From Collybiopsis luxurians FD-317 M1 (Eukaryota > Basidiomycota > Agaricomycetes > Agaricales > Omphalotaceae), in contig KN834755.1 of the NCBI GenBank assembly GCA_000827265.1, forward strand, positions 1,068,320 to 1,132,319: a stretch of DNA of 64,000 nucleotides. The letters run 5' to 3'. Positions 1-64,000 of this stretch are shown one piece after another. Both the position numbers and the translations under genes were made by a program. The notes under the pieces were generated by a model. That model saw only the letters and a list, made by a program, of their open reading frames with translations. It was not told where the DNA came from and made no database searches. The number at the start of each line of letters is the position of its first letter. Positions within the stretch are counted from its first letter, which is position 1.

Positions 1-514
1 TTCAGTGACTGGAACAAATTACCTTGTAGATCCTTGGATCATCGATCATCAATGTAATGAAAACTAACTAAAATTGTGTAAATTGAAAAAATTAGATCAA
101 TTCAAAATTGCCTGCCTTGGATCAGGCACAGAATTGTCAGAGCAGAAACTCAGCATTCCATTCCATTCCATGCACTCGTAACTTGAAATTGACAATGTGT
201 ACAGACTCAAATGAAATGTTTCTGAATGGGTCTGGTGGTGCACTAGACAGTCATAATGTGAGCGGTGGTCAACAGCAAAAAAAAGGGTTCATGGGCTATG
301 TTCATGGAGGCTTATCGCCCAGTTGGGCGATAAGCCATGACTAAGCTTATGCACATGATTTATGTCATCACTCAGCTGCCCCAAATGGATAATGACTATG
401 TGGCGAGGCAGGACAGCCCTAGTACGCTAGCTCAATTGCGTCTTAATCTTGAACAACCACTTCTGGAGCCTCTCATGTCTTTCTACCTTACTCTTCTCAT
501 CTAATATTATTACA
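1..514. other. Upstream region of the DUF6729-like gene
   Basis: No gene is supported here. The one notable structure is a perfect 12-bp inverted repeat with a 4-base loop at 309-336. A 78-codon open stretch at 108-344 has no recognisable product. Confidence 0.5.
309..336. repeat. Perfect 12-bp hairpin, 4-base loop
   Basis: The arms 309-320 and 325-336 are exact reverse complements around AGTT. The hairpin lies about 180 bp before the chosen start codon of the next gene. Its role is unknown; it could be a structured leader or a remnant of a mobile-element end. Confidence 0.8.
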
Positions 515-3500
515 ATGTCTGCTAATTATTCCAAAAATGAATCATCAGTGTCAGGAAATTCTCGTGTGTGTGGTACTCATGGTGGTCGACGCGAAGGATC
601 TGGCAGAAAGAAAAAGACAAATATTGGCCCATCCTCTGCTCCTCAGTCTTCTCACTCTAACTCAGCTTCTATCCTGCCCAATCCATCAGCAAATGTGCAT
701 CACCCAAATGTTCCTGTGTTCTTTGCATTGCATGTACCCCAAGGAGTTTTGTGCCCTTCATCTGGAATATGCGAAGGAGAAACTTTAATAAATAATGGTG
801 GCAATTCATCAGGTCAGCTTTTACTTTTGACATCATATGAATTTTACTCAAGAAAATCAGTATCTTCAAATGTGAATCCACCACAATCTACTGTGCAGCA
901 AGGCGTGATTACCAGCAAGACATATCAGCATCTCATCAGTGAACTAAATGAAGTAATGGATAATGATGAGCATGCAGATATCAGAATTGAAGAGGGGCGA
1001 CAAGTTGATGAGAGCATTTCAGACAGCGTTGAGGATTCAATGGAGAAAAATGCTGAAATTGCTGAGCAAGAAACAAAGGGATCAGAGGCTCCAGAATGTT
1101 CAGTAATTCACCAATACTTGCTCAACTATTGGAACAGCCTTCAAAAAAAGATAGATCAGTATCACATGCCGAAATGCTACAAGGATGGCCAGTTTTTGGT
1201 TCATCCTCCCCATCCTGTATTTGCACTCCACCACGCATCTCAAACCTCATTTTCTCCTGATCCTCTCTGTCTTCAGCCCATCTTTGTTTGGCTCCCAGAA
1301 TATTTGCCAGGTCATCCAGATCATTTCAAGTGCAGATGTGGTGGGAATCTGACCATGAATGGTAAGTAAATGGTTTTTTTTTTCACTTCAAATCTTAAAA
1401 TGCTGAAATATACAGTATCAGGATACAATGATAATCCAATTGCAAGACATGTCCATACCTCGACTGGCACTGACTACTTCCTTTTCACCAACCGCTACCT
1501 TTGTGATTCTCGCCGAGCAAATAACCGAGGATGTGGGACAAGTTATCAGGGCAGCAATCCACATGTCTTGGATCAACTTCCTCGATGGGTTCAGGAAGCT
1601 TTTCCTGGTTTGTCAATAGCTTTAGGTCAATAAAAATATTCTGACAAACTTTCAGCATATCTAATGACTTGGGGAGCGGTTGATAAATTGGTCATTGATC
1701 AGATGAAACCATGTTTCGCTGGCCGATTTGGACCTGAGCCATTCTCAAAAATGCTTCATGAGCTCCAAATGTTACAACATAGTTGCCGAGAGCTTATGTA
1801 CTTATCAGCTGCCACAAGTTATGGTCTTTCTGGATTGCAAGTCCCTCGATTTCCCAGCTTTGATGACCCAATGAAGTATGCAGGTAGTTCCCCCTCTGTT
1901 CAGTATCTCAAATGCATCTGGACGGACTACCATGCAGCGGTCAAAATCTATCTAGACAGGATTCAAGCATCACTATCAGGTTTCAAATTGGCAGGTGATC
2001 ATACCTTTTGTGTAAGTACTTTAGTCTCAGTGGCCAGATTGCTTTGCTGACATTCAGTTCATAGATCATGAAAGCTTTAGTGAGGCTCAAGTCTGAACCT
2101 ATTTTTTCTGCACTGTTCTCAGTTATCAATGAATGGGAAGAAATCCAGGCACAGGCTATGGGTCTTACGAAAGGCTTTTCAGTCCTTCCAGAGATGTTTG
2201 AGCAGGTAAAGAAAGGGTTAGAAGAGCATGGTCATCAGCCTACCAACATTTACTACTGTGACAATCCTTCTGGTACATTTAGGCTGATTTATATTCAATG
2301 GATTTGTTCATGAGTTTTTGAGTAGCTGAGCATGATTTTCATGAGCGTGTAATGGAATCTCTGAAAAACAATGTTGTTCACATTCCACATACTGCTTTGC
2401 GTACAGAGCATGATACACTGACATATCCCTATCTCATGCTCCCCTCCACATCTCGAGTTGAGTTTTTCAGCACCTTTATGCTTATCAACAACACTTGTGA
2501 GAGTATTCTTGAGGCTGTTGAAGCTTTGGACCCAGCTGATACTCTTGTGGTTGCTCTATCGGTTAGCTATACAGTACAGCGGTCACTTTACAGTATCCAG
2601 CTGCGAACATCAGATAAAATATTTGTATTCGAGGTACGCTCATCATTCAGTATTGAAATAGTCATTTCGAGTCATATCCCTTCAATTCAGGTATAGATTG
2701 CAAACCTTACACCGGGGAAAATTCCATTGTGTCTGCGCTCTGTTCTCACCTCATCACATATTATCAAAATTGGTCATAGTATTGTGCCATCTATCTTGTG
2801 CATTGCGACTGCACTCAATATGCCTGATCTCATGTCAATTGCTTCTGAAAATGGGCCCTTCCTTGACCTCGGTAAGCTTGCTAAGGTCAAAGGAGCTGTT
2901 CAAGATGCATATGCACCGCTCAATTCTCTTGCCTTGACAGTCTTGAAGCAGAGATTACCTGAGCTTCCCAATATCTCCTTACCTGCACCTATAGTTGGGT
3001 CAAAACACTGGAGTAGAACTTCTGCCCTCCACATTGATACAATTTGGCAAATATACCTCTCATTAATTCAGTGCAATTTGGTCAGTTTACGTCTTCATCC
3101 CTCTGAAACCCAAGTCAGTCAGCTTGTCACACTTGTTGCCTCCTGTAAGGAAGTTGCGAAGGGTATTATCCTCGATCACAATGGAAAAGTCGAAGTGGTT
3201 ATGGATGAAACTGGAAATACTACTCAGCTCAAAATTACCCCAGCATACTCGCTCATTCAGATTACCCGGGTGCTCATTCCAGGTTCCATAGTCAGCAAGC
3301 ACAATCAAACACTACAGTGGATCTTTGAACATGGCAAAAAAGCTGTTGTTCAGACACGCACCTTGCACACCCGACCTGCTATTCCACCTCTCCCACTTGA
3401 TCCATCTTCCACTTCAATTCTTGGAATACCCACTCCACTACCATCCTTGGATCCACAATCTATTCTTTCCATTGGACCATCACAGAGCTTGCTCGGCCGT

Positions 3501-4792
3501 TCTCTGCCTGTGTCAGGCAACAGTGAAGATGATCTTCTGCCATCAAATGCAGACAATGATGAGGATGAAGATAGAGAGGGCGAAGATGATTCTTACGGTT
3601 ATTACTCTGACGATGACAATGATGTGAGTGGAAACTATTAATGCTATCAGCAATTACACTTACTGGAGCCAGATCGGGAGAGACTTTGATGATGATGATC
3701 CAGAGCCTACACCTGAAGAGTTAATCGTGAACTCTTTACAAGAAGCTCAAGACTTGCTCACTCAGCCACAAGGAAGTCTTGGTACCCTTGCATCTCGTGT
3801 TCTTGATGATGCATTTCATTTCATGGACTGCCTGCTAAGGACACTTCCAAAGAAACACTCTGCATTCAAGGAGTTTGCACATCAATTCAGCAAAACAATC
3901 TTTGTGCGTGATGGAGGAGATCTCCGGACAGTTAAATTGGTTCTTGAGAAAAAGGGAATGTCATGGGACTATATAGTTCGAGCCAAGAAATCCTGGCTCA
4001 ATCATCATGTTCGGCGCTATATCCCTCCCCCTACCAAGCTTGAAGCAGACCTTAAGCTTCTTTTTGACAGCTTTAAAAATATTGTTTGTAGCTCTGACCG
4101 GAAAAAGGGCCGTGGTCAATTTTTTTCCAAGGAATCTACCCAAGTTTCCAACTCACTCCTCAATACTGTCCACTGTGGCTTTCTATCAGACCCGCCTAAC
4201 ATATCTCTCCAATACATTACTGGTTGGGACCGTGACAAGCTTCCCTTGTATTGCACCATACGTGGAACCAACTCAATTGAAGGAGCAGTTCATATGCTCA
4301 TTCACCATATCTTTGGCTCCTTAAAAGCATCTCCTGAACTGGCGGTAGCTTTGCTCAGCAATTGGATACTACGAAGAAATCAGCGGGTGAGCACTTTAAA
4401 TCAGAAACATTTGCATTCAGCTCACAATTACAACCTAGGTAGGGCATTTCAATCGGACAGGTCAAAAGTGGTCCAACCACTTTGATATCTGGCTTCTCGA
4501 TGAGATCACTGAACTTGCCATCTACCTTGACATGCTTCCCTCTTTCTGCCTTCCTCGCATGCTTGCGACCCGAATAGCAACCTCTGAATCATTCAGTATC
4601 GTGCCCATTCCATCTGCCCTTGCTGAAGAATACCATATCTCCACACTCCCAGCACACCGAATTGAAGGACTACCTCATCATCGCGACACACCAGTTCACC
4701 TTCTTACCCGGCTCTCAATGAAGATTACAAATCCTTACCGCTATCTTCAGCTGACCCAACGAACTGTCTTTCCTGTAATTCCTGTTCATACT

Positions 4793-4795
4793 TGA
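4793..4795 (+). other. Premature TGA 1 in the DUF6729-like gene
   Basis: The frame reads PVHT, TGA, KEYTEFKHLL, then stays open for 79 more codons to the next TGA. The residues on both sides look like family sequence, so this is a nonsense mutation rather than a natural end. Confidence 0.75.
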
Positions 4796-5032
4796 AAGGA
4801 GTATACTGAGTTCAAACATTTGCTGGCCTCTGATAACATTCGTAACAATCGTGCAAATGCTCCTATTACTCAACCTTGGAAGGGTATCAACTACATCAAG
4901 TTCGCAAAACTCTGGAACATACTTGTCGATACACAGGATGCTACAATCACAGATCCTAATGAGAGGCTGTACTATAAACTTCCAGAGCAGCTTCTACGGC
5001 ATCACAAGAGGCTTCTCGAATGGCAAGCATCT

Positions 5033-5035
5033 TGA
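5033..5035 (+). other. Premature TGA 2 in the DUF6729-like gene
   Basis: The frame reads LLEWQAS, TGA, ATILDGSNAA and continues to a clean donor at 5175. This is a second single-base nonsense change in the same exon. Confidence 0.75.
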
Positions 5036-6823
5036 GCAACAATACTCGATGGTTCAAATGCAGCCATGATACATGATCATCTCAATCTTCTTCAGAACCC
5101 AGAACGAGTAGCTTCAGTGCTACCTGCAGTTGCCCTCGAGGATCTAGACACACAACCTGACCCAACCGCAGAAGGTGAGGACAGAATATGACTCACAGTA
5201 AAAGCATTAACCTCACAATTACACCTTCAGGTATCCGGGGCCTTGACCTAACATCCTTCAATCCAATGGCTTTAGTCCGGCACGATACCAGTGGCCGTAC
5301 CTATTCTGATGGACAGTATATCACTACTGAGACCTCAGGACTCACCGATGATAATCCTGGGTCCAATCCAATGACCCACATTGCAGCCGGTATGCTCCAG
5401 ATCTCTACTGAAAATTGGGCAGAACAAGATCCCAATATGTCCACAGACATGGGAACTTATACCCCTGCAAACAATGAAGAAAGTCATAAGCAAGGGACGG
5501 CTCACATGCAAACCATACTTACATTCAATCCATCTGGCCCCGGTGAACATGAACAGCCCCTTCCTAAAAAGCAACGGATCGAGAGTGGACCCAAGAGAAG
5601 AGCTGCCCGTGAATGTGCCGTTTGCACTTACCATTGGTGCCCTCGAGCTTCAGTATGTAGTGGAAGGGGCGGACGAGACAAGTGCTATGGTGGTGTGTGC
5701 AAGCATGAGAATATTGGTAAACACCGTGTTCGACGCTCTTAAGTTGTACATAGCTATAATTTGTAAATAGAAAAAAAAAAATGTAACATAATGTGAAGGA
5801 GAACTGGTTGGGCCTTTCGGGATACTCATGAACAGTACCATAGTGTTCACTGGCTGTAATGACAGACGAGTGAAGCTTGTACGATGGTACTACAACAGAG
5901 TCACCGGCAGGTCCACCATGTCATGAGAAACCTCGGGGCATGACGCACATTGTGATATTGAGAAACTGTGAGAAAGCGCAGACAGGCAATGAGGGAGATA
6001 AATCTTCAGTAAAGAGTTGCTAGTTGAAAGGCCTTAGCGAAGAGACGTAGCTACATACAGTTATAGTTTTCCAGCTCTGAAGTTGAGACCTCTCTTATGG
6101 CACCTCTGCCTCATGTGAGCTTGTACTGACTTTTGTACTTGGGAAAGGGAAGGCGAGAGATGAAGCTAACGGTACAGGCAAGGGTAAAGGGCAATTTCGA
6201 CGTGTGAATGACTTGCGTGTGAGTTTGGTGTGAATGGCTCGATGAAGCGCTGAAGGTACCTGAAGTCTTTAGTCAAGACACTTCATGTCATCTTGAAAAC
6301 CATTGGCTGAGTGTTTATCTCAATGGGGCAGTCACCCGAAAGAGATAGCCCTCGGCCATTTGAAAACAAGCTAAACCTTTCCTAAAAAGGCCTTGATTTC
6401 GGATGCGCCAGAACTTCGGAGATTAGGCTGTTTTACACCGAAAACTTGTACATACAAATCACAAATATATCCAAGGTAAATCTCTCTTTTCTCTCTTCTC
6501 TTTCTTCCTCTTTTGACTTGGAAGAACTTGAAAAAACTGCGATCTCCACAGACATAGACCATAAGCCAAAAAAAGATTCAAATTTTGTTTGACCTTTTTA
6601 CTAGCACAAATCACTTATACTCCCGCCTCAACCCATCAAGATATTTCGCCCTCTCAAAGGCTTTCTTCCACGCGTCCCCCGGGAACTCCAACTCTTCGAT
6701 CCAGATTTGTCAAATCAAATGCCTTAGCGTCCGTCGCCAGCGCTTGATTCGTATACCTTACAAAGCCGCTTAAGATGAACGAGATCGTGAGGATATTGAT
6801 CAAGAATGACTTTAGGAATTGAG

Positions 6824-7231
6824 CTATGAGCGCAAAGATAAACGGAGGAAGGATACGCGCGCGCCATTCGTGTCCTGTGTCAGAAGAACATCAGCTACGC
6901 CGTGAATAGCCCTTAACCATCTACAACTTATGGCTTTTACGAGAGCTATGCGGCCGGCGGGTACGACGGTCCAGATAATGAATTCGTGTAATCTTTCCAC
7001 ACCACACGCATAGCAGGGCCGGTCAATCTCAGGGACTCGACGCGCAATTTTAGGGCTGGAAATACATCTGATAGCTTTGATCGCAAGTTCCAGGACCCCG
7101 GCATGCCATAACGAGCGAAGGACGGGCGATTCGGGCTCCTCTGTGACGATGCGGTATATGAAATCAGACACGAGGCAGAGCCCGATCCCAGAACACGATT
7201 TTGGAGACATGATTCGTGAAGAATGACACAC
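6824..7231 (-). CDS. Possible remnant or exon, unrecognised
   Basis: A 135-codon open frame with normal-looking composition, including SLWHAGVLELAIKAI and the stretch IIWTVVPAGRIALVKAIS. The phrasing vaguely resembles helical (ARM/HEAT-like) parts of agaricomycete MYND-finger proteins, but no zinc finger is visible, no flanking exons could be assembled, and there is no clear start. It may be a decayed fragment or a chance open frame. Confidence 0.22.
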   Translation of the reverse strand: MCHSSRIMSPKSCSGIGLCLVSDFIYRIVTEEPESPVLRSLWHAGVLELAIKAIRCISSPKIARRVPEIDRPCYACGVERLHEFIIWTVVPAGRIALVKAISCRWLRAIHGVADVLLTQDTNGARVSFLRLSLRS

Positions 7232-7840
7232 TCACTTGCACAGGATCAAGTGGAAGCTCAAGGAAAGCTTGCGTGGACAGCGTCGAAGCCGAGCTCTCGT
7301 CTTCGTCTGCTGCATGCAGGAACAGATAAACCGTACGTGTGTGGAGGGGAAGAAAGCGATGTAATGAGATAACGGTAAAAGACTACGCTCGGGGAACGGT
7401 ATGAAATAATTTTCGGAGTTACCAGAATGACCGATGCAGATTCTGACTGTAAATCTGGATGGCAATGCCCCGGACCTAAGATAACGAGAGGAACGACATG
7501 GAGAACGCTCTGTTGGAATTCCTAAGCTTCGTAGGTCTTTGCTTTTCTTTTTTTCTGCTGAGACTTTTCGACTAGGAATTCAAGCCAGATGTAGATCAAC
7601 TTCTATTCCTTCTCGTTACTCGTTACCGGAAAAAAAAGAAATGTTTTGCGTCGTGATTATGGTCCATTGTGAAATCGTAAACGAACGACCAAAGAGCGAA
7701 GAGAGCAGATTGTATGTCCTCCGATGGATGAGATTGTTTAAATAGAATAATCGCAAGACGGCGAAGCGGGTAAAGCTCGAATAACAGGTTTCTTTCTGGG
7801 AAAGAGCACCTTTCTTAAAAACAGTTTCAAGAGCCTTTTT

Positions 7841-7954
7841 GGGAGAAGACGCGCCGAATGTGCATTTACTTGAATCTGACATTCTTTTGATAAGTTTGGG
7901 AGAAGGCGCGCCGAAAGTGCATTTGCTTGAACCTGGCATTTTTTTGATAAGTTG
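7841..7954. repeat. 57-bp tandem repeat, two copies
   Basis: The copies at 7841-7897 and 7898-7954 differ at few positions; both contain GCGCGCCGAA-type and TTGATAAGTT sequence. They create a repeated peptide (SSKCTFGA) in a minus-strand open frame, but I see no gene that would use it. Confidence 0.85.
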
Positions 7955-9442
7955 GGGAAAAGCCTGACAGATGACTTGCAAATCTCCCGGATAGGCCCTT
8001 TTTTATCTGAAATTTCGCGACAGGAAGGTAAAGTAAACGTGAATTTTCGATTTTCTGCAAAAGTAAAACCACAAAAACGAGAGATAAAGGTTTTGGATCC
8101 CGGTCAGGATATAGAAGAAAAAAAAAAAATTAGGATTAAGATAGGAATTAGAACGGAACAGGAATGGATGGTAAAGTTCTTAAAAGAGCGAGGGCTGCAT
8201 CACGTGTGAAGGCCAAAGCCGGAGATTTGATGCCTATTTTGGACAGTTTCCGGCGTCCGCTCAAATCGCGTCAATCATCCGTTTGCGTTACTTGATGCCT
8301 CGAGGTCCGAGGAGAAGCCAAAAATTAAAGCCAGAACGTGAGCTAGACCAAGCCCGGATGATCTTTCTTTTTGTGTTGGTATAGTACCATTGTATGAGTA
8401 AGTTCTCGACGTTCTACTCCTTCCTCTTCGAATTAGCAATGAACAAAGAGTAAAAAATCAACAGTTCGTCGCCGTTTTACCCCTCGAGCCACACTTGATC
8501 CCGTAGCATACGAAAGTCAAGCAGACGTGAGCGAAATGAGTTTCCACTCCTGCGCTTATATGCTGTTATCAGTCCGAATCGAACTCTGTTCATTACAGGA
8601 GACATTGGTTGGGTGTCTGGTGCAGGAGGAGGAACTCTATTGAATTTGAAGTCAAGATAAAGTTCTAGCATCGAACGGGAACTGGTACCGAAGCAGACTG
8701 AAGTTGATGGAAGGCAAGCATGATATCCATTTCACCAATGGTGGGGAGCGAAATCTTACATAATATCCTCCTCGTCCCTTTCTGGACCCTACTTAAAGCC
8801 AAGCAGCACGGACCATTCATCAACCTACTGACAGCACCCTCATCGTACAATAGGTGGACTTGAAAAATATTGAAACGCGCTTTGGCGCGGAGATCCTTAA
8901 CTCCGACGTCAACACGTTATCCAACTACCACATCGACAGCTGTCCTTCCACGCATTGCGACTGTGATCAACTTGAGGTTCCACTGGCATGCGTTTCCCTT
9001 TAGCTATAACGTCAATTTCATTGCTATATCATTGATACGCACGAGGAGGTCTTGATACTTGGTACTATTAGAAGCAGTTATTGACAATGACAATCGACGA
9101 CCAAAGCCACATGGAAGGTGCTCCTCGACATGGGTCTCTTGTAGTATCTTTGTCCCGCCGCTCCAGTGAAGCAGAGATAGCATAAAGCATTTATTTTATC
9201 TCCAAAGTTCAAAACTCGCGAAGGAGGCTTTATGTTTTTTCTTAGAGCACTTGGCCGAGAAATGGTACACACTCTTCCCAGGGTGTCATCTTGATGTTGG
9301 ATATGTATCACGGCCGTCATTGCTATCTAGCTTGGAATTTTCCGACAGATTGGCGTTCCCTTAATGAGAATGATGGCATCTTGCAAGTATTTGCGGGATA
9401 TAAATGACCCAGTCAATTTTCAGAAGAGAACCCATCGTAGCT

Positions 9443-10698
9443 ATGTCAAATGCTACGGCTCCTGCGCTGAGCCCTGCTATCCCATTTCAACTTCTTCCTC
9501 CCTCCATCGCGCTCCAGCTTCAAATTAAGAGTTACATTTACGCCGGATCATCAGGGGTGAGCCTACCTAGGCACTTACCTTACTCTCGAGGTAGTATACA
9601 CTCACATTGTTCTAGATCTTAGTTTGGGATGTCCTATCCAACCTGACCGATGACTGGTATCTGTTCCATCTCTCCAAAAACAGATATGCCCTTGCTGCCT
9701 ACGTGCTATCCAGGTACTCTCCTTCTGAATCTGTGCTCGATGGTCCATGAACTCTGAAAGTGTACTATCAGGATTGGTGCAATGACCTACGTAATTGGGC
9801 GGACAGTTTTCACAAGTGGGTGACTTTGAGACCACATCCATTATCTCTTGTCTTAAAATCAAATTTGTAGCGGCCCCAGTGGGCAACTGTAAACTCGCAG
9901 ACACTGTTCTGGATTGTTTCTTTCCCATCGGAGTGGGGGGTTCTTGCTTGCTCTTCTTCCTCAGAGTGCGCGCAGTCTACATGGCTCAGAAGTATATCGT
10001 GGCCTTTTTTGCCTTCTTATGGGTCTCAGTGCTTGCTTCATGTCTGGTGGTTCCCTTTGGCACAATCGGAGTCAACATTCAGGACACACCCTATTGTGCA
10101 ACCGTTGCAACCAGAGACTTCGCTATAGCAACAGTTATCGTCCCTACAGTTTACGACACACTAGTCTTCTCAGCGATTTCATACAAGCTTTTGACTTACG
10201 GCTTTGCTCCCCATCGGAGCCTTCGAGACCGCATATTGGGATCTAATCTACCAGCATTTTCCAAAGCAATGTTTCGTGATGGCCAAAAATACTACCTGTA
10301 TGTCTTTTGCGGTGATATCTTTTATATTTTATTCAACCGACACTGAAAGGGTAACTGTTTTATCGAATATTGTGACAATTGCAATGTGGTTTGCCCGGGT
10401 CAACCCAGAGTATACCAGCATCTTTATAGGTCCGAATATGATGCTCACCAACATAATGGCTTGTTATGTCTATCGGCACACGGTTCTCGGTAGAATCCAA
10501 GACCCAGTTACCACGATAAATGCCCAGGTGATTCCCACAGAACAGAATGTGCTACCCCTCACCACACATCCTAATCTGGCGCAAGGAAGAAGTCGCCCTT
10601 CCACTGCAATGGATGGCATAGTTGTCGAGATGACTTCAATAACTCATGTGGATGAGGTTCACAAAATAAAGCCAAAGAGTTCCATGTTGTCACTGTAA
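9443..10698 (+). CDS. DUF6533-family seven-helix membrane protein
   Basis: Five exons close in phase: 9443-9556, 9616-9713, 9772-9815, 9871-10297, 10350-10698; 343 residues. Exon 2 carries the family opening (VWDVLSNLTDDWYLFHLSK). Hydrophobic helices follow (SCLLFFLRVRAVYMAQK, FFAFLWVSVLASCLVV, TVIVPTVYDTLVFSAI), then the signature LPAFSKAMFRDGQKYYL, another helix, and ITNIMACYVYRHT-like sequence (here LTNIMACYVYRHT) before a polar tail. The family is abundant in Agaricomycetes and of unknown function; its topology resembles a receptor, but no ligand can be inferred. The start follows a TATAAA by 39 bp. A close paralogue lies inverted at 17066-18299, on the far side of the NACHT-WD40 gene. 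Confidence 0.88.
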
Positions 10699-11435
10699 CA
10701 TCCTTCCTTTGTAGTGTACATACTTAGTAGCAGGTATCAATACACGCATATATTCAAACTTGTTTGACCTATTTTATTTGATTCAGTCCTGTGTTCAGCT
10801 GGCAGGCCATTGTTTTCCACGTTCTCGTGCGGGCTTGTCTTCAGTTGTTCAGATGTTGAAGCAAGCCAGATATACGCCGACAATCAATTATACAGATATA
10901 TGTATATGCGTTGACACTGTTTGGTGTGATTTTGAAGATGATTCTCAGATTAACCAGCACCAGCTGTCTCCTGAATACAATTGCATGTTTAACGTCTGCT
11001 TATCTCTAATATATATATATTGTTTTGTATAGCTTTTTACATCAATATATTTCTTTACTCAGCACTCCTGCCGGACGCTCGCCTTCCGTAGGCCACACCA
11101 CCTGGCCACATCGGCCAATGTCGCCCGGATGACATGTACAGCGCACAGGCTCGCTCCACTCTAGCGTTCCGACTGCCATGGCCCATGCCCTAGGCAAACT
11201 AGGCTGGGGCAGGTCTTTCTTGGTGTCGCTGTTCTTATCACAGCGACTTAGAAGATGAAGTAAAGCACCTAATCTTCAATTCGATGGTTCCGAGACGTTA
11301 TCGGGAACTATTAAATACTTGGTTGTCATGTCAACAATATCGATAATGGTACATAAGGAGAGGGCCGAAGTAACTTGTTACTGACTCCCCGCTTCTTCTC
11401 TTCCCCGATTATGCCTGAGCAAGAAATAAGAGACT
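10699..11435. other. Intergenic, including a GC-rich patch
   Basis: A/T-rich 3' flank of the membrane gene, then a distinctly GC-rich patch at about 11067-11230 just ahead of the NACHT gene. No RNA gene or open frame could be supported; the patch may be part of the promoter region. Confidence 0.4.
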
Positions 11436-14400
11436 ATGGGTCAGTCATCTGACTATTCGCTTTGCCGAAACCCTGAACTCCAGATTCTATACAGGCACTT
11501 CGCCAACGCTCATCATTTCACATTGCAAAACCCGCAGTTTCATGCTACAATCATTAATGAACAAAAAACGAAATCAGGTACGCTTATTTATGCTATAATT
11601 CTAGTTCACGAAGATGGGAGTTCCTGCTGCGCAGAGTCCCTTTCGTGAATTGTGGTCATCGTCGTACTTCCTACTCCGAATGAGACTAATTAGCTCTCAT
11701 AGTAAACATCCGACAAAAGCTGCAAGAAAAGTTACATCCCATTGAAGGTGCCTGGCTTGATACATCCAAGGTTTGCTTAGATGGAACCAGAACAACGATT
11801 ATCAAGGAGATATCAGATTGGATCCAAGCTGATAATGCCCCTCAAATATTCTTTCTTTGTGGAGAGGCTGGAACAGGCAAATCTACAATCAGCCACACCA
11901 TTGGAAGGGCTTTCCGGCAATATCTTGGTGCTTTCTTTTGCTTCAACCGTGCATTTTCTGTCGAGCGTACTCCTAGCAAAGCCTTACGCACCATTGCATA
12001 TGAGCTTGGCATCTACGTTCCCAATATTGGAAAGGGATTGCTCAATTCCTTTCGAGATGATCCGCACATTTCAAGTAGTGTTAATGTTGAGGATCAGTGG
12101 AAAAATCTCATTGTTGGACCTGCTAAAATGACCGCCAATCCTTTTCGGCCAGTGGTTATTATACTTGATGCCCTGGATGAATCCGGGCCCCAACTCGAAG
12201 ATGGACCAAGAGATAGACTGCTCAATGTATTGTTCAATGGGGCTCAGGATTTGCCTAAAAATTTTCGGGTTTTGGTTACTGCTCGTCTGGAAAATGATGT
12301 GATTTCATATATCAAGAGCTTGTCAGTCAGTTCAACACCTAGAGTACAGTACATGAAAGATATTAATGGAACACCCGAAGATATCTACCGCTATGTGTGC
12401 AACAGGATGATGAAAAGAGGGGCTCTAGGAATGCTGGATGAAAATCAGTGTAGGATTCTCGCTGAGAAAGCCGGTGGTTATTTTCAATGGGCCTCAACTG
12501 TTTGTGAAGCTCTACGTGGAAAAGGCAAGGCAGGGCTGACAGTTTCAAAACGCTTTAAGCGTTTTCTGGACTCTGGTCCAACTCACAATGATTTACAGCC
12601 TCTTGATGGGCTGTACAAGTACATTCTTGAGGAATACTTTGACTACAATGATGAGGATGTTATCATAGAGTACCGGAGTGTATTAGCCCAAGTGTTAGCG
12701 GCATTTGAACCCCTGTCTATTACATCATTGAGGAAGCTTAGAATTGCAAGTGGAGTGGAAGGAGATGAAAATGGAGTAGAAGCAGTAGTTTCTTTTCTCG
12801 GCTCATTGTTAACAGGAATTGACAGTGTTGATACACCAGTAAAACCTGTACACACATCAATTTATGATTTTCTTTTGGATAAGAACCGCAGCACAAGTCA
12901 TGCAATAGATATAATTGAAGGGCACTGGATCCTGGCACAGGGAACATTGAGGCTAATGATGAAAGAACTTCACTTCAACATGTGTCACTTAGAAAGTTCT
13001 CACTTATTAAACTCACAAATTGAAAACCTCCAAACTAAAGTAGTTGAGAATCTCTCCCCTGATCTGCTGTATGCTTGCTGTGTTTGGGATCTACACCTGC
13101 AACAGATTAACCCAACAGATTCATGGCTCCCATTATTGAATCATTTTTTTGAACAAGTTTCACTTTATTGGATGGAAGTTTTGGGTACTGTGAAAAAAAT
13201 TGGTCTTGTTGCTCGGGGAGCAAGAAATGTAGTGGCATGGGTAAAGGGCTTCAAGGTTTGTCAGAGCCACTGCAATTGGTAGATATATTTACTTAACCAT
13301 TTTTTTAGGGCGCAATTGAGACTCAAAGATTACAAAACTTGGGGAAAGATCTGCAACAATTCACCCAAATATTTGGCAAAATGATTACAGAATCTACACC
13401 ACATCTTTATCTGTCTGGAATATCTTTCCTACCCAAAGGCTCAATTCTTACAGAAATATATAAGGAAAAATGCAACAGGATAGCAGTTGTTTGTGGGGGA
13501 TATCAAACTGATTGGCCATCCCAGGAGACTGTAATGTGGCATGGGAAAAAATCAAGTGTTATTTCAATTGCTTTATCTCCAGATGGGAAGAAAATTGTAT
13601 CTGGATCTATTGACAACTCGATGCAAATCTGGGATGCAGAAACAGGAGCTGCTATTGGAAGCCCACTCCAGGGACACACAAATCAAGTAACCTCAGTTGC
13701 CTTTTCCCCGGATGGGAGAAAGATTGTATCTGGGTCCAAGGACAGCTCATTGCGGATTTGGAATGGAGAATCTGGTGCAGCTATTGGAAATCCATTAAGA
13801 GGGCACTCACGTGATGTAACTTCTGTTTCCTTTTCGCCGGATGGTCAGAAAATTGCATCTGGGTCTTGGGACCATTCAGTGTGGATTTGGAATGCTGAAA
13901 CAGGAGCTGCCTTTGGAAGTCCTTTGAAGGGGCACACTCACTATGTAACCTCTGTTGCCTTCTCTCTGGATGGTAAAAAAATTGTGTCTGGATCTTTTGA
14001 CAAATCAGTGCGAATCTGGGATGCAGAAAGTAGAGCTACAATACAGGGGCCATTAGAAGGACACACAGAGCCTGTGACCTCAGTTGCCTTTGCACCAGAT
14101 GGAAGGAAAATTGTGTCTGGATCCCGAGACAGTCAAGTCCGGATCTGGGATGTGGAGGCTGGAGTTGCTCTTGGATATCCACTGCAGGGGCACACAAAGG
14201 AGGTAAATTCAGTTTCCTTTTCACCAGATGGCACAAAAATTGTGTCTGGGTCTGAGGACACCTCAATATTGATCTGGGATGTGGAAACTCAGGCTACAGC
14301 TAGAAACCCATTGAGAGGGCATGTTGGTTCAGTAACTTCAGTTGCCTTTTCATCAGATGGAAGTAGAGTAGTGTCTGGGTCTCGGGATGGTTCTGTGCGA

Positions 14401-15654
14401 ATCTGGGGTGCTGAAACAAGAAACACTGATGGAAATTCCTACCATCATGGACACACAGATTCAATAAACTCAGTTACTTTTTCTCCAGATGGACAGATCA
14501 TTGTGACAGGATCCTCTGACAAGTCATTACAGTTCTGGGATGCAGAGACAGGTGCTGATATTGGGAATCCATTGAGTGGACATGAAAAGGGAATAAACTC
14601 AGTTGTTTTCTTCGCAAAAGGGAAGAAAATTGTGTCTGCATCTGATGATAAGTCAGTGCAACTCTGGGATCTAGTGACTAGAGAAGCAATTGGGAATCCC
14701 CTAAAAGGACATACAAGTTATGTGACCTCAGTAGCTGTCTCCCCAGATGGTACAAAAATTGTATCTGGGTCCAGTGACAGCTCAGTGCGCATCTGGAATG
14801 TGGAGACAGGGATTGCAGCTGGAAAGCTCCTTGGGACACACCCAAACACAGTGTCCTCAGTTGCCTTTTTTCCAGATGGAAAGAAAGTAATATCTGGATC
14901 CTGGGATGCTTCAGTACAGATCTGGGACTGGAAGAGCGGAGCTCTCATTGGCAGCCCTATGAAGGGACATGCCAATGGAGTATCCTGTATTGCTGTATCT
15001 CCCGATGGGAAGAGAATTGTATCTGGGTCTTATGACAATACTCTCTGTATCTGGAATGCAGAGACTGGAATTGCAGTTGGGAATCCCTTGCGGGGCCACA
15101 CAGATGTTGTAACTTCTGTTGCTTTTTCTCCAGATGGAAGAAGAATAGTATCTGGGTCTTTTGACTGCACTGTACAAATTTGGGATGTAGAGAGTGGATC
15201 TGCTATTGGAGCCCCACTGGAAAGGCATACAAATGTAGTTACCTCAGTGGCCTTCTCTCCAAATGGTAAAAAAATTGCATCTGGATCTCAGGATTGCTCA
15301 ATACGGATCTGGGATACAGACACTGCAACTCTTTCATCAATTTCTTCTCATGAAGACACAGAAGCCACTGGGTCACAGCACTTGTATCAGTCTGCTTTCT
15401 GTACCCATCTCAGTCACCTTTTTATTCATTCTCATTCTTCTTTCTGTGATCTTCACCTGAATTCTGATGGATGGCTCTGCGGTTCTGATTCATCCCTTCT
15501 TCTTTGGATACCTCCGGAGTACCGTTTTTCCATTGTATTTCCCCCAACCCGAGTGGTGATAGACCGAAATGGGCAAACCACTCTGGATCTCAGCAATTTT
15601 GCTCACGGAACTCATTGGACTGAATGTCATGCAGATAATCATTCACTAGAGTGA
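11436..15654 (+). CDS. NACHT-WD40 (NLR-like) protein with 14 WD repeats
   Basis: Three exons in phase: 11436-11577, 11703-13255, 13309-15654; 1346 residues. A short N-terminal region of no known domain is followed by the linker LHPIEGAWLDTSKVCLDGTR, the P-loop GEAGTGKST (residues 101-109) and Walker B VVIILDALDES (about 198). A helical region follows, then fourteen near-identical WD40 repeats of 43-44 residues (about 649-1250), enough for two seven-blade propellers, and a C-terminal segment (DGWLCGSDSSLLLW). Members such as Podospora HET-E act as nucleotide-dependent switches in non-self recognition. Here no HET or other effector domain is visible at the N terminus. The repeats are highly alike at DNA level, as in fungal NLRs that diversify by repeat exchange. 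The 125-bp first intron is long for this window, so exon 1 is less certain. Confidence 0.92.
13558..15345 (+). repeat. 14 tandem 129-bp WD40-coding repeats
   Basis: Each unit encodes a version of VTSVAFSPDGKKIVSGS followed by an IWDAETG-like strand, usually 43 residues long. The period is almost invariant (one unit has an extra residue). Units 7, 9 and 11 depart most from the consensus. Confidence 0.93.
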
Positions 15655-17065
15655 CAGCTAACTTTTTTCTTTTCTTTTTTTTTTTGAAAAAAGCTTTAAT
15701 ACACAAAGAGTGTCCTATCTGCTGTTTGATCCCAACTGTCATACAATTGTTGAGCAAATATGAGATGTTTAGATGTGCAAAGTATTACCTAAATATAGCT
15801 GAGTTCTTCTCAAATCTTGAATAAGGCTAAAGTATTTGACCCAACTCAGCTATTTTGGTAAATCAGTAGAATTTGGCATAGTATAACAATACTTGGACCA
15901 AATTCTCAATGTAGGTTTTCCTGATGGGCCTCTAAGATCTCCTAACCAAAACCTGTGTCATATGTCAAATATCTGCACAAGGAGGCAGTGTTGCTGCAGT
16001 CTGATCCATGAACCTGGTGAACCCGGTCCGAAACTGAATTCGACCTCAGGTTCAAGCCCAGTTTGGAGAAACTCCTGGACTGAACCTCCTGAGGTGCGGT
16101 TCAAGGTTCAGCAGGACTCTGAATCTGTAAACCGGCCCTTAACCTTCTGAACCTCCAAACTCTGAGGTATACTCAAAGGTCAGTAATTACAAGAATTGTA
16201 AAGTTTTTCAGCTCCCTAGGTAGTAAAAATTAACTTTGAGGAAGTTTCATTCTATTTCAGTGGATGTTGCCTGCAATTGACCAAATCCTGCACAGATTGT
16301 GATTATTATCTCATGTGATGATTATATCACCCTTTTGAATTTAGTATTTTGTGGGGTTCTGTAGCAAGTGTTGACCCCATACTATGTTAATCATAGACTA
16401 ATTCACAAAAAATCTACATAAAAATCCAATTTTGGGGGGAAAGGTAAAGAAAAATAATATTGCTTGTTTAGAGGTTCAAACCTGATGAACTGGATCCGAA
16501 CCTGGACCTGAACCTGAGGTTTAGATTTGAGGTTCAGCAAAAAGAATAGGTTCGCAGACTGAACCGAACTACGGCAACACTGCAAGGAGGTGGCATTGGC
16601 AGGGGCACATCTCATAATGTCTTCCACCTTCACTTTTTCTAAGCCTTCTGTACTCCTCTAGTACATATACCTGCTTTGACTGGCTCTATTGCTCCTGCAC
16701 TTATGAACTAATTTATTGAGTCCTCTTCCTTTAATTTCTGCTTCTATCCCTTGTCCTGCTTCTGTTCCAGCGGTTAGCCTGTTACTCCTATAATGAAACC
16801 TTTGTCTTTAACAAATGATGGCATGAGCACAAATTAAGTGCCAACTCAGGTACCAATGACCACCTAATGCACCAGCAATGTATTATACTTAATTTGGCTT
16901 GAGTCCAAAGTCAAAACTCTTCTTCTAAGCTGTATTACTTATATAGAAAAGCTGGAATACAAAAATATGGAAATAAAAACTCCTAGTTATGTTATCACAT
17001 AGCGACAAAATATTTGCATTCATCCCTATTTTTATCACACTACAAAAAAGACGAACATTGGGACA
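15655..17065. other. Convergent intergenic region carrying a MITE
   Basis: A/T-rich DNA between the ends of two convergent genes. It contains the hAT-type MITE at 15986-16582, listed separately. I see no coding sequence. Confidence 0.6.
15986..16582. mobile_element. hAT-type MITE with 8-bp target duplication
   Basis: The element begins CAGTGTTGCTGCAGTC and ends with an inverted, slightly diverged copy (GACTACGG-like, GCAACACTG). It is flanked by the direct repeat CAAGGAGG at 15978-15985 and 16583-16590. Terminal CAGTG and an 8-bp duplication are hallmarks of the hAT superfamily. At 597 bp without an open frame it is non-autonomous. The interior is full of GGTTCA/TGAACC motifs in both orientations near each end. 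Confidence 0.85.
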
Positions 17066-18299
17066 TTAGAGAGATTTTTGAGGTCTTGATTTATGGACGT
17101 CATCTACATGGGTCAGTGAAGTAATCTTGATAAATATCCCATCCGTTGTATTGGAAGTGCAATTCCTGTGCTGTGTTGTATGATCCTGCACTGTAGGGAT
17201 CACTTGGGCATCCATCGAAACTGCTGGATCCCGTATTTTACCAAGCGCTGTATGTCGAAAGACATAGCATGCCATGATATTGGTGATCATTGTATTGATA
17301 ACGAGGAAGACATTGTGATAGTCTACATCGCCCAAAAAAGATGCTGCTGCAATTGTTGCAATATTGGACAGAATTGTTACCCTGAGTCAAACTCTCAAAA
17401 ACTTCTTGGCGCAAACAGAGGAAAGTGAGTTATCCTTACAAGTAATATTTTTGGCCATCACGAAGCATAGCTCTGGAAAATGCTGGTAAATTAGTCCCAA
17501 AAAGCCAACTTTTAATGCCATGAGACTGTCTGAAGCCATGGGACATTAACTTGTATGAGATTGCAGTGAAAACCACTGTGTCATAAACAGTAGCAACAAT
17601 TACTGTCGCTCTACCAAATTGTCTGCTTGTACAGCTTCCTACAATGGGTGGCGATGGTGTACTCGTGGAAGCGGGAATAGAGAGGCTTGCAGCAGGCAAC
17701 GAGATCGGTTCAGATGCTGCACTTGTGGAGACGGGAACAGTGAGGCTTGCAGCAAGCACTGAGATCCACAAGAAGGCCAATAATGCCGGTATATGCTTGT
17801 TTCCATTGTATACAGCATATGCTCTGAGGAGAAACAGCAAGGAAGAGCTGGAAATACCAACAGGAAGGAAGCAGTCTAGTATGATATTTTTGACACTGCA
17901 GCCTGCGACAAGTGAATCTGGAATTCCATTCTGAGAGATGGGGCAGTATAAGTAGTTGTAAGGTCACTGACTCTCATATACCATCCGTCCCATAACATAT
18001 ACCAATGTGCTCAACCTGAGAATCTATGAGTTGTCCGCACCTGAGGGCATTATGTAACATTGACACATACCTAGAAGTTATATAAATAATGAGGCCACAT
18101 TTTCTTTTGGTAACTCTAAGCAGGCGGTAGTCATTGATTGCATTGGACAGAACATCCCAAGCAAAAATCTTGAAATGTGAATCTCAGCCAATGATTAGGA
18201 ATAGCTAGGTTTAGCTAAGCTCACCCCCGATGCTATAGCCAATAGCTCAGTCTGGAGATCAAATTGGAGAGGAGGCAAATTGGAAGGTGGGAGACTCAT
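17066..18299 (-). CDS. DUF6533-family membrane protein, paralogue
   Basis: Five exons on the minus strand: 18225-18299, 18071-18168, 17982-18015, 17440-17930, 17066-17381; 337 residues. Exon 2 is 98 bp, exactly as in the paralogue at 9443-10698, and encodes FAWDVLSNAINDYRLLRV. The 34-bp third exon uses a GTATAT donor, the choice that keeps the frame; a 44-bp version matching the paralogue would shift it. The same helices and the motif LPAFSRAMLRDGQKYYL are present. The second half of the loop after LTVPVST holds a roughly 60-bp tandem duplication that adds about 20 residues of Ser/Pro-rich sequence, absent from the paralogue. Function unknown; the start gives MSLPPSNLPPLQFD. Confidence 0.82.
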
Positions 18300-19498
18300 A
18301 CTTGAAGGAGGCTCAGTTTCCGATGGGCTAATTGTTTAATAAGATACGACTGGTCTTATATCCTGCGGGGTTGTGATCTGAACTCAATATCATCAAGGAA
18401 AAACTCCAACATCAAATACATTTAATATCTTCTCGCAGAGTTTGAGAGACCGAAGATCTCGGAGCTCCAACATCCCTCTGAGGCTATGAGGTTATGAGAG
18501 GCTAAAGCCTCCAAGTATCGGTCCGTCTATTGAGTTATTGTCTAGACTTGACTTGCATTTATGTCCATCTTGGACTCTCTTCTGATCTTCCTTGCACACT
18601 GAATCAAGACCAGAAGAGATGCACTCTCTATCTTCAAGTTGATCAGCAAATATTCATATTTTTGTTCATGTTATCTGTTCTCCTACGACTCGGAAAGCAT
18701 CATCCTCTCATGTTTGTCATGACGGACCATCTGATCATCAGCTCCATACTGAACCCGGTTCCCAATCCCATGACCTGGCATTTATTGCCACAACTGGCCT
18801 CATGAATCATGATCATTATCGTTCTGCTTGTGTTTAGTCAAGACACCGGCCGAGAGACGCTGGAAAGTAATGGCTTCAATAATAGCCGGCTTTGAGTTCC
18901 GTAATGGGATACAAAAGAGAGGACGGTTACTTACACCTCGTAGTCTCCTTACTTTGAGTCAAAGGAGCGCAGCAAGGATAAACTTGAGCTGGAATGAAGA
19001 AATGCCACTCGTGGGCTGGGACTACAGCTCGGAGAAGGTAATATCAAATCTGCTCTCTCTCCCTCTTACTTTTCCTGTCCTCCCTCCTTCCCTTGAATCT
19101 TCCTTTGTCGGCCTCCCTTCTGCTACGATTTCCCTCCTACCCACTTAGTGTGGAGATGCGGGGATTTGAGGAGCAGCATAGGTGCTAGGATTGCAGGGAT
19201 GGAAAATGCAGCAGATGGGTGAGGACTCTTCATATTTACAAAATCCATGCTAGTGTCAAGTAACAAGTGAACGTATCCACTCTTTACCTTCCAATTAAGT
19301 ACACGCATTTCAAGTGACCCTGAAGTTTATGTATCTAGTTTCGTACTTCTCTCAAACACTGACCGTCCTGATAAGTACTTATATATGACACGTTAAGCCG
19401 TAGACTCGCTTCGGGTTTGGCTTGTGAATGAGTCAATGAGAGATTCGCAGTATCGAGTGTCTACGATTCGTCAAAGAGCAGTTTAGAAAGCGATTTCC

Positions 19499-19574
19499 GT
19501 AAGGTGCTAGGAATTAACCGGTCTCTCACGATGTAAGGTCAGGTCAGCATGCAAACCACTCGACCACAGCTCGA
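19499..19574 (-). other. Degenerate tRNA-like sequence
   Basis: On the minus strand TGGTCGAGTGG (19556-19566) fits the polymerase III A-box, and GGTTAATTCC (19510-19519) resembles a damaged B-box 37 bp further on, the normal spacing. A D-arm can pair (GTCG with TGAC), but the anticodon and T arms do not. It is more likely a decayed tRNA or a SINE head than a working gene. Confidence 0.3.
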
Positions 19575-19657
19575 TCAACGAAAGATTCCACTGAGTAACA
19601 TATAATGTCCTTTTATCTCATATTGAAGGTGAAGGCAAAAAATGGATACAGTAGATT

Positions 19658-19680
19658 ACACCGTACGGGAATCGAACCCG
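19658..19680 (-). other. Isolated T-arm/B-box
   Basis: The minus strand reads GGGTTCGATTCCCGT, a perfect B-box inside a pairable T-arm, followed by ACGGTGT. A possible matching 5' acceptor, ATACCGT, is 134 bp away, too far for an ordinary tRNA. Probably a tRNA-derived relic. Confidence 0.25.
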
Positions 19681-20462
19681 AGCCACCTGTTCACATATTT
19701 CGTCGCAGTCTTTTTCTATAGACAAATAAATTCTATGAATTCCGGTAAGCTCATCGCCTGACAGGAATGCTCAGGCTAGCGTATACGGTATCATCAGCTT
19801 GTTGAGCTGTCCCTGTTATAACTTCCAACCATCGAGACTCTGAAAGACTTCTGTTCGGGTCTGAATGCGTTTAATGCGCACCTAACGTCTAGCGTTGATA
19901 GCGCAGATCCTTTGCTGAAGCTAAAGGTCCAAAGGGGGGTAACTATGACGATCACTTTAACCATTCCTGTAAACTTTCGTCCTTTCGCAGTTTCTCGAGT
20001 CTCAACTGGGGGGGAATTCTCGGAATAAACGAACGGACATTATCTCGAATAGACTGGAGGAATGATACGAGTTATATGCAGTCAAGGGTCGAGTCAATAT
20101 TAACCCAGCACGAGGTCACATCAGGCAGCATGAGCCTCGTGTCTCGCCTATTTAGTATTTTACGTTTCTCCCAGTGGGGCCGGGCGAATCCTATAACTGC
20201 TTCGACTTCTTTTTAGCTTCGAAATATGTCAGAGCTAACTCAGCCAGGGGTATCACAGTATCAATCCAGTATTCGAGTATATCTGTGTATATCTGTGTAC
20301 TTTTCCTTCCCCGCCTCCTTCCCCACCTCTTCGTTTCGAGCGTATTAGATGGTTCGGTTCGTATAAGCTTTCCTTCAACTCCTTTGTTTGAGTTCACCGT
20401 CACTGATATACTTTAGACTAACTTCTTCGACCTTGACTTCTCGGCGAAAGCCTGACGGGGAC

Positions 20463-22733
20463 ATGGTCTCCCATTTTCAACAAAACTTTGTTAGTATCTT
20501 TATTATTGATCATTCAAAGAATCTACGACTAACGTACATCTAACCAGTGCTCAAACTTTGTGTGCATCGGCTGCTACGTCCACCTTCCAAGTTTACACGA
20601 CCTATTGGACCACGTAGACGAAGCTCATCTGGGAGGACCCAACGCTTCCCAAATATGGCCTCCGCAGATCCCTCCGCTTCATCAACAGCGGCTCTTGACC
20701 GCCACCGACCGCCTCCCCCCATCTCCCGCCTTGTCCGACTCTTCCCAAGAGTCAGTCCCACTCTCCATGGTATACTCCACCCAGCCTTCCATCGATGATA
20801 TCTCCCCATACGAGGATACCTTCCGTTTGGACTATTTTACGATGTGCGATGAGGAGAGGCCTCCGCAGCTTGGTCCGCTTAGGTGTCCGCTTTCGAGTTA
20901 CGAACGTTCGGAGCGCGTGCATAAGAGGGATATTAGTATCGATATGGGTATGGCTACAGAGGATCCGGCGGAGGATTTGACCGCTGTTGCACCGTCAGAG
21001 TATCGACCTACCACGCCGGAAGAAGAGAGGGACCTTTCCGTCGAGTCTGAACGGGAACATCAGATTGGTCCGATCCGTTCGTCTCGACGACGTTCTCGAG
21101 GGAAATGCGCAGAGGCTCTTGCCGTTGAACCGCTCAAGCCTGCAAAAAAACCGTCGCAAAAGATAGAAGGGCATATCAAATGTCCGGTGAGTTCCGAGTA
21201 CCATACTCGACCGTGTTTCCTTCTTATCTACCTAGCACTAACCGACTTGCTTTTTTTCTTCTCCTCATACTGTTGCAGACGCTTGGTTGTATAAAGGTGA
21301 GCAGCACCTTTCGTTCCTTTCATGTTTACACAAGGGTTTCTCACATAATAAACTCACTATCCTAGACATACCGCAACATCAACGGTCTCCGATATCACCT
21401 CAAAAAAGGAACCTGTGTCATACGTGAACCACCCGCATCTACTCCGAACGAAGACGGGGAGGATGAACAGCCATCGGCGCATCCTACATCATTTTCCACC
21501 TCTACCTCCTCCGAACCCTCTATGATCCTCCAATATTCTTATTCACACGGACCCGCACCCGCACCCGCACCGACCGGCTCCATCGCTCCTATGCTAATCA
21601 GCTATCTCGCTCCCACTCCCCTTCCGGCTCCTCCTGCTATCGCTGCGCTTTCTGTTCCAGCCGCTCTTGCTACAACTTCTGCTCCCGATCCTGCTCCTAC
21701 CCTTGCCTCTCACCCATCTTCAGCTTTTCCTCTCCTTCCAATACTAGCACCCACACCCCTCCTCATATCCCCACACCCCCTCCGCACAATCCAAACATCC
21801 CCCTACTCCCCCTCCCCCTCCTCTCCTCCACCGCTATCCGCTTCATCCTCATCCTCATCCTCGTCCTTCTCATCATCAACATCATCATCGACGTCTTCCC
21901 CAATCTCGCCCATCACCCCCCGAGACACATACACGAACCACGGGTTAACGCCCCTACCCGGCCGAGCGATCGTCTCCAACCCTACTCGTAACCGTACCCG
22001 TACCCGTAGCGGAAACTGTACTCGAAATCGTACTCATACCGAGGTCGGGATTGACACCACTCAGAAAAGGGGTGGCCCGACTGTCACAGTGAAGGGGTGG
22101 AATGGATCCAACGGGGAAGTGGATAACGATGTCATTGGGAGGGGAACGGGAAAAGGGAGATCACCGTCTCCGAATCGAAGTTTGAGCCCGTTGACGATCT
22201 TCGATGGCGAAGTCGATTCAGATTCAGCCTCCGATTCGGATTCGGAATCAAGTTCGGACTCATGCACACGCGACTCTTCTCCTCCTCCTCCATCATCCTA
22301 CCCTTCTCGAGTACCTCCCTATACCAGCACCAGCGGTACCAATACCGTTCCCACAATCGTGACCTCAGCAACCCCAACCTCATTCCCGATCCATCTATCC
22401 TTACCGTTATCGAGGCCGTTACCGTTACCTCTTAAGACCTCCACGTATCGCACAGTCGAGCGGTGGGAGCAGAATGGAGAGGTTGACGGCGACGGCGACG
22501 GTGACAGCGATAAGCGTGGAGTTGTAGGCGTCTGCGGTGAACCGGTCAACGCATACTCGGACTTGGCAGCGGTACCGGGTTCACAGGGGTTTTTCTCTTT
22601 CAACCAATATGGATCCTCGCCTGGAGGTCCGTTCGTCAATGATGGGGATATGAGAAAGGTGTTGGTCGAGGTAGAACGTATAGACGGACATGGATACGAA
22701 CATGAAGACGGAATGCTTCTTTTCCGACCCTGA
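20463..22733 (+). CDS. Sfp1-like C2H2-type zinc finger protein
   Basis: Four exons in phase: 20463-20489, 20548-21186, 21279-21296, 21366-22733; 683 residues. Finger 1 is split off a tiny 9-residue first exon and reads FVCIGCYVHLPSLHDLLDHV with C15, C18, H31, H36. Finger 2 (C221, C226, H239, C245) contains TYRNINGLRYHLKKG, the pattern of yeast Sfp1 and its relatives (CPxxGCxKxYxNxNGLxYH). Sfp1 activates ribosome-biogenesis genes downstream of TOR; whether this protein does the same is inference. The rest is low-complexity Pro/Ala and Ser runs plus an acidic Ser/Asp block (DSDSESSSDS). The 18-bp third exon codes only TLGCIK, half the metal knuckle of finger 2. The first exon was chosen because its GTTAGT donor restores the phase. 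Confidence 0.75.
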
Positions 22734-24973
22734 CTCATTGACCTGGGCTCGTTTATTCTGTCAGTCTCACTCCGTCCGTTGGCCTTCCGTTTGCTCCTTT
22801 GCTCGTTTCTGCGTACCATCAGCACTTCGAAAATCGTATTCTTCTTCTGATTCTCCCTAGCTTCTCAAACACTGCTCCTGCCGCCGCCGCCGCCGCTGCT
22901 GTCGAATACTACCCAAAACCAAAAGTCTACTTATGTTTTCTTTTTCCTCCCGCTCGATGCTTTCTTGTACGCACCGCTCTCCTCATCATCATTCATCATG
23001 CAAAATCGATCATCTGTGTACTACGTTGCTGGCCCCTCCTCCTCTTCCCTTTCCCTTTTCTGCATGTACTTTACCATCGTCCGCTAGTACAGCGGTATCA
23101 TCTCGTAGTCTCTTCTCTAGGCCTTACCATCTTCTGCTCCTTCCAAAAATTACCTTACTACTCAAGTATTCCTTATCATCTGTCCGAGTCCGTCCGTCCG
23201 TCCGAGTCATGGCCTGGCCTGATAATCTCTTCATACGATACGTACGATACATACCATACCATACCATACCACATCATATATGCACGGGAGGTTTGTTTAA
23301 TGAACGAACCCGATTCCGATTCCACTTCGTCGTAATTTTTTTTTTTTTTTTTTTTGGCGGAATTCCGATACTTACAGTACCGCCTCTACGTACTGATTTC
23401 ATTGTTCAACTACTCTTTGTCGATATCTGACTCTCGCTGCATGTCAAATTAGTACTGATACTTTGCAACTTTACGTACATACCGAATTCAAGCACTTGAA
23501 TCTTCAAGCTTCAATGCTCGAAACTCTCAGTATACGCAAGGATGAGTCTGTAAAGTCTCATTCAGGACCTGTCGATGCTGATTCAGGGAAACAGGATTTA
23601 GAGACATGAAATAAAATGAGATTCACAGGCTAGCATTGGTGTGATCTACATATTGCACAAGCACAGTTCCGAGTCAAGGGAAGATGGCTTGATTGAGGAT
23701 AAGATAAAAGACGGTGGCAAAACTACTAATTGGACGGAGGTGAGAATTACTCGGGCGCCCGATTAGGCGCCCTCACCGGTCTCTTCCCCCACTCCCACCG
23801 CCGCACTGAGCAGCTCGCGTATACCGCGTCTCTAATCTTCTCCCACCTGTCACACCTACTTTTAGCGTTCGGCTTATCATGATAACCGCTCGTTCCAGGC
23901 TTGGGAAATCGAATCGCGCGAAGCCAAACTCCAGTCAAACCCGGATTAGACATAATCCTTCTGTTTCATTGTGTCTCATTCCTCCCATAGTCGTATCGCC
24001 TTATCTTATACAGCACATTTGGCAGACAACAAAGCTCATATAACTGTGCAGTTCTGCAGAGGAGGTTCTCAGAATACCATTGCAGCCTGGAAAGTCCACG
24101 TCAACATTTGTAGAGGTGTTACGTGAATCCTATTGAATTTGCCAAGGATGAGTATATGCGCACGTCAGTTCAATTGACCACGAATTTTGACGCGCTCTGT
24201 TGAACCGCGTTCATTACTGCTCTGAACACAGGAATGGTAAACCCCGATCATGCTGAGTTGTGGAAGTTTCGAAAGCCTCGACCTCTCCACCGTAAGGAAT
24301 ACTAGCTCGTCTGAACCTTTTCAATCGGTAGAGAGGGTAATGAGTAAGTAGCTAACCAACGGAACAAATCTAAATACTTACAAATGATCATCACTTTTTA
24401 GAAGACTGCTGTGACGAAAATTGGCTTTTTTTTTTGTGCTTGGGCTGAGAATGGGCAAGTCGACTGGTTAGCGAAGTAGAAGAAGCCGTTTCCTTAGCTG
24501 CCTGTCATCATCAGAAATGGAGAAGAGGGCAACGAACGATCTCGATGCTAAAGAAGGCATATGCATAAAGAATTCCTACTGCCTTTTTAAAGCGCGAGCA
24601 CCCTCGCACCCAAGAACTCCTTCGTCTTTAGTCTGAATGTTCCGTGCCTCTTGGGGAAACACCACATCGAATTTTAAACTGTATCCTAGACCGGCCCAGG
24701 TATTGTTTGTGCGGTTTTGGTGATGTAATACGATCTGGCACCGTTCCCGACACCCAAGTATCTACGGCTTTTCCTGGGTTGCCAGTTGTACTGTGCATCG
24801 AGGAAAACATTGTCATGAGGAACCGAAGAACCGACCAGCCAGTGGCGGTGCAGTTGAAAACGGGTTCACCCATCAGATCCGGTATTTGCTACAACTAAGC
24901 TGTTGACTTCCAATTCAAAATTCCTTCAAGATTTAAATGAGCCGAAGATTCGAACAGCGTTCTCTCCCACTCC
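22734..24973. other. 3' flank and intergenic, simple repeats
   Basis: Pyrimidine-rich sequence with short tandem repeats: GTCC units near 23192-23205, CCATA units near 23250-23270, a T-run near 23336-23356, and a GGGCGCC/GGCGCCC hairpin at 23753-23772. No gene is supported. Confidence 0.5.
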
Positions 24974-26701
24974 ATGCTGGTCCTTCTTCTTTCTGCACTA
25001 GCTCAGAGGGGTGTCGCTGCTTTCCCCGTTGCTGCAAATGCCACTGTGACTTGTCTGGCAGAGGATAATACGAGCGGCCAAGACTCTACTTCTCGTTCAG
25101 TGGTTGGTATCATCTGGAGTTGTGTGACCACAATCTTTGCATGTACCTGGGTAGCAGTTCATCCTAACCTTCCCTCAGAGGATGACTCAGATTGGGCCAT
25201 TTACCGGCGTAGAGCGCGCATATTGATCGTAGCTCTCATCGTCCCGGAATACATCATCTTATGGGCCGCTAATCAGTCACGATCTGCCAAGCTGGCGGTG
25301 CAAAAGCTTCGAGAGTTTCCCGCTTGTGAGTGTCCATGCTGGGCCTGGGAGTGAACTAACTGACCTTCAAAAGGTCGAAATTGGACAAAAACTCACGGGA
25401 TGTTTCTTGTTATGGGCGGGTTCGTGCTGGTCGATAATTCTGGAAAACGTCTGGGAGTGATACAACAGAATGATCTGATCAAGCTTCTTTCTAACGGCCA
25501 GGTTACATTTCCCGCTTTGTCTTCTTCTCAGATCATGGACAAAAGTAAAGGAGATGCGATAGCCAAGCTCCTTGTTTTGTTCCAAACCTCATGGTTCATG
25601 GTTCAGATTGTATCTCGAGCCATTCAGCATCTACCTATCACTGAACTTGAGCTTACAACCTTGGCCTTTGCCTCGCTCAATATCCTGACGTGCATGCTGT
25701 GGTGGCAGAAGCCACTTGACGTCCGGCATCCGATCCTGATAACGTTGCAGGGAGGGAAGTCAGTCAGTGAAAGTCTACCAGAGATGTGTTTCGCACGGCA
25801 ATCTCTGGTAACTTTCGACGAAGTCGACATCACGGATGCCTATGGGACAGAACGCTCACAGTCGCAAATGGACATACACTCTGTCCGGTCAGTTCACCGT
25901 GACATTTTCTTTCGAATTTTTCAATCACTTTCCAAAGGGTATGAACGATTCCAAGAGTCAATCCTTGAACTTCGCGAGGCAGAGCTTTGGGAATCGCTGA
26001 ATATAGTAACCGGTGCATTTCTGCGGCCTTGGGCTTTCAGACGTGGGGTAGATTCCACTGTAGTCAACACAGCCTTGACAACCACCTTTCGTTCCCCTCC
26101 ATCTGCGTCCGCTATTTCGACCCATAAGCGGTCTTCACCGAACCCCCGGTTCCTCGGATCTGAGCCTCGCAATTTCGACACACCGTCGTCCATTGGCGTA
26201 GCACCAATGGATACACTCAGTCTTGAGTTCGTTACGCGCGTGCCCACCTTCTATGGGGGGCCTCCCATGATCTATTATCACGGAGTGGGCTCGTCATACC
26301 CAATTGCGTTGGAGATGTTTATCGGGGCGGTCTTTGGCGCCATCCATTGCGTAGCGTGGACATTCCAATTTCCTTCTACAGTCGAGAAGGTATTATGGAG
26401 GAGCACTTCACTCTACATTACATGCTCACCAATAGCTTTGTGTGCTTTGTGGCTTCTGATAAGCCTGTTGCATCAACCTATAACATTCCAAGGTTCTCTG
26501 AGGAACTATCCCATACGCTCCTTCATTTCCTTGAAAATAGTAAGCCCTCTGGTTACTTGGATTCAGCCTTTTCGATTCATTTTTGTAATGTACATTATCT
26601 CGCGAGTTACTATTTTCATTCTCGCATTTGTTCTTCTTCGAGATCTTCCGAGTGGTGCCTTACAGGAGGTAGAATGGACAAACTTCATCCCTCATGTGTA
26701 G
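24974..26701 (+). CDS. Multi-pass membrane protein, cassette 1
   Basis: Two exons, 24974-25325 and 25374-26701; 559 residues. The N terminus looks like a signal peptide (MLVLLLSALAQRGVAAF). Helices follow in GIIWSCVTTIFACTWVAV, ILIVALIVPEYIILWAA, LLVLFQTSWFMVQIVS and LTTLAFASLNILTCMLWW. After a polar stretch of roughly 180 residues come three or four more, ending with the tail SGALQEVEWTNFIPHV. The family is expanded in Agaricomycetes; I know of no assigned function. A second complete copy (minus, 59331-60921) has an identical 352-bp first exon, and a truncated copy lies at 54484-54866. In all three a Gag-like/ISG12 gene follows about 1.2 kb downstream on the same strand, which suggests shared function or co-inheritance. 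Confidence 0.85.
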
Positions 26702-27083
26702 TTGGTAATCAGTAATGCTTCGTCGAGCTTAATCGGATGTGTACCCAGTCTAAATGGGAGAACAAGAACATAGATTCATTGGCAGCAGTTCTGTTCTGAA
26801 AGTGGATGTTCTTCTTGCACTGAAAGCGTCCCCAAGTTGCTCCTGTGTCAAGTAACCTCTCATTCGTGACAATCCTCCCGAAAGTTCCAATTCCTTGAGA
26901 AAAGAGGCTTCAAGAGAATGTTACGGGGAGTTCGGACCTTGGCTCCTAATGTGCATTCCAGTAGTTAGTACCTCTTTACTTCTCATGGGTTTAGGATGAC
27001 CTACAGTAACAGAGTTTCCGGCTCGACGCTTAGTGATCCTTATCTGGCTTTCCAAAACTTGCTTACCTCGTTAGTACTCTAGC

Positions 27084-27090
27084 TATAAAA
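27084..27090 (+). promoter_or_regulatory. TATA-box-like TATAAAA
   Basis: TATAAAA sits 56 bp before the ATG of the small spliced frame at 27146. The matching positions of the two minus-strand cassettes also carry TATATAAA-type sequence, so the element is conserved across copies. Confidence 0.45.
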
Positions 27091-27145
27091 GACCTCGAGC
27101 TTAGTAAGGCTCCACATTTCTCCAGCACTCCAGCACCCTTTCGGA

Positions 27146-27494
27146 ATGCCCACCGAAAGTACACAAGTACTGAACTCTTCCTTGGCCTCTTCGTCCTATT
27201 ACTAACCTGTCTTCCGGTTCTGTCCAGGCAGTCTCCAAAGTCCGCTTTGACCACAGTTCCGATACCGATGGTCAACTCCTGGGCAGATTTCATGATCCCG
27301 AATGCAAGGGAGCAGAACACGACATTACATTCTTAGCTCGAATGCAAAGGGGCAGTCGCTTCAGTAGGTGAATCTCCTAGTAGGTAACCTGTATACTCAC
27401 AGCTTTGACTATGTACAACGTACACGATCAAGGACTTCGGCGTTCCAGACAATACCAAGGTCGGTCGACCGATAGTTGGCACACTGAAAGCTGA
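27146..27494 (+). CDS. Possible small cassette gene, 82 residues
   Basis: Three possible exons, 27146-27166, 27228-27363, 27403-27494, close in phase. Intron 1 has a consensus TACTAAC branch site; intron 2 would be only 39 bp, unusually short. The middle exon encodes AVSKVRFDHSSDTDGQLLGR. Homologous DNA lies between the two genes in both minus-strand cassettes. There the left copy has a stop (DP then TAA) and the right copy a small frame-shifting deletion, with KGA.H..T.L.R.QR recoverable in the same frame. It may be a short gene intact only here, a non-coding RNA, or simply conserved flanking DNA. Confidence 0.33.
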
Positions 27495-27927
27495 AAGCTG
27501 ATCAGATTGAAACGTTCCAGCTGAATTTTAGGGTCATTAATCCTGATACAAAGAAGCGTAAGCATAATTGAAGCATATCCATTTCACTGAATACGATTTT
27601 GATGCAGAGACCTGGGCCGAGACTTGGTACACAGTCTCGTACGGCTCAGATGTTACAGCCCACATTGTTTAGTAAGTCATTACCGACTTGAATCGACATT
27701 CCGACTGTTGAGCTGATATTTCTTTCTCAGTACTACATCCAGTAGCATGGAAGAGCAGCCTAATATCTAAATAGCTTCCCAATTGGGTCAAGTAGCTTTG
27801 CCGCAGAAACCTTATTAGATATTACGAAATGCTGTTGTGGTTGCACCTGTTTTACATGATGTTCTGAGTAAAGTTTGCTTCGAGAACCTTAATCTTTCCT
27901 TCTAACCACCACTATACGCCCTTCAAA

Positions 27928-29179
27928 ATGATTATTCATGATCCGCTTCCAGAGTCTGAACTCCAGAGACGAATGGCTGTCTTGGCCCACGAATATCAGC
28001 AATCAGTGTATACAGGATCTGCGAGCGAGAATGTAGATAACTTCTTGAACGAGATCGAACATAACTTTCAGATGGCTGGTATTCCCCGCTCCCAGTGGAT
28101 GGATGTTGCGCTTCATTTTATGGCGTCCGAACCGCGAGCAGTCATGCGCGAACACAAGCAGAAAATTCGCAGCAGGGAGGACAATGAGCATAAGCACTGG
28201 GTCGTGTTCAAAACCCTTTTGAGGCAATGTCATGGTAAGTTATTTTCGCAACGGCCACTGAGGTTGAACGCTGCAATGTTGACTCTCTCATCGCGACAGC
28301 CACAGCCCAAAATGGTGAGTATGGTACAACATACACGGATGCGTTGAAGAAGGCCTGCTTAGTATGCTTTTAGAGGCTAACTTTCAGAGACAAATGACTC
28401 TTCTAGCGCACCGATATCAGCAGTCGACGTATACGGGATCTACGGGCGAGAATGTAGACAACTTCTTGAACGAAATCGAACATAACTGTCAGATGGCTGG
28501 TATTCCCCGCTCCCAGTGGATAGATGTTGCGCTTCATTTCATGGCCCCCAGGCCCCGAGCAGTCATGCACGAACACAAACAAACAATCTACAGCACAGAG
28601 AAGGGTCAGCATGAGCACTGGGCTGTATTCAAAGATGTTTTGAGAGAATTGCATAGTAAGCTGTTTCCGTTACGGTCAAAGTTGATTCCTTAACGCTGCG
28701 ATATTGACTTTCTCTATAACAGCGGCAGCTCAAAATGGTGAGTATAGTATATAGATGCGAAAAAGGCCTGCTGAGCGTTAGAACACTCACAGCCCCCAAT
28801 GATTCTCAAGACCCTTTCCTCGAAGCAGCCCGCCAAGGCATAGCTGTTGCTGGAGTGACTTACGCTGTAGGACCTTCCGTCATTCTGGGAGCTCTGAATG
28901 TTGTAGGGTTTAGTGCCTCCGGTGTCCTCGGTGGTATGTCCTCATCTTTCAACGGCTTTTCAGATCCTTTCACAATGCTTCTTCTCTTCAGGATCTTTGG
29001 CCGCGACCGCTCAATCGATTTTCTACGGGGGTGCCACCTCTGGCGTATTTTCCACTCTGCAATCTATTGCTGCTACCGGCGTAGTCGCGTCTGCTCCAGT
29101 ACTTGCCTTGGGCGCAGGAGCGGTAGGGCTCGCTTTTGGCGCTGGATTTTATCTATTCAACCATCGAAGGCAAGAGTAG
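27928..29179 (+). CDS. Gag-like/ISG12 fusion with duplicated N-terminal domain, cassette 1
   Basis: Six exons close exactly: 27928-28234, 28300-28314, 28374-28655, 28723-28737, 28793-28933, 28992-29179; 315 residues. Two tandem helical domains of about 95-100 residues share ENVDNFLNEIEH and QMAGIPRSQW, then a central F/M helix and a WxxFKxxLRxxH ending; this spacing resembles retrotransposon Gag capsid domains (inference). Each is followed by a 15-bp exon coding ATAQNG or TAAQNG. The C-terminal part (GVTYAVGPSVILGALNVVGF, then GGSLAATAQSIFYGGATSG, STLQSIAATGVVA) matches the interferon-induced 6-16/ISG12 family (Pfam Ifi-6-16), small hydrophobic membrane proteins linked in animals to mitochondria and cell death. 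Single-domain versions lie at 52467-53299 and 57344-58176, so an internal exon-pair duplication made this one. Confidence 0.85.
28300..28314 (+). other. 15-bp microexon, first copy
   Basis: CCACAGCCCAAAATG lies between a strong acceptor (GCGACAG) and a GTGAGT donor and keeps phase 1 on both sides. A second 15-bp exon, CGGCAGCTCAAAATG, occurs at 28723-28737 after the second Gag-like domain. Confidence 0.75.
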
Positions 29180-31052
29180 TGCGGGAGAGAAATACGCGAC
29201 ACTAACCGAAAACCTTTTTTCAGTGGAGGGCCGGGGGAGGATGGGGACGGGGACGGGGGCAGGGGGAGAGGTCCCAGTCCGCCTCCCAATCCAGTTGCTG
29301 TCAGCATAAGTGCGCACGAGGCGCGCAAACGAGGCGATGACAAAATCGCTGTTCATCAGCACAGAAGTCCACCACGAATAGTCGAAAAATCAACGGATTC
29401 TGAGTCAAAAACATATATCGCCAGTCCTGTAGCAATCTGAAGGGAATTAGTTTATGAACGCTGCAAATTGACGAAACACAGAAATCTTCCTTTGATATTG
29501 GCGTTCACCCTTCCCGAGGTTCATTCACTCACTTTTGGTCCAAGGGACTGACTGTTTTTTTTGTTCGCGTACATGTCTTTTGTTGTCTTGGCCTTTCATG
29601 CCGTCATGTCCCTAGGTATTATGTACAGAAACCCAAATTGTATTACAACTGCTTTACTATGGTTGTTAGGGTACTTACGGCAACAGGGTACTTGTAATTT
29701 CTGAAAAATCCTTAATTATGAGAGAACGAGGCTCTCCCTGCTTTCAAGATCTTATGCACATATGCTTTGGATGATAATATAGCAGACTGTCTACTTAAAA
29801 GAGGAGATTTCGACAGGACAAGCAAATGCGAGATGAAAAACTGAAAATTTTACAGCGTGATTTTACATGAATCGTCAGGAACAAAGGAAAGGCATCTACT
29901 GATGCCCTCCAAAAAATAGGTACACTATAGAGAGTATCATAAGAGCCTTTCAGTCAATTTATAGGATGTTCTCGTAAGAATTGCAATGTGTACAATCAAA
30001 AGAGGAGAGAGAGAGAGCTGCAGTGTGACACAGAGACGATGCCGTTCCTCGGCAAGCTGAACCACACTGCCGTTGTTGAACCGAAACCATGACCAAACCC
30101 AAAAACCTCCGAAGTGCCACACGCAGACTGCAAATTCTCAACGACGAGGTTGAGAAGACCTCGCACCCATTCCCGGCTCCTTACAACCATGTCCAGTCTC
30201 ATCTTCGTCCCCAGCCCCATCCACTTCCTCGCTCCCATCCTAATTTTGATAATATACCTTCGGATAGTGAATTTTAATAATATATTTTGTTTCACTATGG
30301 AATTCCTCCCTGATAGAAAGGGTGCCAGTGTTGCCCCAAATTGCCGAGCTTGCCAGACCTGCCGACAAGCGGCTTAACCGTGACTCCGGTGTGACAGGGG
30401 TATGAAAGATCCCTGTTTTTGCTCGGTCACTGCCCGACGCTGGCTGAGTGTCTTGTATGTCCTTGAGATTTTGGGTCTGGGGGTTTTTAGATACTACGAA
30501 TCCATCTGTTAGCTCAGATTTTGAGTACGGTAAGTATTTACGACAGAAATTGCGATCCGCTAAAATTTACAACTACCCTAACAACCATAGTACTATCGAC
30601 GAACCATCAACGAAACTCCACTCTCCGAAGCCATGTCATGCAGCGAGCAAAAAACATTCAAATAAATAAGCAAGGTAAGATACAGCGATCAACAAACGAG
30701 CAAAGAAAGAGAAACTCAAAACATGCTAGGACTACATTAAAAACAAGAGCTGGGAGGACAGTGAGAGAGAGAAAGAGAGAGCGAAGGCTATAAGCTACAA
30801 CGAAAACTCTAACTAATGCAAGAACAAACATCCGATCTACTCGTTACTAGATACCGCAAATGTCCTAAGAAAGCACTGGAAATAACATCCATCATCATGT
30901 CGTGTTGGGGTAGACTCAAATGTACCGGTCAAAACGGAGGCGAAAAAAAAAAGTGCTTTTGTCTCCTACGTCTACCGCATCGTCTCCAACAGAAAGAGAG
31001 GTGGAAGCTTTCCTGAACCCTCTCTCGGACCTCGACTCAACATCACGTAACA
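29180..31052. other. Intergenic with a G-rich tract
   Basis: The first 100 bp hold a dense run of G-tracts (29225-29272) able to form a G-quadruplex on the + strand. The remainder is A/T-rich with a GA-rich simple repeat near 30762-30785 and no supported gene; part must be the 3' UTR of the transcription factor on the minus strand. Confidence 0.5.
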
Positions 31053-34000
31053 TCACATCGAACGATTCATCGTCTGAGTCAACTCACTGACATTGCTTAA
31101 ATACGTTCCCCAATCGTCAAGTCTAGACGCAAAAAAACCGACGTCAGTACAACGGGAGAAGCACACAGCGGATCAACGAACAAAGAAAACGAAACCAACA
31201 CTCACTCAAACCCAGAAGGCGTATTTGACCACATCGCAAACGTATCATTATCCAACGAAAGCGGCATCATAGCATCAGCCATGCCACCGCCACCGCCAGC
31301 ACTACTACCCTGCACACCATCCCGACCCGAACCCATCATCCCTTCCACACCAATCGAATCAAGACCCCGCCCTTGCCCATGTCCATGCGCTTGCGCTTGC
31401 ATATGTGTATCTGAATGTCGCATAGACGGTTGCTGCTGCTGCTGTTGAGGAAACGCATTCCGGAAAGATGGCACAGAAGAACCACCGTTCATGCCCATAG
31501 AAGACGAACTTGCACTCGGCCCCGGTACCCCCGGTACCCCACCCCCTCCTGCAAAGGGTGAATACTCATAAAAATCTGACTGCATAAACTCGCTGTTCAT
31601 CCCAAGTCCATGCATACCCTGTCCAGATGGGTCTGCATGGGGATGTGAAGGCGGAGCTGGAGGCGGGTTAAACCAATCTATCGACGGCGGCTGCTGCGGC
31701 CCACTCGGATTCGGATTCGAACCCACATGCGACGGCGGTCTCATAGAGAAATTGACTTCGCCATGTATAGGTATTCGTCCGAGTTCGTCACTGTACATCG
31801 GAAGAGAGAAAAGTTGCATGCCTCCGGATGGAGAATCCAGCGGCGTGGCGAGACCGCTGCTAGAGATGGTGCCGTCGCCTACAGAGAACGACGCCATGGA
31901 CGCAGGTGATGGCGTGGATGGACCCACTTTGGCCATGTCGGCGTTTATGGAAGTAGCAGCCGAGACACGTCTCGAGCCAGCTATCGTGCGCGATCCAACG
32001 GGAACGTCAAGAGAAGGACTGCCATCTGGGAGAGGAATGGGACTGTCGGCGCTCCGTTCGCGTTTATGATTTGATATTGGGCTTCCGGCGGGGAGAGGAA
32101 GTTCACCGACAGATGCCAATTCGTATAGAATATCCCTAAACATCAAGGATCAGTACGTATTCATCAGACTAGGCCCTCAGACTGACCATATACGACCAGC
32201 AGAATGCCACCTGCGCAAATATGGCATCAGCTGACGGACATCTCTTGGAACAAAACTGGTCTTACCTCTTCTCGCTAGCTTTCAACACCTGCATACACTT
32301 GTGCACATCCGCCATCTCCTTGTTCGGGTCTGTCGACAGACCAGACCGCTTCCCACCCCAGATGTTCAGCAATAGCACAATTCCAGCAGTGAACGCGGTT
32401 ATCTATCAAAAAAGACAAGAGAGTCAATGAATCGGCCAGCGAGTCTCAGGTCCGTAACTACTTGCCTGCCCGAATGAGAGAAGAGTGCCGCCTCTCTTTC
32501 TCTGCACGTCCATAACGTGACTGGCAGACCTCGCGGCGTTGGTGCAGATTGCCAGCGACGGGAAGGATAGCGGAGAAGGCTTTTTTGGTGAAGAGATGAA
32601 GGGTCGGTGAACGAGGATCTGAACAAGGTAATAGTGTGTGTAAAGATGGACGGATTGGTTGAAGAAGAGCTCGTTTTCGCGATTTGGATCCCAACGGACT
32701 AGATAGACACGGTGAGTTCAAAGGCGGAAGGATAGACAAGGAGACAACTGACGATGATCTGGAATCGAGTCGACCCACTGGTTTAAAGCCGAATCGAGCT
32801 CTGCTACAATGTGCTGCTGCCACTGTTCACCTCCGAACCCAAGAAGGATTTTAGACTTGTTGATAGCATACTGAGACCGACGGAAGTAAAAAAACCAATG
32901 AGCAAATATGATTGGGAACAGGGCGGGCATTACTCACGATTGTCCTCAGCGCCATGGACAAGAGGATATTGAGCTTAATGTAGGTGTTGAAGGCAGATAT
33001 AATGGAGGGTTTCCCTGGAGGTTGTTTGAATGCCTGAGCGGGGTCGGGATGCTCCCAGTATTCGTCGTCACATTCCATAGGAAATTCTACGTCGTAGCTG
33101 AAGCGTCATTCAAAGATGAGCCGGACAATAAAGTGTACAATGGGAGTGCTAAGAACTTACTCTTCGTCATGTATCGCACAAGGTCGACCTAGACCTGTAC
33201 TTAATACCCGATCCATGCAAACTAAACACCTATCAACAGGCATGGCGATTTGAATAACAGCCGCAGTAATCTGTGAGATGGCCTACCAAAATGCCCGCTT
33301 CCACAACTCATCTTCCACAGTCAAGATATGATTTGGCTTTCTCCGATGTGCTCCAACGTCCTGAGCTAAACGAATACCGATCCCAACCATAGTCCAACAC
33401 GAGTGAGGCGCCGATGACCCTTGCAAAAATTCTACTGCGAGCTGTTCGTCGCGTCAAGATGGTATACGATGACAGGAAGAATGAAACCGACGTACACAGT
33501 AGAACTGCAAAACGTAGAGTGAGGGAGGCACTAATAGTGACCTACGAACCACCGGAACCTGGTTAAAGTATCTCCATCCAGCGGAATGCCACGCATCGAC
33601 GCCATCTAGCAGTACTCTTGGATCGTCAACGTATCTTGATCCAACTGCACAAACGAGTAAGACAACCGCAGCAAATGCATCATCTCTATAGTGCAGTCTC
33701 TCGTGCAGAGAGCGTTCGAATGTCGGACGATGGAGAAGAGGAAGGTAGATATTGAGGTTGGCAAAATACGCGTCAACGAGCTGTACGAGAAGGTCTGGCT
33801 CAGGAAAAGTATAGATTGGGGTTGGACCTTCCACCATAGGGTCTTCCCACTAGAAACATTCAGAATACTATGATATATGGCCACAAGTCACCTACCGGAA
33901 AGGGCCTCCAAAACTCAGGTCTCCTTTCTCCAATGACAATTCGGGTCATGTTGGTCTCCCTTCCGGTATACTCTTGCTTCAGATCCATGGCGGTCTTGAC

Positions 34001-34745
34001 AAGCATAGCACCACTCGATTTACCGAAAAAGCGATACTCACGAGAGTCCACACGGAGCTTCTTCAGATTATCTGCCAGTTCCAAGTGTTCCCTGTCCTCC
34101 TCGTTCTGCGGAGGCGAGAATTCGGGAGTCGCATCCCACTGGCGGATAGCGGTGATGGCAACTTCGGTACTGCTAGAGCAGCCCGCTTGGTGCTCCGGAA
34201 ATATACGTGGGGGCGGTGGGGGCGGGGTGGGGTTGTAGGAACTGCTGCTTGCTCCGTTCAAGCCGAGTTCTCTCGCAAGATCCATCTCCGGCATAAGGCG
34301 ACGTAGCAAAGTTTCCATTTTCTCGAGTCGATTCTCCAAACTCTCGACATAGCTGATTCAAGGGTTAATAACAAGACTGAAACATTCGAAGAATATACAA
34401 ACGCTTTCGGCGGCCCTCGTTTCTGCATCAAAGTTGAGAATTGGGGGTTATTTTGGGGAATAATAAACGCAACTTGGTGACACACCTTTGCTGCCTCGAC
34501 ATAGGTACATTCAAAATTATAAGCAATACAATTTGAGCATTGATTTCCAGGCATCTGTACGCCATCACCTGCACGATGTCTCGATGACCGAAACTTAATC
34601 TGGAGACGACCAAGAACCTACATCTTATCTTTTTCCTCCTACACACGTCGCACGCTCGCTGGATTCTTCGTTTCTTCGAGTTCTGGGATGCTTCACGGTC
34701 ATGATTGCTTTCCGCATCGTTATAATCTTCTTCGTTGGATGACAT
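31053..34745 (-). CDS. Zn(II)2Cys6 fungal-specific transcription factor
   Basis: Fourteen exons on the minus strand: 34622-34745, 34486-34568, 34403-34422, 33896-34352, 33496-33849, 33287-33441, 33161-33229, 32938-33097, 32753-32870, 32466-32698, 32266-32402, 32187-32210, 31206-32135, 31053-31122; 977 residues. The binuclear cluster has C32, C35, C42, C52, C55, C62, followed by a coiled coil (YVESLENRLEKMETLLRRL). The fungal_trans middle domain runs from DLLVQLVDAYFANLNIYLPL through WTMVGIGIRLAQDVGAHRRK and SGLGRP-like sequence (STGLGRPCAIHDE). The C-terminal third is Gly/Ser/Pro/Gln-rich with a QQQQQQ run, and the last exon adds LDDWGTYLSNVSELTQ. The organisation resembles XlnR-type basidiomycete regulators; targets are unknown. 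Exon 10 ends in a GC donor (CAG, GCAAGT), the only choice that keeps the frame. Exons of 20 and 24 bp are unusually small. Confidence 0.9.
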
Positions 34746-35469
34746 GGAGATGATCGCAGGTGGTAAAGGCTTAGCCCCAGTGGGGTTCGTGAAGTTGGAA
34801 AATCCGAATCAATAAATAGGGAGTGAGATGGTGGTAAGGAACAAAGATTGGCAAAGCCTCCTTTGGTATTAGAATTTAAAATTAAGCAGCGAGCTGTTCT
34901 CATGGTGCCGAATCGAGGTGCCGACGATGACATATCAACAATTTCACGTGGTGGCGATCCTTCCCTTCCGTCTCGAGATTTCCGCTCCTTCTTCCATTTT
35001 TCTAGTCCCCCAGAATATGAGTACAATGGGTCTAGAGCCGTTGAATTTCACCATAGACAGGGTCAACAATGGGGCAGCTTCCAGATTTTTTCACCCCCAC
35101 GATCAGCTTCCAGCCGTTGCCGAATGCATACGTATCGTGGCAGCCCAGATATCTGTCCAGGTAAAACTTTGAGTGTTATCGCGTAATATGTAATTTAGCC
35201 GTAGCCGTTTGTATTTGGATATGACTTCAGATGACTCGTACGATTTTTTTTGTAACTAATCGATTCAACAGCAGATACGCCAAGGTACACGAGGGTACAC
35301 GCCATAATCGAACAACTCCAACTTCTTACACAGCCTATGTATTTGAAAAGACGCTCGACCCTGTAAAGCAAAGCTCGACCTCTCACTACGCCTCGCAGAG
35401 TTGGGGTTTGGGGGTACCTATGTATTCAAAATTTACAATTCTTCCACCAGCCATAGTAAACTGATCAAT

Positions 35470-37990
35470 CTATTCTTGAATAACCGCAGTAGCTTCCTGA
35501 CATTCATCTCCGTGGATTTGCCAGGTGTCTTTCAGTCTTTTAACACTGTGGCACTACTCTTATGCAGGAACGCATTCTTAAATCGGACGCGCAAAGCTGT
35601 TGTTACTGCGGTACTGATTTACATACACATTCCAGGTTTTGTCCTTGCCTGTAATGTATGACAGTCGTACGATTTTTTTCATGCTTCTTGTCGGACCCAC
35701 TATTGACCGACGTATTTGCAGTGAAGAGTATACTGAATTAAACAATCCCTTGTATTGTCAATAATCAGCGCTCAAGTCGGTAATTCAGCGCCTCAACACA
35801 CTCGCGTAGTTAAGTCGTGCGATTTCGATACTTTCCTGAGTAAACGATGTCCACGAAGGATTTATCGAATCAACCGGGATATCCAAGAATAACGCTAACG
35901 CATGAGGCTGCTGAGAACTCCCGACCTCGACTGTATCATTCGAAGTTTCATCGGGCTGATCCTTCGCCTTTCTCAATAAAAACCCTCTCACTTAATGAAA
36001 CGGTCATAGATAAAATAATCAGTAAAACCTTCTATCTGTTACTCAAATTCAAATCCTAAACGCCTGAACGACAGAGTCCGACGAATCCAGGCTTCTTTCA
36101 GTCTTTCATGCACCGATGCACCGGCCGCGGAACCTCTGAGTCTTCGCATAGAATGCCTATACCAAATGCAAAGCTGTTGTTACCGCAGTCCTTGTACGGT
36201 TTTTGTCTACATACTGTAGTACAGTCGTACGATTTTTTTGGTTACTTCTTTGTCGGACTCGCCATTGACCGATGATCTGTGTTTAGCGAAGTGGCGCAAA
36301 GAGTATCATCAATTCAAAAATCCCCGTATTCCCAACAAAAAGCTCTTAGTACTAATCCCGTGTAATTCACTGCCCCCACTCGCCTCAACGCCCTCACAGA
36401 CTGAGAAAGTTCCATGTACAAACCAAGTCGAAGAAGGAGTTATCAAACGGATCGGGATATCCTAGCTCAAACAACGGATAGTCCAAGATAGGGCTTATAT
36501 TATACTGGCCAAGATCCGATTCCCGAAAAGTAAAGCTACCCTCGACTGCCAAGACTAACAAACTGGAATCCGAGAAATTACCGACCTCAATTTCCATATT
36601 GGGACTGATCGTGCTGATCCTGCGTTTCACCGACGACCTCTCCCAAAAATTCTAGTCATAGGTATTGAACACATCCAGCAAAATCTTCCTGGTGTTCCAA
36701 GTCAAGATCAAACTCCCAAGCCTAAGCGAAAAACTCCGATGACTCCAACCTTCTTCCAGTCTGATAGCACAGTTACACCTGTCCATCTCCGCATAAAAGG
36801 CCTCGCAAGACCGCTTTTGTTGATATTCTCGTACGGTCTTTTGCGTCCGTACTGTATGACAATCGGACTTTGATCGTACTTACAACTCTTTTTCTTGCAT
36901 CTCTCGATAGATTGCACGCAGAGCTATTGCTGATGAGGTACTTGTATCGTCTTTCGCTCTTGTCCATCAGTCCGTACTTCTTTTTTGAACTCTTCATTAC
37001 ACAAGTAAGACAATGTCAAACCCACCGGTAACGAGTACTAAGGAGTTGGGGGTAACAGCCACTAGTGGCTGTACCCCGTTCGCTGCGGGGTGGTCGACAA
37101 TTATGTCGTCCTCAGTGGGAGATGTAGCTACTGGGCACGAGTACAGGATGTACTGGTTTTACAGTGTATATAGACTCTCTCGGTCAAAGGACCTTGAAGG
37201 ATAAGAGAAGAGAAGAAAAAGGACGCGGGGCACCATCCACTTCTCGTTGTCACTTGAGAGGAAAACATCGGGGCAGAACCAGACCCCTTTTGCAGGCGTA
37301 ATCACACTGCGGCCTATGCTTTTACGAGGCTTGGGCGGCACGCCTGGTGTGCCAAAACCTACGCTACCGGCGACGAGGCTGGCGCACCAATGTCCGATGC
37401 AGGAGTCGTGAGTGTGCTATGGGAGTGGGGCTATCGGTCCCTACTGCATAAAAATTGTACCTATGATTTTTTTTTTTGCTTCTTTCTCGTCGACCCGTTG
37501 CTTAGCAATGCTTTCTTTGTTCATTAAAGACTGAGTACATGGCATATATCCTACGTTCGATTTATTGCTATCGACAAATTTAAGTAAATTCAATTCCTAA
37601 CAACAAAAAGAAGCCACTGAGTTCCAAACAACCAGCCCGTGTCACACTCGTACGATCTTATGTAATACAACTTCATTTATCGTCTGAGTACGTTGTTTCT
37701 CCATCGATGGCAGAAATCGAATATCCGAAGCTCAGATGAAGTAATACTTCGTTGGACACAACAAACTTCTGGATCCGAGGAATACCCACTTCTTCGAGTC
37801 CAGCTATATTATTTCAACGGACTGATCTTGCGCTTTAACAACGACATGTCCGAAAGAACTTCCACTGAAAAAAGTGAGTCATAGTTAACACCTTCCGCAA
37901 AATTCTCGCTTCCTCGATATCCAAACCCACGCCCTAAACGCCCGAAGAAAAAAGCTCCGATGACTCGATTTCCGTCAGCTCGCGACGCTT
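35470..37990. repeat. Array of strongly diverged ~0.6-kb repeats
   Basis: Shared landmarks recur in the same order: AAAGCTGTTGTTAC followed by GTCGTACGATTTTTT and TTGTCGGAC...CATTGACCGA (35594-35713 and 36170-36273), then CTGATCCTTCGCC-like sequence (35957, 36616, 37823). Spacing is roughly 560-660 bp, with the third and fourth units disrupted. No terminal repeats or proteins are evident, so these may be remnants of a duplicated element or an old tandem gene family. Confidence 0.45.
37049..37077. repeat. Near-perfect palindrome
   Basis: GGGGTAACAGCCACT is followed directly by AGTGGCTGTACCCC. The arms are 14 bp with one extra A in the left arm and no loop. Nothing nearby indicates a function. 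Confidence 0.7.
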
Positions 37991-40434
37991 CCGAAGCGGT
38001 CAGAGTGGCTTAAGAACATAGAAGAATCTACTATGTGTTATCATTGACGAATGGTGAAAATGACTCCTCCATCAATGCTCCTTCCGAGGGCATCCTTCCT
38101 ATACCAATAGCATGGCGTCGTTGACTGACTCAGGCCGGTAAAAGAGGCAAAACCCTCGTGTCCCGACCTGTCCGCGAGTGAAACCATTCAAGCAGTAAAA
38201 TTGCGCATGCCGGTGCACACGTACGTTGACGGTTGTGCCGACGAGGGGATTTTCTTCCCGCATACATCAGCCTCTCTACACGTGGTTCGTATAGAAGATT
38301 CAAACACTCATCAGCAGCATCAGGGAATCAGGGTCCCATTGTGAGTGCTAGTACTGTTTATAACGCACCTAATCTAAAAAAAAAGTACACTAACTCGAAA
38401 TGTTTCCATCTGTTACGTCCACTTTTGATCCATTTTATGACATCATTTATCTTTCTTTAGCTGGTTGTATGCGCGCGAGGACGCAAAGCTAATTGACCCT
38501 GGAAGCTACGGAGAAAAGTTGAAGCGTTTGTCCTCCTTCAAACTTCACTTGCTTAACTACAATTAGACGCTCAGTCCATCACTGATCATGACGAAGACGC
38601 CTTTCCTCACCTGACCAGGGCAATAACTTCGTACAAGCCGTCCTTCAGAGTCTTCAATTAATGCTTGTATCTCTTACCACGTCTGGACTCGGAAATTCCA
38701 GTTCCGAGCGTAAACCTTCAGTCAAGACCCTAGTAGAGGTCTAGACCTTTTGCACTCTGAGTGACAGATTAAACTTTCTCTTCAGCGATCGTAGCCCTCG
38801 CAGTCGGGAATTCCCCTACTTACATACTTACCCGAGTTCAAACGTTCGGGATCCTCCTAGTAAAATCCTGAACTCTAAATTTTCGTCTCGTAACTCATTT
38901 CAGTGGAACAAATCTCATATATTTTGCAGATCAAAACGATGGGTAAACAACGATCTGTGTACAAGGTATATGGTATCATCATGATCTACCCCATGTGTCA
39001 CATTGTCTCATCCTATCCTAATCCCATCTGGAACGTCCATGGGTCCATGGACGTCGACGCGACGACGTTTCATTCAGAACTCAATGAAAGTAAGGATTAA
39101 CAATTTCCGACTTGTTCGCAGCCAAGATTGATACCATTTACATGTACCTTTTGCGTCAACATTTGCACGCATATCTCACTCACTCACATAACAGTGAGTG
39201 CTCATCGATTTCATCGACACTCCATGTATGCACTTATTGCGTCAGAATTCACGCATACAACAACATTTTCGTCGGTTCGATTCTGGCCGAAAGAAATAGA
39301 ATTCATCACCTCTTACCGCCAGACCCACCCAACACGATGATAATGATGCTACTCAATTTGCATAATGTTTGCAAAATCTTACCGAGAAAATCCATACCAC
39401 CCGTCCGTCCATCCGTCTATCGGAAAACTCCAAGCATTTTACAATACACCGAAGCTGAACAGCTGAACCACGAATACCTCTTCAAGAATCAACAAAGAAC
39501 AGATACGGATCTGGAACCAACACGTCTACCTGGATACGACGTCACCCAAGCGATATCTTCGGTCTCGTTATTGTATTCTCAAGCCTACGATACCCCAGGA
39601 TCAGGGATCAGTCTTTGCATACCTACAAGTTCAAAACAAAGTTCCGGACCTGTCTCTCGAAAATTGAAGTTGATAGGGGAACTGATCTAGGGGAGGTAAC
39701 TGATCCGCGCACCATATAGAATACAATGAATACCTCATGCAGACTGTGAACGATTCTACCTACCGTAGCACCATACCTTCGAGTTGCGTTCCAACTTGAA
39801 GCAAAAGTTTCAAACTACCAGACTTGGAATTGCCTTTCAAGTTCATAGACGACAGGAATGCTGATCCGCAATAACACTAAGGCTCTTCTCTCCGGTCTAC
39901 CTGGGCATGGCATTTCGCTTCATTTCCATCCGTTAGACTGAAACCCGTCTCTTATATCCTCTCATGTCAAATACTAAGTACTAAGTGCTCGTGTCACCGC
40001 GTCAAGGAGGGAGCGCCGATACCCTTGCTAAAGCAAAAAATTGTATATTGAATTTCATCATAGTATCGCCAAACATTATCGCCATTAAGATCCCACTAAA
40101 CCATTATCGACATAGGAAAGAACCAGAGAAAAAAAACCATGCAATGCAGATGCTTATTAGTTAGTATTACAATTGTACAAAAAGAAAAAGCATCTTCCCA
40201 ACCGAAGATAGCGAGAGAGGAGATACGAGTAGAACCGATAAAACCGTTTTGAACTATGTACCAGTTGAAGGTGGGAAAAAAATAGCCCAAGTAAGAACGC
40301 GGAGAGGAACACAACGCACCAAGAGAGAAAGAAAAGAAAGAAAACCAACTAGGAATACTAGCAGGACAACTTTACCAAAGTACAGAGAAGAGTTGTAAAA
40401 AGAGAGCAAAACTGATGATGCATGAGCGTTACGC

Positions 40435-40545
40435 GTATGTGTGTGTGTGAGGATGTGAGTGTGAGAGGATATGAGTGCATGAGTGCGTGCGTGAGGGTGA
40501 ATGTGTGAGTATGAGAGTACGTGTGCAAGTAGAGTATGAGTAGAT
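40435..40545. repeat. GT/GA-rich simple-sequence tract
   Basis: Mixed GTGT, GTGA and GAGTGAGT-like units run through this stretch. It lies downstream of the AreA-like gene, probably in or beyond its 3' UTR. Confidence 0.7.
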
Positions 40546-40780
40546 GATGGATGCACTGAAAGATGCAGAAAAAAGTGAGAGGGAGAAACAACTGGAAAGA
40601 AAATTACCTAGGGATGTATAGTATAGTACACAATGCAAAGAAGAACATAACCCTGAGTAGGAGAAGAAAGCACAGATATTTACCTAACAACATATGATTC
40701 ACCAGAAAAAAAAAGACAAAAAACAAGGAAACACAGCAGGATTTAATCACGCTACTGCTTTGTTGATGTCCCAACGTCGA

Positions 40781-43700
40781 CTACCTTCCTCCCCCAGCCC
40801 AACTCCGATTCCTCTGCATTCTCACAGGTCTCATAATCCCCGCAAGATCATCTTCATCTGGCTCCCCTCCGTCACCATTCCCATTCCCATTCCCATTCCC
40901 ATTCCCATTCCCATTCTCATTCCCGTTACCATCGTTCCCGTTCTCGTTCCCATTCCCATTTTCAGCCGACCCATTCCTGCTCGTCCTCGCCGACAAACGC
41001 ACAACAGTAGGGAACGTCGTCAACGGCTGCAACGCCGGACTCAGCGCACTACTACTGCTCCTCCTTGGCCCATTGAACTCCTTCTTGTGTATCTTCCTCG
41101 ACCACAGCAGATTCTGACGCAGACTTTCGGAAATTTCGGTTCGAAGCATCAATTGTCGTGTCGTACGCGGTGAAGAGGGCGGGGCAGCAGGGGGGAGGTT
41201 GTATGGGAATGCGAGAGGGACTTGCACCGGTGGAGTCGTAATGGTTTCATTGGCGTTTCCGACGTATTGAGATTGGGAACGCAGCGGCTGAGGTGGAGGG
41301 ATGGGATCTGGGTGCGCTGGATGCGCAGCTTGGGGGAGAAACGCGGGTCGCGCAAGAGGAGCAGGGGCAACAGGTGCAGCAGGAGCAACAGAAGCAGTAG
41401 GAGCAACAGGAGCAACAGGAGTTACTGAAGGAGGAACCACTCTCGAACTAGAAGACCTCGTACTCCTTCTATCCGCAAGAGCAGCCAACTTTTCATGGGC
41501 AGCACTCTTCGACATCTGCAAACCGGGGTCATGATCCGGATCATCTTCACTAGTGTCTTCCATCTCCGCATCCACAGGCCGCGCCTTCGGCCGATACGCC
41601 CCACCAGAGCTCCCATTCGACGACAGCACGTCTCTCTGCTTCCCTTTCCCCTTATTATCAGGAAACGCAAGCGCACTCAGATCCCTACTATAACTCGACG
41701 CAGTTATAGAGTTGGCAACAGGGAGAGCCGCAGCACTCTTTGTAGGTTTCAGAGGAGCAGCTTTCGAGAAGGCAGGGCCGGGTACGGGTCCAGGACCGAC
41801 GTAATTCCCCGCATTCACAGGCCGTCGAGTATTCGATGGCCCAGCTTCAGTATTATTCGCCGTTGTTGTTTGCGGCGGAGGCTGCCTCGTTGCATTCGTC
41901 GGAGGCCCAGCAGTCAATTTACTCGCCCCTGTCATCTGCGGCGGAAGCTGCCTCGTCGCATTCGTCGGAGCCCCAGCGCTCAAATTACTCGCCCCTATCG
42001 TCTGCGGCGGAGGCCGCCTATTCGCATTCACCGGAGCACCAGAAGTCAAATTACTCGTAGTCGCAGCCGTCGAGATATTCGTCAACGGCCTCAACTGCTC
42101 AATGCCCACCCTCGCAATCCCATTATTCGGCCTCCCTCCCATAGCCACATCGCTACTCGAATACCCCCGCTTATACGGATGATTATCCGGGAAAATCCCC
42201 GGATCGGGATTCATCAATTGGCTCAATAGGCCAGACTGAGATCGCGTAGAGAGGTTGGAATAGCTACGCTTTGGGACTTTGGTAAACATTTCGCGTTGGC
42301 GTTGGGCTTCGAGCGTAGCTTCGCGAAGCTTTTGTTCGATGGCTTGTTGCTGTTGCAGATCGCGTTCAGAACGACGGAGTGGTTTGTGATGACCACCGGC
42401 TTGGGGTTGAGGGCGATGATGGGAAGGAGCAACAGCAGGAACAGCAGCTCGAGCCTCAGCTTGATGTGACTCTTGCTCCGGCTGGACTTTTGGTTTCGCA
42501 AGTGAAACGAGCGTAGGAACATTCGGCTGTGAGTGATGTCTGGAGGGACCAGGTCGTCGAGGACTCGGTCTCGTTCCATTTGCAGGACTCTTTTTGCTAC
42601 TTGGAGCAGCAGGAGGAGCCGCAGCAGGAACAACACCTTTACCAGTAACACCATTTTCATCTTCACTAACCCATTCCTCATCATCGTCCTCACCAGCTAC
42701 TCCATTCTCCACCAACGTCGTACCACCCTTTTCAGCATCAATATCACTCTTATGTTCATCCTCGAATTCACTATCCAAATCAGTATCCGTCTCATCCCAA
42801 TCATCGTCGTCATCATCTGCCAGGACAACCTTTTTCGTCCTCGGAGCCTGAATGACAGCTTCGGCGGCAGACAGATTGGCAGAAGCATGTGGAAGCCCGC
42901 GGGGTTGACGTGAACTATCGGTTGCGGGAGCAGGACGTGCAGGAACAGGCGCGACGGGAGCGACAGGCGGTGGCGCAGGGGCGAGAGGTTGGACAGGGAG
43001 CATACCACCTTGAGTCCTCATCCTCGCTAGAGATGAAGTATGAGGAGGTGAAACTATTTTCGACTCTGCACCAACAGAGAGAGCTGTCGACTTGGTATGG
43101 GCTTGAGATGATGTGGACAGATCCGTATTTGACGGAGAGTGTCCCGGAGATTGGGATCCAATATTAAACATGGCTCGTTTCCCAGGGGTCGCGGGGTGAT
43201 GAGGCTGGAGTGGAGCTTGACCGGAAGGAGGATGGGTGTACGTAGTTGCTGGTAACTGAGGCCCTTGGTGCAAGGCTGGCCCTCCCCCTCCCGGCATTGA
43301 TCTTTCGCGGACACGGTCTTGATCTTTTCCCGGAGAGGTAATCAACGGCCCTGAAGGCGCTGACAATAATGAGCTTAAAAGGTACCAAATCTCTACAGTT
43401 AGCACGTACCAAGATGTGACGACTCACGCATCTGAGCTTGCTGTCCCTGGACACGAGTTGCTCGGTCCTGATCATGCGGCCCGGGAATATGCGTAAGAGC
43501 ACCTAAGCGAACACCTTTGCGGCCGACCAAATGAGCTTTTTTACGCGATGCCATCATAAGCCCATCATGGTTATGGGATGCCCTGCCACGACTACGACTC
43601 CGGCTCTTGGAATCACTAGTGCCTGACGTATTCGAGCTTCCACGTCGCGAAGTTCGATTGTTCTTTACTCGTTGCCGGTCACTGACATCACTTTCACCCC

Positions 43701-45125
43701 AACTTCCTCCGCTGTAAGACCCCTGCGCGTCACTCGCTTGACGAGAAAGACGCGTCGCTTGCCCGGATTGGCTGCCACTGCTCACGTTCTCAGACATGTT
43801 CTCAGACGCAGCATACACCTGATGATGGGATGACGAGTTATCTGAGCGACCACCGGCAGGTCGAACAGGAGACAAACCATCCGAACTACCAGAGCTATGC
43901 TCATCGCCACGTTTAAGGAAGAAAATTCTTGCGTCATGTGGTTTCAGAGTCGAGTTCGGAGATCGCATATCGTTCGAGTGAACGGAAGTCGACGAAGTAG
44001 CGGTCAAATGACTGATATTAGAGTTGGTCGAAGAAGTGACGCTGAGAGGGGAAGTAGACGTAACAGAACCCGAGGTATTGGCAGAAGAGGATGGGGGTTC
44101 TAGATTAGTAGGGATCGATGCACGCGATCCAGATGCTGAATCATGAGCAGATGATCGGGTCTGAGAGTGAGAGTCAGACGAAGGAGCTAGGAAGAAGTTT
44201 GGTTGTCGCCGTTCTCGAGGGGGCGATGGGAATTCAGGTGATAGACGCGGAGGGGGGAGCTGAACGTGAGTATGACCGACGGGATCGGTAGCCACGGTCG
44301 CCGGAAGTACAGGCGTAGCCGGTGGGGTGGGGTGGGGTGTCGGGTTAGGCGTTGGATTGACCACGACTACCAGTGGAAAAGGAGCAGTAGGTGTACTGGT
44401 AACCGAATTGACCAAGGATGCGTTTGATTGCGTAAAAGCATGCGGAGATGAACTGACACTGGAGGTAGAAAAAGCAGCGGGACCATCAGGAGCAACGACA
44501 GTAACCGGAGGGGGCTTATCAGCGGACTGAGAAGGAGGTATAATAGAAATGGACAGTAATTCAGCAGCAGGGGTAGGAAGATGAGATGATTCGGAGGTTG
44601 AAACCGCGGGCTCAACCTTGGCGGTTGCCCGAGGCAAACGAAGCTTTGAATGCAGAATCTGCGACCTCGGAGAAGAGCCGGGTAGAACCTCACAGAAAAT
44701 TTTCCCTATCGGCAGTCTGAGTGAGGACAACTGCAAGTCCTGTGAAGACGCGGACCCTGAGTGGAATATCAAATTATCTGACCGTTCAAAAAATGTAGAA
44801 ACTAACGGACCTGAGCCAGAAGCTGAAGGGCCTAGTTCAGTAGGAGAATCTGGGGTTAACGGTCGATACTTGAACGACCTCCCAGTCATCTGTTGTGACC
44901 ATAGACGCCACGAAAGGTTTTCGAGGCGCTTTCCTTCATGCAAGGAAGCTTGACATTTGGTAAACACTGAATGTTGTGACTCAGTTAAAGCTTCAAAGCT
45001 ATATTTTTGGGCGACGTACAGAACCAAAGACTAGTTAAAGCCTCAGCGCCGTCAAGGTCCTTGAGAGCATCAACCGAAATGTTAAGAATTGGAGTCGGTA
45101 AGTTGGCGGGCATTGTGATGGACAT
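40781..45125 (-). CDS. GATA_AreA/DUF3295 regulatory protein
   Basis: Three exons on the minus strand, 45020-45125, 43428-44966, 40781-43359; 1407 residues. Residues about 33-58 (SLWFLFTKCQASLHEGKRLENLSWRLW in part) match the short GATA_AreA domain of nitrogen-regulatory proteins (formerly DUF1752). Its conserved LENLSWRLW lies just after intron 1. The centre is disordered: Pro/Ala/Ser-rich, with an acidic patch (DDDDDDWDETDTD) and FLKRGDEHSS. Near the C terminus, RTEISESLRQNLLWSRKIHK resembles the end of DUF3295. Family members include yeast Mks1-like and other nutrient-signalling proteins; a nutrient-signalling role here is inference, and no DNA-binding zinc finger is present. The start at 45125 (MSITMPANLPTP) was chosen because the conserved domain follows at family spacing; the next ATG at 45113 is also possible. 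Two coding tandem repeats are listed separately. Confidence 0.82.
40870..40940 (-). repeat. Coding (GGAATG)n hexanucleotide repeat
   Basis: CATTCC repeated on the + strand encodes an Asn-Gly run near the C terminus of the AreA-like protein. Pure units are interrupted by GAG and GAT changes. Such arrays are prone to length change between strains. Confidence 0.85.
41871..42060 (-). repeat. Three coding 66-bp tandem repeats
   Basis: Repeat starts at 41871, 41937 and 42003 on the + strand are exactly 66 bp apart (TGCGGCGGA). Each codes 22 residues of the form AGAPTNATRQLPPQMTGAS in the disordered part of the AreA-like protein. Confidence 0.85.
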
Positions 45126-48100
45126 TGCCAACGTTGAGCCCAACGCTGTGAGGGACGACGACGACGAGGACAAAAAAGGGTACGGCAGAATTAGAGAGCA
45201 GCTGGGTGATGGTGGAAGAACATCAGGGCGAAAAGGAATTTCAGGCTTTTTTTGCGGACCGGACTTCCATATCCCAGAAGTAATCACGTGATTTTGAGAT
45301 TTCTGTACCTCAGTTCGCCGCCTGACCATGGTCATCTGGACCGGAGGACCAAGTTCCCTCGGAATTTCCACTGTCCAGTTAACAGTCTGAATATTCAAGT
45401 CCACAGCCAGTTTTTAACATTTTTCATTTGTTCGAATTCCGGTTTCAAGTTTTGTTGGGAGAATTATCTTCCCGCAAAATACCTGTCCTCAATCAAAACT
45501 CGAGTCTCCGAGGAGAACCCATGGGGGTTTGATACAATCTCTACCAGTCAACTGACCATCTATTCAATTCAGCCCTAGAACAACGTTTCGATAGTTACTG
45601 TAATGGCGGGCCTTGTTATACTCCATCTTTCACCCTCTCTCGGAACTTTGGTACAGACTTAGTTTGAGGGCGCAGACGTCCCAAGCCTCGAGCTCTACCA
45701 ATACAGTATTTATGACCCCACAAACAGCCCTTCCTCTCTTCACAAACTAGTAAAATGAAACTCCATTCTTTTACTCGATCCCTAATTTTGATAGCTTCAT
45801 CTCATCCCGTTCGTGACTGCCAGTAGCTGCCAACCCACCTACCCGCACCATTAATTTTGATTTATATAAAATCCAAAAAAAACAAGCTAACCTAAAGCAA
45901 GTCTTTCTATCTATCTTCCCAGTCGGCATTCCCACTTTCTTCCGAAAACGCGTCCTATTCGCTGATCGCCCACCGAATTTTCCCCCCCTTCTAACTCGTT
46001 ATGTACAGGCTTGTACAGGGCCTTTCGTTTGAGCTATGTAAGTATCCGGAAATAACCTGCATGCATCCGTCACGTCTATGATCATGCATCTATGAATCAT
46101 AGCCCTATCATATCGCTAACTGCTTTATCAGTTTCCTTCAGGAATCCTGCATGCGACAGTGCCACTCGCAAAGCCCCACACTGCCCCGCACTCACTACCC
46201 TACCCCACATTCATAACTCCCTAATAGCTCCCTATAGCTCCCTCCGTCTACTTCCTATTCTTACCAGAGCCGTGACCCCATCAGTGATATATTTGACAAC
46301 TTCCCCGCTTCCCCGGTTTGGCGCTGAAAGGATCTCGTATAATACATGAATCTGGCTGGCGTCAGCTCAATGTCCATCTTCTCTCGACCGTCACATCCCA
46401 ACGTCCCAGACAGAACAATATACACGTAAGCTATAAGAAGCTATGTATGTTGTAGACAATCCGTTCTATCCCGGTATGTATGAGGTTCTAATTTTAACCC
46501 ACGTTCCCTCCCTGTTGAATTGGGTCGAAACGCCGACACGCACGAACAATTTACCAAACACAGCAGACATCATGTATGCACCCCCGCATCATGTACAGTA
46601 GGGCGAGGCCCAGAGGGGAAGGCAATGACGATCTCATGCGGAATAGGATTTTATATTGAATGATGTATGTACCTGTGTTTACTTTTTACGCAGTTGCATT
46701 GCAGCCTAATACACTTGCTACTATAGAATGATGTGTAGCGGCAGGCAAAGTGCTTGATTCGAAGCGTAAAAGCGACGAAGTTCTTCCTCCATTACATAGA
46801 TTATTAGCGTTCAAGCTCTCAAACGACAAGCGGAGTCGGAGTTGAGACTTGACCTCATTCCCGACTCCAGTGTCCGACTCAAGCTCTTTAAACGGCAAGA
46901 AAGTCCCCAAAAAAACGTTTTGCAACGATGCTCAAATGCCTTTCGGGTCTTCGGAATGATATCGGACTATTTCGACCCCTCCTTTACCCTTAAGTGCTTA
47001 CTTGCCACTCTTGCTTTGTGTTCGTAAAAAGACATTAATGTTGATCGCCAAGTTCCAACACGATGCACGATACTTATCCTATCCTACGATAACCCAAAGT
47101 ATTTGCCATAGGGTCCTTGTTTCCTTTATTTGTTAGCCGCATGTACGGGAATCCGGAACTGCTTCCGCCTCAACAACCCCCACCTTGGCGATTTGTCCCC
47201 CCTTCACCTCATAATCGTCAAAATCCTCATTTTACGACCCATTATGACTTGAAAATGCTCGCACATCTCCTGAACGTCACCTTTCGCTCTTCTTTTCGCG
47301 ACCGCGAGTGTCCGCGACGAGGGTGGAGCTCAATGTCCGCTTCCCTTCCTTCAATTCCCAACCACCTAACTAACTCCGTAATTTCATTTCAAACCATCCT
47401 GGGTCCATGTCCACTCCACAGCTTTTTACAGCGAGAATGGTTTGGCAGAATTTCGATCAGGTGTTAAGTACTGTTCTCAGCTAGTGCTCACTTGCTATAC
47501 TTGCTCAATGCTCGAAAATCCCGATTGCTTAACTTGAGTTACCGAGAAATGTCATCGCTTTCCCCTTTAAGGAAAAGAAGGTTAACGGGGACTGGTAAGA
47601 CTGGGCAATTAGCCCGACAACGGGTATTGGGCACTCCACGATTCGAGTAACGGGTAATAAGTAGTGCGACTCGGACTCGGAAAGGCAAGGGTAGGACGTG
47701 CCAGAAGAACGCCGTCACCTCGTCAGCGTTACAGTTAGCGTTGGCTTCTAGGCTATGATTCGACAGGATATGAAGGGTTTGAATAGCTTATTACTCGAAC
47801 AAGTAAGTACGATATAGGGAGCGCTAACTACTGGTACATCCTTGTTGCTGACGCTGACTCGGGCGCTGATAAGAATGTAAGCATAGAACGAAGCGTCACG
47901 ATACCCAGTGCAAGCACTGAGCAGATCAAAAACCGGGTACTTAAATTTACTCCTAGCATGTAGTCCTACGGCCTCGTACGCCATACAGTACAGGTACGTA
48001 TCATAAAGTCCGATCCGAAATCCAGCAAACATATTGCATACTTACATGGCACCTCCCGACCCGGGACCGCTATCTTGAGCCTACCTTTCCCTTTGGCGTT

Positions 48101-50455
48101 TGAAAACAAACATCTCTTTGCAATAACTTATTAGTGTACTAAGTTTCTGTGTCCATCTTGGGAAACGCCGCACAGGGACACCAAGAGTTGGACAGCGGCG
48201 ACTCTGGCGGAATCCAATTCCTAGCGGCGATAGAGCCTAACGAGCCTGACACGCATACATACAATGGAAAAAGAGTACAAAGAAGACCAAATGCGGTCAT
48301 CATTCACGTACACCCATGGCTCACCCTCCTCGACGAAGAATTCAAGAGGGCCGGAGCCGCACTGAACATTGGAAATCAAAAAATACAATTTTTGGAACAT
48401 CCTCAACTGTGGCATTTGTACAGTGCACACTTTTACTAACCACAGCCCAATACGAGCAATTAGTATTCAGTAATTCAGCGTATATACGCCATTGGAGCTG
48501 GAGCCTGCCATCGAATTGACGTGGGCAGAGAAATCACGCTGAACGTTGATGGTGTATGGATGTAACCAAATTTCTTCCCGATCAGCCATCGTTCAATGCC
48601 AACAGTCTAGCGATAGCCAACATACATAATAACGTCGACTGTGTTATTTGGTTTTTTTTATGTACGCATTTATCATCACCCGTGATGGACGAAGCTTTGA
48701 GGAATGAAGTAATTATGTGGAGCAGAAAGAATTTAACGACTGGTCGTCGTTCTGTCCAACAACTTGTCGTATTTAGCTCCTCAGGCCGCACTTAGCTCCT
48801 TCAACAAATACATACCCATCACTCGTTACTGGTTCTGACCCTAGCTTCGGGCCACTAATAAGTAGGGCTCTGTAAGCTTGCATAGTAAGCATTTTAGCTC
48901 ACCGCGACTTTACCGTCTTGTCATGCACGGAGAAACCCGTTAGAGGATGCATTCAGTTATCATCGATTCGGATTCACAGATTGCTCGATAGGTACTAAGG
49001 AAGAGCCTTATGGACTTGAACTATAATTACCATATGTTTGGGAGATAACGGTTTGACGTGAGTACCATTTCAGACTTTTCGCATCCAGGTCTGGACCTTT
49101 TTCGAACAGCGTTATGCCAGTGTAAATCAGTAGTCAGGGGCGGCGCTGGTTGGAATGCATCCATACATAGGTGTTCGCAAAATTTCACCCACAGAGACAT
49201 GCCTGATGATACATGAACGAAAATCCCAACTTTTGTCGGTTTATCTGGATAATATTAACCAAAAGGCCAGGTTAAGCAGACACTTACGAGTCCAGAAAGC
49301 TCAAGCTTCGTACGTGGTTCTCTCTCACCGGATATTGGCTCTTTTAGTGACACCGGAAAGACCTTTTTCAGGACTTACGCACGTTCAAAAGAAACGAAAG
49401 TTTGGAAACATGGCATCAGATTCGCCAGTCCCCACTTTCCGAAGCTGAACCCGCGGACAACTGCAAGCAAGGTTCAACTGTACGTGTACTTACCTCGATC
49501 CGTCTGAGCCCTATTGGTTACTGGAAGTATATCTACATCTACATGCTGAATGATCCCCTAAACTAATTGGAGATCCACAGTCCAACACTCAACGTTCGCC
49601 ATTAATATGTTTATCAGCTCTCAAAAAATTAGCAATTGTTCCTCGACTCGCTGAGTGCATATGAAAAAGTGCAGATTCGTAATGTACACAGCGCCACACC
49701 ATACGGACGCTGCATAAGCTCACGGAGACAGCGAAGTTCTATAGGATATGTATAATGGAAAACCGAGTTCTCCGTATCGACACGGACAAACTTTTTTTTT
49801 TACTCTTATCGTGAAAATTGGACAGAGTATAGAGCTCTCGAAAGAAAAGTGAGAATAAGGAATTTCTTTGGCTGAGGCTTATCGCAGCCATACTCATGCA
49901 AGACGAGAGAATACCGGAGCAAATAAGCTCGAAATTCTCAAAGCTCGAGGGAATAGTGACCTCTCCTGTCTGTCCCCCAAGCTCACGAACACAAACCAAA
50001 ACTCATGGCAAGAGGAATTTCACGGACGTGCGTCCCTTTCACGAATATCGGAATAATTCCGCTCCACGCATTTTTCCGAGATAAGAGGATCCCTCAATTT
50101 GGTAACGGTCAAAGCTGGTTCTATTGGCCCGTCTCCTCGTGCCTGATGGCGCTGAGGGCCCACACACTGGACCCACGACTACCCACGTGGCAGTTGTCTC
50201 GTTTCCAGGTGCTTAGGCTTGGCTTTAAACCCACTTAACTACCGATGACATCCATGGAAAACCTTCATGTCTGAGCAGCTCGGTAAGTATTATCATTTCC
50301 GAGTCGACCCGGTGCTCGCCAACTCGTTGAAAGCTGCCAACGTTCTCGCAATTTTGAATTCTATATGGGTCGTCGTATATGTTCTCTGGAAACGGATATC
50401 GCCTTTCATTGGTTATTTCGATGTATACTCAAGGAGAGGCTGTTGTATGCACTAT
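45126..50455. other. Gene-poor region
   Basis: Five kilobases without a recognisable gene. The first few hundred bases are the 5' region of the AreA-like gene. The longest open frames (47117-47467 and 48149-48439, + strand; 47748-48032, minus) show no domain or splice partner I recognise. A 70-codon frame at 50267-50479 with a hydrophobic stretch ends at the left boundary of the segmental duplication. Confidence 0.45.
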
Positions 50456-50956
50456 CTTCAATGTCTAGGAGGACGTTGAAATGCTGGATGCCTCTCGGCG
50501 CGACTATATATGAAGTAAGAGAAGTAAAGTGGAGCCGCTGTTAGTATGACTTGCATTCGAGAGCGTAAAAAACAGGCGTTCAGATAGATAACCGGTGCCG
50601 AGTCTGGCTTTGGCTGACTGATACAGCCGCTTGCATTCTGATTTTTTCAACGCTGTTATACTCGTATTTGCTTGCCCTATACCAAATCGTACGGAAACAT
50701 CCGACGACGCCGCTGTGGGTCGAAATCAACGAAATAGCGTTGAAAAAATCGCAACTGCCAAACTTTATGCCAACGGCTGTATACAAAATCAGAGTGAAGC
50801 CGACGAAGAACCGCCTTCGAGCTAGAAGTATCGGAGCCAGTAAATTTCGAGAGTCTACAGTATACAAGATATCAAAAGCAGTGCCCTAAGATTGATGAAA
50901 GGCTTCTCACGCCGCATAAATTGGTTGAATGGTGACTGCTGCAGTCAGACTTTGGA

Positions 50957-51193
50957 TTGCTTGAGTTTAATCACATAGATTGTGACCAGTTCATATATGC
51001 GCTGTACCGAGTTTTTATTTACCATCGTCAGTACGTAGACCAGGACTCCATATACAGATTACCAGCTGAATACAACTGGCCGCCGAGCTGCGGTAGTATA
51101 GCATGGGCGGCGTGGATTCCTTTCAATGAACAAAGATTCTGTTGTTATCAGCCTCCCGGCGAGTTGTTTGCCATTATGCAGTGTGACTCGTGA
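50957..51193 (+). CDS. Unrecognised open frame, intact only in the left copy
   Basis: A 78-codon frame containing YRLPAEYNWPPSCGSIAWAA and QRFCCYQPPGELFAIMQC, ending at a possible exon boundary. In the right copy (about 55810-56045) the same frame has three stops: CAG to TAG, TAC to TAG and TGG to TGA. A further open stretch, 51338-51571, may be another exon (its right-copy form reads INAPPEMDWEAELSLGIPF). I do not recognise the family. Confidence 0.3.
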   Translation: MLEFNHIDCDQFIYALYRVFIYHRQYVDQDSIYRLPAEYNWPPSCGSIAWAAWIPFNEQRFCCYQPPGELFAIMQCDS

Positions 51194-51949
51194 GTACTGT
51201 TAGAAACAAGCTCACTCAGTCAGAGAAGGCCTCAGAGAGGGGATCGATGAATGGAAAGAATCAATCAATCTACTCTACTACAAGTGCAGTATTAGAATAA
51301 CAAATATAGGAATGACTATGAAGAACATGAAATAACAATGAAGAGATGGGATAATATAAGGAATATGTATGAGGAAGCGGAAGTAAAGATTGGAGCGGAA
51401 CGGACAAGCAACCCATATGTCAATGTTTCTCAGCAAGTACTGTTGTTAGAGCTAAACCAAATTTTACACTTCCATGCAGTGGACAGTCATACATATATAT
51501 CAATGCACCTCCGGAAATTGGGAGGCAGAGCTTTCACTTGGGATCCCATTTGTGTTTCACAACTCTTTTGAACTCTACATTCGAGTATGACCCTCCAGAC
51601 ATTTCAAGGAGATCTCGATAATGAGCAACCTAAATTTGCTGCTGAAACTTGAGCTTCGATGGTAAACCCTAGAATGAAGTTCATCTTAGGAAATCAAGAC
51701 CGGGGTTTGCTGTTGCTATGTTACTACTAGGGTATCATTGAGCGCGGTTTTGGAACTGAGTGCACAGTACTCATAGGGTTTAATCACCCCGCTCTCCCTT
51801 TAGCATATTATTTTCCTACAGTCGGTGGTCGATTTGAAGAAAATTCCTGAACAGGCAGTGTAAAACTACATCCCTACTCTCTCCTATTAGTGTATGGTCG
51901 TAGATAATCATTAGCCTTTTAATCAAGATTCTAGATAGATGAAGATATC

Positions 51950-52367
51950 TAGCAAGAAAACCGGAGCCGGAGAGTCCTACAACAGTGAGAGCCGCGAGGA
52001 TAGTGCCACGAGCTGGTTCAGTGTAGATCACTTTGGTAACAACTACGCCACAGACAGCTGCTTAAAGGAAAGGATCGATTATTTGTAACATTGGTATTGT
52101 AATAAATATCCATGTGCTCGGCGATTTTGACTGTGGCTGTTCAAAGAGTAGTAAAATCTACTTACAATCTAACAAAAGTGGCTTCCCGTGCCGATTTCTC
52201 AAGACCGGTCTGAACACGTCCGACTGTCCAGGCTGTTTCTCTTTCATGTATAGAGATATTCGTGCATGACCCTTTGTGGCATGTGGGGCATAATGCGTAA
52301 CACAGCCATCCATTGCGATCGTCATCGGGGAATATCGACCTTTTCGATGTGCGCTCGAGATGTTGAG
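51950..52367 (-). pseudogene. Truncated ISG12-like gene, left copy
   Basis: The stretch GVVVTKVIYTEPARG to LTVVGLSGSGF corresponds to the first half of the ISG12 domain. An in-frame TAA lies at 52062-52064 where the right copy has CAA, the donor after GCTA is lost, and no second-half exon follows. Just upstream is a relic of the 15-bp microexon (CCACAGTCAAAATCG). Before that, an open exon-like segment at 52166-52367 ends in GTAAGT and encodes a Cys/His-rich stretch (WLCYALCPTCHKGSC). This may have been an ISG12 gene with a different N terminus. Confidence 0.6.
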
Positions 52368-52466
52368 CTAGATCAAAGCAACAGTTATTCTATAGGTCGA
52401 CAGTAGTTGTACAAGAAATCAGGCGTGTACTCGTATTTATAACGATGTACGGAATGTAGAAATATG

Positions 52467-53299
52467 TTAATTCCTTCGACTGGTTCGAACTAGATAAATC
52501 CCGACACCAGCAACAAGCCCAACCGTTCCAGCACCGAAGATGAGAACCGGAGGAGACGCGACTACGCCGGTAACACCAATGGATGTCAGGCTGGAAAATA
52601 AGCCAGTGGTATTTGCCCCATAGAATACTGACTCAGCTAAAGCCGCCCAGGAGCCTGCGGAGAGATAGACAGAATAAAAATGAAGGCCAGAAGCTATGCT
52701 CCAATATCAACGTATTGCACATACTAGCGGCGATACCAGAGCTTGTAAACCCCACAGCGCCTAGAGCTGTGACGATAAGGGGAGGTCCTGCGGTGTAGGT
52801 AACCCCTGCAACGACTACAGTACCTGTGGCAGCTTCGAGGAAAGGGTGTTCGGGGCCACTTCGTGTTGTAAACCATGTTAAGCAAGCTGACATCCTATCT
52901 CTGCAAGTATGTTACCCACCCCTGCGAGCTTTGGGTGTTGAAAGACCATTTGTATCCCAGTGTCCATCTCTGACGATACGAAGATGACTCACCATGCAAT
53001 TCTCTTAGGATAGACTTGAAGATGTCCCAGACTTCCTCTGGATTCTTTTCCTTGCTGTCAATGTTCTCCTTGAATCCGCGCATAGCCGGTTGCGTACTTT
53101 CTGACATGAAGTAGAGTGCAACATTCACCCACTGAGCGCGAGGGATGCCAGCCCTTTCAGAGATGCTTTCAATCTCGTCCAGGAAGCTATCTACGTTCTG
53201 GTCTGTGGATCCTGAATAGATGGTCTGCCGATGTTCGTCGGCCGCGATGGACAATCTTCTCTTCAATTCAGCCTCTGAAAGTGGTTCGTTGAGAGTCAT
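52467..53299 (-). CDS. Gag-like/ISG12 fusion, cassette 2 (left copy)
   Basis: Minus-strand exons 52993-53299 (307 bp), 52725-52886 and 52467-52654 (188 bp) close in phase, 218 residues. The first and last exons have exactly the sizes of their equivalents in the + strand gene at 27928. A single Gag-like domain (QNVDSFLDEIESISERAGIP, ALYFM, WDIFKSILRELHG) precedes an ISG12-like domain (GVTYTAGPPLIVTALGAVGF, then SWAALAESVFYGANTTG). The middle-exon acceptor is uncertain: the site used in the right copy (TTACAG) is TTACAA here, so the upstream acceptor at 52887, in an open frame, is proposed. The gene lies 1.2 kb downstream of the truncated membrane gene. Confidence 0.75.
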
Positions 53300-54483
53300 C
53301 TTAGAGTGCGGATGATGAAGGTTACAGAGTAAGGTTTCCTGGTTTTTCCTGTGTTTTATAGAACATCTTACTGTACATCTCGTAATGTTTAGAGTTTTTG
53401 CGGTAAGACTACTTGACTAGATCGGGACAATCCGACTCGCTAAAACCGTTTAGATGTGCTCCTGCATTTCCACATTGTTAGATGAAGTACTGCAGAAGAA
53501 TCGTCAACTCAGCTATCGGAAGGAGATTGGAAGATGACCTGGTAAACGTTATGGGTGGTTACAACTGAGTTGTACCAGACAGTGTATCAAGCCCCTTAGA
53601 AAAGCAGCCTGCCTAGGCCCAGAACTTTGCATCAAAATTGTAGTCATCAAGATAGATATACTCCACACACATTGACGCTTCTTTGTATCGGGGAATAACG
53701 GCCCCGAAATTTAGCTGTAACATCATGATCAGTTCTGGAATTTAGCGCCAACCAGCAATTCGACCGGAGCTTAGAATTATCCGGACGCCAGGGTCCTTGA
53801 TCGCGTACGTTGTATGTAGTCAAAGCGCTGTGAGTATACGAGTTATCAACTAGAAGAACCTCTTACTAAAGTCAGTTCGCCTTTGCGATCGAGATAGCAA
53901 TGTATTGTTGTGTTTTGCTCCCTTCCCTTAAGGATCATGGTATCTGCCCTGGAGGTGACCATCGATATCGAAGTTGCGGTCTAAACGGACTTTAGAGACT
54001 GCCTATGTAGAAGGGGAAGACGTAAGCAAAGAACAAAAAGGGCAAGGAGAGGTTGAGTACTCGTGTACTTTTGGTAGCCATCGCGAGAGAGTCTTTATAA
54101 ATGTGGAACTGGGCGGCTTGAGGTTTATATAGAGACCTGCGAGGTGAGAATGCTTTAAAGAGAAAGCTGGATAAGAATCAGTGAGTTTGAGCTGGAAATT
54201 CTGTCACTGTAGCTTATGCTGGGTTCATTAGAAGCAAAGATCCACCCAGCACCCTAGAAAAGGAAAGGAGAAGGTCCGGACTCGGAGCACTATCAATGTT
54301 CACTTGCAACTTTTACTAGAGGAGTCGAAGCATTCGGAAGGAGTGTTGGTAACTGAGGAGCCTTTGCACTGGTTATCTAGCCACTTCTTGGAGAAAATGG
54401 CGACCGAATAAATGATTTCTGGTTTTGCCATCTCGAGTAGGTAAACATCCAGTACAGCTCGATGAAACATTATCAGTCACCAA
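53300..54483. other. Cassette 2 intergenic region
   Basis: It corresponds to the 1.2-kb spacer of cassette 1 (26702-27927). It keeps the TATATAAA-type box near 54125-54132 and the relics of the small spliced frame, here with an in-frame stop. Confidence 0.5.
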
Positions 54484-54866
54484 TTACACATGAGGGATGA
54501 AATTAGTCCATTCTACCTCCTGCAAGGCTCCACTCGGAAGATCTCGAAGAAGAACAAGTGCGAGAATAAAAATAGTAAGTCGCGAAATAATATACACTGC
54601 AAAAATGACTAGATAAGGCTGGGTCCAAGTAAGCAGAGGGAGTACTATCTTGGACATAATGAAGAAGCGAATGGGGTACTCAATCAGGAGATGATTGCGA
54701 GGCCAAGCTAAAAGGCCTACCAGCAGCTGAATAGCCAAGATACTTATCGGGGAGCACGTAATGTAGAGTGAAGTGCTCCTCCATAACACCTGCTCAACCC
54801 TAGAAGGAAACTGGAATGTCCAGGCCACACAATGGATGGCACCAAAGACTGTTCCGATAAACATCT
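54484..54866 (-). pseudogene. Membrane protein, truncated at the duplication junction
   Basis: Only the C-terminal 125 or so residues remain, from MFIGTVFGAIHCVAWTFQF to VEWTNFIPHV. At 54866 the homology to the complete copy (59331-60921) stops and left-end duplication sequence begins, so the gene was cut by the tandem duplication. Confidence 0.9.
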
Positions 54867-55095
54867 GCATCTTCAATGTCTAGGAGGACGTTGAAATGCT
54901 GGATGTCTCTCGGTGCGATTATATAAGAAGTAAGAGAAGTAAAGTGAAGGTGCTGTTAGCGTGACCTGCATTGGAGAACGTAAAAAACAGGCGTTCGGAT
55001 AGATAACCAGTGCCGAGTCTGGCCTTGGCCGACTGATACAGCCGCTTGCATTCTGATTTTTTCAACGCTTTTTTACTTGTATTTGCTTGCCCTAT

Positions 55096-55521
55096 TAGGC
55101 CCCTACCCAACCTGTCTATGAAGTTTATATGAAAGCTGGTCTAATGAGGGCCTGTCGATAGACAGGCTGGGAGATCTCGGAGCTATTTGGGTGGTGCGCA
55201 CGGAGTTTGAATTTCTCGTCCCGACCATTACTATTTATCAAACAGTCAGCTTTGGGGACAGTGAAATAGTCAAGTATGTACTGAAATATTATAGATATTG
55301 GTATTACAATATAAAATTTTCTGTAAATGAGGATCTCGCAAGCATTTTGCTTAGTGCATTTAGCGGAATCAGTGGAAGTGCCGACGAGCCGACAGCTGTC
55401 AAGGGTACAAGTGCAAATTTCAAACTCCGTGCGCACCCATCTAAATTCCGAGATCTCCCAGCCTGTCTATCGACAGGTCCTCATTAGATCGGCCTTCATA
55501 GACAGGCTGAGTACGAGCCTA
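55096..55521. mobile_element. Mutator-like MITE with 9-bp target duplication
   Basis: A 426-bp insertion flanked by TTGCCCTAT at 55087-55095 and 55522-55530. The left copy of the segmental duplication has one TTGCCCTAT (50672-50680), that is, the empty site. Inverted termini of roughly 100 bp start TAGGC and contain CCTGTCTATGAAG and the hairpin CCTGTCGATAGACAGG. Long inverted repeats with 9-bp duplications are typical of Mutator-like elements. No transposase is encoded. Confidence 0.93.
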
Positions 55522-56789
55522 TTGCCCTATACCAAATCGTACGGAAACACCATCCGACGACGCCGCTGTGGGTCGAAATCAACGAAATAGCGTTGAAAAA
55601 ATCGCAACTGCCAAACTTTATGCCAACGGCTGTATACAAAATCAGAGTGAAGCCGACGAAGAACCGCCTTCGAGCTAGAAGTATCGGAGCCAGTAAATTT
55701 CGAGAGTCTACAGTATACAAGATATCAAAAGCAGTACCCTAAGATTGATGAAAGGCTTCTCACGCCGCATAAATTGGTTGAATGGTGACTGTTGCAGTCA
55801 GACTTTGGACTGCTTGAGTTTAATCACATAGATTGCGACTAGTACATACATGCGCTGTACCGAGTTTTTATTTACCCTCGTCAGTAGGTAGACCAGGACT
55901 CCATATACGGATTACCAGCTGAATACAACTGGCCGCCGAGCTGCGGTAGTATAGCATGAGCGGCGTGGATTCCTTTCGATGAACAAAGATTCTGTCGTTA
56001 TGAGCCTCCAGGCGAGTTGTTTGCCATTATGCAATGTGACTCGTAAGTACTGTTAGAAACAAGCTCACTCAGCCGGAGAAGGCCTCAGAGAGGGGATCGA
56101 TGAATGGAAAGAATCAATCAATCTACTCTACTACACGTGCAGTATTAGAATAACAAATATAGGAATGACTATGAAGAACATGAAATAACAATGAAGAGAT
56201 GGGATAATATAAGGAATATGTATGAGGAAGCGGAAGTAAAAGATTGGAGCGGAACGGACAAGCAACCCATATGTCAATGTTTCTCAGCAAGTACTGTTGT
56301 TAGAGCTAAACCAAATTTTACACTTCCATGCAGTGGACAGTCATACATATATATCAATGCACCTCCGGAGATGGATTGGGAGGCAGAGCTTTCACTTGGG
56401 ATCCCATTTGTGTTTCACAACTCTTTTGAACTCTACATTCGAGTATGACCTCCAGACATTTCAAGAAGGTCTCGATAATAAGAAACCTAAATTTGCTGCT
56501 GAAACTTAAGCTTCAATGGTCAAGCCTAGAATGAAGTTCATCTTGGGAAATCAAGCCGGGGTTTGTTGTTGTTATGTTACTACCAGGGTAACATTGAGTG
56601 CGGTTTTGGAACTGAGCGCGCAGTACTCATAGGGTTTAATCACCCCGCTCTCCCTTTAGCGTATTATTTTTCCTACAGTCGATGGTCGACTTGAAGAAAA
56701 TTCCTGAACGGGCAGTGTAAAACGATATCCCTACTCTCTCCTATCAATGTACGGCCGTAAATAGTCATTAGCCTCTTAATCAAGATTCT

Positions 56790-57250
56790 AGAAATTGTTG
56801 ATAGATGAAGATAACTAGCAGGAAAGCCGGAGCCGGAGAGTTCTACAACAGTGAGAACTGCGAGGACAGTGCCACGAGCTGGTTCAGCGTAGGTCACTCC
56901 GGTAACAATTACGCCACAGACAGCTGCTTGAAGGAAAGGATCGATTATTTGTAACATTGGTATCGTAATGAATATCCATGTGCTCGGCGATTTTGACTGT
57001 GGCTGTTCAAGGCAAGTTCAAAGAGTAGTAAAATCTACCTACAATCTAACAAAAGTGACTTCCCGCGCCGATTTCTCAAGACCGGTTTGAACACATCCGA
57101 CTGCCCAGGCTGTTTCTCTTTCATGTCTAGAGATGTTCGTGCATGACTCTTTGTGGCATGTGGGGCGTAATGCGTGACACAGCCGTCCATTGCGATCGTC
57201 ATCGGGGAATATCGACCTGTTCGATGTGCGCTTGAGATCTTGAGCTAGAT
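56790..57250 (-). pseudogene. Truncated ISG12-like gene, right copy
   Basis: Same arrangement as 51950-52367: DPFLQAAVCGVIVTGVTYAE to SGSGF without the left copy's stop, but no second-half exon. The upstream exon-like segment (about 57043-57240) is open here too, although its C/H pattern has changed (for example C to R). Confidence 0.55.
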
Positions 57251-57343
57251 CAAAGCAACAGTTATTCTATAGGTCGACAGTAGTTGTACAAGAAATCAGG
57301 CGTGTACTCGTATTTATAACGATGTACGGAATGTAGAAATATG

Positions 57344-58176
57344 TTAATTCCTTCGACTGGTTCGAACTAGATAAATCCCGACACCAGCAACAAGCCCAAC
57401 CGTTCCAGCACCGAAGATGAGAACCGGAGGAGACGCGACTACGCCGGTAACACCAATGGATGTCAGGCTGGAAAATAAGCCAGTGGTATTTGCCCCATAG
57501 AGCAGTGACTGAGCTGCAGCCACCCAAGATTCTGCGGAGACGTAGATAGAATAAAAATGAAGGCCAGAAGCTATGCTCCAATATCAACGTATTGCACATA
57601 CCAGCGGCGATACCAGCGCTTGTAAACCCCACAGCGCCTAGAGCTGTGACGATAAGGGGAGGTCCTGCGGTGTAGGTAACCCCTGCAACGACTACAGTAC
57701 CTGTGGCAGCTTCGAGGAAAGGGTATTCGGGGCCATGTCGTGCTGTAAATCATGTTAAGCAAGCTGACATCCTATCTCTGCAAGTATGTTACCCACCCCT
57801 GCGAGCTTTGGGTGTTGAAAGACCATTTGTATCCCAGTGTCCATCTCTGACGATACGAAGATGACTCACCATGCAATTCTCTTAGGATAGACCTGAAGAT
57901 GTTCCAGACTTCCTCTGGATTCTTTTCCTTGCTGTCAATGTTCTCCTTGAATCCGCGCATAGCCGGTTGCGTACTTTCTGACATGAAGTAGAGTGCAACA
58001 TTCGCCCACTGAGCGCGAGGGATGCCAGCCCTTTCAGAGATGCTTTCAATCTCGTCCAGGAAGCTATCTACGTTCTGGTCTGTGGATCGTGAATAGATGG
58101 TCTGCCGATGTTCGTCGGCCGCGATGGACAGTCTTCTCTTCAATTCAACCTCTGAAAGTGGTTCGTTGAGAGTCAT
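57344..58176 (-). CDS. Gag-like/ISG12 fusion, cassette 3 (right copy)
   Basis: Minus-strand exons 57870-58176 (307 bp), 57602-57742 (141 bp) and 57344-57531 (188 bp) close in phase, 211 residues. All three sizes equal those of the + strand gene. One Gag-like domain (MTLNEPLSEVELKRRLS, FLDEIESISERAGIPRAQW) is followed by GVTYTAGPPLIVTALGAVGF, GIAAESWVAAAQSLLYGAN and a short basic tail (VRTSRRN). A microexon like that of cassette 1 could lie in the first intron but is not needed for the frame. The complete membrane gene lies 1.2 kb upstream on the same strand. Confidence 0.8.
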
Positions 58177-59330
58177 CTTAGAGGGCGGATGATGAAGGTT
58201 ACAGAATAAGGTTTCCTGGTTTTTCCTGTGTTTTATAGAACATCTTACTGTACATCTCGTAATGTTTAGAGTTTTTGCGGTAAGACTATTTGACTAGATC
58301 GGGACAATCCGACTCGCTAAAACCGTTTAGATGTGCGCCTGCTTTTCCACATTGTTAGATGAAGTACTGCAGAAGAATCGTCAACTCAGCTATCGGAAGG
58401 AGATTGGAAGATGACCTAGTAAACGTTATGGGTGGTTACAACTGAGCTGTACCAGACAGTGTATCAAGCCCCTTAGAAAAGCAGCCTGCCTAGGCCCAGA
58501 ACTTTGCATCAAAATTGTAGTCATCAAGATAGATATACTCCACACACACTGACGCTTCTTTGTATCGGGGAATAACGGCCCCGAAATCTAGCTGTAACAT
58601 CATGATCAGCTCCAGTGTTCAGCGCCAACCAGCAAGTCGACCGGAGCTTAGAATTATCCGGACGCCAGAGTCCTTGATCGCGTACGTTGTATGTAGTCAA
58701 AGCGCTGTGAGTATACAAGTTATCAACTAGAAGAACCTCTTACTAAAGTCAGTTCGCCTTTGCGATCGAGATAGCAATGTATTGTTGTGTTTTGCTCCCT
58801 TCCCTTAAGGATCACGGTATCGGAGTTGCGGTCAAAACGGACTTTGGAGACTGCCTATGTAGAAGGGGAAGACATAAGCAAAGAACAAAAGGGCAAGGAG
58901 AGGTTGAGTACTTGTGTATTTTTGGTAACCATCGCGAAAGGGTCTTTATAAATATGGACCTGGGCAGCTTGAGGTTTATATAGAGACCTGCGAGGTGAGA
59001 ATGCTTTAAAGAGAAAGTTGGATAAGAATCAGTGAGTTTGAGCTGGAAATTCTGTCACTGTAGCTTATGCTGGGTTCATTAGAAGCAAAGATGTATCCAG
59101 CACCCTAGAAAAGAAATGGAGAAGGTCCGGAGCACTATCAACGTTCACTTGCAATTTTTACTGGAGGAGTCGAAGCATTCGGAAGGAGTGTTGGCAACTT
59201 GAGGAGCCTTTGCACTGATTATCTAAGCCACTTCTTGGAGAAAATGGTGACCGAATAAATGATTTCTGGTTTTGCCATCTCGAGTAGGTAAACATCCAGT
59301 ACAGCTCGATGAAACATTATCAGTCACCAA
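58177..59330. other. Cassette 3 intergenic region
   Basis: Homologous to the cassette 1 spacer, with a TATATAAA-type box near 58972-58984 and a frame-shifted relic of the small spliced frame. Confidence 0.5.
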
Positions 59331-60921
59331 TTACACATGAGGGATGAAATTAGTCCATTCTACCTCCTGCAAGGCTCCACTCGGAAGATCTCGAAGAAGA
59401 ACAAGTGCGAGAATAAACATAGTAAGTCGCGAAATAATATACATTGCAAAAATGACTAGAATAGGCTGGGTCCAAGTAAACAGAGGGGCTACTATCTTGA
59501 AAATAATGAAGACGCGAATGGGGTAATGAAACAGGGGACGATTGCGAGGCCAAGCTAAACCTACCAGCAGCTGAATAGCCCAGATACTTATCGGGGAGCA
59601 CGTAATGTAGAGTGAAGTGCTCCTCCATAACACCTGCTCAACCCTAGAAGGAAACTGGAATGTCCAGGCCACACAATGGATGGCACCAAAGACTGTTCCG
59701 ATAAACATCTCCAGCGAGAATGGGTATGATGGACCGACCATCCTATTATCGATGAGGGGCGGTCCTCCATAAAAGGTGGGCACGCACGTAGTGAACTGAA
59801 ACTGAGGTATCGTATGGTCATGATTCGGCGTGTGATAACGATCGGGATTTGTCAAAGCTGTGTGTACTCCGTCGGAATCCCATCTACCTTTAGAATTCCA
59901 GGGCCGTACGAATGCTCTCGTAATTTGATTTAGGAAAGCAATGATCTGCGCCGGGTGAAGTGTAAGTATCCACTTTCGCAATTGTTGTTGGAGCGCACTA
60001 CAACATAACCGAACGGAGGTTTCATCGGCTACCGAGTGTGAGCGTTCCTCCCAATATGCATCTGTGATATCAACTTCATCCAAGGTTCCCCCTGAGTGTC
60101 GTGCAAAGATCTCTGTTAAATTTTTCCTCTCCGACTTCCCATCCTGCAATGTTATCAATATTGGATGTCGGACGTCCAAGGGCTTCTTCCACCACAGCAT
60201 GTACGTCAGAAAGTTGAGCAACGCAAACGCCAAGGTCGTAAGCTCAAGCTCCGTGATAGGTAGATGTTGAATAGCTCGAGATACAATCTGCATCACGAAC
60301 CATGAGGTTTGGAACAGAACGAGGGTTTTAGTAATCGCATCTCCTTTACTTCTGTCCATGATCTGGGAAGAGGACAAAGCGGGGAATGCGATCTGTCCGT
60401 TTGATAAGAGCTTGATTAAGTCGTCCTCCTGTATCACCCCCAGACGTTTCCCAGAATCATCGGCCAGCACGAACCCGCCCATGACAAGAAACATCCCGTG
60501 AGTTATTGTCCAATTTCGACCTTTTAGGTGTCATTCAACATCACTGTTAGCTCAGAGTGGTACACTTACAAGCAGGAAATTGTCGCAGCCTTTGTACCGC
60601 AAGCTTGGCCGATCGTAACTGATTCGCAGCCCATAAAATGATGTATTCCGGGACGATGAGAGCTACAATTAATATCTGCGCTCGACGCCGATAGATGGCT
60701 CGTTGCGAATCATCCTCTGCAGGAATGTTAGGGTGAATTGCTACCCATGTACATGCAAAAATTGTAGTAGCACAACTCCAAATGATTCCAATCACTGAAC
60801 GAGTAGTAGCGTTCGAGCACCCCGAATCATCCTCTGCTAAATAGGCCACGGTAGTATTTGCAGCAACAGGAAGAGCGGCGACGCCCTTCTGAGCTAGCGA
60901 AGAGAGAAGGAGGACCAGCAT
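59331..60921 (-). CDS. Multi-pass membrane protein, cassette 3
   Basis: Minus-strand exons 60570-60921 (352 bp) and 59331-60520; 513 residues. The N terminus is again signal-like (MLVLLLSSLAQKGVAALPVA), and the helices GIIWSCATTIFACTWVAI, ILIVALIVPEYIILWAA and LVLFQTSWFVMQIVSRAI are nearly identical to the + strand copy. The polar central loop is shorter and diverged. The C-terminal helices and the VEWTNFIPHV end are conserved. The loop is where the two copies differ most, which may mark a specificity region. Function unknown; its partner Gag-like/ISG12 gene lies downstream. Confidence 0.85.
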
Positions 60922-62203
60922 GGGGGGAAGAGATCTCGCAACTCTTCGCAAACTCTCCGGCTCATTTAAAACTCGAATTGAGAGAATCTTCGAATCAGAA
61001 TCTACAGCTTCTTAGGCAAATTTGAGAGCAATGCTGTAGTCACTCACCAGAACAGATGATCGTGATCGACGGTTCTCCTGTCAACAGTGCCACCACTCAC
61101 GTCTCCGAGACAATTCTTCCAGGGTACAACATACCCTTGAAGCTCTAACAGCACTCGAAAGGCCGATGGACACTCGCAATGATTCCTGAGGTCTTTCGGG
61201 GTGAAGAAGCGAGCGAGATGTTTGACACTCAGATATGCAGGAATCAGACATGAGCGAAGAATAGTACGCGCTGTACAGTCACAGTGGGACAAGCACCGGT
61301 TAGAGAACGAAGCGCCTTGTTGATAACAGGAGGATGGAGAGAAACAAAGTGGCGGCTTAAAATTGTGTATATTGATCTGGAAATGTGAAGGAAGGAGAGA
61401 GGGCGGAATAGAGGATGCGATGTAGTTCGAAGGGCAGCACCTCGAATCTTGAGCTTGAGCGACTACAACACCTCGGGCAGGAAGTTTGCGTATGAAGCTT
61501 TGAAGGGGTAGGACGGGTTACAGACAGTCACATGATTTATATCTGATAGCGTAAGTCAGATTAGATAAGATGAAATCATCGAACGGCACTACGTAGCCCA
61601 GAGCCAGAGTTCCATGTACATTGTACATGAAGGAGGTCGACGACCAGATCTAGTGTTTACCCAAGCTCAGCGTAGACTGGCCTCTCGGGATCTTCCCAAG
61701 TGAATCTCGATGCGATCTCGCCTTTTGGAAAAGCTAAAAACGAGTTTACGATCACCCAGTGAGCACATTGGACTTTGGCCTGCAGTATCGTTCTATATAT
61801 TGCAGTACTTCCTATTTAAGTAATGAATCCTGAACGTGCTGATTTCCCGTAGATAGAATGGAGTATGATTTGGTTTCTACGAGAGTTTCCACTTCGATCT
61901 TGACAGGTACTATGCGACGTTCTTATCTGGAGAAAATGCCTTCGGGGGTTGTCTATATTCAAGTTCACGTAGAATATTCACGAGCGGTAGTAGTCTCACT
62001 TACCTTTTGAAATAATCTGAAGCTTGCAATCGTTTCGTTCGGAGGAGATGCACTCGATGGCAACAGAACAAGGGAAAATAGAAGGACACTCTCGGAAAGG
62101 TTTTGTCTGCTTGCCGAGTTGGTCTCCATATGGCTAAAGACATTTCAGCGCTCATGAGAGCAGTAACTATCACATTTTACACACGTGTAGGCAGTCGTGG
62201 CTC
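60922..62203. other. Intergenic
   Basis: Upstream region of the cassette 3 membrane gene. A minus-strand open frame at 61044-61292 has several cysteines but no recognised domain. Nothing else is supported. Confidence 0.45.
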
Positions 62204-62711
62204 CTAGATCGCTAGATACAGTGGGGATGTTAGCGGGTGTGCAGAGGAGATAGCTAAAACGACTTGCCCGATGCCATTCAACTTGAGGAAAGCGAACTTG
62301 CTATCGTCTGTCCATTGGAGAACTAGACTAACATCCGGATAAAATTTGCCATTCACAGTAGATAAGAGGCCGAATTCTCCTCCGGAAGGAATAATCTGGG
62401 CAGCCAATGCACCTGTAGTCGCGTTTGTCACATTGCCTCTAGAATAGCAATTTGCATCAAGGCTGGGGCGGCTCGGCAACTACCTACACTCACCCACTAA
62501 TTGAAATGAAGGCCCGCTCTCCAGATGGTCCAGGAATAACGTTCTGAGTCACATCGGGAGCGAAGAGAATAATGCCGTCGTAAATCGGGGAGAATGTTGG
62601 TGTGTCGATATTAACACCTTGAGGAAGGATAGAGGATACTAAAGGAGTGGATAGTACGGTAACGCCTAACGCAGCCGCAGCGGTTCTGAAAAAACGAAAC
62701 GAAGTAAACAT
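62204..62711 (-). CDS. Small secreted protein, possibly DUF3237-like
   Basis: Exons 62494-62711 and 62204-62438 join in phase across a GTGAGT intron. The start gives a signal-like N terminus (MFTSFRFFRTAAAALGVTVL). The second exon reads GNVTNATTGALAAQIIPSGG and LVLQWTDDSKFAFLKLNG, which resembles the repeated strands of DUF3237-type secreted proteins. A further intron after GIGQ (donor GTCGTT) is possible, so the last 19 residues may be wrong. Function unknown. Confidence 0.55.
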
Positions 62712-64000
62712 TGGGAGGAGGCCAAAAGCGATTCTCAGAAGATCGGAAGAAGTAGATATTGGTTGGATACTGGCTGCCTGAAATTTAAGCTCACTTAAGT
62801 ATATATTCTCCAGCGGGTTGAATACAATATCAGTCTAAGCAGTCTTGCCGCATAGAGCATACCTGTTGGAGAGTAAAACAGGAAAAAGAGAAAGTTTTCC
62901 ACTGGAACCGGATATGTGGCAAAATAACAAATCGATTCAACGTTACGGCCGCAGGTTTCCATTCGGAGTCAACCAAGAATTCACAGTTGCGAAGCCAGGT
63001 AAAACGGGAACAGGGAACAAACTGTACACGAAATTGAGTTCAAATCAATGATCTCGTGAAGAAAAAGAAAAGAGACGCCAGACGTGGCAAACAGTTCGGA
63101 TAGGTAATTTAATTGAATCGGGCGCAAAAAGCCACCGCAAGAGTTCAGATACAGAAAAACCAGGTAAGTCCACTAACTGAACCTTGACCACCTCGCATGC
63201 TGCCTTAACTTAGTTGTTATGCAACGCCTGGTCACCTTCTTTACTCCTGTGGCCACGTATTCTGAACATGACTGTACCTCAGATTTTATTTCGCTTACCA
63301 CGCCTACTGCACTTTGAAATGGATGGGCGGCTGTTATCTGATTTTCTTGATAAGCGTAGTTAATAAACGCGATACGTTACGAGGGCTTTCAGCGGAATAC
63401 TTGACATTCAGCAAATCTCCCGCGTACCCCCGGCATTAATGTTGAATAAGCGGAAAAAACTTACGGCGACTAATAAGTCTTCCGTTCATGAGGCATGTGA
63501 ATTAATGAATATCAAGTCTTGGTGAGCGCTGAGGTCACTCAGCACGAGGACCTCATGATTTCGGAATTGACGACGAGTACATAAAATTACATTTTAGACT
63601 CAAATGGCAAAAATACAGTTGAGACCGAAGGGCACAGTATTATCCAAGGCAATGATCTTGAGGGGCCTAAGCGCTGAAGTACCACTGATGCCTTGTGAAG
63701 CCATTGCGCTTGGTAGCGAGGATATACTAGATAAAATCAGTCAAAGATCAAATACTAATGTATTAGACGCTTACCAGGGGATAGCCATTGACATCGTTTC
63801 TTGTGTCCCCGGTGAGCACCATTGAAGGATTGGTAGATAAGCATATGCTACAAACAGTATGTCAGTAGGCATATACATAAAGAAGATTGGTAGTCTAACG
63901 CACTAGTAACATTTATTACCCTGGGGATCAGTATCTCTGTCCAGAACCCACTTAGTTGTAGGTTGGTTGGTGGTGATCAGTACATCCCCTGAGACGTCGA
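62712..64000. other. Right end of window
   Basis: No gene is supported. A 73-codon + strand frame at 63604-63825 (MAKIQLRPKGTVLS) could be an exon of a gene running off the window but shows no recognised domain. Confidence 0.4.

What the first reader, a model, noticed from the sequence alone, without database searches (positions are those of the whole stretch)
27928..29179. Gag-like domains fused to an interferon-induced 6-16 (ISG12)-like domain
Seen: a spliced 315-residue frame with two tandem helical domains followed by a hydrophobic Gly/Ala-rich domain with the GF(T/S)xSG and S.AA..QS pattern. Known: Ifi-6-16/ISG12 proteins are small membrane proteins linked in animals to antiviral response and mitochondrial cell death; Gag capsid domains self-assemble. 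Inference: a domesticated Gag-like oligomerisation module drives an ISG12-like membrane effector. I know of no described fungal system of this form.
Basis: partly seen in the sequence, partly recalled or inferred. Interest (0 to 1): 0.88.

Follow-up and report, generated by a model that had tools for sequence, protein, structure and literature searches.

The report
Mushroom capsid-like lobes fused to Ifi-6-16
A mushroom gene family joins one or two domains predicted to fold like a piece of a retrovirus capsid to the membrane domain of animal interferon-induced 6-16/ISG12 proteins, and the capsid-like part is shared with an old, widespread mushroom gene rather than copied from a recent retrotransposon.

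Summary
Six exons at 27928-29179 encode 315 residues, identical to a deposited Collybiopsis luxurians protein. The C terminus is an Ifi-6-16 domain: below Pfam's cut-off alone (23.6 of 29.1 bits), but the family profile recovers rotifer and ctenophore Ifi-6-16 proteins and, with reference proteins added, human IFI27L1 (2loq, E=1.6e-8). The N-terminal ~100-residue unit, twice here and once in relatives, has no Pfam gag match. It is homologous to the N-terminal domain of an unnamed protein widespread in mushrooms (hhalign 59.7 against a 200-shuffle maximum of 20.2), with an intron at the same place and phase. AlphaFold models of both families resemble Arc, Ty1-CA and retroviral CA lobes, without significant Foldseek E-values. 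So 'Gag-like' is supported as a predicted fold; recent domestication is not. The locus holds two paralogues and relics; the fusion was seen only in Collybiopsis, Gymnopus, Rhodocollybia and one unassigned assembly. Best guess: a capsid-like lobe clusters or targets an Ifi-6-16 membrane effector. Mechanism untested.

The parts
27928..28234 (+). Gene A exon 1: first capsid-lobe-like N domain; ends at a phase-1 intron
28300..28314 (+). Gene A exon 2: 15-nt exon (phase 1-1)
   Evidence: deposited protein identical
28374..28655 (+). Gene A exon 3: second N domain, symmetric phase 1-1 exon, repeat 76% identical in DNA to the first unit
28723..28737 (+). Gene A exon 4: duplicated 15-nt exon
28793..28933 (+). 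Gene A exon 5: linker and first half of the Ifi-6-16 domain
28992..29179 (+). Gene A exon 6: second half of the Ifi-6-16 domain, stop codon
57344..58176 (-). Paralogue B: one N domain + Ifi-6-16, 211 aa, exons 58176-57870, 57742-57602, 57531-57344 (stop position read off)
52467..53299 (-). Paralogue C: one N domain + Ifi-6-16; near-identical to B; first-intron acceptor differs from B's; a deposited 214-aa model exists (P0004)
56790..57220 (-). Decayed further copy downstream of B (traces of N domain and Ifi domain); left as found; limits approximate
   Evidence: E=0.018 at 56814-56942; the N-domain trace rests on reading by eye
52000..52350 (-). The same relic downstream of C, copied with the 4.2-kb duplication; limits approximate
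50672..59713 (.). 4.2-kb segmental duplication: 55522-59713 and 50672-54869, 94.5% identical, each carrying one fusion gene and its relic
24925..26701 (+). Companion gene (M), membrane-protein-like by eye, co-duplicated with the fusion gene (second copy about 59331-60977, -)
   Evidence: no Pfam match for the main frame of either copy

Best explanation
SHOWN: gene A encodes two copies of a ~100-residue helical N domain followed by an Ifi-6-16 domain, and it belongs to a small family whose other known members have one N domain. SHOWN: the N domain is homologous to the N-terminal domain of a widespread mushroom protein (P0015 family) that ends in a different hydrophobic Gly/Ala-rich tail, so one N domain is paired with two hydrophobic tails that are not detectably related. 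SUPPORTED BY PREDICTION: the N domain folds like a single Gag CA/Arc lobe. INFERRED: the lobe self-associates or binds a partner and thereby clusters the Ifi-6-16 domain, which inserts in an internal membrane (mitochondrion or ER, by analogy with animal ISG12/IFI6) and changes its permeability or cell-death state. The doubled lobe of gene A would raise the valency. Gain and loss of copies at the locus would fit a conflict role (virus, transposon or non-self).
Confidence: 0.45

Rival explanations
1. Peptide-binding adaptor: the lobe works like the Arc N-lobe, which binds partner peptides, and the Ifi-6-16 domain merely anchors it in a membrane. No oligomerisation and no effector action.
Confidence: 0.3
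2. Transposon or virus restriction factor: the capsid-like lobe co-assembles with and poisons Gag particles of resident retrotransposons (as yeast Ty1 p22 and Drt2 do), with the Ifi domain holding them at a membrane.
For: Drt2 and Ty1 CA-CTD are among the best VIA matches. The genome carries many gag matches (101 Retrotrans_gag; at least 150 Retrotran_gag_2). DRT2 of yeast is a Gag-derived restriction factor (PMC10951436, abstract read).
Against: No detectable sequence similarity between the N domain and this genome's own gag; [quoted passage not shown]
Confidence: 0.1
3. Lineage-specific chimaera without a selected function: exon shuffling joined the N exon to an Ifi-6-16 gene and local duplication multiplied it.
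For: Decayed copies and a recent 4.2-kb duplication at the locus. B and C show 13 nonsynonymous and 3 synonymous changes. C's first-intron acceptor differs from B's. Narrow distribution as far as searched.
Against: The architecture is kept at 46-56% identity between Gymnopus, Rhodocollybia and Collybiopsis, and the two N units of gene A show dN/dS 0.27.
Confidence: 0.12
4. The N domain is an unrelated small helical bundle and the capsid resemblance is coincidental. (This concerns the fold and can be true beside the adaptor or chimaera readings, so the confidences do not sum to one.)
Against: Two families aligned and modelled separately give the same class of top match; between them the rows span Arc, dArc1, Ty1, PNMA2, Copia and several retroviruses.
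Confidence: 0.25

Closest known systems
Interferon-induced 6-16 / ISG12 (FAM14) family, PF06140; solved member IFI27L1 (2loq)
   Same: C-terminal domain, conserved GFTSSG...GS.AA..QS...G...FS..QS core, hydrophobic
   Different: Here it is the tail of a larger protein with one or two capsid-lobe-like domains in front. The animal ISG12 proteins are short and essentially only this domain (recalled).
Arc / dArc1 / PNMA2 (domesticated Gag capsids of animals)
   Same: Predicted fold of the N unit; two lobes in tandem in gene A
   Different: No sequence link found. The two units of gene A are copies of one lobe, not a CA N-lobe plus C-lobe; relatives have one lobe only. A membrane-type domain follows.
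Ty1 p22 and Drt2 (Gag CA-CTD restriction factors of yeast; PMC10951436 abstract read; PMC12530519 abstract start seen in the listing)
   Same: A fungal host protein built on a single CA-type lobe; among the best VIA matches
   Different: DRT2 arose from a Ty1' GAG gene and p22 is part of Ty1 Gag; this domain is not detectably related to resident gag by sequence
Unnamed mushroom family of P0015 / Coprinopsis CC1G_08754 (256 hits at E<=1, 120 listed)
   Same: N domain homologous, intron at the same codon and phase; hydrophobic Gly/Ala-rich C terminus
   Different: Long low-confidence linker between the two ends; its C terminus shows no profile similarity to Ifi-6-16 (hhalign probability 0.1-0.3%); apparently single-copy in this genome

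Membership tests
Ifi-6-16 / ISG12 (PF06140) | Profile match to PF06140 over most of the domain | tested here: met
   Positions 4-79 of 84, 23.6 bits, E=5e-5 for the isolated C terminus, below the curated 29.1 bits. 8 of 9 members of alignment A2 match at E<=1, best 1.1e-12, but 3 of those 9 are Ifi-only proteins put in as references. Relatives P0003 and P0005 carry precomputed PF06140. The own-genome six-frame search with PF06140 found nothing, but it reads exon by exon, an intron splits the domain, and its controls also stayed silent.
Ifi-6-16 / ISG12 (PF06140) | Similarity to an experimentally solved member | tested here: met
   A2 profile (9 rows, 3 of them Ifi-only references) against 2loq (IFI27L1), E=1.6e-8, profile positions 124-203; gene A alone did not find it
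Ifi-6-16 / ISG12 (PF06140) | Hydrophobic, membrane-embedded | tested here: inconclusive
   Hydropathy is high over residues 222-254 and 279-309, but no topology or localisation; AF2 block confidence 29-44
Ifi-6-16 / ISG12 (PF06140) | Immune-inducible antiviral or cell-death function | not testable with these tools
   No expression or phenotype data
Retrotransposon/retroviral Gag capsid (CA) | CA-lobe fold | tested here: inconclusive
Retrotransposon/retroviral Gag capsid (CA) | Sequence-profile match to gag families | tested here: not met
   No gag family among Pfam matches of 44 + 9 proteins at E<=1. hhalign against resident Ty3-type gag: scores 15.8 and 17.5 over 31 and 13 columns, 2 of 100 shuffles as high in each case; against copia-type and Ty3_capsid fragments 1 to 14 of 30 shuffles as high. 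The same test did not link Retrotrans_gag to Retrotran_gag_2 (4 of 30 shuffles as high), so it has little power over that distance.
Retrotransposon/retroviral Gag capsid (CA) | Linked nucleocapsid, protease, RT or LTRs | tested here: not met
   Gene A's product has only the N units and the Ifi domain. 35 open frames of 150 aa or more were listed in the window; 8 of them were given to Pfam and none matched RT, protease or integrase. LTRs and smaller frames were not searched.
P0015 / CC1G_08754 family of mushrooms | Homologous N domain | tested here: met
   and intron position
P0015 / CC1G_08754 family of mushrooms | Conserved 'APVWLLNACNALDFL...SAGAGGA' C terminus | tested here: not met
   hhalign of the two C-terminal profiles: probability 0.26%; 16 of 50 shuffles score as high and the reversed profile scores higher

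The most novel reading that the evidence does not exclude
Mushrooms possess a class of host proteins in which one capsid-lobe domain is paired with different membrane-active tails: the widespread P0015 type, and the young Ifi-6-16 type described here. Assembly of the lobes on a membrane triggers the tail, making a capsid-derived counterpart of the death-fold and amyloid signalling modules used in innate immunity elsewhere.
Probability: 0.2. Interest if true: 0.85.

Novelty: new variant of a known kind. Interest (0 to 1): 0.62.

Why it matters
Ifi-6-16/ISG12 proteins are studied mainly as animal interferon effectors (recalled), and my searches found no paper on the function of fungal ones; one fungal secretome paper lists the domain in a table (PMC10051545, passage seen). 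A fungal version with an added oligomerisation-type domain would let the ancestral membrane activity be tested outside the interferon system. The capsid-like lobe in a gene widespread in mushrooms also hints at an old Gag-like host gene there, besides the animal Arc/PNMA and the yeast Drt2 cases.

Tried and rejected
PDB sequence search with gene A alone gave only chance rows (best E 1.1), and the P0015-family profile found nothing in the PDB (2 rows, best E 2.3). In one search a designed helical bundle (6egc, E 0.011) matched the N region; I take it as helix-composition noise. The Pfam hit to PatG_C (21 to 22.8 bits, below its 25.9 cut-off, only 1 of 9 members) was rejected as chance. The first own-genome search with PF06140 was empty and its controls silent. 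Homology of the C terminus with the tail of the P0015 family, suggested by eye, was tested and rejected. Gag homology by profile was tested against 18 Retrotrans_gag, 8 usable Retrotran_gag_2 and 5 Ty3_capsid fragments of the same genome and not found. Retrotrans_gag against Retrotran_gag_2 also failed there; Retrotran_gag_2 against Ty3_capsid gave only probability 5% over 14 columns (though 0 of 30 shuffles reached that score); the strong Retrotrans_gag to Ty3_capsid match is no independent control, because two loci lie in both sets. So the negative is weak evidence. The viral structure library gave no relevant row.

Paper searches: Ifi-6-16 with fungal, 3 papers, one of them a fungal secretome study whose single mention is a table row giving PF06140 beside Ferritin_2 (PMC10051545, passage seen), the others on animal virus response by listing; ISG12/fungi/Ifi-6-16/domain, 9 papers, none on fungal function by listing; 6-16 with basidiomycete, 0; ISG12/6-16/gene family/evolution, 12, animal or cell studies by listing; domesticated gag with fungi, 41 papers of which 15 were listed, none on this by title; p22/Drt2, 24 papers of which 8 were listed; gag-like/basidiomycete/domestication, 2, not on this by listing; CC1G_08754, 0. 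Opened: one passage of PMC10051545 and the abstract and outline of PMC10951436; all else was seen as listings with abstract starts. The idea that the window's NACHT-WD40 gene (11690-15654) is a partner was not pursued: it lies 12 kb away and I saw no sign of a link.

Rows dropped before counts: the N profile of the P0015 family used 76 of the 120 listed proteins and the C profile 103 of 120 (those in which a simple pattern found the domain edge); only 120 of 256 hits were listed; alignment A3 used 44 of the 120. Of the gag loci in hand, those with a stop in the matched stretch were left out (12 of 30; L055, L059 and L060 of the 12; L051 and L052 of the 7), and one further locus gave an empty stretch (L057). 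Copies ranked below the loci limit were not used. In the B/C comparison the first 8 bases of exon 2 were left out.

Full report
WHAT IS THERE. Gene A (27928-29179, +) has six exons and encodes 315 residues. Residues 1-102 and about 105-205 are two copies of one unit, which align without gaps over 84 residues with dN/dS 0.27 and dS 0.58. The second copy sits on a symmetric phase 1-1 exon with its own 15-nt exon, which explains how it could be duplicated without breaking the frame.

THE C TERMINUS IS IFI-6-16. Alone it scores 23.6 bits (E=5e-5) against PF06140, under the curated 29.1 bits. A profile of four family members found Ifi-6-16 proteins of Paraphysoderma, Bolinopsis, Adineta and Rotaria, and a nine-row profile that includes three Ifi-only proteins found human IFI27L1, 2loq, at E=1.6e-8. 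Profile against profile, seven C termini of the family against eight outside Ifi-6-16 domains score 94.7; 200 column shuffles reach at most 22.4 and the reversed profile 13.3. A six-frame search of the genome with PF06140 alone was empty and its controls silent; the domain is split by an intron, so I do not read that as absence.

THE FAMILY. That search scored the 7,997 candidates sharing most words, so the list may be short. In this genome the N unit occurs at three places in the window (gene A twice; paralogues B at 58176-57344 and C at 53299-52467, both on the minus strand) and at one distant locus on contig 42. B and C lie in a 4.2-kb duplication, 94.5% identical, each followed by a decayed further copy (E=0.018). 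B and C differ by 13 nonsynonymous and 3 synonymous changes over the compared stretches (exon 1: 5 and 1; exon 2: 2 and 0; exon 3: 6 and 2). These are few, but they give no support for constraint on this young pair. A membrane-protein-like gene (about 24925-26701 + and 59331-60977 -) was duplicated along with the fusion gene.

WHERE THE N UNIT COMES FROM. The distant locus encodes a 380-residue protein identical to deposited GYMLUDRAFT_75472 (P0015), whose relatives number 256 at E<=1 (120 listed), with names such as Lentinula, Coprinopsis, Ganoderma, Russula, Suillus and Jaapia; that these span the class Agaricomycetes is my recall of taxonomy. In this genome it is apparently single-copy: its N domain finds itself and, weakly, the two units of gene A (E=9e-4 and 0.09), not B or C. 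Eight N units of the fusion family against 76 of the 120 listed relatives score 59.7 over 77 columns; none of 200 column shuffles reaches this (maximum 20.2) and the reversed profile scores 12.2. The intron that ends the domain lies nine codons after the conserved Phe, in phase 1, in both units of gene A and in P0015. This is homology; which family lent the exon to which is inferred from the wider spread of P0015. The C termini of the two families are not detectably related (probability 0.26%; 16 of 50 shuffles as high and the reversed profile higher), yet both are hydrophobic: 120 of 120 listed P0015 relatives have their most hydrophobic window in the last third, and 111 of 120 reach a mean hydropathy of 1.6 in some window.

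MECHANISM. Shown: the architecture, the two homologies and the locus history. Predicted: the lobe fold. Inferred: that the lobe oligomerises or binds a partner and so clusters or places the Ifi-6-16 domain in a membrane. Animal ISG12-type proteins act at mitochondria or the ER in antiviral response and apoptosis (recalled; the abstract start of PMC5578005 states mitochondrial localisation of porcine ISG12A). That the same lobe is coupled to two hydrophobic tails that are not detectably related speaks for a module whose job is to control or place a membrane-active tail. Gain and decay of copies at the locus would suit a conflict role but is also what any unstable cluster shows.

VERDICT. The addition here is that the capsid-like half is homologous to an exon of a gene family widespread in mushrooms, so 'domesticated Gag', if true at all, most likely happened long before this fusion. 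I file it as a new variant of the Ifi-6-16 kind, interest 0.62.

Noticed in passing
window 11690-15654 (+): NACHT-type STAND protein with WD40 repeats in two adjacent frames (NPHP3_N E=2e-21, NACHT E=3e-4; 14 WD40 stretches); a fungal NLR-like gene 12 kb from the fusion gene.
   Followed up: partly
window 24925-26701 (+), about 59331-60977 (-), about 54480-54870 (-): A gene that looks like a multi-pass membrane protein by eye, without Pfam match in the two frames tested, duplicated together with the fusion gene; the copy near 54.5 kb seems truncated.
   Followed up: partly
L005/L013 (contig 42) and P0015-P0134: A widespread, unnamed mushroom protein family without a convincing Pfam domain in 44 members scanned: capsid-lobe-like N domain, long low-confidence linker, Gly/Ala-rich hydrophobic C terminus.
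   Followed up: yes
window 52993-52850 (-): In paralogue C the first-intron acceptor of B reads CAA instead of CAG, and the deposited model P0004 differs there from what I could derive.
   Followed up: partly
window 55096-55521: A short inverted repeat (88- and 120-bp matches, 87.5% and 79% identity) between the two copies of the duplicated segment, perhaps a small mobile element.
   Followed up: no
window 10087-10665 and 17090-17650: Two similar stretches (65% DNA identity) in inverted orientation flank the NLR-like gene; no Pfam match for the overlapping frames tested.
   Followed up: no
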